64,000 nucleotides of DNA from Phoenix dactylifera (lineage: Eukaryota > Streptophyta > Magnoliopsida > Arecales > Arecaceae), in NCBI RefSeq assembly GCF_009389715.1, contig NW_024068005.1:124001-188000 (forward strand), in the 5' to 3' direction. Position 1 is the first letter of the stretch. The number at the start of each line of letters is the position of its first letter. The notes beneath the pieces are model-generated. The model searched no databases. It had not been told where the DNA came from and worked only from the letters and a program-made list of their open reading frames with translations. The translations under genes and the position numbers were made by a program. This document shows positions 1 to 64,000 of this stretch, piece by piece.

Positions 1-602
1 ATTGTTACAAATGGTATCAGAGTGAATTCGGCCCATAACCTATGTAGACTAGAGGACACTGCAGTGTGGGTTCATGGAGGCTGACCACGAGTCGATCGTG
101 GTAGTTGTAATTAGATTTGAATGAATTTGAACCCTTAGTTTGATGAGGACGTCAGGGCTTAAACGGAGGAAATATGTGAAAAACCGTGCGGGCGTGTGTT
201 TAGTCCCACATCGATTATTCGTCGAGGAGATCTTGGATACTTATACATGACTAAGAAACCCAAAAACTATCTTTCGGCTTGCCATTTTGGGTAAGGTCCT
301 AGGTTGTTACGAATGGTATCAGAGCAAACTTGGTTTATAGCCTATGTGGACTAGAAGAAAATGCAGCACAAATTTATGGAGGCTAACTACGGGCCAATCG
401 TGGTGTTTGTGATTTGATTTGAATGGATTTGAACCTTTAGCCTGATGAGGACTTCAGAGCTTCAACGGAGAGAATATGTGAGGATCCGTGCGGTGTAGTC
501 CCACATCGGTTATTCACCGGATAGATCTTGGGTGCTCGAGATCAAGGAATCTAAATAATACCTTCCGGCTGGCCATTTTGGGTGAGATCTTGAGTTGCTA
601 CA
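1..602 (+). mobile_element. Tandem TRIM-type retrotransposon array (LTR end, internal, LTR, internal, LTR)
   Basis: Two internal segments (about 10-174 and 312-476) alternate with short LTRs (about 175-311 and 477-602). Each internal segment starts right after an LTR end with a primer-binding site for initiator tRNA-Met (TGGTATCAGAG, at about 11 and 314) and ends in a purine-rich tract (around 165-174 and 463-476). The LTRs are about 130 bp, begin TGTGA and share the block AGTCCCACATCG. There is no coding capacity, as expected of TRIM elements. The LTR-int-LTR-int-LTR order implies unequal recombination between copies. The left end lies outside the window, so the target-site duplication cannot be checked. 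Confidence 0.75.
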
Positions 603-837
603 CTAACTAGGTTAATTTTCTTGAGTCACTAATTCATGTTGCTCATTTGTTAATGCTATCCGATTCACCTTGACTTTAACCTTGACGGCTTTAGTTTTTG
701 ACTCGACTCAGCCAAGTCATAAGTTGTGACTCACTTGAGTTTTCCAACCTTATTATTGAAAGAAGCAAAAAACCATATCCACCTCTCTCTCTCTCCCTCC
801 CTCCCTCCCTCCCTCCCTCTCTTGCACGTGCGCATGC

Positions 838-841
<4 letters not shown>

Positions 842-894
<53 letters not shown>
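842..894. repeat. (AT)n microsatellite
   Basis: Uninterrupted AT dinucleotides, preceded by a CTCC/CT tract at 783-822. Short reading frames across it are artefacts of the repeat. Confidence 0.95.
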
Positions 895-898
<4 letters not shown>

Positions 899-988
899 TT
901 AATTGAATCATCCTAGCTAGTCTCACGTATTTATTAGTGTCTCAAGGTAATTAGTGTGCTTCAGTTTTCTCCTAGTTGGAAGAACGGC

Positions 989-1000
989 ACCAAATGTATT

Positions 1001-1045
<45 letters not shown>

Positions 1046-1061
1046 TAAACCAAATGTATTG
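989..1061 (-). mobile_element. Ultra-truncated poly-A retro-insertion with 13-bp target-site duplication
   Basis: ACCAAATGTATTG occurs at 989-1001 and again at 1049-1061. Between them are only 41 T residues and GCTTAA. This is the expected outcome of target-primed insertion of a retroposon truncated to almost nothing but its tail, read on the minus strand. The TTTGCTTAAACC next to the T run resembles the junction of the SINE family seen at 48860 and 20643 (tail preceded by GGTTTAGC), so it may be a minimal copy of that family. Confidence 0.6.
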
Positions 1062-4000
1062 TTTGCACGAGCCCTTGGAAACTAGTATTGACCTATTTTT
1101 GTTTCAATTACAAGCACAAGCACTTCCAAGAGTTCGCGTGCGACAACTCAAAACTCTGAGAACACCTTAATGGGATTCAAACTTGCCACCTCATCTAAGG
1201 GAAAGGCAGTCACCAATTTAGGGTAAACACTAGTTGATAAGTGACATAAAAGTTGTAGATCTTAAAGAGAGCATCACAATATTTATTAGATTGACGTTGA
1301 ACATATTAAAAAATTGATGATCCCGCGTTTTGCCTGCTTTCATCTTCCATGTACGTAGATGTCGTAAAGCGCAGCAAGTGAACTACATTTTTGAAAGGAA
1401 ATATCATAGCATACGAACCGTCCCCAGTCTGAAAGAGTTGGGACATAAGAGTTATAAATTCTAGTATCTTATATCTCATCAGCAGTGGTAAATTTGGCAC
1501 TGACATGCTTCTGGTCTGGTTTGAGACAGCACTAGTTGCTTGTAAGGCCACAGAACCTAGGAAAAGACAGGCAAATTAAAGATAGAAGAAGCCAGACTTT
1601 AGTGGTGAAGGTTATAAATGAGTTGCTATCATCTAACATAACACCATAAACGTTCTTTCAGTTACCTCTGCCCAAACTTGCGTCATCCCAGAACCGGCAG
1701 ATACTACAAGCAAGTCTATATCCGGTGGTACGTACTGGAGTTAAAACCTGTACAAGAAAAATTAGAGAAGGCGACACGATGACTAGGAGAAAGTTTTAGT
1801 TATCGTTGTTTGGAAGCCATCACTCTTTTTCACATTCCGTGCTGGACCAGGAGAGTCCTCTATAAAGATTACGAGATCTTGGAAGATTACAGCATTAGGT
1901 TTTGGTCAATTATTGTTATTAGGGAGGAGAGACTACAATTGTTGAATGCCAGATGCATAGTTATGGACTTACAACCACACAATGTTATATATAATTGATG
2001 TTCGATGTTACTATATATATATATACACACACATATATATTTGAGTGTCCAATTATCTCCCCAAAGATACATATCTTATATATCGATTGGAAAGAAAAGG
2101 GAGGATTTTATGCCATGCGAGCAGCCGATAAGATATTTGAAGGAGACATGTCAGCAAAAGATAGAAGTAAAAGCCCAACTTATGCCGAGTGATATGTGTT
2201 GAATGTGCCAATACTAGCATTAATCCATACATATAGTCCACATTGTTGATAAAAAAAAAAAAGAAAGCTATAGTATGTTTTCATATTTTAGTGAATAAAA
2301 AGATGCATCAAGATCTAGCAATTAACCATTCTTGTTGATGAGCCGAATGTGTCTATTTTCTGGCTTAGGACAATCAGCTAGGGGACATTGTATGTCATGA
2401 TATATGGCAGTGGCAAGCAATAAAAGCAAGCCGTGTGGGAGTTCAACTCTTCATGTTTATATACTCATGTAGAGCTCTCAATTTTTACTATCTCAAGCAC
2501 ATTAGTACGTTAGAAAATCAATAAAGGCAATCCAATGAGGTGGATAATTGATACAAGAAATAAATTTCAAATGGACGTCTTCCACAAGTTCAGGGATTGT
2601 AAGATTCCACGACGGTACGTGCACGGTCAAGCTAATGTGATCCATGGGTTAGCCTTCACGATGGGCGACAACCTGACAGGTCCAAGCAATGTTGGTGGTC
2701 AAATTCGCCGGTGCAGCAGATGGACGGGATGGTGACTTAAATCTTTTCTTCTCGTGCATTAGAACTCTCCAGTCTCCATGTTGATCTGTTGTTCTCTCCC
2801 ATAGGGTCATTAGCTAGTGGGTTCCACCTACCAAACTCCGTGATGGACGATCCACTGCCAGCCACGTAATCCTGTTCTAGGTTGGCTGTACAGAAGCACC
2901 AGCCAACCTAAAAGTCAGTTTCATAATTGAATGACCATGTAGAGGTAGTCCTTCGTTTTTTCTTTTTAATAAATCAGTTAAAATAAACTAAACTAAAAGA
3001 ATACAAATATATCTATCAAAATCAAAAAATAAAATATTTTAACATCCAGCCAATTATCGTATTAATTTTTTTTAAATATGTAATATCTCAGGAGCAAGCA
3101 AAATAGGTATCATTCATCAGTAATACTGTAGAAAGGGATCAGATTTAGCATATATTTATGGTGATTATATGGTGGAGGATTTGATAAAAGCATCTCTTTT
3201 ATTTATTTTTAGACATGATCCGACGTACTTAGCTATAATGCTAGTTTTCTCTGTCGAGTATCCAATGCTGACGAGGTGCAATATTATGTCTCAAGTGGGT
3301 CTACGTTGACGGGTCAACGGAGGTGACCGGTCAAGGAATCAAGTTGTAGGGAAGGACCAAATTACAGGGTTGAGGGGTTTGGTTTGAGTCCACGATGGGT
3401 ACATCCATTAATGCTTGGTAAATTATGCAACCTTGGTTCCATGCACGACACTTGTCCTTTTGATGCCTAGTGTTCGGTGGCCACTCGGTTGATGGAACTG
3501 CAAGATTTGTCTTCTGTACCCCATGATTTAACTCAACTAGGATGACTTGCGTTCTTTGCAAGCAATGGATTTGAATAAATGGAGGATACATCTGTAGCTA
3601 ATGGTTGCAACGAACTTGTGCTTAGCTCAACCAATCTGACCTTCCAAACTAAGAGAAGGTGAGAAAAATTAAAGGAAGATTTTAAACACTTGCCTTTATG
3701 AAAAAAAAGGGAATGATATAAAGAGATATGGAGGGTAAAGGTATGAACCATTAACACAGAATAACCGCTTTAAAGATAGGACTGGAACAAGGTTGAAAGG
3801 TACATAGGTTGGAGGAAAATGGTGTAAATGGTTCCACCAAACATGTCCAACAACATGAAGCAACTCTTTTTAAAAGATAAAGAAACTAAATGGTGGTTCT
3901 AGGTGTCTATGTATTAAAGGCTCATTAATTGTTACAAGAACATTAATCGTGACCATGTGATGTGAGATTGATATATGTAAAGAATGAAATATAATTATAA

Positions 4001-5235
4001 TTGAATCAAATGAATTGTATTCTGAATGATAAACCTTCTAAATTAGTGCTAATAATTTTTGAACCTAATGTTGGTTCTGGCATTTATTGAAACTATACCG
4101 AGCTACCTCCTATTTCATCTCTTGGTCCTTTCTATGTTGGACCGGATGTAGGTTGCATAGACCTATATCCGACTCTATGACATATCCCAGACTCAAACGG
4201 TGCCTATAGCAATCTAGCGCTAAACAAGATTCTTAAAAATAAGCTTAATTGATCTATTCACGCTAAACATGTTCAAATGGTCCCATACTAAACTAATTAG
4301 ATGTACTCAACACTTTCAATAAGTTCATCAGAGATCATAAAATTCCCTATGATCTAATGATCAAATCATGCTCAAGAGCACCCATGGGCATATTTAGTAG
4401 CCCAAACCAAACAACATAACAGATCTATGTCCTCAACTGGAGTTGATAGGTCTAAAGGCAACCTAGATTTGCATTATATCGAAATAAAGGTGCAGCTTCA
4501 TCAAAGGGGCTAGATTAAGATTAACTAAAAAATTATATTTGTTAATTATCTTTTCTATAATCCAAATTATATATCGAGGGGAGAGAGAGAGAGAGAGTAG
4601 TGCCATACTGCCATCTCCACCAATATTTCCCCAAACACCTCACCCATCAGTACCTTAGCCTAACCAGCCCTCTAACCCTCTTCTAACGTCTCCGTTCTTG
4701 CGCATCCCGTTCACACGTCCTCCCAAATGACACAAACCCTCCTTCCCAGCTCTCTCTCTCTCTCTCTTCAACTTTGACCGGCTACCGCCTATCAACGGCC
4801 CCCACCGGGACCCACCACCTTTGCAATCTCTGGAGGATCTTTTAAGTGGAAACGTGAGCTAAAGCCGCCCTCTCTTTTAGACAGAAGCTACAAAGGACCA
4901 CCTCCTCCTTTCCTCTTCCCTCTTCTCTCTCTTCCCTTCCCAAACCCCCCCACCCCTTCCACCTATCAAAGATCGAACATGCCAACTCCGAGATCTTATG
5001 TTTAGATCAAACACCAAAAAGAAACCCACCCAAAAGAACCTTTCTCCCCTTCTTTCTCCTCCTCCTCCTCCTCCTCCTCCTCCCATCCTATGTGCTGAGA
5101 TCCGCTCTCATTAAAGAGGCAGTACTTTCTGCAACTCCCTCTTCTAGGATGATCACCCCATTTCCCTCTTAATTACTCCTTCTCCAGAAGGAATCTATCT
5201 CTCCACTCCTTTTTGCCTCGTATTCTCTCTCCTTC

Positions 5236-6498
5236 ATGGATTCCGCAAACAGCGGCAGCATCCAGTCCTCCAGCGGCGGCGACGAGGAGTACGACTCCCG
5301 TGCCGACTCCATCTCCGCCCTCTTCTACCCCACCTCCTCCTCGTCCTCCGCCGCCGCCGCCGCCGCAGCTGCCGCCTCCCTCCCACCTCCTCCCCCTTCC
5401 TCCTCCTCCTCCTCGTCCCACCACCCTAACCCCTCCTCCTTCTTCGACTCCTTCTCCTTCCTCGACTCCTCCCCTCTCCTCCCCCTCGACTCCTCCTCCT
5501 CCCCCTGGCCTCCACGCCCCCTCCGCCCCTCCCCCGTTCCCACCCCCGACTTCCCCCATCTCAACTCCTCCCTTCCTCGCGGTCCACCAATCGTTCAATC
5601 TTCGGTGCAGCAGCCGCCCGAGAATTCCACCGCCATCGCCGCACCGCCGCGGAGCTCCAAGAAGCGCTCCCGCGCCTCGCGCCGTGCCCCGACCACCGTC
5701 CTCACCACCGACACCTCCAACTTCCGTGCCATGGTCCAAGAATTCACCGGCATCCCGTCCCCTCCCTTCGGCGCCGCCGCCTCCCCCTTCTCCCGCTCCC
5801 GCTTCGATCTCTTCCATTCCTCCTCCTCGCCCTCCTCCCTTGCCCCTCCTTACCTCCTCCGCCCTTTCCCCCAGAAACCCCCCGCCTTAGCTTCTCCCAA
5901 CCCTTCATCATCTGCTACCACCATTACTGCTATAATCGATGCTCTTGCTTCTACTACTAATACCATTTCTAATGCCAAGGCCAGCGCTACCATTCCCATA
6001 ACTAGCGCTCCTGCTAGTATGGCTAATTCTACTCCAACTAATAATAACTACCAACTGCCTTCGCCTGATCCTGGCCTTGCCAGCCAAAACCAGTCTCTCT
6101 TCAACCTTCAAAGCCAAGGCCCCGTCATCAACTTCCAATCCCTCCTCACCCAGAAGTACACTCTCCCCACCGCGTCACCGGCCTTCGCCACGAGGCCGCA
6201 GGCCGTTATTCCATCGCCGGAGTTCGGTTCGAGAGAGCTTGGACTCCCGCCGGGGCTTATCAGGTCGGAGGGCGTGCAGTCGGGCTGGGCTGGTGCGTCG
6301 GGGCCGGATGGCGGTGAGCAAGCTCGACTGAGGCCGGTGGTCGGAGGGAACGATAATGGCGCGCAGCAAAGGGTGAGCAGCTGCAAGTTCAACTACTCTG
6401 GGCCAGGTTCGTCGGAGCTCAATGGGGAGAAGGGGTCGGAGGGCGTGGCGGCGCGGGGCGAGGGTATGGTGGACTCGTGGATTTGTTCTTCTGATTAG
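5236..6498 (+). CDS. VQ-motif protein, nuclear WRKY cofactor (JAV1/VQ22-like)
   Basis: Intronless 420-residue protein with the VQ motif FRAMVQEFTG at residues 163-172, matching the family pattern FxxxVQxxTG. VQ proteins are plant nuclear cofactors that bind WRKY transcription factors through this motif and tune defence and jasmonate responses. A basic KKRSRASRR stretch (residues 142-150) immediately before the motif looks like a nuclear localisation signal. The N-terminal 130 residues are low complexity (Ser, Ala and Pro runs) and the tail ends DSWICSSD. The block around the motif and the tail recall the subgroup containing Arabidopsis JAV1/VQ22, but that assignment is from memory and tentative. 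The start is the first in-frame ATG after a pyrimidine-rich leader. A W-box lies about 460 bp upstream, consistent with WRKY feedback. The first half is extremely C-rich, the second half more balanced. Long frames on the other strand and other phases are shadows of the Pro/Ser repeats. Confidence 0.9.
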   Translation: MDSANSGSIQSSSGGDEEYDSRADSISALFYPTSSSSSAAAAAAAAASLPPPPPSSSSSSSHHPNPSSFFDSFSFLDSSPLLPLDSSSSPWPPRPLRPSPVPTPDFPHLNSSLPRGPPIVQSSVQQPPENSTAIAAPPRSSKKRSRASRRAPTTVLTTDTSNFRAMVQEFTGIPSPPFGAAASPFSRSRFDLFHSSSSPSSLAPPYLLRPFPQKPPALASPNPSSSATTITAIIDALASTTNTISNAKASATIPITSAPASMANSTPTNNNYQLPSPDPGLASQNQSLFNLQSQGPVINFQSLLTQKYTLPTASPAFATRPQAVIPSPEFGSRELGLPPGLIRSEGVQSGWAGASGPDGGEQARLRPVVGGNDNGAQQRVSSCKFNYSGPGSSELNGEKGSEGVAARGEGMVDSWICSSD

Positions 6499-7471
6499 GA
6501 GATATTTATGAATAGGTGCAGGCAAAGAGGAAGGAGGAAAGGCAAGCTCTTGTTTACTTCTTGGAGCTATATATGGCTGGTACTAGTTAGTATACACCCC
6601 TCTCTTCTTTTTATCTCCGCTTTTATTTGCATGTAAATAGGGTTTCTCTTGTGATGAGTTCTCTTTATCATTATACAACCTACAACGACTTGTTCGATAA
6701 CAGTTTTGGTGGGCTTCCTTGTGTCTTTATCTTTGTTTGAAGTGCATCTCATTTCCCTTGTTTCTTTGTGGATGTGATCTCTTTGGACATTGTTACACCA
6801 GAGAGAGACTTCGTGGATGTGGTTTTTGGACGTTGTTATACTCCTACGGAAGAAGGGGAAGCAGGGGATGGACAAGAGAGTATGCTTTGTAGGTTTGGTC
6901 TTCGGACACCGTTCTAATGAGAGGGACAGAGGGAGAGGCCATGAAGAATATAGAGGTGGTGGAATATTTGATGTTTGAGAGGAAGTAGGCATGGTTTCTT
7001 GTGCTCAGCTTCCATGCTTGTTCTTGGGCTACAAAATATTAGTATTTCTATACCTTTGGCTCGTGGTGCGGGAGTGATTGGTGGCGAGATTTGGGAAATC
7101 GTTATCCGCCAAGATGTGAAAAATTTGGAACAGGAGTGCCTCTCAGCCTTGAGCATGAAACAAAAGGGCCATGAAGGGAAGCGTGTTCTTTAGAGGCTTC
7201 TTCTAACTGCTCCACATGAAAGTTTCTCTAGAACGCGCTCTACCCAATAAACAACAGCAGCAGCAACAACCATATCTTCGCAGCAACCAGTCAAACTAGT
7301 AAAATAAACAAAAGGATCAGTCTAGTGGTATGCTGTTCATTTAAAAAATCCGGGGTCCAATAAGCCTATGGTACGAATGGTTCCATACAAAATTAATAGC
7401 TCAAGCCTGATCCTTAATTTTCATTTCTTTTCTTCGGTTTTTGGGAAACTACGCCTTCGGAATGATAGAAA

Positions 7472-7538
<67 letters not shown>

Positions 7539-8284
7539 GAGATCAGATCTCCTTTTTAGAATGATCTGGGGGATGATTAGCCACTGGTTTTTGGGAGACT
7601 GGGCAAGGAGAGAAAAGGTAAATTGTTTATTGTTTTTTGAATCAAAATTGATTGATTTTACAAAAGTGGAGATGATTAGGTATGGGATTTGGGGTGTTGG
7701 GAGGGGAGCCTTTGAGGTGTGACATGTGACCCTTATATTGAAATCATGGTGGCCCATGGCAGGGAATAATCTGTTCTATAGCAATGATGGCTTTCCCCTT
7801 CCCCCTCCGATGGTCATGTGAGGGAGACCTCTTGAGGGCTGCTTAAAGGGGAAGGATGGGGGGGGCTCCCCAATCCCCATCTCTCCCTCTCCATCCTCTC
7901 TACAGAAAGAGACCTACAATTTAGAGCCAAACTAAAAAGATACCAAGCTTTTCAGTATCTAAAAGGTCTGGCAACCATACACTCTCTTAGAAAGCAGGTA
8001 TTCTCATGCCAACTTATTGTAAGAGCGGCAAATCAAGACATGGTCATAGGTATGGAGGGAAAAGAACAGGATGTAACAGACCATTCAGACCCTTTCCCTT
8101 ACTAAACCCTATGATGGTTAACTAAAACCTAAGGGGTTGGAAATTGAAAAAAAAAAAAAATAAAGGAAGAAGACTTGGGTGTGAGGAAGAATCTCATGAA
8201 GAAAAATTAGTACCACACATGTTTATGATCATTAACATAAATGAAAACTAAAACTAAAGAGACCCTGGACCTCTAGTAACCCCT
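6499..8284. other. VQ gene 3' flank and intergenic DNA
   Basis: Presumed 3' UTR of the VQ gene followed by non-coding DNA. An AATAAA hexamer occurs near 7246 but may be chance. A compound (CT)n(CA)n microsatellite occupies 7472-7534. No gene recognised. Confidence 0.5.
7472..7534. repeat. Compound (CT)n(CA)n microsatellite
   Basis: About 12 CT units pass directly into about 18 CA units. Frames through it code only for dipeptide repeats. Confidence 0.95.
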
Positions 8285-8608
8285 TTTTTTTTCCCTAGAC
8301 AATAGGAGGGGGGAGAGGAAACCTCATCCGCGTAGCAGCCCTTACTGGGCCTCCCTTCCACCAGGAAATGTTCGATGTGGGTAGAAATTTTTGTTCATAC
8401 TCTTTCGATTCGTGAGTCACCCTATGTGTGAATACGTCACCCCAATGCCATCTCAGTGCCAGCTGGACCAGATAGCATTCCCATCGAGCGTGTCCAGATG
8501 GGGGACATTCGGTCTCCAACATTTAATCGACGTCCGCATGTTTTAAATATGAACCATGCTAGTAGAAGCAAAACTTCATTCCAACTATGTTACCATCTTG
8601 GTGGCTTA
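8285..8608 (-). mobile_element. SINE, old diverged copy (minus strand)
   Basis: Begins with a T run (8285-8294, the poly-A tail of a minus-strand insertion) and runs into sequence clearly homologous, with many substitutions, to the copies at 20643-21032 and 48860-49279. Shared blocks include CGCGTAGCAGCCC, TTTAATCGACGTCC and, at the 5' end, CCATCTTGGTGGC. The tRNA-like head is at the right end. No clean target-site duplication was found, consistent with age. Confidence 0.8.
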
Positions 8609-9090
8609 AGCGTGTGCTGCAAATTGTGATAGGAATTCCTAACAAGGTAAACAAAAGTTTTTGCTCACATTGGATTGCAAAGTGAGGTGTTTTTTCCAGC
8701 GTGACGTGCACCAAATTGAGGTGTGAGTGTGGGGTAACAAAAGCAACCCACCAACTAAAGTCAAGTGGGCATAATTACTGCAACCAGACTGGCAAGTACA
8801 TGGAGCTCTGTCCCTGCTTTTGTCCCCTTACCATGTCCACTGGATCTAGATCAGATGATTCCTGTCAAATTATATCATAGGTCGATCATCAGAATAACTG
8901 GCTTCGCAACCAAAGGTGCCAAATATGCTTATCTTAGGAGAAACAAAAGTTTTAGCCTAGGATGAGGTTTGCATGTGACTAAGTTAGCAGCATTATGTTG
9001 CTCCCCTCAAATGAATCACGCCATTGGACGTGCTTTTAGCATCTATGGATGCAAGCTGGTAGTCAGTTCTTTTCTATTTTTTTAATTAAA

Positions 9091-9530
9091 TTTGTAACAA
9101 TTCAATAAAATTTATAACAATTCAGATTTTCATTCAAAAAAAAAGCTATCCAGAAGTTATTATTTGAGTTTTTTAATTCTATATAAGTATCCAAAATTCA
9201 CTAAGCGAATAACCGATATAGGACTAAATACTTGTTCGCATGGCTTCTCACATACTTCCTCCATTTAAATCCCGACGTTTTCAATTCAAATCTAATCACA
9301 AGTACCACGATCGGCCCGTGGTCAGCCCTAATGGATCTATACCGCAGTGTCTCTTGGTCCACATAAATAATAAGTCGGATATGCCCTGATACTATTTGTA
9401 ACAATTAAAGACGTATCTTATTAAAAAGACTAGCCGGAAGTTATTATCTCGGTATTTGATCCTATATAAGTACTCAAGATCTATCCAATAAATAACTGAT
9501 ATAGAACTAAACACAAATCCGTATAAAATT
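9091..9530 (-). mobile_element. TRIM-type element, minus strand, both LTRs present
   Basis: Two related ~130-bp LTRs (about 9105-9243 and 9397-9530) share GAAGTTATTAT, CTATATAAGTA and an AATAACYGATATAG block. They flank an internal region with the same conserved core as the array at 1-602, here reverse complemented (GATCGGCCCGTGGTCAGCC). The primer-binding site is degraded (GATACTATTTGTAACAA, around 9388-9404). TATATAAG in each LTR is a possible TATA box. The two LTRs differ at many sites, so the insertion is old. Confidence 0.7.
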
Positions 9531-10740
9531 TATTAAATTAATTTTAAATAAATATATTTTTGAGCACCAAAAAAATAAAACATCCAACACCTAGTATCCA
9601 TCGCAGCGTTCATAAAGTAAATCCCGTGTGTCATCAGGCTCTTTTTTATCTTTAATAATCTACTCTCTTTCTCTCTCTCACACACACACATCTGGATAGA
9701 TACTTTCGAGTAGAATTTAAACTCTGATGTAGACAAGAATTATTTTACGGACAAGACTCTTTGCCAACTTTTGGCGTTGAAAGGTAAGCCCGTGGGAGTC
9801 TTTTAATATTTCGCTTAATTAGTAGTATATCTAACTATGTGATATAAGCTGTACGTAAGCTATGATGAAAGTAGACTGCGAGTTGACGCGACCGGTTCCG
9901 TGAGAAGATTCGGACCCATGAGAGGTGTGGCTTGGACCAACAAGGCTCCTGTTGACCTGACCCGGGAACAGTGCTCCGTTGACTGGTCAACGAAAGTGGA
10001 AGGGTGGTCCCCCAAGGAACTTCCCTCGAATTAAGATCATATGACGTTCATCCTGTAGGTGGCGCTTTGTTATTGTCCAGCATCATGGACCACAGCAAGT
10101 ACCATATACCCATCCGCCTACTACTAGCTCGAGGCTTTAGGGTTAGGTTGGAGTGAGGGTCAGGGTTAGGGTTAGGCTTAGGGCTAGGGTTAGCGTCAGC
10201 CAATGCGAATTCTCATTGTTTGAAATCCTACACTTGTCATCTTTTCCTTCCTGTCAACAAATATTGTTCCCTACAATTAATTTATTAATTTGTCGAATCA
10301 TAATATATTTTTTAAATAATGAAACTCCATATATATATCTATTATATATTATATTTAAAGATTGTTTAATCATACTTAGAATATGAAAGACTATATTGGT
10401 GATAAGAGTAGCTTTCTCAGGATGTGTGACCCTTTACAATTTCATTTTATTTTTATTTTTTTGTGTGCACGCATGTAATCAGGTGTGTAGCAGTGGAAGG
10501 GTCGCCTTTCTGAGTACCTTTATCCAACACGAGAGCTGGCGAGGGATGGAAATGAAGCAAAATACATCTAATTAGTGTGTGATCTCCAACATTACTCCAT
10601 TCCTTGATAAGTGTACAATTACATGGGGGATAAGCAAGCCACGTATCCATCACGATAATTTCCATCTGGAGGCCGGATTCGTGTAGACATATATTCATTC
10701 TCATATTTATTGGATGAATATTTTGTATTTATATATGATT
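9531..10740. other. Intergenic DNA
   Basis: No gene recognised. It contains a short CA/CT tract near 9665-9690, an inverted W-box pair at 9977-9992 with other TTGAC sites nearby, and an interstitial telomere-like tract at 10136-10195. Confidence 0.5.
10136..10195 (+). repeat. Interstitial telomere-like tract
   Basis: One TTTAGGG (the plant telomere unit) at 10136-10142 is followed by several GGGTTAG, AGGGTCAGGG and GGGCTAGGG variants over about 60 bp. The units are degenerate and mostly of the TTAGGG type. It is too short to be a former chromosome end and is more likely repair-derived or a chance-expanded G-rich tract. Confidence 0.5.
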
Positions 10741-10930
10741 AAAAAATTTAAATAATATATTTCAGTGAATTTTGTTAGATGAAATACTGAATTGTTATCG
10801 ATAGTATTGAAATGGTTTCTGCTTATGGCTCATATAGACTAGAAGATATCATGCTCGAGTCTATTTGGATTGGCCATGGGCTAATCATAATATTTATGGT
10901 GAAATTCTGGATCAGAACATAAGTGGAATT
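10740..10930 (+). mobile_element. TRIM fragment (degraded)
   Basis: A GAATTGTTATCGATAGTATTGAAA junction near 10789 is a decayed LTR end plus tRNA-Met primer-binding site. It is followed by the family's internal core (CATATAGACTAGAAGA, then GGCCATGGGCTAATC). No convincing downstream LTR was seen. Confidence 0.5.
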
Positions 10931-13660
10931 GGAGAGCATATGCGGCCACTTTGGCTGAAGGGGTAGAACTACCACATGCACCGTAAAAAAATATAATGGA
11001 TCGTATCATATTAAGGAGATTATTGAATTTTTATATATATATTTGCTAATAAATCTTAGAGGATTGTATTTGTTTGGTGAGCATGCAATGTTAGGAGATT
11101 ACTTTAAACATGCGAGATACTTTATAGGTCCCATATCATAGTGATGCTCTTATTTTATATAGTGGCCATTACATCACCATCTAATCTTTAAATAGACGCA
11201 ACTGAAGGGTGTGGTCTTCTCTATCGTCTCCATCCTATTGGAGTTAGGTAGCCCGATGTAGAAAAAGGATCCTGTTGGAAAGACTCCCCAAGCAAGTTTT
11301 GCATCTCTTATTTAGGTTTGTTGAGAAGGTCGACTATCTACTAGCCTCCTAGCTTCATTATTTTATCTCATCAATCCTGGAGACAGGATATATAATTCAT
11401 ATAGAGAAGAGGTTTTATAATCTTACATGATTTAGATTGTTACATAATGGAATCTACTAGAGAAGGCATTCAATCAAGGTGGGGCTGTTAGCATTTGTAA
11501 TGAACATATTTTAGCGAGCACTACATCAAACAACAAGCAGGAGAACTACTCTAAAATTATGGAAATTTACGGGGAGAAAAATGATGGTCACTAGATGTAA
11601 TTCCTTGGCTCCGAGAGACGTTGGATCTTGTATCGTCCAATTTGAAGGAATCGAGCAAAAAATTCATATGAAATGGATGAGTTCTAGGGTTATGAAAATA
11701 GGAACTTCTGGCAATCAGGGTTGGTAGAGGAACTGAACTTGTTCTGGAAGGTGCAGAGTTTTAGAAATTTTATATTACTTGGCCATATGATAGACATTAT
11801 CTCTGTAGGAACGGGTTGTATCTTACTATGCGATGGAAGGATTCACCCTCCTTCCTGCAAATCCACCATCGGATCGCCCACTGTACAGATCTCAAGCACA
11901 CTTGCACAGATTTTGAAGCAAACAGTGGATGATCCGATGGGGGATTCAAATAAAGGAAGGTGAATCCCTTTTTCGTGCGAAAGATACAACCCTAGTCTTA
12001 TTTTTATAACATTGCTTCCAACTAGGGTAGCAATTAACCTAAGTTGCACCGAGGATTGGGTTGTTTAAAGCTGGTTTGCGCTTCGCTAAGTGAGCGAAGG
12101 AGTCCAATAATTTTTGAATGATATTTGTAAAAGCAAGGATAAGCTTGCTCAGCTCTGTTGCAAGCTTGGCTCAAATCTTATATGACCCAAGCTTGAACAT
12201 CTTCTACTAGGCTTGGTTTGCGCCCGGGTAGAGTCCTAAAAGATTTGCTATATGATGAGATGAGCCTGAGCTAAAACATAGCTCAGCTCAGGTCAGCTCA
12301 TCTGCTTCGCAACATTTTTGTTAGTATTATGGATGCATCGTATAGTTTCATCAATGCAGGACTTGGTGGCATACACCTTTTATGTTCTGTAGCCTCCTCC
12401 TCATTAAATAGTTATACATGTGTAATAATCTTTATACATAACATAATTGCAAAGAAAATTTTAAAACACCCAAACTACTACATTTTTTCCAAAACACCCC
12501 TGATTATATCCTCAGGAGCACCAAATTTGTCAAAAAAAAACATCCACTTATTCCTTTCTCTATATATCGATGACCATGCAACTATTACAATCCGATCGAA
12601 ACCAGTTTGAATATATCGCCAGAACAAGTGGAAACAAGATTTATCAAGAGGATTGCTCATAATATATTGGAAGGAAGTAGGCTACCATCTCTTTACCAAG
12701 ATATCAGAAGTTAAAAAAAAAAAAAAGTGACATACTTACAAAATTACTATTTCCCAATCAAGGAGATATCTTTGCTCATTAATTACATGCCCTTAGCAAA
12801 AGCCATGAACAATATGCTATTGTTACAACTAAAACAAGAAAATCACCTTGTTGGGTTAGAATTATGTGTAAAGAGCCAAACCATTTTTATTAATGTTTGA
12901 AATATGACAAAGAGGAAGGTTGGAAAATTTTTGATCAGTTCAGAATTAGGTGGTTGGTGCAACATCAACATGCCCCACTAATCATTATGTGGTGCGACGA
13001 AAGTATCCCTTCATGGATTGGATTCGGGATCACAAAAAATATATTTTAAGTTGCCCAAAGTACATCTTCAATAATAATAATATTCCACATAACCTTCACA
13101 GTTGACGCATATCCTCAAACCTAATAAATGTTAAGAGCAAGGGATGAGCAGGGCTCAAGCGCCCTTGACTTTCTTCTTGCTCAAACTAGTACAGCCCATG
13201 CCTTGGCTGGACAAAGAAAGATAGGTGTTGTTTAAGATTGCAAATTGGCAAGCTTTTGTACCTTTGTGGCCTCGTGGCAATTTCCAAAACATGCTCTCCA
13301 AACTTTCCAAGGCAAAATGGTCCATCCAGGATAATGTTCTTTTTCAGCCTTTATGGCTCATTAGAGAGAATTGTATGGGACAGTCTTTCTTTTTTGCTAC
13401 ATATTCTATTGCATCCATTTTAAAGTGGAAATTGAAGAGTCAAGCAAGATAGGTCTCTTCCTATTAATGGAGTCCGTCAATCTTATGACATACAAGGAAA
13501 AAAGAGATACGTAAAAAAACATCCATGAGACTATTTGTCTGTACCCCTCACTTCTTCCTCATCTAGCTATTTTTCTCTTTCTGAGGCCTCTCTCCTTTTT
13601 CTCGAGTACTTTTCTTCTCCTTTGAAATATGGAGTCCCTCCTCGTGGCCGTGGACTGTGT
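10931..13660. other. Intergenic DNA with one foldback hairpin
   Basis: AT-rich sequence with no recognisable gene. The only structure I can support is the inverted repeat at 11813-11992. Confidence 0.45.
11813..11992. repeat. Foldback (inverted repeat) element, about 180 bp
   Basis: GGGTTGTATC at 11813 is mirrored by GATACAACCC ending at 11992. GATTCACC, CCATCGGATC and CCACTGT on the left arm all have counterparts in the right arm, giving two ~85-bp arms around a short loop near 11902. It could be a MITE or a locus whose transcript folds into a small-RNA hairpin. There is no coding content and no clear target-site duplication. Confidence 0.65.
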
Positions 13661-13663
13661 TCA

Positions 13664-14275
13664 CTAGTACACAATACATGGCCAGATGATACACACCTAA
13701 TAAATAAGTCATCCAACAAGTCATACATATCTCTAGATAAATGGATATATAGTTTTCAGAACATTATACTTACCGGTATATAGTATATGTTCAGGTGATA
13801 TACACTCGACGGATTTTTAATGCATACTTTAAGCTTCTTTGGTACATACTTAGCAGTGATCCAATATATACTTTCAGAAAAATCGATACTTATCTAGATA
13901 AACTGATACATAGTTTCCAAAACATCATTTCTACCAGTATATAGTACATATCCAGGTGATACAAAATCGACAAGTTTTTGATACATACTTTAAGCCTTTT
14001 TGAAACATGCCTAGCAACAATCTAATATACACCTTCAGACAAATTGATACATATTCAGGCAAACTGATACACAGTTCTCAAATATTATGTTCACCATTAC
14101 ATAGTACATGTCCAAATGATATATACTCAATGGAATTTTTAATATATACTTGAAGCTTTTATGATACATGCTTAGCAACAACTTAATATATACTTTCAAG
14201 CAAATCGATATATAGTTTTCAGAATATGACATCCACCAATGCACAGTCTATGAAGATGTGATACACATTTGGAAT
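13664..14275. repeat. Diverged tandem repeat, ~161-bp period
   Basis: A marker block (GATAYATAGTTTYCARAA) recurs at about 13751, 13912, 14073 and 14214, giving periods of 161, 161 and 141 bp. Companion blocks (TATAGTACATGTCCAGGTGATA, interrupted, and CATACTTAGCA) recur in step. Units differ by roughly a quarter of positions, so the array is old. The short frames inside it are AT-rich artefacts. Confidence 0.75.
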
Positions 14276-17200
14276 GAACACTTTTACAAGGAAGAAAACT
14301 TGAAGGAGGAGAAAGAGACTTGGTGAGGAGGAAGAAGGCCTCACATATGGATGGTGAGGGAAGGACTATTTGTTGTGGAAGAAGAGAGGGATATGGATGG
14401 ATGGCCTCACAGAGGATGTTTCATATATTTTCTTTTTTTTTTTAATTATAGGATAGACAGACTCCGTTAGTTGGAGGAGTCCTATAGGATACGTGGCAAA
14501 AAAGGAAAGATCTCTATATGATCTCCTCTGATACATGTACTAGAAGATTTTTGTTCAACTCACTTGGTGTGACAACTCTCTTACGAGAAATTATTAGTCG
14601 GACGAGATCCACCAAAGACCAGTCCAACCAGAAAGCAACATGTGTAATAGTAATCCCGTTTTCCTCCTCTTTCTTCTTTCTATGCATAATAGCAAGGTGA
14701 ATGATCCAACCAATAATTTATCCCATGAGACAATATGGGTTAAAAGTCTTTGTTTTGAGTGTACTTCTCTCAGCTTCAGTTATCCAACGGAAGAAGGCTC
14801 AAGGTTAGGTTACAACATTTTTCAAACCACCTGTCCCTGAGTTCATGCTTGTTCGCTGCTTGTAGGGAGCCTCGTGACCAAAAGGTCACTTCGGCATTTT
14901 CCTTTTTTTATCATTTGTTTTCCTTTTCAATAAATGATCTTGGAAACTTGGGATTAGTGGCAAACACCTGGAAAAACCTCTCAAATGTTCAAATCCATAA
15001 CCATATCAATAATAATCTCTGAATTATTAATTTTTCACTGATTTTTTTCAAATTTTTCTCTGAAGAGTACTATTCAATTGCTCATAATTTTTTAATGAAT
15101 CTCACTAGTTATTTATGAATCGTTCATGGCTGCTAAGAAATACCTTTATGAATTTCCAATTAGTTATTCTCTATGTCGTTGTTGGTAGGTTGTGTTTGCT
15201 ATTATCACTGCTTTTACCTTTCTGCGCTGCTTCTTCATGTGAATAAATAGATAAAATTATTTTCAGACATTACATTCTTTATTTTTATTAATGTTATTAC
15301 ATGCTATAATTATCTTAACTTATGGGAAATCGATTATTTTTCTAGATTATTACGAAATTCTAAATCCTTTTCTTGAAAAAACCGTTCCCTTTTTAAGCAA
15401 TTAAATGGAGACAAATTGTTTACCAAATTTATGACCACACATAGAACCTCAGTCATTGAACTATAGCTCCATTCTCCCTAAGTTAATATATCTTTATATT
15501 TGCTCGTAGTTGCATACCTTTGCATTAGAAATCATGAATTGGCTCGCCTATTCTCTTCTTGCACACCATAACAAATACAACATGTAGAGAGGCCTTAAAC
15601 ATTGCCTCCTAAGAAGAGGAGGTGATGACAAGTAGTTATGCACAACTTGATCGACTCCAAGAGGGACTCTCAATTTGTACATGGAGCCACAGGGGGTTCA
15701 AGTCTAAACAATCCAAAAACCTATGCATTCAAAATCCAAATCTAGTCTAGGGCTAGATCTTGTTTGGTGAGATATCACATGACCAACAAGCAAAGGATCA
15801 AGCAAAGCATAGACTACATGGCAGGTAGGTGGTAGAAAGGGAACCTTAATGATATAACTTCAAAATATAATTAATTGACTTATAAGAATTGGGAAGACAA
15901 AATAGTTCATATTAGTGTTCGTGCATGCATGTGCATGTATCTAGACACAAAGTCATGCATACATACACCTATAGTGTGGACAGGGAAAATTACATCCATT
16001 GTTATATTCAATAATTAAAGTTGCCAAAGAAAAATCTACATTTCTAGATGCGCTGTAAGATATCTAGAATACCTATAAACAAAAAATTTGAAAATCTCGC
16101 TTCTAAAAAGGTTTTATTAATCCTAATATTACTTGCGATAATGACATTAGATTGAAGATTTAAACTAACATGACTAATATTACATTATAAAAACAACTAA
16201 AAATACAATCATCAGTTATGTTATTTCTATGTCATAATTACAATTTTTAGATAGAATAAATTTATAGAATATAATAGCTTAAAATAGGAAAATAATGACA
16301 TTACAAATATGTTATATATGCTAAAATTAAGTTTTCCATGAATTTTATTAATAAAAAAAGGTAAAATGGGGTCATGACATGATGTCTTACTCATAGTCAT
16401 TCAATACCCTCTATCTATATTCAATTATGAATTTTTTGGTACGGCCAGCATGCACAGATGTTGCAGGCAATGTTGGACTCATTAGGTCCATATTTCTTCA
16501 CATCCCAACTTCGCCAATTGCACCAAGCTTAGTTAGGATATTATAAAACAAAAGAGTGCTAGTTAAAATTGACTTTGAAATAAAAAATATGGACATTATA
16601 TTTCAACTCAAAAAAATAATTAAGAACTTTTAATTAAGCATATCGATACGAGCTAAGAATACCAAGAGATGTCATAACTTATCACTTAAGAATAAATTTG
16701 TTACAAAATGGCAAAAACAGGCTCGTTCCAATATTTTGAACTCCAGACAGCTCAATGTTTATATGCTAAACTCATGCACGAGAAATGAAGTTAAAAACAG
16801 CATATGTAACGACCTTCCGATGCAGGCCTTCAAATATCGTGATGGATCACGGGCGGTCCGATGTGATTTTATTCTTGCCTACATGTCTCCCACTGCTATA
16901 ATTCTAAAGGCCTAATTCTTTGCACCCAAAAAAAAAAAAAAAACAGCTTAGTGTCGTGCTAGCTAATGGTGCTACCTACCCCTTGCCTATAGGTCAAATT
17001 GTAATTTTGTTGTTAAATTTTAATTGTATTGCCATGTACTTCGTAATTTTATAGATTGATAGGGGTTAACGCTAAATTGTGGTTCATTATTGATCTAAAT
17101 TAGCATCTAGCTTTTGTGCTAAACTCCAACTAGTCTAGCTAGAATGCAACTTTTTTCCTCCTCTCCCTTTTTAGTCTGCAAAACAAGATATATTGCACTT

Positions 17201-19959
17201 GACTTTGACAATTTTTTTGACCAAAAACTAGCAAAATTCATCAAGTTTGATTAAAATTTATCATTTTCGAATAGGTCAAACTTCGAATGTGTCTCTGACC
17301 TAATACCACTGGCTGCCATACAGATGTATGGTTTGAAAAGTTAGGCTGCCTTGTGAAGTCTTCGATTTCAATATCATGAATCGTTAATTGTTTTTTTCAA
17401 TATAAATATCAAGAATGAGACTTTTAGAAGAAAATCATAGCTAGAAAACAAAAATGCTAAGAAGATAGAAAAGTTGAAACCAGGAAATTTGAATCCTAGT
17501 CATGGTCTCAACGTTGAATGCTATTTTGGATAAGTAGTGGGCTCCTTCTCATTAATATATATGTTCTGTTGGGTAAATCTTTAACAAATCTCCCAAACCA
17601 TATCAAAACGACTCCCTAATTCTTATATTGTAAGTCGGTTTCTTTAGACGAGAGGTAAAATCACAAATTACTCTATCTTTCTATGATAATATAAGCTTAA
17701 CTCAACTATTGTTAATTTGCGAGAGATCTGTTGTTAATTATTAAAAATAATCATCAGATCATCTTCAATGCACCATGGAAACCTAGATGTCATTCCCACA
17801 AGACTCGGACCAACTAAAGACAGGAAAGTGCTATACCTAAGGCTAAGGGTCCTCCCTGTCTCACCTCATGATGGCTGTTCCCAAACCCTACCTCTCCCCT
17901 CCCTCTAATGATGCCATCTCCCACAAATACCATGTTATCACATTGCTACCATCATGAGAAAGGCTAGTTGGGGCAAAGCTTGGGGCCCATTTGCCCATCA
18001 ACCAACCATACAGCCCACACATCATATTATGGCTATGTTATGTAGCCTTCCTACCTTTCCTAAAGGCATGATATTTGTTGATGATGGATAATGTAAGATG
18101 GGGCTCAGATGAGGAGATGAGAGTTGGTGGCTTTGGTGGATCACAACACCACACAAATTGTCTCCAAGAATTACTCTCTGGTTGGATCTCATCTAGAGAA
18201 GTCCGGTTTAGTAAATAAGCTTGAAATATATCAAAATATTGACATGTGTTCTTGTTAAAAAAAAATGAACAAGGACATAATGTTACATATTTAGATGCAT
18301 TGTGCAATTTCAGGAAATTTCGAGTTATGATTACGAACCCTAAAATCGCCTATACAATAAGGTTCGAGATTTGTTCGTCTATAGAGCCCAAGACTAAGAA
18401 TTACATTAAGAGTTATAAGTTGCAAAGCATTCTCCCACTTAAACATCTCATGGCTATGACTTATGACATTAGCTGCAAGTCTTTTTATGACAAAGCAATC
18501 AAAACTTCTTGAATGGATGGAAGAGCCTCCTAGATGCTCTTTCTTGAAGCAATGCTTGAGCCTAAACACTAAAAGCAGCATTTGAGCCATTTACTTCAAC
18601 TTGCTTGTTTAGCTTTTAGTATTTCTTAGTTCATTTTAAGGTTGATGGGTCCAGTATAAGACTAAAGTTTCTGTATCAGTTGAGGTTAGCTTACAAAGGT
18701 TTCTTCTAGCAACAAACCTATTTTTGGATTGAATAGACGTGAGCTTTATTACTCTTTCCTACAGTTACATTCAAGGCAAACCAAGACGATTGACATATAA
18801 AACTATCAGTTTTAACTTGTTTTCGATGTTTTTCAGATCGCCTTTGGAGTTAGATGTCCATCGAGTGCAAAAGTCTTAAGTAGTGTATGCCGTTGAATAT
18901 GCCATGCATCCACATGACCTGCTAATAAGCCATGTTCCATTAATGAGGCAACCTAAGCATGCTGCAAGCCTAAATATAGGCTTTCATATGATATCTGAGA
19001 TGTCACTAAACAAAGTGAGCTCAGCAATTAAACCCCCACCAAAGAGGGCATCCATAAAAAATAAAATACCGAAATACAAGATGTGACACAAAGTTTTAGT
19101 ACTAAAGATTAGTTTTGGTAAAGAAAAAGAGTTTACGAGCCAAGATTAATAGGATCAAGCTAGTGCAATGATTCCATGACTATTGCTAAATGTTCCTAGC
19201 TAGCTAATCGGCTGGTTGATCACTTTCCCAATATACAAAATTTTTGTCTTTAAATTGTAGCATTAAAAGTTTTATAGAGTCCTCATGACACCTTATCATC
19301 TAACAGAATCTGCTAACCCTAAATATTGGCTCCAATGCATCATGTGCATAACAAAAATCAATTGGAAGTTTTCATGTGGTGAGGTTGTTGGAGAATTTAA
19401 TAATCTAGGATACTCCTTAAAAAAGGACAAGACTCTATGTAGCATCAATTGCAAGAAGTTGTAGGGCATGGAATGTTTGCTACTTATAGTAACTCCAATA
19501 ATGCAACAATTGAGGGTCCCCAATTCATGGGATCCTTAAATATCACAAAAGTATCGCAAGTATGTTGGTGCTAATGGTGCAATCACTGTCTCATCTACCT
19601 GGAAAAAAATAACAAAATAATAAGAGTGTATTTAGTTGTCTAATAAATATTGAACGCGTGTGGGTGGGTGTCACTTTTTGCTCCAAGATATTCGAGCTAT
19701 AGTTAGTACCGACTTTGCCTTCCAAGCAGAGCATATTTATAGAGAGGTTAATGGAGCTGCGGATTGAATGATCTCGTATGTGGCCGATCACTCAGAGAGC
19801 CCTGTGGGTTGGAGAGAGAGAAAGAGAGTTGCCTAGAGCACTCTGAGGCTTGCTATTTCTTGACTTTTTTAGATGTATTTAGATGTGTATGAGTCAAAAA
19901 AAAAAAAAAAAAAAATTACTGAAGGCACTAACTTTCTTCAATTAGGGCATCACTTGAGT
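14276..19959. other. Long AT-rich intergenic stretch
   Basis: No gene recognised in 5.7 kb. It includes short poly-A tracts near 16928 and 19895 and, at about 19728-19800, a plus-strand remnant reading HIYREVNGAAD followed by a stop. That matches the end of the RNase H domain of plant LINE-type retrotransposons. The rest shows no structure I can defend. Confidence 0.45.
19728..19800 (+). pseudogene. LINE RNase H C-terminal remnant
   Basis: Translation gives HIYREVNGAAD-stop-MISYVADH, resembling the conserved HxxREGNxxAD end of RVT_3-type RNase H domains in plant non-LTR retrotransposons. Only this short piece is recognisable and one codon is a stop. Confidence 0.45.
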
Positions 19960-20370
19960 TGGACTTCCCGCGTCACACGCAACCCAACCCAAGCTGAGAC
20001 TGCCAATTGAGAGAATCGAAGGCCCATCCAAGACCCAACGGGCCCCTCTAGTCGTCAGCAATGCGTCAGGCTGACGCTGGGGCCCACACGGGTACTCATG
20101 GGGCCCAGTGGTGGTCACCTTGTCCCAGTGGGCCCCGGGCACGCGGGGCCGAGAATTGCGGCCGAAAGCTGCACGACGTCTTTATGAGGGGATGAGGGGA
20201 TGGGTGGTGCAATGGGTTTCCGTGATCCCGATTGCGACGGGCGGGTCAATATCAGACGGTCGTGCGTGCCGGTGCACCCCTCTGTATGGTGTGTCATCAG
20301 AATCCAGCGCCCACGTGGCCTGCCAGGCTTGTCCCTCTTACGTGGGCACTGGGCCCACAGACTTTGCTTC
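19960..20370. promoter_or_regulatory. Orphan GC-rich promoter-like island
   Basis: About 400 bp of GC- and CpG-rich DNA embedded in AT-rich sequence. It carries at least five GGCCCA/TGGGCC (site II/TCP-type) motifs near 20021, 20081, 20101, 20129 and 20351, plus ACGTGG motifs near 20311 and 20340. These are typical of plant housekeeping promoters, yet no recognisable gene starts on either side. It may be a promoter fragment captured by rearrangement, or the promoter of a non-coding transcript. The 162-codon frame across it has no family features. Confidence 0.4.
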
Positions 20371-20642
20371 GGACAGCATAAACGGCATAACGAAATTAAA
20401 AGGTAATAAGTGCTATGCAGCACGTATCAACTCCCCACATGTTTCCTATCTGATGTGGCATTTAATGAACAGCGTTTTTTTTTCTTCATTATGGACATCC
20501 CTCTATTATTTTTCTAATAATCCTACAGCCTTGTATTACTTATTACTATTGTTTGAAGGGAAAATATTAAGAATCACTTGCCTTAGTTTACAGTAAGCAG
20601 GGGGCTTGATGGATGCCATTGATCCACGCATGTACTGCACTA

Positions 20643-21032
20643 TTTTTTTTTTTTTTTTTTTTTGCTGGGAAAAAAGGGGAAGAGGGGAGAAAGAGACAAG
20701 CCCACCCCGCGTAGCAGCCCCCACTGGGGCCTCCACCCCACCAGGAGAATGTTCAATGCAGGCAGAAATGACCGTGTGTTGGACACCCCGACCGGTTTTA
20801 CTCATACTCTCCCCACCCGTGGGCCGGCTCGGTTATCCGACCCGATCCTCCATGTGAGTACGTCACACCTGACACCACACAGGCTATCAACCGACCAGTA
20901 GCGCTTTCAGACCCCGTGTCCAGGCGTGGGGTATCCGGTCCCCAAATTTAATCGACGCCCGCGCGTTTCAAACCTGAAACCACTTGGTTGGAAGTAAACG
21001 CCTTGTTCCAACTGGGCTACCACCTTGGTGGC
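20643..21032 (-). mobile_element. SINE (tRNA-derived), minus strand
   Basis: The reverse complement gives a tRNA-like head (left-to-right: CCAAGGTGGTAGCCCAGTTG at the 5' end, then GGTTTCAGG in place of the B box), a shared body and a terminal A run seen here as T residues (20643-20663). TACTGCAC at 20633-20640 and 21033-21040, extending imperfectly into a following T-rich stretch, is the target-site duplication. It belongs to the same family as 8285-8608 and 48860-49279. Confidence 0.85.
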
Positions 21033-21040
21033 TACTGCAC

Positions 21041-22376
21041 CAATTTTTAGCTACCACACAAATAACATTATGGGTGATCTGGTGAGCAATCAATAGCTGT
21101 ATTTTATTTAACGAAACTTATAATCGTCGATAATTAGTTTAGTTGGCTGCTATTTCTCAAACAAAAATGTCTAATTTCTTAGCAACCACTAATTGCACTA
21201 GCAGCTATTCATATATATTTGCTTTAAAATATGTTCGATTTCTTTTCTAGCTTTTAATTTGATGCAAATTTTATAGTGTGCATTCAATTTTTGTTATATA
21301 TATTCCATTAGTAGCCATTTGTATAATTCCGTTCGAATGAATGTGTAATTTCTTTCGCAACTTTTTCTTTCATGTTGGACTCTTTTTATCGGAAACCAAA
21401 TGTAAAATTTGAAATATCAAATAAATTCCTAAACAAAGTACTCATTCATGAGGACATTGAAGTTATTAAACCCAGTAGGCAATTCTCTTAGGGCACATCC
21501 AAGATTATAAAATCTATATATTTTGGGACTAGGTCTCTCTTTTACATTGTTGGGTCATATATGGCATATGATATTTTTCTTTCCTTTTATTTTCATGTAT
21601 TATTATCAAATCAATATTCTAAAATTTGGAAAATCTGTTCACTCACTTTTAGACTGATTTAAGTGAATCGATAACTCAGATAAGTTAACACATGAGACAA
21701 TATGACAATATTATATAATATCTAAAAAAATAGCATATATACTATAAAATTAAGAGGAAAGAGAAAAAAAAATAATAGTACATATAGAGAAATGTTTCAA
21801 ATTATTGATCTGAGTTTGTACTTTATAGTATAATTTCTAAAATATATAAAAATTATAAATATATAAATACAATAAATTGTCTAAACTAATTAGTTTTGGT
21901 CATTTTTCACAATTACAAATTTGTTCTTAGTACTTAACCTCTGGTCCTCATAATTATGCCAAACAACCAGTCAAGATAAGGCTCTGTACACACATGCTTC
22001 TGTTTTTATTTTTTTCAGAACACATATGCTTTTGTAATTACTAGGAGAAGAAGTTTAGGATGAAAAAAAAACTATTAAACAATAGAATGAAACCAGAAGA
22101 GAAAGGGCAAAACTCTAATGCATGGGAGGTGGCAAAACTCTACTTACATAGCAAAGAGTTTAGTATTCAAATTAATTGAATACTAGCATGTAACCTGCAT
22201 GATGCATATAGTATACGATTTTTTTTATCTTTTTTAAATGGCTATGTAGGTCAGTCAAAACCATCATGGTGCCATTATGACATCATAACAGCCATTAAAA
22301 ATATATATTTTTTGAAAAAATATATTAAATAAAAGCGATACTTATAATCCGAGCCTCATTGAGTATTAATGCTGAT
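21041..22376. other. AT-rich intergenic DNA left of the retrotransposon
   Basis: No gene or named repeat recognised. It ends exactly at the left LTR. Confidence 0.5.
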
Positions 22377-23243
22377 TGTTGCTGGAAATTGGACCCGGGG
22401 GCAATCGTCGGTCGAGGAGGGGGAGCGGCGGTGTAGCGGCTGTCCGTCGGCGGGCGGCGTCCTCCGTCGGGGTGCCTGCAAAAAAGCCGGTGGCCGGATC
22501 TTCCAGCGCCGGCCCTCCGATGCTTAAGTCAGAGGGGGGCAATTAGTACCAAAAGGAGGAAGAATGCAGTGTATTTTGAGTTTTCAGTGTCCAACCCCCC
22601 CTCTGAGAAGAGAAGGTTCCCTTTTATAAGGGGGGTCGGCGTACCTGTGATGTGATAGGGCGAGGCCGTTTGTACGACTCGGCACGTTGCTTGGACTGGC
22701 GAACGGTTGGGCGAATCATTGCATTAATGTCGAAAATGAGGCCGTCGTACGATCCGAGCCGGCACGCGATCGGGCGAATTATTGCGTTGGTGTCGGAGGT
22801 GAGGCCGAGATCAGAGACAACACGGTTGATTGGACCCCGCTGGGCTGATCTGCCGTGGAGAGTCATGGGTCCGTAGACAACAGGAGCCACGCGCATTAAT
22901 TGTTGAGTAAGCCGGAGGTGCGCATTAATTGTTGAGTAGGCCGGAGGTGCGCATTAATTGTTGAGTAGGCCGGAGACTTTCATTAAGTGTTGAGTGAACC
23001 GGGGGTTTGCAGAGATCATGCGTAATAAATGCTGGGGCAGTGGCAGGGTATGGCCCTTGGCCAGACCTCTGAGGGGTACGGCCGTAGTAGGTGGTTGACG
23101 AGGACAAACCTTTGAGGTCGGGAATTCTCCGGGTCGGAGGCTCTGAGGTCGGACGCCGACCTCAGTCGTCCGGGGTCGGCGGTCATGCGGCCTTCCAGTG
23201 GCGGGGTTACTGCATTACCGGGGAAAACTGTATTACCCCAACA
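22377..23243 (-). repeat. 3' LTR of the Tat element (867 bp)
   Basis: Runs from TGTTGCTGG to CCCCAACA on the plus strand. Against the other LTR it has about nine substitutions, an 11-bp extra block (GTGTAGCGGCT, a short duplication, around 22430) and a 2-bp gap near 22533. A minus-strand TATA box (TATAAAAG) lies at 22621-22628. Four 29-bp subrepeats, the last degenerate, occupy 22891-23006. Confidence 0.95.
22891..23006. repeat. 29-bp tandem subrepeats inside the LTR (x4)
   Basis: Units begin GCGCATTAATTGTTGAGTA at 22891, 22920 and 22949. A degenerate fourth unit begins at 22978. The same array is in the other LTR at about 34355-34470. Given the minus orientation, it sits in the U3 part of the LTR upstream of the TATA box, where such repeats often act as enhancer-like modules. 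Confidence 0.85.
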
Positions 23244-23259
23244 CTACCCCCCGACTTCC
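23244..23259 (-). other. Polypurine tract (second-strand primer)
   Basis: The minus-strand sequence GGAAGTCGGGGGGTAG directly abuts the start of the 3' LTR, the position required for plus-strand DNA priming in reverse transcription. Confidence 0.8.
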
Positions 23260-23599
23260 GAGTCCGAGCGGCTTGCGAGCTCGGACGCGGGAAGTAGAAG
23301 TCGTCCTTGTGGTTATTGAGGTCGGAGGGGATCGCGCCCGCATCCTTGCGTGTCTTGGAGCCTTTATGACGGAGTTTGCGCCCTTTGGCACTTCGTGGTC
23401 GCTTTTAGATGGCGAACTTATAACGGGGTCTGCGCCCTTACGCATCCCGAAGCAGCTACAACGGGGATAGTGCCCTTTGGATCTCCGAGGTCGCTTCGTA
23501 CGGCGAACTCATGATGAGGGTCCCTGGGCCCGATGAGGTGGCGCCTCGATCTCGTGGTCGGGGCTCCCCCCTTAACTAGGTACGTCGTTTCGTGCCTCA

Positions 23600-23940
23600 A
23601 AAATGAATACGTGGCACGATCCGAGGTCGGACGTTTCTGATCTCGTATTGGTTGGACAATGATCTGGGAGGGCGGAGGTTAGATCGACGCTCCACGTGTC
23701 CCTGAGGCCTATTAAATGGGGGGAGCGGGGGTGGCGTTCGCTCGTCTTTCGAGATGGTCCGGTTTTGCGAACCCATGATGAGGCCGTGGGATCCGATGGG
23801 ACGACGCTTCGATTTTGTACTCGACTTATTGCTCTGGATTGAATGCGGTGCTTCGGCTTCTGAGGCCGACACGTGGCGCAATCCAGACGGGGGGTGGGAA
23901 CCGAGCCCACCGATCTGGGCCGTTAGGGGGGTCTATATAA
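23600..23940 (+). promoter_or_regulatory. Promoter of the antisense gene
   Basis: A TATATAA box at 23934-23940 lies about 90 bp before the first plausible ATG (24031) on the plus strand, opposite to the retrotransposon's own transcription. Upstream are ACGTG motifs at 23609-23615 (ACGTGGC), 23693-23698 (CACGTG) and 23870-23875 (CACGTG). The first and third sit in similar contexts (ACGTGGCACGATCC and ACGTGGCGCAATCC), suggesting a duplicated module. ACGTG cores are bound by plant bZIP and bHLH factors. Activity is inferred, not shown. Confidence 0.6.
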
Positions 23941-24030
23941 ACCCCACGAATCTGCCCTAAAAATTCCGTTTGGTTGCCTTTCGTCTTTGCCGTCTTCTCC
24001 TTTGCTCCCCCTCTCAACCCAGTCTTGCCG

Positions 24031-26239
24031 ATGGCGCCCAGAGCGATTTCCGGCGACTTTCCCGTAGGTTTCCTCCCTGTACCAGCTAGGGTTCCTCTTC
24101 CTCCTCTTCACTCTCTTTTTCTCTAGCTTATTTCACTTTTCTGTAAGATGGGTTCTGGTCCGGAGGAAGTAGGGTCGAGTTTGTCGGGGGAGGAGTTGGA
24201 GTTGATCCGCTCCCGGTTCTTCTTCCAGCCCGGGTTTCGTCTTGAAACCGCGGGGCCGGAGGACAGGGTGACGCGGCCGCCCCCAGGTCGGATCGCGGTC
24301 TATCGCGAGACGCTCTGGGCCGGCCTGCGATTTCCTGTTCACGAGTTCGTGAACAGCTTGCTGGTAGAGTACCAACTCGTTCCAGCACAGCTTGCTCCGA
24401 ACTCGTGGAGGACCATAATTGGGTTTTTGTCCTTGTGTCTTGGGCACGGGATCCCGATCTCGGTGAGTGTCTTCCGCCGGTGTTTTTTGTTAAAGAAAAA
24501 CCCGGCGGATGCGGGGTGGCTATACTTTGCCTTTCGGGGCGGTATGTCGCTCTTCCAGGGTGCCCCTTCCTCTATTCATGAGTGGAAGGAGAAATTTTTT
24601 TTTCTTGCATCCGAGGTGCCATGGGGGTTTAACCCGAGGTGGGGGCACCCCCGATTGAAGACTCTCAATAGGCTCTCCGAGCCCTCGGAGAGGGAGCTGA
24701 GGGTCTTGGACTCTCTACGGGCCCTCGGAAAAGGATTCAACCTGACCGAGCTCCTACGGGAGGACGTCTTGGCGAGCGTGGGCTTGAGCTCGGCGCGTCC
24801 TGAGGGTAAGAGTGGTCGCATCACTTTGCTTTTGTCTGTTTTCTCTTTTCGCTAACTTTGATCTGACACCCGGAAAAACTTTTGGTTTCAGATATTCCCC
24901 GCACACGTCCCTCTTCTCTCGGATAAAGAGGCGAGAGGCCGAGGCCGGGGAGGCTATTCCCCAGCCTCGGAAGAAATCGAGGTCGGCCGGTGCTTCTACA
25001 TCGGCCGGGACGGGAGGCCCGGAGGCGGGGGCCTCCACAGTTTGCCAGGGGCGTACGCGGGACGCCGGCGACACGGGCCCAACGGCCCCTCTCTGTCCCG
25101 CTCCTGTCGCCCAGCAGGGGAGGCCGACCCCCATTCATTTACGGCGCCCGGGATCTGCGCCGACCAGAGGCCCCGAGGTCCCCAGCTCGGACGAGCCGAG
25201 TTCTTCAAGGGCCCACAGGGAGGAGTCGGCCAAGCCAGGATCCCCACTCCTTGAGGGGAGTTCGGCCATCCATGACGCCGAGGTCGCAAGGGCCGTGTTT
25301 CGGCGTGCAATGCTTCCAGCGGACCGGGCCGAGTTCGCGAACTTGCCGCTGGAAGAGATCGTCGACGGTACCTACCGTAATACCGCTCGGATAAGCTACT
25401 TTCCTAATTTTCCTTAGGCTATTGGCGAACATGTTGTATGTTTTTCAACTCATAAGTGCTTTCCCCTTTTTCCCTTACAGCACATTCATGAAGTTGACAC
25501 CCTGGTGTTCATTGCCCAAGGGTGTCAAGAGGAGACTCGGCGGGTCAGCTGGCAATTGGAGCCGGCTAAGAAAAGAATCGCCGAGTTGGAGGCGGCGCTG
25601 GCCGAGGCCGAAGCGCGGAGGGAGGCCACTGAGGCCGGGCGACTAGCCATGGTCGAGGTGCTCGAGGAGGAAAGGGCCGCCCATTCGCTGACCAAGTCGG
25701 CCCTGCGCGCCTCCGAGACGCGACTGGGGGAGGCCCAGTCCGAGATCGCCGGCCTCAAGTACGAGGCTGGGGTCTTCCGCCTCAAGATCGGACAACTTGA
25801 GGCATGGGAGAAGAAGGCGCTCGAGCGAGCCGAGAACGCCGTGGAGCTCTTCAAGGAGTCGGAGGAGTTCCTCGAAATGTTAGAGGAGGAAACCGTGGAT
25901 GGGTTCCTCCGGGGCTTTGATAACTTCCGAAAGCAGATGGCCCGGATCTGCCCCCAGTTCGACCTTTCGATGATCCGTCCGAGGATGAAGCTGGGGTACG
26001 GCTCCGACTCTGACGACGTTCCCGCCGCCCTTATGTCCGACGAAGATCTCGCCGAGGCCGAAGCCGAGGCGGCCGAGCCGGCGGTGGCGGAGGCCCTCCC
26101 TCGCGAAACCAGCGAGGACGTTCCCGCGGTGCCAACCGAGGCCCCCGCCGCCGACCCCGAGCCCGTACCCGTCGAAGGCCCCCAGGTTATCGCCGTGGAC
26201 GACCCCGAGGGTGACGCTGACGCTGCTGCCGCCTCTTAG
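24031..26239 (+). CDS. Antisense ORF of the Tat element (putative gypsy-type transposon protein with coiled coil), probably spliced
   Basis: On the opposite strand to gag-pol, between the repeat array and the 3' LTR. Exon 24148-24805 encodes the conserved globular part (motifs such as NSLLVEYQL, PNSWRTI, GWLYF), which I recognise as the plant putative gypsy-type transposon domain (Pfam Transposase_28 type). An exon in 24892-25417 encodes a Pro/Arg/Ser-rich linker. The exon at 25481-26239 encodes a long Glu/Ala-rich coiled coil and an acidic Ala/Pro tail. Likely splice sites are GGGTAAGAG at 24805, TTTCAG at 24891 and CCCTTACAG at 25480. A short leader exon, 24031-24063, could join at 24148. 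With the best GT-AG sites the frame does not pass cleanly through the middle exon, so either the real sites differ or the gene has decayed. Its function in Tat elements is unknown. Confidence 0.65.
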
Positions 26240-27312
26240 GACTTAGGCTTTTATCTTTTCTTTACTGTAAATGAGGTCGGCCTTCAAACTTGGCAAACGG
26301 CCGACCTCCAATTTTGTACTTAGCCTCTCGGCATTTTGCTAACGAAAGTATCTTCTTTTGCCATTCTGTGCTTACTTTTCCTTTTTTCTCCTTTAGCCGT
26401 AAGCGAGACCGGTGCTCTAACTTATTATCTTATCGACCCTCGACTTCGCGTCCTAGCCTTTGGGCTGCTTGATAAAGACATGCTTTTCGGCTGTGTTTTG
26501 CTCTTCTTTCCCTTAGCTTGTTTAAGTGTCCAACAAATTCCACCAGGTGTTGGAGCTCGGATTTTACAGCTCACAGGGGTTGTTGGGCTCGGTTTTTGGA
26601 TTCTTGAGGCACCAAGTTCGGGCCTCAGACCCCCGGAAAGGGGCCTTATCAGACTTGTATAAGTCATTATTGGGGCACTTGGCCAAGCTTTTGAGTTTGG
26701 CTTTTTTTTTTTTTTGGGACGTAGGTTCTCGAGAATGTCAGGGCCGTTCCCCGACGGGGGCATGAGCCAATAGCCAAACCGCCGTCGGGGCTTTCACGGT
26801 CGTTGCCCTCGGGCTTTGCCGAGGTTCCGGCAAGCAGAGTTGGAAACTGTAGAGGGTACCTCGGCCTTCTTGAGCTCGATTAGCACGCCCGTGGTCGAGG
26901 TCATCTGCGATTGATGCCTCGATGTATGGGGGCCGAACCGGACCCTTGCTCGAAAAGGTTCGCATGAGTTGTCCTGGGGGTTATCGGTGGGGGGGGGAGC
27001 ATGCATGAGGTCGATAGGACCTTGGTCTTAGACCGAGTTGTAGGGGCGACCCGGACTTGGCCGGGGTAAATTCCCGACCTCAATCGGGATTTTGCTAGCA
27101 ACGTGTAGATGAATATGACAAGGCGAATATCGAGTAAGATGTACCTTATGCATTTCCGAAGTCGCGCTCCTCGTAGCGGTGTGAGTTGTTTTACTTGCCG
27201 ACTCTCGGAGCCATTCTTTGACTTTCGAAGAGCTCGGGCTTCTTATGAACCCGATGTTGCCCGCCGAGGTTGAGGGGGTTTGGGGGATGCTCCATTAATC
27301 TGCGGCCCTTCC

Positions 27313-28255
27313 CGAGGTCGAGGGAGTCTGGGACTCTACGGTCGATCCTCGGGGCATCCAGGTCGATGGGTCTGGGAACGCTCTGTCGACCTGCGACGTT
27401 TTTCGAGGTCGAGGGAGTTTGGGACTCTACGGTCGACCCTCGGGGCATCCCGACCTTAGTCGAGGAATCGTGCGCCAGGTCGAGGAGTCTGGGAACGCTC
27501 TGTCGACCTGCAACGCTTTCCGAGGTCGAGGGAGTTTGGGACTCAACGGTCGACCCTCGGGGCATCCCGACCTTAGTCGAGGAACCATGCGTCAGGTCGA
27601 TGCTCTGTCGTCCTGCGATACTTCCCGAGGTCGAGGGAGTTTGGGACTCTACGGTCGAACCTCGGGGCATCCCGATCTTAGTCGAGGAATCGTGCGCCAG
27701 GTTGAGGGGTCTGGGAACGCTCTGTCGACCTGTGACGCTTCCCGAGGTCGAGGGAGTTTGGGACTCTACGGTCGACCCTCGGGGCATCCCGACCTTAGTC
27801 GAGGAATCGTGCGCCAGGTCGAGAGGTCTGGAAACGCTCTGTCGACCTGCGACGCTTCCCGAGGTCGAGGAAGTTTGAGACTCTACGGTCGACCCTCGGG
27901 GCATCCCGATCTTAGTCGAGGAACCATGCGTCAGGTCGATGCTCTGTCGTCCTACGATACTTCCCGAGGTCGAGGGAGTTTGGGACTCTACGGTCGAACC
28001 TCAGGGCATCCCGATCTTAGTCGAGGAATCGTGCGCCAGGTCGAGGGTTCGGGGAACGCTCTGTCGACCTGCGATGCTTCCCGAGGTCGAGGAAGTTTGG
28101 GACTCTACGGTCGACCCTCGGGGCATCCCGATCTTAGTCGAGGAATCATGCGTCAGGTCGATGCTCTGTCGTCCTGCGTTACTTTCCGAGGTCGAGGGAG
28201 TTTGGGACTCTACGGTCGAACCTCGGGGCATCCCGATCTTAGTCGAGAAATCTGA
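27313..28255. repeat. Higher-order tandem repeat array, 117-bp and 105-bp units
   Basis: Units start with CGAGGTCGAGG at 27404, 27521, 27626, 27743, 27860, 27965, 28082 and 28187, giving lengths 117, 105, 117, 117, 105, 117 and 105, preceded by a shortened 91-bp unit at 27313 and followed by a partial unit. The 105-bp type lacks GAGTCTGGGAAC and differs at diagnostic sites, so units are A-B-A-A-B-A-B. It lies between integrase and the antisense gene, the hypervariable region known to seed satellites in Tat/Ogre elements. Both periods are multiples of three, which is why several long frames on both strands stay open. These are not genes. Confidence 0.95.
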
Positions 28256-28366
28256 GGATCACAAACGACCCAACATAAGAAGAGTCATAATTATCGAAAA
28301 GAAATAAATCATTGTAAAGAGGAGATTTGAATCCATGTTCCTGATTGCCCAGAACCCCTAGGGGTT

Positions 28367-29845
28367 TCATTGGTAATACATCCGTAGATTCTCGGAGTTC
28401 CAGCTTCGTGGAATTGGAGTCCCTTCGAGAGATCTCAACTTGTATGCCCCGGGTCGTTGTACTCGGGCAATTTGATATGGACCTTCCCAGTTTGGGGCGA
28501 GCTTTCCCCGCTCAGTTGGCTGAGAAGCTTCGGCTCTCCTGAGGACGAGGTCCCCCACTTTGAAGAGCTTGGGCTTGACTCTGGAGTTGTAGTATTGGGC
28601 CGTCTTCTATTGGTACCTTGCCATGTGGACCCGGGCGACCTCTCGTGTCTCTTCAACGAGATCCAGATTATTTCTGAGTCGGAAAGAGTTGGAGTCGGGG
28701 TCATAGTGCTCCACCCTTGAAGAAGGGAGGCCGACTTCCAGCGGGATGACAGCCTCTGTGCCATATGCTAGGTTGAAAGGGGTCTCTCCTGTGGGTAATC
28801 GGAACGTAGTCCGGTATGCCCAGAGGACGTTGTACAAGTCCTCGACCCACAGTCCTTTGGATCGATCAAGCCTAGCCTTGAGTCCATGCAAAATGGTACG
28901 ATTTGTTACCTCAGTTTCTCCGTTTGTCTGGGGATGGGCGACCGAGGTGAAGCGGTGGTCTATGCCGAGCTCGGAGCAAAATTCTCTGAAGTAGACGTTA
29001 TCGAACTGCCGACCGTTGTCAGATATAAGGATCCGGGGAAGTCCGAATCTGCAGATTATGGACTTCCATACGAAGTCCCGCATCTTTTGCTCGGTGATCC
29101 GGGCTACGAGTTCAGCTTCAACCCATTTGGTGAAGTAGTCGATGGAGACGACCAGAAATTTTTTTTGCCCGGTGGCCAGAGGAAAGGGCCCCAAAATGTC
29201 GATCCCCCACTGGGCAAACGGCCAGGGGGCGATGATCGAAGTTAGCAGGGCCGAAGGTCGGCGTTGGATGTTGGCGTTCCGTTGGCACCGGTCGCACCTC
29301 CGAACGAAGTCCACTGCGTCCTTCTGGAGCGTGGGCCAGTAATATCCTTGCCGCAAGATCTTATAGGCTAACGCCCGACCTCCCAGGTGATTTCCGCAAA
29401 TTTCTTCATGGACTTCTCGGAGTGCATAGTCCGCCTCAGAGGGGCGGAGACATCTAAGAAGAGGAGAAGTGAATGATTGACGATAGAGCTTGTTTTCATA
29501 TAGGACATACCGGGAGGCTTGGCGCTTGATCCGGCGAGCTTCTATCTCATCATGGGGGAGGGTTCCGTCCTGGAGATAGCGGACGAACCCGTCGATCCAG
29601 CTCGGCTCGAAGTCGATACACATGGTAGGCTCAGGTTCCTCCATGCTAGGTGTCTGAAGATACTCGAGCGTCGTCTCCTTGGAAAGCTCGCTCATGCGGG
29701 AGGTCGCCAGTTTGGACAACTGGTCTGCCCTGAGATTCTCCGGCCTGAAAATATTCTGGATGCCGAAAGAGCCCAAGGCCGCCGTAAGTTTCCGCACTTT
29801 TTGGAGATATTTTTGCATTGATGGCTCTTTTGCTTCAAAGTCTCC
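28367..29845 (-). pseudogene. Integrase (Tat element), broken
   Basis: Catalyses insertion of element cDNA into the genome. A zinc-binding HHCC region (with NHLGGR and CDRCQ) at roughly 29450-29330 is followed by the DDE core: D in GIDILGPF, D in ISDNGRQFDN and E in NGETEVTNR, with 35 residues between the last two (DD35E). The C-terminal part includes GPYQIARV and ends at the stop at 28367. A TAG at 28607-28609 interrupts the C-terminal domain. The start is joined to RNase H only across a single-base deletion near 29842-29845. Confidence 0.9.
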
Positions 29846-31773
29846 CTGATTTGGCTTACTATCAGCTGGGAATCGCTGAAGGCCCTCAGGTCTTCCACTT
29901 TCAGTTCCTTCGCCAATTTGAGCCCAGCAATGAGCGCCTCATATTCTGCTTCGTTGTTTGAGGCCGGAAACTCGAGGCGTAAGGCTTGTTCGGCCACCAC
30001 TCCGTCTGGGCTGGTAAGGATGAGTCCAGCTCCGCTACCCCCCGAAGTTGAGGACCCGTCTGAATACAGGACCCATGGTAGCCTCGGGGTTGTCTCCATA
30101 GGTGCAGACGATAGCTCGGGGTCGTCTGGCAAGGTGCACTCCACGAGGAAGTCGGCGAGTATTTGAGCTTTAATGGCCGGCCTGGGCCGATATTCGAGGT
30201 CGAACTCCCCGAGCTCGACCGCCCACTTGGCGATCCTTTCCGCACGATCCGACCTTTGCAATATTTGCTTCATAGGCTGGTCGGTCAGTATGACTATTGT
30301 ATGTGCTTGAAAGTAAGGCCGGAGTCTCCACGCCGAGATGACAAGGGCGAAAATTGTCTTCTCCAGTTTGGAATACCGGGTCTCAGCATCCCTGAGGACC
30401 CGGCTGATGTAGTAGACCGGCTTTTGGAGCTTGTCCTCTTTCCGGACCAGGACCGAGCTCACTGCAACCGGGGAGATGGCCAGGTATAAATAAAGAACTT
30501 CGCCCCGCTGAGGCTTGGTGAGTAGCGGGGGAGAGGCCAGGAGGCGCCTGAGCTCTTCAAAGGCCTGCTGGCATTCTTCTGACCACAGGAAGTCCTTTGG
30601 CCGCTTAAGGATCTTGAAGAATGGGAGGCAGCGCTCAGCCGATCGGGAGACAAATCTCCCCAGGGCGGCAACTCGTCCGGTGAGCCGCTGCACTTCTTTG
30701 ACTGTCTTTGGAGGCGCCATCTCTTGCAGCGCTCGGATTTTCTCGGGGTTGGCTTCAATCCCACGCTGGGTCACTATGAAACCCAGGAACTTGCCCGAGG
30801 TAACTCCGAACGCGCACTTTGCTGGGTTGAGCTTCATCCGGTACCTCCTGAGCTTGGAGAATGTTTCGTTGAGGTCGGCTACATGGTGCTCCGCCGCTCG
30901 GCTCTTTACCAACATGTCATCCACGTAGACTTCCATGTTTCGGCCGATCTGGTCCTCAAAAATTTGGCTGACCAGCCTCTGATACGTGGCCCCAGCATTC
31001 TTCAGACCGAAAGGCATCACCTTGTAGCAGTAGGTGCCTTTGTCGGTAATGAAGGCCGTCTTCTCCTCGTCTTCCGGCGCCATCCGGATCTGATTATATC
31101 CGGAAAAGGCGTCCATGAATGTCAGCAATTGATGTCCTGAGGTGGAGTCGACGAGTTGGTCGATGCTTGGAAGGAGGAAACTGTCTTTCGGGCAAGCCTT
31201 ATTCAGGTCGGTGTAGTCCACGCACATGCGCCATTTCCCGTTGGCCTTCTTCACAAGGACTACGTTGGCAAGCCAGTCTGGGTAGGAGACCTCCCGGATG
31301 AAGCCAGCTTCGAGGAGTTTGTCCACTTCCTCGGTTGCGGCTCGTTGTCGTTCTGGAGCGGAGCCTCTCTTTTTCTGCTTCACGGGCCTGCTGGTCGGCT
31401 TTACTTGGAGTCGATGGGTCATGACCTCGAGGTCAATTCCTGGTATGTCGGTGGACGACCAGGCGAAGACATCAGCATTGTTCCGTAGGAAGCCGATGAG
31501 GTGGTCCCTTTCGCGGACGCCAAGGCCGGAGCCGACCTGCACGGTTAGCTCGGAAAAATTTTCTCGTAGAGGAACTTGAATGAGGAGCTCACCAGGCTTT
31601 ACTTGCTTCTTCCAGAGGTCGTCCCTTGCGTCCAGGGTTTCCATGGGTAGCGAGGGGCCCGTCGCCTGAGGCGGCGCTTCAGTTGGTCGTTTCGCTCTGT
31701 GAGCCGCCATGTAACATTGCTTGGCGACCAGCTGGTCCCCGCGGGCCTCGCCTACTCCTTGGCCGGTGGGGAA
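29692..31773 (-). pseudogene. Reverse transcriptase, RNase H and second RNase H (Tat element)
   Basis: Counting from the ATG at 31710: reverse transcriptase at residues about 130-320, with the catalytic YVDD at 262-265 preceded by MPFGLKNAGATYQR. The gypsy-type RNase H is at about 400-520. A second, archaeal-type RNase H begins at LYSDGSS (D551), continues with NNEAEYEAL and ends with FSDSQL (D613). The dual RNase H arrangement is typical of the Tat lineage. The frame is the same as gag and protease, separated from them only by a TGA at 31774-31776. It goes out of frame after residue 622 through loss of about one base, so integrase continues in another phase. Confidence 0.93.
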
Positions 31774-32136
31774 TCACATGAGTAGATGGCGGGTCGAGAC
31801 CACGGCTCGGAGGGCATTTAGCCCTGGCCGCCCAAGGATGGCGTTGTAGGCTGAGCCTAGACGGACTACAAGGAAGTCCGTCCTCACGGTGCTTTCCTGG
31901 GGAGTGAGGCTGACTGTAATAAGAAAGCTGACCTCACCCTCAACTGGGACCGAATCTCCGGTGAACCCGACTAATGGGGTATTAATTTTTCGGAGGTGTC
32001 CTTTTGGCAATCCCATTTTTTGGTAGGCATGGTAATACAAAGCATTGGCCGAGCTCCCATTATCAACTAAGACACGCTTTACATCAAACTTATTTACAAT
32101 CATGGAGATGACCACGGCATCATCATGAGGGGTCTC
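31774..32136 (-). pseudogene. Aspartic protease (Tat element)
   Basis: Retropepsin-like domain with the active-site motif VLVDNGSSAN (DNG codons at 32056-32064, in the place of the more usual DTG/DSG) and the later AILGRPGLN motif. It would cleave the gag-pol polyprotein. The domain is intact but is followed by a TGA at 31774-31776 before reverse transcriptase. Confidence 0.88.
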
Positions 32137-33816
32137 AACCCCTTCCAAGTCCTCGTCCGAGAACGAGATGGCTTCGGAAGCGCGTGGGCGCTTCGGGGGA
32201 GCTTCATGGGCTGGCCCTCCAGCGGAAGTCCCTCCTCTAATGACATTGATGGTGCCGGCAACGGGTCTGTTGTCATTTGGATTCTTGGGGGGCGTGGTGT
32301 TTTCTGCTGGCCTCCTCTCTTCACGTCGGTTCCATATGAACCGATTGAGCACCCCGCGGCGAATAAGCGCCTCGATCTCGTCTCGGAGCTGAATACAGTC
32401 CTCCGTGTCGTGCCCATGATCCCGATGGAAGCGACAGTACTTCCTGGGATTACGCGGAAATCCCGTATCCCGCATGGGAGGTGGAGGTCGGAAAAAGTCC
32501 TGGCCTTCAATCTCCATTAAAATCTCGGCCCGGGGCGCATTGATAGGTGTGTAATTTTCGTACCTCCCTGGGTACGCCCGAGGCCGTGGTGGAGACCTTG
32601 GTCGAGGTGAGGTCCTCCGTTGTGGCTGTCCCCGCTACCGAGGTGGGCTCCTCAGTCGGAGGAGGTTCTTCTCCTGACGGGGGGATCGGGTTCCTCGTCG
32701 GCCGCGCTCCTCGCGGCGTTTCTTCTGCTTCCTTGAGGCGGGCTCGATTGCACCCCGCCTGGAGGCAATTGCCTCTTCGGCCTTGGCGTACTTCCGAGCT
32801 CGGGCCAGCATCTCGGTGAAGTCGGCCAGGAAGCTCTTCTCGATGGAGAAGAGGAATCGATAAGAGCGGGCCTCAGTCTTTAGAGCCGACATGGCTATTG
32901 ACTGGTCCAGCTCACGGACTTTCCACGTGGCGGTGGTAAAGCGGTCTAGGTACTCCTTGAGGGATTCCCCCTCTTTCTGCTTGATATTCAGGAGGGAGTC
33001 CGACGTCCGCCTTAGGCGTCGGCTGGCGGCAAAATTGGTAGCAAATTGCCTGCTGAGTTGCTCGAAGGAAGATACCGTGCTCGGTTTTAGCCCAGAAAAT
33101 CAGAGTCGAGCTGTCCCTCGAAGAGTCGCCGGGAAGGCCTTGCAAAGTACGGCCTCCGAGGATCCTTGTAGGGCCATGAGAGCCCGGTAGCTCTCCAAGT
33201 GGTCGAGGGGGTCGGTGACTCCACTGTAGGGCTCCACATGAGGCATCTTGAACCTCACGGGGACTGGCTCATCCTCGATTTGGCGGGAGAAGGGGGACTC
33301 GGTGGTAAATTCGAAATCCCCCTCTTGTCTTGCCTTCTTGCTGCGGAGCGCTTCGATCTGGCGCTCCAAGTGCTCGACTTTCCTGTCGAGCTCCCCAACC
33401 CGAGGAATCGTCGCCGTGGTTTGCCCTGGCTCACGGTGGCCTGGGGCTGACTCGGCTTCAGAGGGTTGGGGTCTTCCGTTCAGACCTTCCCCCGGCAGCT
33501 CTCTTTGGGGGGAGGCCCGCCCTTCGTTGTTGGCCCTGGAGGAGCCGTGGAGATTCTGGCCTAGGAGAATCGGGCCGTTGGGAGAAAACTCCGGCAGGAC
33601 CTGGGCCTGCGGGGGATGTGTTGGTAAGGCCTCCTCGCGCCGCAGGCCTTGAACGGCGGCGGCCAGGGCCTGAACTTGCTGCACCAAAGCATTGAATTGC
33701 TCCGGCTGAACCTAGGGAACCGGGTCAGCCGGAATAGGTGGATTCTGGACGGAGTGTCCAGGACTCTGTGGGGGACGCCGGGAGGCATTGGAGGCTCCCT
33801 TATTTCTCAACTTCAT
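32137..33816 (-). pseudogene. Gag (Tat element), broken by three stop codons
   Basis: Structural nucleocapsid protein of the retrotransposon particle. I place the start at the ATG at 33816, only 33 nt from the LTR, because the same frame runs from there through protease and reverse transcriptase. The capsid-like core lies around 33300-32900 (PYSGVTDPLDHLESY). A variant zinc knuckle with Cys-His-His-Cys spacing (CRFHRDHGHDTEDC) is at 32395-32436. In-frame stops are TAG at 33712-33714, TGA at 33100-33102 and TAG at 32635-32637. Each could come from one C-to-T change on one strand. Confidence 0.88.
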
Positions 33817-33831
33817 GATCGCGACTCGGGC

Positions 33832-33847
33832 CCTTCCTCTAGCGCCA
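33832..33847 (-). other. Primer-binding site of the Tat element
   Basis: Two bases inside the 5' LTR the minus strand reads TGGCGCTAGAGGAAGG. It begins with TGG as needed to pair with a tRNA CCA end. I cannot name the tRNA with confidence. The older element at 50-53 kb has the related TGGCACTAAAGGAAAGG in the same place. Confidence 0.75.
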
Positions 33848-33849
33848 AC

Positions 33850-34707
33850 TGTTGCTGGAAATTGGACCCGGGGGCAATCGTCGGTCAAGGAGGGGGAGCG
33901 GCTGTCCGTCGGCGGGCGGCGTCCTCCGTCGGGGTGCCTGCAAAAAAGCCGGTGGCCGGGTCTTCCGGCGCCGGCCCTCCGATGCTTAAGTCAGAGAGGG
34001 GGGCAATTAGTGCCAAAAGGAGGAAGAAGGCAGTGTATTTTGAGTTTTCAGTGTCCAACCCCCCCTCTGAGAAGCGAAGGTTCCCTTTTATAAGAGGGGT
34101 CGGCGTACCTGTGATGTGATAGGGCGAGGCCGTTTGTACGACTCGGCACGTTGCTTGGACTGGCGAACGGTTGGGCGAATCATTGCATTAATGTCGAAAA
34201 TGAGGCCGTCGTACGACCCGAGCCGGCACGCGATCGGGCGAATTATTGCGTTGGTGTCGGAGGTGAGGCCGAGATCAGAGACAACACGGTTGATTGGACC
34301 CCGCTGGGCTGATCTGCCGTGGAGAGTCATGGGTCCGTAGACAACAGGAGCCACGCGCATTAATTGTTGAGTAAGCCGGAGGTGCGCATTAATTGTTGAG
34401 TAGGCCGGAGGTGCGCATTAATTGTTGAGTAGGCCGGAGACTTTCATTAAGTGTTGAGTGAACCGGGGGTTTGCAGAGATCATGCGTAATAAATGCTGGG
34501 GCAGTGGCAGGGTATGGCCCTTGGCCAGACCTCTGAGGGGTACGGCCGTAGTAGGTGGTTGACGAGGACAAACCTTTGAGGTCGGGAATTCTCCGGGTCG
34601 GAGGCTCTGAGGTCGGACGCCGACCTCAGTCGTCCGGGGTCGGCGGTCATGCGGCCTTCCAGTGGCGGGGTTACTGCATTACCGGGGAAAACTGTATTCC
34701 CCCAACA
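33850..34707 (-). repeat. 5' LTR of the Tat element (858 bp)
   Basis: Same boundaries as the other copy (TGTTGCTGG to CCCCAACA on the plus strand). A minus-strand TATA box (TATAAAAG) at 34085-34092 would start genomic RNA about 200 bp before the end of the LTR. Confidence 0.95.
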
Positions 34708-36870
34708 GTTAACAATATGCCAATATTAATTAGCAAGTTTATAAGGATAATCAGAATGGCTTACACTTATATAGCACATCTATATATAGAGAGTTAGAAT
34801 TGTTGGCCCTTGTTCTTTTATTTCGAAAGCAAATGGAACCAAATCAGTGGCTTCATAAACTGTTGGCGAGAGTGATGAAGAGCCAGATCATCAGGTACAG
34901 GTAATTCCAAACAGTGATTCAGCCTATTGGTTCCTCTTTCCCTTTCTTGGGCATTTTGCTGCCTATCTATGAATTGTTCTTACAGGAGTTCATTAGTTTT
35001 ACCATATAATTCTTGCAGCTTGTATACATAGCCTTCTTTTGTGACTAACATTGACCAAAGCTAGCCTGGAAGTTGACTGGCAATCTTCCTAGACTTGTTT
35101 ATAAGATTACCTGTTGCCTTTCACATGCTTGAAGAATCAACGAATCGTTAAACCTCTTTCGATCAAGTATGAAATTAGGTGTTTCTTATCGGTCACCTAA
35201 AGTTGTTGAAGGATAAACATATGTTCAAACATCAACTGTAGATTCAATAGATTTGTTAATTTTGATATCATACAAGTTCAATCTACTTAGACTATGTAAA
35301 TTTTGTAAACTAGGTTAAATGCGATCAGGAGATAATTGTTAGAATGTGTTGAATGGGGATGCTAGTTCCATCCATAGCATATTGAGGGGTAAGTTTTATT
35401 TCTTAGGTTGGAGGCCTGTTTGATAAGGATGTATAAACCCAATGACCTATTTTAGTGTCATTTTTCTAAAAAAATTGAATAATTTAAACTTGATATAATA
35501 AATGGAATAAAAGAAAGAAGACATTGGAAGATAAAAAAAGAATGATAAATATAGCAAATAGAATTGAGCTTGAGCTTACTTTGATTATAATTGTGCTCTG
35601 CTAGCTAGGGTATGGTCAGGCTCATTCATGTTGCTTGGCTGAAGAATGTGCAAGTAATATGATATTTCAAGTACATGACAACAGCTAGCAATAGTTAATC
35701 CTTATTTTTCAGGGGTAATTGATTCCAAAGTGCTTCCCCTCATTTTTCGTAAAAGAGGCCTTGCCTGGAAAAATATTATTGGAGACAAATGGAGCTACTT
35801 GGTGACCTTTTTCTTTGCATAAATTTTCTGTGGTTTTGCATAATTAGGCACCCAAACAGCAACCTCATTATAAATATGGATCTACAAATTATAGCCTACA
35901 AATTAATAAAATATCTTCTGCATGCATGTATATCCTTCTAAATACTTAATTTTCGAATAGTTATCCTTTCAAAAGCATTATTTTCAGGCATAAATTTCTA
36001 CAGCCTTCCTATTTGTTCATATATCCTTGCCATCACCATGCATTGGTTAACATTAGCATAACTAGACTTTAATTGAGTTCAAATTTCTAGAGTTGCAATT
36101 TGACTATTTTGTGCCTGCTTAAAATCTTCAACACTCAACTTTCTTATCATTGGATTTGGGGCATTTAGATCTTTTTATTTTAAATTACTAGTTTTTGATG
36201 ATGTTGGACAATAGGCTAACCTAGTGCAAATGGCAAATAGAAGGGATTTTAAGAAAATATCTCGAAAATTCTTTTTGGAAGACTATCCTCGGAAAATCAT
36301 TACGGTATATCATGCAAAATTAACACCTAAAAATTTTAAACTACAAGAACATGCTACCAATACAGGTCCTGTGTTTTAATTTCTCTTTATTAATCTCCTA
36401 CATTTAGAGATTCAGAAATCCTATTTTTCTAAAATTTTACTTTATTTAAAGTTTTCACATATCTTTCTTTCTCCCTCCTCTCGCATTAGCATTGAACTAG
36501 ATATTGGATTCTTGAAGTTGCTGGGCATGAGTGTTTTCATAGATCGGATATAGTTTGCCAGACTAATGTGCTTATCAATAGCAAATGAGTATAAGCTTGG
36601 GAGAGTCTTGTGTAGTGGCTTGGTTCCCCACCTCAGTGAAAGAGTTCAGCGAGGTCGGCACACTTGATGCCATGCAGCTAAGCATTTGATTCTACTCCCT
36701 TGATTTCGGATTCCCCATAAGAAGGTCTTGTAGTTCCTTTTGATTTTCTAGATGATAGAGGCTGATGTGGGGTGCACTACCTGTTGAAAATATTTTGTCT
36801 AGAAACTGCTATATTGTCATTTTATAATAGTATTATAAAAGAATAATTTATTAAAATAAATTCAGAAAAT
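34708..36870. other. AT-rich intergenic DNA right of the retrotransposon
   Basis: No gene or named repeat recognised. Confidence 0.5.
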
Positions 36871-37490
36871 TGAAAAGAGCTTGCTTGTATCGAGGCATGT
36901 GATATACAATGCCCTAAAACGTAATTTGTCCCTACGTCCTAAAGACCGAAGAGATGCGATGGTTCCGAATATACGTATTATTTCGGAAACACTATATCTT
37001 TTTGGAAACCAACAATCCCTTCCGAAGAGTCGCAACTCTTCTAAAAGAGATGCCTTACAAAAAAATATTTTAAAACATTTAAAACAACTAAAACTCCAAC
37101 ACTACTACTACTATCCAGTAGATTGGAATGCATCTCAACACCAAACTGATGGGTGCAAGCCGGCTTGCCAATGAGAGAGCTTTTTTGCTTCCAACCTGAT
37201 AATTTTTTTTCTATCTTTTCTACTAGGAAGTTCCAATCATCCGGTTTCGTGCTGAAAATTTTTAACGGAATGCTTAGGTATGGTAGAAGGAAGGAGAGAT
37301 GGCAGTATCTTTAGTTATGTCGAAACTGATGAATTTGGACGTGAAACTTGATCTCGAGCCCTCTTAGCTGCTCATGTGAGTATAAGATGAATTTAAGTGA
37401 CTTTATGCTGTCCTTGGAAGCTTCACACGATGCCAGGATGTCGTCTACGAATTGTAAGCAATTGGTTTTGCCAACGATGTCCTAGTTAAT
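36870..37490 (-). pseudogene. LINE reverse transcriptase fragment, decayed
   Basis: The minus strand reads QFVDDILAS (FVDD in place of the FADD-type active site of plant LINEs) near 37435-37455, then SLKFILYSHEQLRGLEI. With frame changes it continues to DDWNFLVEKIEKKLSGWK near 37165-37230 and RLAPISLVLRCIPIYW near 37120-37165. This order matches the region after the catalytic motif in plant non-LTR retrotransposons. The 97-codon plus-strand frame here is a shadow. Confidence 0.65.
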
Positions 37491-37622
37491 TTGAAACCTA
37501 CCTTTTCTAATATTAATGATGCTAATCCTCGGGGTAATGTTTCTTTGCTTTTGTAGGATAATACTTAAAATTTAACTCATTTACACCAGATTTTTCATCA
37601 TGGAGTTATCAAAGTAATATAG

Positions 37623-38050
37623 TGTGAGGATTCATACGGACTTATATTTAGTTCTACAGTAATTATACACTAGAAAAATTTTAGATACTTATATAAGATC
37701 AAAAAAATAAAATAATATATTTTGGTTAGTTTTTTTAGAAATGATATGAGAGCAAACTCGGTCCATAGCCTATATGGCAATGCGGATAATGGAACATTTT
37801 AGTATTGGCCCATTTGAGCCTAACCATAGACCAATTGGTGTGTTTGTGATTGATTGATGGAACTCGTGAATGCATTTTGGTGTTGTAGTTTGATAAAAAA
37901 AATCAAGACTAAAATAGAGAAAGTACGAGGATCCGTGCGAAATTATATTTAGTCCTATTTTAATTATGCATTAGAGTACTTATACAAAAACTTTTTAGGC
38001 GGCCTACGCATACATACAAGAAGGCTAAGAAATCCGACTAACGTGATGCA
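37623..38050 (+). mobile_element. TRIM-type element, degraded
   Basis: LTR-like block from TGTGAGGATTCATACGG (37623), a primer-binding-site relic (GATATGAGAGC, about 37743-37753), the family internal core (CATAGCCTATATGG, GACCAATTGGTGTGTTTGTGATT) and a second LTR-like block from GAGGATCCGTGCG (about 37927). Same family as 1-602 and 9091-9530. Confidence 0.6.
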
Positions 38051-38623
38051 AATATGATCCTCAATGTATGATATCCTAATTAGGCGAACCGGACTTTAAC
38101 CATGTGTTTCTTCACGGTTAAGAGAGCCAATCCAACGTTGCAAAACATAGCGCCTACGTGCCACGTACGAGGAATTAGCCGAGGTGGTGGTTGGCTACGT
38201 ACCGAGAAATTATATCAGTATTGGGCGGGCTGGGGATGGGAGTTTAGCGAATACCTTCTTCTTAATTACACACTCAGCACAATTAAGTACACTGTACACC
38301 TTATCCCATCTCCGTACCTCCGACTTTATCTGCCACAATTCTCAACTCACCTACCGACCCACGATCTTCGCCAATCAACACCGCCCAATGACCGGCCCCA
38401 CCATTCTCCTTCCCTTTTTGAACCTCACAACTGTCAGGTCCGTTTCCAGGTCCCAGATCCGAACCCCACAAGTCTCTTTAGACGTAGGAATATTCCACCA
38501 AGGCAGGGACATATCCGCTTCCTCGATCCTGGATCCCGTGTGACGGCTCAACATTCCCATTTCTCTCCTTGCAGTGTTTCTCTTTGGATCAATCGAGAGA
38601 GGAGAAAGAGGGGAGAGGAGGGG

Positions 38624-41600
38624 ATGGGGTCGACGGGGGTGCAGCGCCGGACGCTGGTGCTGGTGAACCTCGCCGGAATCATGGAGAGGGCCGACGAGGC
38701 GCTCCTGCCGGCGGTCTACAAGGAGGTGGGGGCGGCGCTGCACGCCACCCCTACGGGGCTGGGCTCCCTCACCCTCCTCCGGTCCGTCGTCCAGGCCGCT
38801 TGCTACCCCCTCGCCATCTACATGGCCGTCCGCTACGACAGGACCCACATCATAGCGCTCGGCGCCTTCCTCTGGGCCGCTGCCACCTTCCTTGTCGCCC
38901 TCTCCGACACCTTCCTCCAGGTTTGGAACCCCACAAAGCTGCAATCTTTGCCGCTTTTCTGTTTGCCTTTTTGATGGGTTTGGTTTGAATCGAGGCGGGC
39001 GGGATGCGGGTTTTGCGGATTTGAGCAAAAGTTTCGATTTTTAGCGGGAAAGATTGAATCTTAGATTGGTTTATTAGGTTAATTATTTATATTTGTGATA
39101 CTTAGGGAGTGTTTTGATGGGGTTGAGCGTTAACTGTTTGGGATATTCTGTGGAACCGAATAGGGTTTTTTGTTGTTGTAGGGCTCATATAAATTCGTAA
39201 GACTTGGCTTCTGTTTTGTTGTTGTAGACAAAAACCCTTAACTTGTGAGTTGAACTATTGCCATTTGTGAAAATAGTGTTTGGATCAACTGTTGTTTAGA
39301 AGAGCATGACTAACGGGTTTCTTGGCCTCTTTTGAAACATGATTGATTTGGTTCTGAGATTTCTGTTTTACTTCAAGTAATTGGTATTAATTGTGCCATC
39401 AATGATCAAATAAGGCATTACCTGCTGCACCTTCTTGGACTACTTGCCAAACTAATTTTCCCATCTGCTAGGTGATTCATAACTTGGCTGCTTTCCAATG
39501 GCGGAAACCATGTCAATAACCATCAAGACTTGTCCCAATTATTGGGGGTTTCATTTTTTGCGGAATCCGTATCTATCACTCTTTTCTTGCTGAGGGCTTC
39601 CTGACTAGGAAACACCCAACAAAATTGTTTGCTTGGTGGATTTGTTGAATCTTTGATGCTGTCTGAATGTTTGTATATTCTAAAGTCTAGTTTCTCTTCT
39701 TTACTCTAGAAATCTTTGATATGTCTACTTTCTTTTGTTGCTCTCTTGTTGCTTAAATCCTTAATTTGCTCCATTTATGAAGCAACCTAATGTTTTAAAT
39801 GCTTCTTGAAAGCAGAACGAACCCAAAAAAAAAGCCTCGATATGCACATAATATGATATAATTTACGTATATTTCATACTATGGTTGTTATGCAGGTAGC
39901 AATCTCAAGAGCCTTGAATGGGATTGGGCTAGCCCTAGTGGCCCCGGCTATCCAGTCCGTTGTAGCTGACTCCACTGATGACAGCACACGTGGTTCGGCT
40001 TTTGGATGGCTACAACTGACTGGTAATGTTGGTTCCATCATTGGTGGCTTCTTCTCACTACTACTGGCATCAACTTCGTTTATGGGAATTGCGGGTTGGA
40101 GAGTTGCTTTCCATCTGGTCGGCATAATAAGCATCATTGTAGGAATCTTGGTCCGACTCTTTGCGGTGGATCCTCATTTTCATAATGATAGTTCAAGTAA
40201 CGAAGCGATTTCACGCAAGTCTGTTTGGACAGAAGCCAAGGACCTTGTTAATGAAGCCAAAGCTGTTATGAAGATTCCATCATTTCAGATTATCGTGGCG
40301 CAGGGGATCACTGGTTCATTTCCATGGTCTTCTCTTTCGTTTGCACCCATGTGGCTGGAGCTTATTGGATTCTCGCATGGCGTAACTGGATTCCTCATGG
40401 GCATTTTCGTGGTTGCAAATTCTCTAGGAGGACTATTTGGAGGAAAGATGGGGGATATTTTAGCCAAGCGTTTCCCAAATTCTGGCAGGATAGTTATGTC
40501 CCAGATAAGCTCCAGCTCTGCCATTCCTCTTGCAGCTCTATTGATGTTGGTCTTACCTGATGACCCCTCCACAGGACTTGTGTATGGCCTTGTCTTGTTC
40601 GTCATGGGATTTAGCATATCTTGGAACGCTCCAGCTACAAACAAGTAAGTTATTGTGATTCTGTTCTCCCAAATCTTGATATATGGCTAGCAGAATTAGT
40701 AAGATCATGACAGAATTGTACCATGAACATGGGAACAATGAGCTCATTAAAAAAGCTAATCTCATTTGATGCTGCCATGAACTTTAGATAATGGCTAAAA
40801 CCATTGGACCACTGATAGTAAATAGGAATGGAACCCTTGTGTGGTTCTTCACATATATACGTATAATCTCGACATGGAACCATAATCATTGATTTCCCTT
40901 TTAACAAATAATTATTTTCTTCCATGCTATTTTCAGCAAAAGAATGGAGTCATCTTGTGAAGAACTCTCTTTCGAAAATAAACTCAATCATAATACTATA
41001 ATATTTCAAGGTCCTTTTTCTTCAATGGCAAAAGAAACCTTTCAAAGCATTCTCTTTCAGAATAAACTTTCTTTTACCATGCTATGGCACCTTCTATTCA
41101 TTTTGGTAATTTCTCTCTCTGTGGTGCACACAGTCCTATATTTGCAGAGATTGTCCCAGAGAAATCAAGGACAAGCATCTATGCTTTGGATAAATCCTTT
41201 GAGTCTGTACTATCATCGTTCGCTCCTCCTCTTGTTGGCATTTTAGCTGAGCATCTTTATGGGTACAAACCAATTTCTTATGGAGCAGGTGAGAATACCA
41301 CTGTTGAGACAGATAGAGAGAATGCTGCCTCCCTTGCCAAGGCACTCTACACAGCAATAGCAATTCCCATGTCACTCTGTTGCTTCATCTACTCCTTCCT
41401 GTACCACACCTATCCCAGAGATAGAGAAAGGGCAAGGATGGATTCCTTGATAGAATCAGAATTGCAGCAGATAGAATTGGAGAATGCTTGTGAAGTGGGA
41501 CGTGATTCTGGAAGCCAACATTCTGAATTGCAGTTGAATGGAAGCGAAAGAAGCGTGATTGATTTGGCTTATGGAGAGGAAGACTTTGAGACTGATGACA

Positions 41601-41656
41601 ATGATGAGAGGACACTGCTTTCTTGGCAAGTGGAAGTATCAAATGGGAGGGATTAG
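38624..41656 (+). CDS. MFS transporter, copy 1 (three exons)
   Basis: Exons 38624-38920, 39896-40644 and 41134-41656 join in frame to 522 codons plus stop, with phase 0 then phase 2 introns and GT-AG borders. The product is a plasma- or endomembrane carrier of the major facilitator superfamily. It starts with RRTLVLVNLAGIMERADEAL, includes SRALNGIGLALVAPAIQS and GSAFGWLQLTGNVGSIIGG as typical early helices, and has a hydrophilic loop (about residues 180-210) between the two six-helix halves. The acidic cytosolic tail is about 100 residues. It resembles plant MFS proteins of the Arabidopsis UNE2/At4g36790 group, related to spinster-like carriers. The substrate is not known from sequence. The frame is open upstream of 38624, but that part has leader character and the GC-rich ATG matches the start of copy 2. 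Exon 1 is far more GC-rich than the rest. Confidence 0.9.
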
Positions 41657-43010
41657 CATACGAATTAATGAAAACTTTCTGCTTCCCACGGTTACTTTTA
41701 GATTTAGACCAGTCTAGTACAAAGAGTGCTCTCGAGAACCACAAATGCGGTTTATTTCTGAATCTGGTGTTTGGCTTTGGAGGCCAGATGTTACTGGGAG
41801 TCGGCTTTTGGAGGAAGTTCATAGGTCATTTCAGATCATGTACTTATAGACCACAAAATGATAGATATAAATAGTGTTTGAAGTGAGTGGAGAATTCAAG
41901 TTTTTGTCTGAGGGGACTAGTATATAAATGAAATAGTTTACCTTGGATGGTAATCTCTCTATTGACAAATCTTGTACACGACTGCTTCTTGAGCAACTAC
42001 TTTGGTTTCTCTGAGTCCGGTGACTGCTTCAGAGACTACATGGTAGCTTGGGACTTGGGGTTAGTTCCTGTAGGAGGTTGCCATTTTCAGTTGGTAGCTG
42101 GAAGACTTAATGGCTTTTTTATTGTTTTGAATTATTTTTATGTTGCTTTTAAAGAAAGTGTGGATTGTAATTGTAAAAACAAGTGGAAAGAAAAAAATCC
42201 ACTTAATTGTAACAAGATTGCAAGTGTAATTGACAATTTTTGAAATTCCAATTTCTATGCACAAACTCCTGTTTCACATTTTTGAAAAACTTTATTCCTG
42301 ACCACATCATCAAATCACTTGAAGAGCATGGGAACATCATGATTATAGCTAGTGATAGTGCTATATGACGATGTTGAGCCACATTTACAAACATCTTGAT
42401 TCCATCTTGTTGCAGGACGATTATGTATGTTAATGTGGATTTCAAGAAAGGAACGACAGACTATATGAGCTCTTGACTTGTGAAGTTGGAATTTGGTTAA
42501 TTTGAATTGAAGAAAAGTTGTCTTACTATTCCTTACTTCTATATAGCACTATTAATCAGCTTGAGATTCTATTTTCTAAATTTTTTCAAGATTGAATTGT
42601 TGCCAATAAGAGATGCTTTAATGGTAATTCTTTAAGGTATATTGTACGGGTTTTTTTTGGAGATAAAAGGTCAAAGTTACAAACCACCTAAACATAATGC
42701 TCTGTAAAAGTTGGTTATATCAAATGTTAGTTGATCTCTAATTACATCAAGGATTCCAATCTGGCAATACAATTAGCACAAACATTGGCTTCTCCATAGA
42801 CATGGCAAGCACTTTCAATGATGATGCAGGAATGGTGAACAATTTCTCCATTTGGAGAGCTTCTCGAACGGTCTCTATTGGAAATAATTAATGAATGTAT
42901 TATATTGCACATCATATCAGACTAGTTAGGAATGATTGTATCTTCCAAAGCCTATGTTGAAGTACCAGAGTGGTTTATTTTAGAGCATCTACACATACTC
43001 ATGAGTTTAT
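41657..43010. other. Spacer between the two MFS genes, left part
   Basis: 3' flank of copy 1, then AT-rich DNA. No gene recognised; short frames lack family features. Confidence 0.5.
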
Positions 43011-43500
43011 CCAGGTAATTTATTCAAATGGATCTTTCGCAATAAAAGTAACTTGTGGTTCTTCTCATGCAGATTCTACGATCCTAAGAATGATATATTT
43101 TTTTAGGAGCTACCATCCTTGATTCTCTTAAGATCAATTTTGATGGTAGTGCGTAAAGAAAAAATGAGTGCTTTCAGCGAAGTAGGTTTTGTTATTAAAA
43201 ATGCTAATAGGGCTTTTATAGTTGTAGGAGTTAGGGTTTTTGATACTATAATTACTATGGCTGAATTGCATACTGCATGATAAAGATTGATTTATGCTAA
43301 AATGATGTCAAGGACATCTCACATATATTTAAAGGGCAACTTCTTATTAGTCATCCACTGGTTTTTTGATACGTCTTAGCAAACAGCAGATCTCATCCTC
43401 TTGTATATGATTGCTAAAAAAATATATGTATAGAGAAGTTAATAGTAATGTGGATTGGACTTTTATGCCGGGGAACCTATATTATGAAAACCACTGATTT
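43010..43500 (+). pseudogene. LINE RNase H remnant
   Basis: The plus strand reads LKINFDGSA-stop near 43130-43160 and then, frame-shifted, VGFVIKNANRAFIVVG, TMAELHTA and HWFFDTS, followed by MYREVNSNVDWTF near 43435-43470. This order (DG, GFVIRN, AEL, HxxREVN) matches the RVT_3 RNase H domain at the end of plant LINEs. Several stops and frame changes make it dead. Confidence 0.6.
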
Positions 43501-43589
43501 TTCGGTTTAGTTTTTGAATATTTTATTTTTTGATTCTCTGGATGTGTCTATGGCTATAATATATTCGTTAAAAAAGCCAACAAAACTGA

Positions 43590-43755
43590 CGCATGGTCAT
43601 TGACCACAATCAGATGGGGCCACCTATCCAACTTCGTAACGTCTGGTTGACAAGTCATGGTCCTTTTGTGGTCCTTTTATTCGTCCCGATAAAAATGAAG
43701 GTCTACAGTTTATAAAGTCTCTGGACCGGATGGGTGAGACTTAGTCAACAAGGAC
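43590..43755 (+). promoter_or_regulatory. Likely promoter of MFS copy 2
   Basis: TATAAAG at 43711-43717 lies 200 bp before the ATG at 43911. W-box cores (TTGAC) cluster nearby: an inverted GGTCATTGACC at 43595-43605, TTGAC at 43647-43651 and GTCAA at 43744-43748. WRKY factors bind TTGAC. Copy 1 shows no matching cluster at the same distance. Confidence 0.45.
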
Positions 43756-43910
43756 TCTTTTGTCACAGAGGAGTCCACGGAAGGGTAGGGAATTAATTTC
43801 CCGATATTTTTTCCCGCGGTCCGGAGGTCAACCTCGAATCCAATGATCCTTCTCTCCGCTGCCTTCTCTCTAGATCGATTCGAAGGGAGGTCAAGGAGCA
43901 GAGATTGGGG

Positions 43911-46900
43911 ATGGGGGAGGAGCGGCGGACGCTGGTGCTGGTGAACCTCGCCGGAATCATGGAGAGGGCCGACGAGGCGCTCCTGCCGGCAGTCTACAAG
44001 GAGGTCGGGGCGGCGCTTCACGCCTCCCCGACGGGGCTGGGTTCCCTCACCCTCCTCCGGTCCATCGTCCAGGCCGCTTGCTACCCCCTCGCCACCTACA
44101 TGGCCGTCCGCTACAACCGGACCCACGTCATAGCTCTCGGCGCCTTCCTCTGGGCCGCTGCCACCTTCCTCGTCGCCCTCTCCAACACTTTTCTCCAGGT
44201 CCGCGATTCCATAAAGTCGGCCTTTTTATTACTCTTCGCGTGTTGTTTTATTGGGTTTCGGTTTATTTTCGCTTCTTTTTTTGGATTTTGAGCTGAATCT
44301 AACTGGATTAGGTTTGTGTTTGTAGATCTGAGAAATTGGAGCTTATTCTCAGCTTAAAAATTGAAACTTGATCGACTTTTCGGGTTTTATTGTGTGTGTC
44401 TTTTTTCCGGTGTTTTAGCAAGGTCTGAGATCGAGTGGTGAGTTATTGGGATTTTTGGTTGGAAGCTTTTGATGAGTTTACAATGTTTCAGTTGCTGCCG
44501 GAGATTTTGGAGAAGACGCACAGTTATTAATGAGTGGAGTTTGACTTCTGGACTGCTGAAATTTCTGTCTAAGACTCAGCTTCCGTTTGTTGTTTAAAGA
44601 CACAAACTCCTTTTCCGGTGACTTTGACCACTGCTATTTGAGAAATAAAACATCTACATTACTTGGGTTTAGAAGATCTTTCTTCTTTTTGTTACTTATG
44701 GGGTAGGAGTTTGGAGAAGCATGCTCTTCGGGTCACCTTCAAAACATGGTTGAATTGGTTTTCTACATGTTTGTCTAGATTTCAGCAAATAAATGACTTA
44801 ACATCGTACCATTAAATGGAGCTTCACTTGCTTTTGATTGTAAGGCAGCTACTGAACTAATCTCTTTATCTGGCATTTCATTTTTAACGCCTGTTGTGTC
44901 CCATGAATGATTTGTTATGGTCCTGTTTCTTAATCTAGGAGTGGCCTAAGTAAATTTACCTCTAATGTACTTCTTCTTGACCATGCTCATTTAATGAAGC
45001 AATCTAATGCTTTAACTGTTTATGATTTCTCTGGTTTTGAATCTGTAGTAATATCCGGTCTCTCTGGAGACATCCAATAAAATTGGAAATTGTACTAAGA
45101 TCTGATACATAATTCTTATAGTTGATAGGATCTTTGTTGTGCAGGTAGCAATCTCAAGAGCCTTGAATGGTATTGGACTAGCCCTGGTGGTACCAGCCAT
45201 CCAGTCCCTTGTAGCTGACTCTACTGATAACAGCACTCGTGGTATTGCTTTCGGATGGCTACAACTCACTGGTAATATTGGTTCCATCATGGGCAACTTC
45301 TTCGCTCTCCTGCTAGCATCGACGTCGATCATGGGAATTGCTGGTTGGAGAATTGCTTTCCATCTAGTCGCTGCAATAAGTGTAGTTGTAGGAATCTTGG
45401 TCCGGCTATTTGCCGTAGACCCGCATTTCTCCTCCAATGTTATCTCCAGCGATGACCTTATTTCGCGCAAGTCTGTGTGGGCAGAAGTGAAGGACCTCAT
45501 CAAAGAAGCCAAAGCTGTTATGAGAATCCCATCATTTCAGATTATAGTGGCTCAAGGTGTCACTGGATCATTCCCATGGTCAGCGCTGTCGTTCGCACCC
45601 TTGTGGCTGGAGCTCATTGGATTCTCGCATGAAGGAACTGGATTACTCATGACATTGTTCTCGGTCGCAACGTCCCTTGGAGGACTGTTTGGAGGAAAGA
45701 TGGGGGATTTTCTCGCCAGACACTTTCCAGACTCCGGTAGGATAGTTCTATCGCAGATAAGCTCTGCCTCTTTCATTCCACTTGCAGCTGTGCTGTTGTT
45801 GGTCTTACCTGATGACCCTTCCACGGGACTTGCCCATGCCATTGTCTTGTTCATCATGGGATTGAGCGTCTCTTGGAATGCTCCTGCTACAAACAAGTAT
45901 GTTACTTATTTTATTTCTAATCTTCCATGTCTTACTGCATGCTTTCCTTCCTAAATTTATAACAAAATTAGTAGATCAGAACAGAATTGTGCCAAGGATA
46001 TAGTGACATGATGATCGGGCTGAAACAGTAAATACCATTTGATTCAGACATGAATCATATAGAATGTTTCAAAGTGCCAAACCACTGATAGAGATCAGAA
46101 ATAGCACACATTTTGTGGTCTCTCACTGATATACAAAATTCGAACTCTTCACTAACAATGATTTCCTTTTTTAACAGTCAGTTCCTTTTTCCCCATACAA
46201 CTTTCAGCAAGTATGGCCAAACCATAACTATTTCTATCACCAGATGAACCCGCTCATAGATCATGCTTTTCAAAAATTATCTGTAAGGTCTTCTTGAACG
46301 GGATAAACCTTCATCGACAGTACATAGTTACTATTAGCTTCATTGCCAATCTTTTGTTCTTTAAAAGAATAAAGAAGGGATGAGACCGCACAAATTCCCA
46401 AGCATTACTAATATGTAAGCTGGGCATGGCTCTGTTGCTAAATTTTTGCAACATCGTTGTCAGTCTATTTCCATGACTCCTAGAATGTTATAATTTTCTA
46501 ATTATCAGGGTAATATTAGCATTGTTTCGGTACTAGCTGCTCTTTATCTTATTGTTTTGTTTATGGTGCAAACAGTCCTATATTTGCAGAGATTGTCCCT
46601 GAGAGATCAAGAACCAGTATCTATGCTTTGGATAGATCTTTTGAGTCCGTACTTGCTTCATTTGCTCCTCCAGTTGTTGGCTTGTTAGCTGAGCACGTTT
46701 ATGGCTACAAACCAGTTTCCGATGGATCAGGTGAGGGTGCTGCTGTCGAGACAGACAGAGAGAATGCTACTTCCCTAGCCAAAGCACTTTACATTGCAAT
46801 GGCGATTCCAATGTCGCTTTGTTGCTCCATCTACTCCTTTCTATACTGCACCTATCCTAGAGACAGGGAGAGGGCACGAATGGAATCTCTGATAGCATCA

Positions 46901-47098
46901 GAATTGCAGCATATAGAGTTGGAAAATCCTCCGAGAGCAGGAGATTATTCTGAGATCCGACTTTCTGAACCAGCTTTGTATAAAAACAAACCGGTCGTGA
47001 TTGATATGGTTTATGGAGAGGAAAATTTTGAGACTGGCGAGGATGATGGGAGGAAATTGCTATCTGATGAGGTGGTGTTATCGGATGCAAGGGGTTAG
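43911..47098 (+). CDS. MFS transporter, copy 2 (three exons)
   Basis: Exons 43911-44198, 45145-45896 and 46576-47098 join to 520 codons plus stop. Intron phases and splice borders are the same as in copy 1 (exon 1 ends CTCCAG, exon 2 starts GTAGCAATCTCAAGAGC, exon 3 starts TCCTATATTTGCAGAG). The proteins align end to end. Differences concentrate in the N-terminal few residues, the central loop and the acidic tail. It is a 12-helix MFS carrier of unknown substrate, arising by tandem duplication with copy 1 about 5.3 kb upstream in the same orientation. The start codon ATGGGGGAGGAG follows a short purine-rich leader. No disabling change is visible, so both copies look functional. Confidence 0.9.
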
Positions 47099-48840
47099 CA
47101 TATAAATCAAAGCAAAGACTCCGCATCCCATGGTAAGGTATCCAAATGATCAATCCAATTCTCATGCCAGTGCTTCCAAAAACAATCAGTATGATTTGTT
47201 CTAGTCCTTGCTTCTAAAAACCACGTATCTGAGATTCAGGATTCGAGGAGGAAGATGGGCTGCTTGCATGGGAGTTCATTCCATGCAGATGGAATTTATT
47301 GTTGTTTGATAATCTGAGAGATTTGTAATTGTAATTCAGAGACAGAAACCATTGATCAAGAAAAGATAGAGACACACAAAAAATTCCAAATAGTATTGGA
47401 TTCATTGGGGCTGACCATGAGCTAATTGTGGTATTTGTGATTAGATTTAAATGAATTTGAACTCTTAGCCGTACGGGCATAATATATTTGTTTCGTGTCA
47501 TATATATATATATAGCCCAAGGCTCATTTTTCACCATCCAATTAGCCAAATGGACTTCTTCATCTCCAATATGGCAGTATAAAAACTATTTTGTCACCCA
47601 ATATGTTCGTTCTCAGGAAAATTACTAGCTATCCATCACCCATCATGGATAGAGTTCGATCAGACATGGAGAAACTATTTTTTTCAAAAATATTTTACAA
47701 AGAAATAAACAATGCTATGCATTTATTTATTATAAAAAATATTTTGTCAGAACGACTACAAATGGTGTATTTTATTTTTTCTGATCAACCCAATTTTCCT
47801 ATACTCGTTATTCTCCCTTTCAAATAATGCATTTCTTGATGGGAATTTCGCATGTTTTGTGCAAGTTATAAACAGCCAATAAGATAATGCAATATAGACT
47901 CCAATCATGGTCCGTTTTGCATGAACCTCTGGAATGAAAACACTATTAAATAATGAGTATTGCAATAAATTCTTCCAACATTGTTTTTCTATAGACACGT
48001 TCTCATGCTAACCAATTAATTAATGTGATGTAATGCAGATGTAAATTGATGTGGAATCTCTAGTTTGATATTTGAGAAAGGGTTATCACCATCCTATGGT
48101 CATTATCCATTATTGATATAGGTAAAATCTCTCAAAACTCATACTTATCTGTGACAGTATAAGGAAAAGGAACTAGAGACTTGGTTCTCCTGCAATTGAC
48201 CAATCAATCGACTAATTCTCATATATCGTTTTGTTGAATCTGAGTATCTAATACTTGATAGGCATTATATGTCACTAATTACATCCAAAAAAAAATAAAT
48301 CATTTAATTGATGCCTTCAAAAATATATCTCCTACAAAATTATAGCTTTGTTAGGACACCATTTCCAACAGTAAGCTCCAAATGGAAACATTGAAAAGTG
48401 TAGTAGGAGAACCAAAGAAATCAATTCAAAGTTTTGACAAGAGGTGGAAAGTCATATTGCCAAAAAAAAAAAAAAGAGGCTAAGGGAATGACTAATAGAA
48501 ACTCATATTGGGCAAAAGATGCAAAATATAATACAGTTTTTTATTTCATTCCTAAACAAAAGAAACCTAAAAATCTCAAACAAGTCATTTTCTTTTGATT
48601 TTCATCCCTCCTTCTCATAGCCACTTGATTAGTAATCCAGAGCAGTTGGGTAAGCTTTCAATAGCCAGACTTGCAATATGCTACCGAAGAGGTATTTAAA
48701 ATTTTGAACTTTAAATGCAATATGAGAGCAATGTTTGCAGTATTTTTATGTTCATCTAGAATTCAAGTTCAATGATTCTTTGCCTTTGATGCCTTATATA
48801 GTGAAAAGCTCATCCTTACCACACACACAAAAAAAAGATC
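47099..48840. other. Intergenic DNA with a small TRIM fragment
   Basis: 3' flank of MFS copy 2. At 47394-47480 the TRIM internal core recurs on the plus strand (GGGGCTGACCATGAGC, then GTGATTAGATTT). No gene recognised in the remainder. Confidence 0.5.
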
Positions 48841-48859
48841 AACTAGGTAATGTTGTAGC

Positions 48860-49247
48860 CGCCAAGGCGGTAGCTCAGTTGGAACGGAGCTCGGCTTCTA
48901 ACCAAGTGGTTCCAGGTTCGAAACGCGCGGGCGTCGATTAAATGTGGGGACCGGATGCCCCTAGCCTGGACACGGGGTCTAGAAGTGCTACTGGTCGGCT
49001 GGTAGCCTTGGTGGTGCCAGGTGTGACGTACTCACACGTGGTTCTCGAGCCGGAGCCCAGAGGGGTAACCGAGCCGGGGTCACGGGTGGGGAGGGTATGA
49101 GTAATATATGGCTGGGGTCTGGTGCGCTGGGCCTATACCAAACGGCCATTCTGCCCGAATCGAACATAGTCCTGGCGGGGGCGGGGCCCGGTTGGGGTTG
49201 CTACGCGGGGTGGGCTTGTCCCTCCCCCCCTACCTCCTTTTTGGTTT

Positions 49248-49279
<32 letters not shown>
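48860..49279 (+). mobile_element. SINE (tRNA-derived), intact, with 19-bp target-site duplication
   Basis: The duplication AACTAGGTAATGTTGTAGC is perfect at 48841-48859 and 49280-49298. The head has pol III promoter boxes: A box TAGCTCAGTTGG (48871-48882) and B box GGTTCGAAAC (48915-48924). A unique body of about 320 bp follows, then a tail of about 30 A from 49251. This is the best preserved of three family members in the window and probably the youngest. It is mobilised by LINE reverse transcriptase; it codes for no protein. Confidence 0.95.
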
Positions 49280-49283
<4 letters not shown>

Positions 49284-49298
49284 AGGTAATGTTGTAGC

Positions 49299-49985
49299 AC
49301 ATTTGCAATGAACTTCATTAGTTGATTTCCTTTATGGAGGACGTGAGAGGCATCGTACTTTAGTAAAGAGGAAACTAGGATAGAGATATTTTTAATATAA
49401 AGATAAGTTGAAGATTGAAAACCCTTGAGCCAAGTGATCACCTTAGCAAAGTTCCCCTCTACCTGCACCTTCGGGGTGCTTTGAATAGTTATAGTAGCTT
49501 TTAGGCTTTTCCATACCATGGTTATATCTACAATTAGGATTGATCTAATGAGTAAAGGGATATAACTAGTAAGAAAGGTCATGCTTGCCAACATCGAAGG
49601 GTAAAGCTGGCGCCAAAGGTATGAATATGGATAGACCCATCGAAATTTACTTTCCATGGTGCCCCGGTAACATAGCTCCTTTGAAACAAGGGTTTGAAAA
49701 AGATAAGGTGTAGATACACTGGGCAAAGTACCCCAAAGACTACTACAATTAGAAGAAGCCATTATCAACAATCCTTTCTTCACTATTAGTTGTCTAGTTA
49801 TCTTGAAAATAAGTCATTAGGAGTTGCAAGAATCAAGGTTAGACAAGTTAGTGTGTGTTGGTTAACAATTAAGAAATGAAAATTACATGTCTCATAGGTC
49901 AAATGGGTTAAGTCAGTTCACAGGGGTAGACTTTATAGATTGAAGATTTTCTACCGGTGATCAGATTGGCTCAGACATAAGGTGA
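49299..49985. other. Intergenic DNA
   Basis: No gene recognised; the 216-codon minus-strand frame (49133-49783) runs into the SINE poly-A and has no family features. Confidence 0.45.
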
Positions 49986-52900
49986 AAGTTTCCTACATTG
50001 TTTCCCTAACTTGATCAACCTGACCCATCTTCCGGATAAAATCAGGGCAGAGAAGCTTTTCTACCTCCTCCTCAATCATCTTTCGCCTTTCAAGGGCGAA
50101 GCTCTTTTTCTTCTACCATACCAACAGGTGAGTGGGGTGCACACTTAGCCTGTGGGTGATAACCTCCGAGTGTATACCTGGTATATCAAAGGCCGACCAA
50201 AAAAATGCATCAACATTAACGCAAATGAATTCTAGGAGCTACACTAGGACATCGTCATCAAGACGGGCTCCAATTTCCATTCTTCAGTCTGGTGCTGTCA
50301 CATCAAGAGGCACAGAATAAAGGTCTTCAGCTAGCTCCCCGCATTGTTATCCCTGGCTATCATGGGAATCAAAGCTTTCGACGGGAAGCTCCTCCCTTGG
50401 CTTCTTTCCCTTAAGCGTAGCCATGTAGCATGCCCGAGCGAGCACTTGGTCACCTCAGATTTCTCCTACTCTATTTCTAGTCAGGAACTTCATCAGTAGG
50501 TGGTAGGTGGAGACCACGACATGCAGGGCGTTTCAGCCTGGTTGTCCCAGAATGGCGTTATAGGCCGATGGGACTTTGACGACTAGAAAATCTATTATGA
50601 CGGTGGTTTGCTGGGGGAGTCGTCTTGCTATGACAGGAAGAGTGATGACTTCCTCCACAGGAATTGGGTCTCTAGAAAAGCCAACCAAGAGGGAGGTGAT
50701 CCTCCGAAGCCTGTTATCTAGTAGATTCATTCTAAAAAAGGCCTCATAAAATAAGATGTCTCCCAAACCTCCATTATCTATTAGAATTCTTTTTATGTCA
50801 TAATTTGCAATATCAAGGGAAATTACAATGGCATCATCATGGAGAGTTTGTACTCCTTTTCTGTCAGCATCCGAGAAGAAAATGCCTTCTTTTGTCCTCA
50901 ATCTCTTTATTGACGAGCTCCCCATGTAGGCGGCTCGCGCGTAGGCTCTTCGGGCAGATGAACTAGCTCCACCAGCAGTAGTTCCGCTAACTATGGTATT
51001 AATGACTTCGGTCGTCAGTTGATTATTGGGCTTCGCCTCAAGAGAGGTTTGCTTTCGACTAGGATTGGCTCGACCCCGAGGGTTTTGAACATAGGCGTCG
51101 AGGTAGCTTCGTTGAATTAAGGCCTTAATCTCATTCTATAGTTGGAAGCAATCCTCGGTGTCATGCCTATGATCGCGGTGGAACTAGCAGTATCGTGTCA
51201 TTTTCTTAAGAGTCATAGACTTCATGTTCCATGGCCACTTTATATAGTTGCAGTAGTGGATCTCCTTAAGAATCTGCCAGTGTGGATTGTTTAGGGGTGT
51301 ATATTTCTAAACCTCCGAGCAGGGCTTCTCGATTGGCAGGAGGTCTCTTTATTCCTGGTCTTTTTGGTGGGGGCTTCAAGTTGTCTCAGGCTCACTTGTT
51401 GTTTTCTTTTGGCCGGGTGCACCCCTAGCTAACTCTCGTCGAGTCGCTATAGCCTCCTTGACGTTGATGTATTTGTCCGCCCAAGCTAGTAGCTCAACGT
51501 AATCTCTCGAAAACTTTTTTTATAAAGAAAAAAGAAATCGAGAGGTCTTGAGTTTGCTCCTTAAGACAGACATGCGACCGAATCATTAAGGTCACATACT
51601 TCCAGAGTGGCGACATTAAAGTAGCTGGAGTAGTCTCGTAAGGCTTATTGTTTCATTGCTTGATGGCAAAAAAGATCTCTGAACTTCTCCTCAGCCTCAG
51701 AGGCACTCGGTGTACCATAATTGAGCTGTCTTGCAAAGGGTAGCTAGAAAAGCTCTATACAACACTGCATCAAAGGCACCTTGGAGCATCATGAGAACTT
51801 TGAAGCTCTCCAAATGATCTAGAAGATTTCAGGTGCTATCATATGTCTCCAGTTGCGACATCTTGAAACGGGGAGGAACCAGCTCCCCCATTATCTTCAT
51901 TGAGAATGGGGGTTCAATGGTGAACTCTACATCTTGATCTTGACTAGCCTGGTGCTGACAAAGGTCTTTAAGGCACTGGCACATCTCTTCGAGCTTATGA
52001 TCGAGGCAGGCCTCCCTCCTGGAGACCCCATCAGGTCAGTGGGAGGAGAAATGGCTAGAGGCCGACTCCTCTCAAGAGGGAGAGTCAATGGATCGGGATG
52101 GGTCCTCCTACACATGTCTCCATAGCTGATTGTATGAGATGCATGGAGCCTTGCCAGGGTTGGAACAACAGGAAGGTTGGTTAGGAGGCACTTGCCCCCT
52201 CTCCGAGGTGGGGAGTGTCGACCTGAGTACTTCAGACCCTCACAGTGATCCTGCTTGTAGGCCTCTTGTTGCTATGGCTATTAGGGGGCAACTGGCTGCT
52301 GCATGTGTTGGATCGCAATAGTCAGTGCCTGGACTTATTGAAGGGGCACTTGAAATTGTTCATAGATCACCACTGGAACCGTCTATGGCTCTGGCAGGGG
52401 TAGAGCCCTCCGCGGGCTTTGTAAAAAGCCACTGGATTCTTTCAACGTATTTGGCTGAGGATTAGAAGATATTGGCTGCACCCTTTGAGACTTTATAGTG
52501 ACGAAAAGATGAAACCTCTTTGGGTAATCTCTGCCTTTCCTTTAGTGCCAATCTGTTGTCACTAAGAATTGATTGGCCTCAAGCACCACGACGAATGGCA
52601 TGACAATGCTGGAGAGCTCAAAGTCGGCTGCTTCGGCTTGGGTTGGGGAAGGTGAGTGGCGCTCGGTCACTATGGCTGAGATTCTCGTGGATGGCAATGC
52701 TCCGACCCGAAACAACATAGAGCAAAGAAGTTTTCTAGCCGGAGTGTATCTGGCAGGGACAGTCCAATGCTTAAGTTAGTGTAGTTATCCTAGAATAGAA
52801 AAAGATTGTCTCTCATTTTGTTAGGGTGTTCTTCTTACATTTTTACCTCCTTTGCCCCCTCCATTTTGTGTATAGTCAGTGGAGGAGTTTACCTACCATC

Positions 52901-53200
52901 AGAGAATTAGGGCACATGGGTCGACTGGAAGTGACTGGCTAAAGTACGACCTAAACATTAGGTGTGAATACTTCGCATGCAGACGACATCATGCTTGTCA
53001 CATCATGGGATCTCGATGATCACTAGGTCCCCCTGTTAGAATGTAGCTAAATGTGAAGAGCTTCTGATATGCAAGCTCGACGGTATGGGGCTAAGTTCGC
53101 CCAGTGGCTGCTCCCGATCTGCCACGTATTGGGGCCGTAGCGCATTTTGATTGGTTGGATCTTTTGGTAAGCTATAGCCAGTTTGGAGGCGTATCACAAC
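49986..53200 (-). mobile_element. Truncated older Tat-type gypsy element (5' LTR, gag, protease, start of RT)
   Basis: On the minus strand: an LTR starting (plus-strand coordinates) at 52554 with TGTTGTCAC, a primer-binding site TGGCACTAAAGGAAAGG directly inside it, then gag with a zinc-knuckle relic near 51130-51200, protease at 50533-50925 and the region just before reverse transcriptase (about 49990-50340). All align in order with the intact element at 22377-34707 but with many stops and indels. Everything downstream of the start of RT, including the other LTR, is missing. The outer LTR end is uncertain (somewhere in about 53040-53280). Confidence 0.75.
50533..50925 (-). pseudogene. Protease fragment of the older Tat-type element
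   Basis: 130 codons with ILIDNGGLGDIL (DNG active-site triad, followed by Gly where Ser is usual), GFSRDPIPVEE and YNAILGQPG. This is the same domain as at 31774-32136. The surrounding gag and RT parts have lost their frames. Confidence 0.8.
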
Positions 53201-53559
53201 CCATCGCTGCCTAACCCGACCCCAACCGAGACATTAAGTCGAGTGCACCATTTTAGACAACCGAAGTTGGGTTCAACATTAGCCTTAAAAACTTGGCAGT
53301 TGAGTTACCAAAAAACAAAAAAACTCGGCAGTCGTCGAGTCAACGTTGCCGACTTTCTCGCTAGAGCCCTATAAGCCCTAAACCGACGTCAGTCGCAGCT
53401 TTCGGCTTTCCGCCTTCCCCGACTCCTCCGGCGATCTCTCCATTCGACAGCGCTCACCCTCCGCTAGGATTCTTGCCGTCTAGGGGTAGGGTTTTCGTTC
53501 CAAGGTCTCGCTTCGTTTATCGAAGGGGATATATAGGGCATCGCTGAGGAGCTCGCAAG

Positions 53560-56500
53560 ATGAGGCCGATCCTGATGAAGGGCCACGAGAGGCCGCTCAC
53601 GTTCCTCAAGTACAACCGGGAGGGAGATCTCCTTTTCTCCTGCGCCAAGGACCACACGCCGACCGTCTGGTTCGCCGACAATGGCGAGCGCCTCGGCACC
53701 TATAAAGGCCACAACGGCGCTGTCTGGTGCTGTGATGTCTCCCGTGAGTTCCACCTTGTCTTTTAGCTTCTTTATCCTTACCTTTCTTGTTTTTTTTTTT
53801 GAGAGGGATTTTGTTTCTGGGATTTTATTTTATTTTCTATGAAACCTTTCTTTTTAGCATCGATTAAGTTGTATTGAGGGAAAAATATTTTTTTCCCCCG
53901 TTTTCCTTGGTGAATTGGTCATGTATCTAGAGAGAAGTTCGGCTTCTTTACCTATATGTGATAAAAAGGAGGGATTTTGGAAGGGCTCATGGTTAGGTGT
54001 CATCCCTAGGGGATCTGCTATGAAATTCTGAAGAAAGTTTTGTGATGTCATCCACATAATGCAATGTCTTATTGGTCTTTCCTGTCGTTGGCATCTTGCT
54101 CGTACTCAATGCTTATTATAGCTCAATGCTCAATATAGGACATGCCCATGCCTCTCTTCTAGCAGGATGGGACAGATGGGTTTGAGGGAATAATTCTGGG
54201 AATTTCATTTTGCTTGTCCGTATCTTTCATTGCTTATCGATAGTACTTTGAAACGTCTGTCTCATCAAGCAATATGATAACATTTACATCCCAACTAACA
54301 AACTACTTTTGTTCTTACCAGTATTTACTATGTACAATAATTTGTGTATCAATTGAATGAGAAGGAAAGTGTGTGAAGTAGGGTAACCTTTTAAGCATTA
54401 AACATATTGCTTCTTGGGGGATTATCATCATTGATCATTTGGTGTCAATTGCATATGCCACCACCCTCCTCAATAACACCATATTATGGTTTGACTTATA
54501 ATTTGCAACTACTGGTGCATTTTGGTACATTATCTATACCCTTTAAGTTTGCACTATATTTATATCATTTTTATTTTCCAAGATAGAGTATGGGTAATGG
54601 ATACAACTGAAAATTTCTAAAAGAAAGTTAAAAGCATGCAGATAAGGAAAAAAATTCAACCAATAAATTGACTATTAATCATGATTTAAGGGAATTTAGC
54701 TTGAAGCACTGAACGGTATATTACGGTGGGATGGTTTGGCCTTTAATGATATGTACAGTATAGAACTCTGTTGTAGTTACTCAATGGGGACTATGCTCTG
54801 AATAAAGTCTTTGATGTGTGACATGCAATGAATCATTGGAATTCTTGTGAGTTTTTATGAGAAGTTGCATCAGAATTTGGTTTGAAGCAGACTCTTTTGC
54901 TGGGAAAATCTATTTTACTCTAGTTTTTCTAATACATAATCTTAAATAACAATTGGAGCATTTGTGTGAAGTATTTAAGGAAGAGAAAATTGATACAATT
55001 TGGAAACTTTTACACCAACCTTAAGAGTGAGAGGTACATGCTTTGACTTGAGATGTTTGGAAGGTTGTTTGTTTGACTATAAATGCTTGTTGCTAGAAGA
55101 GGGAGTAGATTCCTTTTGTGCAGTCCAGAAGAACTCAGGAAGCATGACTGCTTGAAATATAGCTTAAAGATGTAATATGTACAGTCATGCGCATCTGAAC
55201 TTGTCTGGTTGTTCATTTCATCTTCTTTTTCATGATCAGTGGATGGGTGATTTTAGTTAGCTGTGATGGATGACATCTATAGGTGCACAATGTTAAAACA
55301 TACCATATAAGCTAGGAGACATATTACATTAGTAATTTTCCTTATGATTTTCATTGAATATGTCAACCTTCTTCAGTTCTTTTTGACATAAACTAGTGGG
55401 ACTAGGTTACATATTTAGATTGAGATCCACAAGCAGGAAACTTCTTAAATAAAATACTAACCTGAGGTAAAATTCTACACATTTCTTATTAATGACTCCT
55501 AACAATAATACATATATAACAAATGTTACACAGTTTTAAAATTTTTTGCAACATAAATATTAATATTGTTAGGCATTAGTTGTAATAGTTGATGTGTTCA
55601 AATTATAATCATATTGGCATGTTAGAGTAGCTCGTTCTAGGAGCAAGAAACTTTATGTGTGCCCTGAAGTTGGAGTGGGAGCTCATGGATGACCCTTGAT
55701 TGAAGCTACATATGATTAAAGATTTGAAGCTTCCAACAATTCTTAAAACTATGAATTCAATCCCTTCTTTGCTTTGAGAAAGTGGGAGTATTGTACTATG
55801 GTTAAAATTGCAAATTATTTCTTAGGTCTTGTAGGTCCTGTTAGGATGCTTGATTTTGTTGTCACTTGGATTTCTCTCATGTGGGTAGAAGGGAGTGAGG
55901 AGATGAAGTGGGGAGGAGTTTGTCTGACTGGGAGTAGACATGGGATATATTACTTCTGATTTTTGGGATAACCGGTTTCTAAAAGTTACTTATACTATCC
56001 CTGTGAATTTATATTTCCATGGCATCCTCAATATCAGGAATTTTTCCTTTTCTGGGCCACTTTCATCCTCCTCCTCATCAGTTGTGTGCCATGTCAAATG
56101 GATACCTGATGCCTGTATCCAAGCAGGACCATGTTTTAAACTATAATAACAGTTCCCCTTGCTAGTGGTCAAAACATGATGTCAAAATGAATTTGAACTT
56201 AGAAAATGGTAAGAAATGTATGAAGCATGCTTCTGCTTTTCTTTGATAGTGTAAAACTACTTTCTTTATCTTCTGGAATATGGAGCAAAAACCATTTTGT
56301 GCTTTGTTATAGGATTTGAACTGTGAAGCTTTTTTGAAACAAATAATAGATATTAAGAGTTTGGCAAAGAGTCCAAGACAAACATATCTTTGTGTGCCAT
56401 AACTTGTATTGAAGATTGACGTAGCTTTGAAGTTTTAATGGAAGTTACAACCTTTTGCATATGTTTATAGGTGCACTAGTTAATGTTTCTTCTTATTAGG

Positions 56501-58336
56501 TGTCAATGGAAACTGTAGTTGGAACATTAGGGATGTTAAAAAGGATTAATTTTTCTTGTTGTATGTTGCCTGATTGTGCAAGTGCACTGAAGTGGAGAAA
56601 AATTTTGTTTGCATCAAAAGAGTTGGGAGAGAGAGATAATTCTCATATTTGTGTGGTTGTAGGTAAGTCTTTTACTATGATGGCCCGAGCTACAAGCATA
56701 AACAAGACCACCTTTGGCAAAAGGTCGAGCTAGGATTAGATTTATCAATTCTCATCCAAAGAGTTGGAAAGAGACAGACAAATATCATATTTGTGTGTAG
56801 TTGTAGGTAAGTCCTTTAATATGATGGTCTGAGCTACAAGCATGAACAAGATCAGGTTTGGCAACAGGTAGAGTTAGGTTTAGTTAATCTTGTAACCAAG
56901 CCAAAGTCACGTATATAGAACTAGGAGCTGAACCTAAACTTAATTTGCAAGCATAGATCCATATTAGATGATAATTAGGTATGGGGTAGTTCTCAAGTAT
57001 TTGTTGGTTAGAGAGGAGAAATAAGCAGGGGGGCAGGGGGCGGGGTGGGTGTTTGAGAGCATTGGTGAGCAAAGGAGGCAAGGATGAGTTTTGGGGTATA
57101 TGTCTTATTATCTTCTTCTTTTTTCCCCTCTTTTTTTCCTTTTTTCTTCCCCGGGGGGGGGGGGGGGGATGCGTAGTGTGGGGGCCAAGAGAGAGAGAAC
57201 AATTATATCTAATATATAGTGGAGAAATATAATATGTGCAGCATTGAGAATGAGTTTTCTGGTTTTGAGGTGTGGAATATTCTATGCCTGAAACCAGCTT
57301 GATAAAGTTTTGGAACAATTATACTGCTTTGTCCCTGTTTGTTGATGCTAGAGAAGAAAATGTTCATATACTTATCTTCATCTTTCTTTTTTTTAATGCA
57401 TTTAGGGGATTCTACACGACTTATCACTGGCAGTGCTGACCAGACTGTGAAGCTGTGGAATGTGCAGACAGGGGTCCAGCTTTACTCTTTTAACTTTGAT
57501 TCTCCAGCTAGAGCTGTAGATTTTTCTGTTGGTGATAAGCTTGCTGTAATCACAACAGACCCATTTATGGGCCTGCCTTCCACCATTCAAGTGAAAAGAA
57601 TTGCCAGAGATCCTAGTCAACGTATGATTTAATTTCCCTTTTCCTTTTATACTTTTTTTTTTGCAATGTTCTGATACAATATGGAGTCTAGGAGTATGGA
57701 CACATTGCTGTTAACAATTTCCCTTGTTTTGGTTTGCTGGAGCTTATAGATCCATTGAAGATTATGACATTGCCAACTTACATGTGAAGATGATGACATT
57801 TGAATTTGAAGGCAAGATGTTAAGGGGAGCATTATTTTAAGCTCACTCTATACTGTCCTCTCAAATAGGCATCCTTGCTTTGACCTACATGATTTAGTTT
57901 GGTAGCCCCAAGTTCTGTGGGTGGTCTAGTTGTCCTGGTATAATCTCTCTCCATCCCAACTTTCTAGTAAAATGAAAGATGACGTTAGTTGTGTTGGTGA
58001 GTTTGAGGTTGCTGCCAGGATATCTTAGTTATTTTCCAATCAGCCATATGATAATATTAGCCTCATTTGGACTGCCTTACATTTGGTTGGAGTTGTTGGA
58101 CCGAACACAGGTTGTTAACACTTTGAAGCATCCAGTTGGACATGCTTCTTGATCATTTGGTTGGAGGTCTGAAGTTGATCTTCATTTATTATCTCTTCTT
58201 AATATATATTCTTTTAGATGAGTGAGTCCTGTATGGGGTCTTTATCGTTTTCTGGTTCTGGTTGTGACTCCATTTTCTGCCGCATTTATGTCAAAGTGTT
58301 GCTTGCTCTATATCATTTTATGTATCACACATTACA

Positions 58337-58383
<47 letters not shown>

Positions 58384-58566
58384 ATGTATGTATGGATGTA
58401 TATACATATATGAATATGTATATATATGTGCATATGTGTATATATATAAGGCACATATACATGGTACTACCTAGCATGAAGTCAGTTGAATAAGCTTAAT
58501 CAATCAATTGAAAAATAAATGATACAATGATTTTGCATACTTAGTTTTTTGTGTAAGTTTTCTAGG

Positions 58567-58628
<62 letters not shown>

Positions 58629-61600
58629 GTGGAAGAGTAGGATCTTTGCAGTGCACCATTAACTGCCAGATTGTTGGCTGCTGCTTACTTGTATTTTTTG
58701 TTTAGGCAATATCATTGCTGCTGACTGGTATGCATTGTGTATTTCTTGCCCTTCTTTTGTTTTATACTTATGCCACATTTCTTTTGGTAAAGTATGGAAT
58801 AATCGAGTATTCACATCATTTCTGTTAAAAATTTCTTTTTTTTCACCCGCTTTGCTGGAGCTTAGAGGCCCATTGAAGCTCTGATGGCATTACTAACTTA
58901 CAAGTGAGGTTGATGACAATAGAATTTGAAGTCAGGATGTTAAGGGAGCTTCATTTTAAGCTCACTCTGTTCAGTTCTCACAAAAGAGGCGTTCATGCTT
59001 TGACCTGCATGATTCAGTTTGGTAGTTCCATGTTTTACGGGTGGTCTAGATGTCCTGGGATATTAGCTCTGTCATTACTTTCTAATAAAAGGAAAGATGG
59101 CAAATGAGTTTAGTTGTGATGGTGATTTTGGGACCATTTTGTCATATGCATATTTTTTCTCCTGCCAGGAGATCTTTCAAGATCTTCCAGTCAATATTAG
59201 CCTTATTTTAACTACCTTTTCATTTTGTTGAAGTTGTTGGATTGAGCAAGGATGTTAACACTTCGGAAGGTCCAGTTGGGACTTGCTTCTCCACATCATT
59301 TGGTTGGAGGTTTGAAGTTGATCTTTATTTATTATCTCTTTTAAATAATATTTTCTTTTTAGCTGAGCAAGTCCTCTGTGGGGCACTAATTTTATTTTTT
59401 TCTTTTTGTGTTGCTCCATTTTCTGCCCCATTGTTGTGAAGTTGCTTTTCTCTATATCATTTATGTATTGCATATACACTAAAAAATGGAGAAAGCAATC
59501 TGCATGATGTCATTTGAATGAGCTTAATTAATTAACTGAAAAAATGATACGTGTGATTTTGCATGCTTTGGATATTTTTATAAGTTTTGTAAGCTCTTCC
59601 TCCCCACCCCTCCTCTCTCTCTCTCTTTCTTGTTGATGTTTGCGGTGATCTTGCAGTGCACCATGAACAGCCTTATGGTTGGCTGCTGCTTGGTCATCTT
59701 TTTTTTTTGTTTAGGCAACATTATTGCTGCTGACTGGTATGCATTGCGTATTTCTTGCTATCTACTTTGGACAGGTGAACTTAGGATTTTGACTCTATTG
59801 TAAAGCCATTCATTGTTGAAACTTTCTGATGGCTGAGAGGCTGTCTTTCTTGACAAGGGGCTGACTACGTAACACATATTAGAAAGCAAAATTAACAATA
59901 TGACATATGTTTGACTGTTCACTGCCTTGTTGTTATACAAAATTCTTGGCCTTTTTCTCTTTGGGCAGAGACTGGTGAATCAGTGCTTACAATCAAGGGT
60001 CCTCATGGGAGAATCAATAGGGCTGTCTGGGGACCTTTAAATAAGACCATAATAAGTGCCGGAGAAGATGCTGTGATCCGTATATGGGATTCGGAGGTCG
60101 GTCACTGAATATCTCATCTATAAAATTTTATCCATTCTGAATGGCTTGCACTTGTTTGCTTATTTGGCATTATATATATAGAACATGATTATATGTGCAC
60201 CCCCATTCTTTTATGTATACCTCACATGCGAGGATTGCTGAACTGGTACTGGATGCCGTACCTGTCAACGCCCAGTCCGGTTCGGTACCAGTTCGAACCA
60301 GACGGAACCGTTGGGTTTTGTCCGGTTCCGGCCAGTGTTACTGTGGTTTTGGCCGGAACCGTTTTCCATAAGCAAACCGACCCAGTCAGAGACCGGGTCG
60401 GCTTGATTTGGCCCAAACCGGGCGGTACGGCCTGGTTCGGCAATCCTTGCTCACATGTATCTCTTACTGTCATGGCAAAAATGTTGAGATAAAAACTCTG
60501 TCATGTTTCTTGCATCATCGCTTGTGAATCTCTAGAATATAATGGCTAAACAAAGTTATAAAACCTCCTTTCATTGTGAAGATAATAGTACTTTCCATTA
60601 TTTTCTATTTGTTTCTTTCAACCATCTTGACCTTTCCTCATGTGTACCTTGGAATCAAAATTAAAGACTCTTTCAATTCTTGACATCATACTGGGTATTT
60701 TTATTTGATTTTTTTTATTCTTAGTTTCCTTGTTGGGGATTTTAAGCCCTTTTTCAATGACTGGAATGCTTACACTGATGTTTGTTGCTGAGTGATCTTC
60801 TGTTCTTGTCAATTGTTATCTTATTGCCCCCTATATGACTGAGGAACACCCCTGGTCATTTTCTCTATAGCTTAAAATCGTGCTGCAGTTGATACATGAG
60901 GATTCATACCAGTCCTTGAATAGTTAGGATGAGTTTTTGATGATTGTAGTTATAATTATGGATATTATTCCCTTAGCAGATAAATTATTCTCATTTATTT
61001 TTGCATGTGAGATTGTTGTTTGTGTCATCAAAACTTTTGATCAACTCTAGTTGCTTTTCTGTTCGTTTAGTCTGCTTGAGTAATTATTAGCTCTATATGA
61101 GATAAGTTTCTCTCTCCAGGTGATTTCTATCTCTGTTTAAATTTTCTTCTCACATTCATTTCAGATATCTAGAGTTTAGCGCTTTTTAAATTTATATGCA
61201 CCTTGTTTTTGGAATGTAGTGTAGATCTATGCTGGCATCAGCCTCTTCTTTATTGCTCGCCTTAAAGTTTGTTCACTTTTACTTGCTTCATTCAGGGTCA
61301 GACTTGTAATTTGCAATTTGCTTTTCCATAATAACTTTGGTAAGATGAGAAAATTTTGTTTTCTTGATTCATATAACCTTTGGTTTTTTCTTTTTCAATC
61401 AAGAGCCATGAGATAAATGATAAAATTAATTTTTAGAAGGAGCTATATAAGCAAAATTTGCTGCATATAAGATTTATTTGACCATTCTATAGTATTTCTT
61501 ATGCACTCATTTTGTTTTTCATATTTCATTGCACTGTATCGTGAATTGGTTCAATTCCTACCAATTTGTAATCCTCTTTTGACCTAATGAATTAGGAATT

Positions 61601-63746
61601 TACAGTTTGATTCTCTTAGTTCTTCACTCGATTAACATTGTAGACTTTACATAGTCTCTAACTACTGTTACCTGGACCCTCCAAAGTTGGACACTTGGTA
61701 CACTTTATGACATTCCTTGATACTTCATTCCATCATGCCGTGATGTCATCATCATCATGTATCAATTTTTGCAACTTCTATGTGAAAATCATCAAATCTA
61801 ACATAAAATTAGCAAGCATTTTATCAAATTTTATGTACTTAAAGGTGCATAACTCAAGCTTATTATTCATTATACATGTATATAGGCACATATTTACACA
61901 TGCGTATATAATGTAATTATGTGTTCCGATGTCAATTTCTTGAAGATTCCTGTATTGGATTTTCCAGACGGGATGCTTGGTACCTGTGTCATATGTCCAA
62001 CTAACATTTGTAATAATGTGTGATGTATGTAGTGAAAAAATTAAATTGCAGAAGACTCCTGGTTGGTGAAGTAGCTTAAAACCTATAGCTTTTAAATTGA
62101 CCTGGTAAGTCTAGCAAGTGTTATATGAAGCCCTGATGCTTCTTGTGTCAGGTCAATCTGAACATGTATCTCCATCATTCATGAACTCCGCTGGGAAAAA
62201 AAATAGGGATCACCAGACTAGGGAAATCTGCTTCTGTAAAATTAGTACTCTAGCAGATACAATTTTTTTACTTCATATTTTTGCTTTGGTTTGAACTTTG
62301 AAGTTTGAACTTTGTATGCTAACTTCTGGATGTCCTGCTTTTCCCATTCAAACCACTCGCCCCCAAATTCATATATTCAGCTTGGTTGATTTTTTCTTCC
62401 TTGCATTACCAGCTAGAGGTTTGGAAACTGGAACCCTTTTTTTTGGTTAATGAGTTAATTCTTTTTTATTTTGAATGATGCCATAGTAGAACTTAAATGA
62501 GCAGGAGACTTGTCATAATGGTTAACATTGATGCTTTTCTTTCCATATAGTTATCTATGAAATTTCTTCTTAATCACTGCCGTTTCATGAAAATATATGA
62601 TTTTGGGGGCTTTCTTTTCTGTAGACTGGGCAGCTGCTGAAAAAATCCGATAAAGAAACTGGTCATCAGAAACCTATCACTTCTCTGTCAAAGTCTGCCA
62701 GTGGGTCTCATTTCCTCTCTGGATCATTGGATAAATCTGCCAAGGTATTGTAGCTTATCGATTCTCATGATCTATATCAAATAAGATTTCCCCTCACAGT
62801 AATTCTATTTGGACAATAGTATCTCTGCTAATACCAATTTTATGTAATTTCCTTAGCTCTGGGATGCCAGAACACTAACTCTTATCAAGGCATACGTGAC
62901 TGAACGCCCAGTCAATGCATGTGCGATATCTCCACTTCTTGATCATGTAAGCTCTAAATGGACCTCCCTTTTGTTTATCTGCATTTGAGCAATTATTGGT
63001 TGGTGTGAAGCATCCAGATGCAGCTTAGCACTCAGACACAGAGCCAACCACCCAGTCACAACTGGACAACTGCACAAGCATGCATGAATTTGTCAGTTTA
63101 GACTTTATAATATTGGAATCACTTCCATCTTGTCTGCACTACAAGGCTTTGCAAACTATCTGATTTGCATCTTATTTGCCTTTGCCTGCCTGTGTTCAGG
63201 ACTTCTGTTTTTCATTAAAGTCTGTTACAAAAATGATATTCTGTGCTCCCATGTTGCTTTTGATATATGCAACTGTACACTTTTTACAATTCTATATACT
63301 TTTATCTAAATCATCTGGTAAAAGTCCAGTTGGTGTTCTGCCCGTTCAGACTGGAACTTTGATTGATTAATGACTCACAAGATGCCAATCAGAACTTTGT
63401 AGTTTAATGCACCTAAAGGATGAATCTGTTTCTGAGAAATAATCATGGCATTTGATTTCCTTCAGGTGGTGATTGGAGGTGGTCAGGATGCATCACATGT
63501 TACAACTACCGATCGTCGTGCTGGGAAGTTTGAAGCAAAATTCTTTCACAAGGTAAGCAATGTTTATATTACCTTTTCAACTAAGGTTTGAATTCCTTGA
63601 GTAATGTTATGCCATTGATTCAATTCTTTAGGCTTTAAGAATTTGTTTTTTCTCTTTGTTGAACAGATTCTTCAAGAGGAAATTGGGGGTGTGAAAGGGC
63701 ATTTTGGACCAATTAATGCTTTGGCCTTCAATCCTGATGGAAGAAG
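53560..63746 (+). CDS. TIF3I1: Eukaryotic translation initiation factor 3 subunit I (WD-repeat), 3' end beyond window
   Basis: Core eIF3 subunit (TRIP-1/eIF3i), a seven-bladed WD40 propeller that binds eIF3b/g and supports 43S preinitiation complex assembly in the cytosol. Exons: 53560-53743, 57406-57621, 59969-60096, 62625-62744, 62857-62946, 63466-63552 and 63667-63746. All have GT-AG borders and join in frame. The start [20 protein letters not shown] is the family's invariant beginning. WD-repeat landmarks follow: [53 protein letters not shown] and [16 protein letters not shown]. The last exon (GGEDGYVRLHHFD region) lies past 64000, so the gene is partial here. Intron 1 is 3.7 kb. A Tat-type LTR remnant ends within about 0.5 kb upstream of the ATG. 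This is normally a constitutively expressed gene. Confidence 0.95.
53744..57405 (+). other. eIF3i intron 1
   Basis: 3.66-kb AT-rich intron, donor CCC|GTGAGT, acceptor TTTAG|GG. It contains a ~141-bp direct duplication (about 56617-56757 and 56758-56885, both with GTTGTAGGTAAGTC) and a run of 16 G at 57153-57168. No exon recognised inside. Confidence 0.8.
56617..56885 (+). repeat. Direct duplication, ~141-bp period, in eIF3i intron 1
   Basis: AAAGAGTTGG, CATATTTGTGTG, GTTGTAGGTAAGTC and GAGCTACAAGCAT occur in the same order in two adjacent units starting near 56617 and 56758. Confidence 0.75.
58706..58727 (+). other. Microexon-like 22-nt block, copy 1
   Basis: A 22-nt block between a good acceptor (TTTGTTTAG) and a GTATGC donor-like sequence. 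Including it between exons 2 and 3 would make TGA at the next junction, so it would act as a poison exon. Splicing is inferred only. Confidence 0.25.
59715..59736 (+). other. Microexon-like 22-nt block, copy 2
   Basis: Same block as at 58706 with two internal differences, again between TTTGTTTAG and GTATGC. About 94% identity over the surrounding 53 bp, compared with roughly 78% for the rest of the duplication. Confidence 0.25.
60229..60449. mobile_element. hAT-like MITE in eIF3i intron 3
   Basis: A 221-bp element with imperfect terminal inverted repeats of about 30 bp (CGAGGATTGCTGAACTGG at the left; the reverse complement CAAGGATTGCCGAACCAGG at the right). It is flanked by a perfect 8-bp target-site duplication CTCACATG at 60221-60228 and 60450-60457. 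An 8-bp duplication is characteristic of hAT-superfamily transposition. It is GC-rich against an AT-rich intron and non-coding, so it depends on an autonomous element elsewhere. Confidence 0.85.
60458..62624 (+). other. Remainder of eIF3i intron 3
   Basis: AT-rich intron sequence up to the acceptor TTTTCTGTAG at 62624. No internal feature recognised. Confidence 0.7.
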
Positions 63747-64000
63747 GTTATTTCTGTTCTCCTTTTGTTACATTTTAACTTTTGAATTTTCTATTTTTGA
63801 AACTTAAATTCTAAACTCACTAAACAACATTCTTGCATGATTGTGCACGTGTATGAATGGTGCCATTGCATTTATCATTTCATGCATTTCACATGTTTTA
63901 TATGTTTTCCACATATATGCTTTTCTTTAAGGTCTTGTTTTTGAATCTTGATCATTCTTTGGTTCCCAATGACAAATTCTAGTGACTTTTTTTGCAACAT

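Follow-up and report, generated by a model that had tools for sequence, protein, structure and literature searches.

Antisense TRP28 gene of a probable Retand-type retrotransposon in Phoenix dactylifera: a decayed copy and the predicted architecture of its relatives

Introduction

According to Vicient 2025 (PMC11963269), antisense TRP28 genes occur in all but 2 of the Retand clusters analysed (97%), these being recently active ones. Their role is still puzzling. The 64,000-nt stretch of date palm DNA examined here, called the window, contains a Ty3/gypsy element in which the segment from pol to the 3' LTR carries an antisense gene (plus strand). The question raised by this locus is what such a gene encodes and what its product may do. 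The gene is real and belongs to an already published kind; a sequence-only reading of the window had recognised it but missed both the decay of this copy and the lineage-wide, published status of antisense TRP28 genes. With a probability of roughly 0.6, we read it as a decayed TRP28 gene (aORF-3R/eORF-3'R) of a Retand-type element, the intact copies of which encode a nuclear, oligomeric regulator of their own element. What makes it interesting is the unexplained role of the family together with a predicted fold that is unmatched in the libraries searched, rather than any uniqueness of the locus.

The host element

On the minus strand, the element extends from 34707 to 22377 and measures 12,331 bp (ca. 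12.3 kb; Table 1). The two LTRs both start with TGTTG and finish with CAACA, and are 97.6% identical (BLAST), with a K2P distance of 0.0106 over 856 aligned sites (6 transitions, 3 transversions and 13 gap columns). A TGG is found 2 nt internal to the 5' LTR, on the primer-binding side. No target site duplication of 4-5 bp was seen, the flanks CTGAT and GTTAA being different. Each LTR also harbors a 29-bp unit repeated 2.9 times (22891-22975 and 34355-34439).

The RT-RNase H and integrase ORFs of pol lie in different frames. A second RNase H (RVT_3, E 1.3e-10; RNase_H at aa 547-637) follows RT_RNaseH (aa 407-503), and pol thus possesses the additional RNase H (aRH) that defines the Tat clade. 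The domain order RT, RH, second RNase H and then integrase agrees with Retand and Ogre elements, in which aRH is located between RH and integrase (Neumann 2019, PMC6317226). As expected for Retand, an antisense Transposase_28 ORF lies between pol and the 3' LTR (PF04195 in 24148-24855, plus strand, with pol on the minus strand). The region from pol to the 3' LTR is 5,363 bp (ca. 5.4 kb), within the range of 2,933-6,566 bp given by Vicient 2025 (PMC11963269), where tandem arrays in 32 representative elements are described as well. Domain order, antisense TRP28, length of the pol-3' LTR region and tandem array together fit an assignment to the Tat/Retand lineage.

No gag or protease Pfam match was obtained between the 5' LTR and pol. 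The main frame of the region assigned to gag and protease has single stops in four of its first seven 300-nt blocks, one of which could be a natural gag-pol boundary. Ogre elements carry an extra ORF upstream of gag; here the distance from the 5' LTR to the RT ORF is about 2.1 kb, which leaves little room for such an ORF, the gag start being unfixed by Pfam.

Elsewhere in the window, two tandem major-facilitator transporter genes (38102-41656 and 43910-47098; MFS_1 in ORFs 39881-40648 and 45139-45954) are 80-93% identical in three matched pieces, and the element lies ca. 3 kb upstream of the first. A gene for a VQ-motif protein occupies 5236-6498 on the plus strand (PF05678, E 7.9e-13). A diverged direct repeat is present at 57692-59758 (75% identity across 683 alignment columns and 77% across 283), and an inverted pair at 20643-21035 and 48855-49271 (78.5% identical over 424 columns) is probably a dispersed repeat beside the element.

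Table 1. Coordinates of the antisense gene, its putative promoter and the host element in the window
Feature	Positions	Strand	Basis or remark
ABRE-core-like motif 1	23609..23615	+	ACGTGGC
ABRE-core-like motif 2	23694..23700	+	ACGTGTC
ABRE-core-like motif 3	23871..23877	+	ACGTGGC; context common with motif 1
TATA-box candidate	23934..23941	+	TATATAAA; 214 nt ahead of the start codon
Upstream ORF	24031..24126	+	31 codons; after the TATA box, ahead of the main start codon
Exon 1	24148..24805	+	TRP28 (PF04195) globular domain; start codon common to relatives (MGxGP...); Pfam, 8 relatives at 60-89% identity, AF2
Intron 1	24806..24891	+	GT...AG; sequence; P0020 and P0030 cross the equivalent join
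Exon 2	24892..25390	+	NLS-like KRREAEAGEAIPQPRKK and low-complexity linker; relative P0017; frame broken relative to exon 1 near 5' end
Intron 2	25391..25480	+	acceptor present, canonical donor absent; junction from P0011, P0014, P0017
Exon 3	25481..26239	+	coiled coil, conserved SEEF...DLS helical block, low-complexity tail ending VIAVDDPEGD (SIM-like)
3' LTR	22377..23243	-	867 bp; exact ends TGTTG...CAACA
Polypurine-tract candidate	23244..23267	-	purine-rich stretch adjoining 3' LTR
Tandem array	27313..28252	.	117-bp units, higher-order periods 222/339; adjoins the integrase end of pol, on the side of the antisense gene
pol, integrase ORF	28607..29818	-	H2C2 and rve; Pfam
pol, RT, RNase H and additional RNase H	29692..31710	-	RVT_3 at aa 551-637; Pfam
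gag/protease region	31774..33848	-	assigned by position alone
5' LTR	33850..34707	-	858 bp; minus-strand TATA-like site at 34087

The antisense reading frame

The three longest stop-free stretches on the plus strand between 23944 and 26300 are 273, 242 and 209 codons long, and lengths of the same rank were reached in 3.1%, 0.2% and 0% of 1000 dinucleotide shuffles, respectively. The longest of these says little by itself because the minus strand of the same interval holds an open stretch of 236 (followed by 147 and 135). The plus-strand reading frame exceeds chance. The PF04195 match, the pol domains, the LTR layout and the literature support the earlier reading of it as an accessory gene antisense to a Tat-lineage element. 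Within the window there is no second copy of the antisense region at E 1e-3 and no Rfam family at gathering score; a search for DNA copies in viral contigs gave seven pattern matches, none of which was confirmed.

Splicing and decay of the window copy

The sequence-only reading had called the introns plausible. This holds for the GT...AG borders of intron 1, for the acceptor of intron 2 and for the joins, which are crossed by relatives; it fails for the frame of exon 2 and for the donor of intron 2. In the date-palm models P0020 and P0030 a GLSS..PQ motif runs directly into the linker, consistent with the junction of exons 1 and 2, and in P0011, P0014 and P0017 the sequence GTYRNT(A/V)R is joined directly to HIHEVDTL or HIHKVDTL, which marks the junction of exons 2 and 3. 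Gene models vary, P0012, P0016 and P0018 having another exon 2 arrangement ahead of the exon 3 junction.

In the window copy, splicing of intron 1 would enter exon 2 out of frame and meet a stop soon after, as read by eye. The frame used by the relatives runs in parallel, and the break therefore amounts to a length difference close to the 5' end of exon 2. The junction with intron 2 has no canonical donor. Relatives in which these parts are intact do exist. With these two parts broken, and with RT and integrase in different frames, the window copy yields no full product; it is an ordinary decayed member of its family. The survival of plus-strand introns in the element suggests that the RNA that was reverse transcribed was of the opposite strand.

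TRP28 domain, predicted fold and protein architecture

The globular domain proposed for the first part of the protein proved to be Transposase_28 (PF04195; 54.4 bits, E 1.4e-14, with a Pfam gathering cut-off of 26.2 bits), and of the 31 proteins aligned for exon 1, the window copy included, 27 match this family at E values up to 5. Structure prediction, which had been suggested as a check, gave a confident AF2 model of the exon 1 product (pLDDT 88.9, pTM 0.88), in which the predicted TRP28 fold covers about 200 residues, compared with the 69 modelled by Pfam. A fold search with this model returned no match in PDB or viral libraries and hence no DNA-binding relative from them. For the coiled coil, also part of the earlier description, the strongest hydrophobic period is 3.5 residues and the next 3.1.

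An NLS-like linker was recognised in P0016, P0017, P0018, P0020, P0026 and the window copy, and the order of parts is the same in the palm protein P0020 and the Aegilops protein P0026. Judged by their sequences, the relatives are predicted to have the NLS-like linker, the coiled coil and the conserved helical block in common. The SIM-like tail was seen only in close palm relatives, P0010 being one that has it, and does not occur in P0020. Predicted features that are new here are the TRP28 fold, the architecture of the relatives, the SUMO-interacting-like tail and the abscisic acid-core motifs described below; among the open-literature matches listed, no paper deals with fold, SUMO or ABRE aspects of TRP28.

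Two other affiliations were considered and rejected. Kinship with two accessory domains that Neumann 2019 (PMC6317226) names for sister lineages, PF10536 (plant mobile domain) and PF03078 (Athila ORF-1), received no support from sequence, neither being among the 22 Pfam families that match the 31 members at E values up to 5, where HMMER filters drop most matches above ca. 0.1 and a remote TRP28 relation could escape. The NCBI label 'tropomyosin' and the families PF13851 and PF02090 reflect coiled-coil resemblance; both Pfam matches stay under their cut-offs in the window protein, and PF13851 reaches E 1.4e-6 in one relative.

Relatives and substitution pattern

Protein searches yielded 8 relatives of exon 1, 11 of exon 3 and 36 from an eight-sequence exon-1 alignment, 47 distinct proteins altogether. 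Seven of the 11 exon 3 relatives have a source name, in each case Phoenix dactylifera. P0009, P0011, P0012 and P0014 are 74-81% identical to exon 3 over the whole query; the values are 60% over 100% for P0016, 88% over 64% for P0017 and 61% over 94% for P0018.

Substitutions were compared with 300 neutral simulations per comparison at equal amino-acid identity, a weaker stand-in for dN/dS. For exon 1, no more than 5% of the simulations matched or surpassed the mean BLOSUM score for 8 of 10 relatives (P0001 and P0008 missed this level with 25/300 and 41/300), and for all 10 relatives no more than 5% had losses of W, G, P, F, Y and C as small as those observed. Because of common ancestry the comparisons are not independent, and the relatives, being database ORFs, were open by the way in which they were found. 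With exon 3, the BLOSUM test was passed by 6 of 10 relatives (P0017, the eleventh, was left out) and the W/G/P/F/Y/C test by none; in P0015, P0016 and P0018 these losses equalled or exceeded those in at least 94% of the simulations. The non-random substitutions support selection without proving it, with exon 1 offering the stronger case of the two.

These patterns bear on the possibility that the gene is a functionless relic in recent elements, its ORFs being carried along by replication and the date-palm models being automatic annotations of transposon remnants. The broken window copy and the mixed exon 3 comparisons would suit such an origin, as would NCBI names like 'tropomyosin-1-like', which resemble automatic labels, and the heterogeneity of eORF proteins, described by Neumann 2019 (PMC6317226) as highly divergent and of questioned function. 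We nevertheless consider it very unlikely, given the conservative substitution pattern of exon 1 and the presence of TRP28 in nearly all of the recently active Retand clusters analysed by Vicient 2025 (PMC11963269).

The exon 1 data also weigh on a role for the antisense RNA itself, in which plus-strand RNA, spliced or not, would pair with genomic RNA and the resulting dsRNA or small RNAs would limit the element or aid host silencing, the protein being secondary. From the layout, an antisense transcript would be complementary to genomic RNA over its whole length, introns aside, and Ty1 antisense RNA silences Ty1 in yeast (PMC12786077); for plant elements, dsRNA and protein roles have both been proposed already (PMC7264820). 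A pure RNA role, however, predicts neither conservative antisense-frame substitutions in most exon 1 comparisons, nor relatives that keep the start codon, the splice joins and the 200-residue fold, nor TRP28 in 97% of clusters (PMC11963269), and we regard it as fairly improbable.

A candidate promoter

Upstream of the start codon, the TATATAA box noted earlier is present as TATATAAA, as are the three ACGTG motifs. The duplicated context claimed for two of them was also recovered, the first and third having ACGTGGCrCrATCC in common (12 of 14 letters). Because of these common surrounding letters, both sites may stem from one duplication. All three extend to ACGTG[GT]C, which we take to be the core of abscisic acid response elements. 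Among 2000 dinucleotide shuffles of the 350-bp region 23586-23935, which ends inside the TATA box, none contained two or more ACGTG[GT]C, a longer motif picked after the sites had been seen, whereas three ACGTG occurred in 0.6% and TATATAA in 0.1%. The plus strand of the 64-kb window has seven ACGTG[GT]C matches, three of which lie within 269 bp here; the minus strand has six, one of them overlapping the third site.

The upstream motifs thus appear to fit an abscisic acid-response core. Taken together with the precedent of maize Grande, they make an own internal promoter plausible for the antisense gene.

Proposed role

In working copies, the internal promoter, represented here by the TATA box and the three ABRE-like motifs, would drive a plus-strand mRNA with two introns. 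Its product would be a nuclear protein that starts with the TRP28 domain at its N-terminus, continues with a basic NLS-like linker and a coiled coil serving oligomerisation, and has a conserved helical block in its C-terminal part, followed by a disordered, acidic tail. For TRP28, DNA binding has been predicted by Vicient 2025 (PMC11963269), and may apply here as well. The protein would regulate its own element in the nucleus, via transcription or RNA fate.

Overlap of sense and antisense RNA could add a further layer. The sequence-only reading had the two transcripts merely converging at 26-28 kb; this needs correction, since by the layout genomic RNA must reach the 3' LTR and therefore overlaps the entire antisense gene.

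The same protein features would also suit a chromatin tether. The NLS-like linker, coiled coil and SIM-like tail are compatible with a function in the particle or during integration, such as that of a factor for nuclear import or tethering of the preintegration complex, and PMC7264820 discusses a role in nuclear translocation. However, an own promoter on the other strand better fits a separately timed regulator than a particle component, and a function of this type seems unlikely to us.

More specifically, the nuclear regulator that we favor might be a stress-inducible, ABRE-driven coiled-coil protein in which TRP28 is a hitherto unseen nucleic-acid-binding fold of ca. 200 residues and the tail recruits SUMO-linked chromatin factors to set element activity, which would make it a convergent plant counterpart of the deltaretroviral antisense regulators. 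This elaborated version is speculative, and we hold it to be quite improbable. For the family as a whole, a confidently predicted, unmatched fold and a common layout make an old puzzle testable with respect to DNA binding, oligomerisation and element control.

Comparison with known systems

The closest known counterparts are the antisense TRP28 genes of Retand elements described in PMC11963269, which correspond to the present gene in position between pol and the 3' LTR, antisense orientation, TRP28 domain, tandem array and long pol-3' LTR region. The orders named in the accessible text of that paper do not include Arecales. Described here in addition to that work are the exon structure, the prediction of the whole-domain fold, the NLS-like linker, the C-terminal block and the ABRE-like cluster, in a copy that is decayed. 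Considering eORFs with a minimum of 250 codons, Neumann 2019 (PMC6317226) found Transposase_28 in 23% of the Retand elements, and circular DNA of blackgrass is reported to be rich in PF04195 (PMC10606437).

Similar to the present gene, gene23 of maize Grande (Gomez-Orte 2013, via PMC7264820) is an antisense gene in the 3' internal region. An own promoter and a nuclear protein are reported for gene23 (Vicient and Casacuberta 2020, PMC7264820), whereas here both are suggested by sequence motifs. Antisense Grande transcripts are unmentioned in the accessible part of the maize EST paper of Vicient 2010 (PMC3091746), which is apparently cited by PMC7264820. ORF4 of the Silene Retand element (Kejnovsky 2006, via PMC7264820) is likewise antisense, contains Transposase_28 and belongs to an element with tandem repeats; it stems from another host and family, and is likened to the date palm gene by its description in PMC7264820.

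In logic, not in ancestry, the proposed regulator would be comparable to the antisense proteins of deltaretroviruses. HBZ and APH-2 are nuclear proteins encoded on the antisense strand and proposed to act as regulators. Both are named in PMC11963269, and the antisense gene product is likened to them with no claim of homology. No bZIP family is among the Pfam matches listed for the antisense protein and its relatives. The position of the promoter differs too: in HTLV the antisense promoter is located within the 3' LTR (PMC7264820), whereas the candidate described here is internal to the element.
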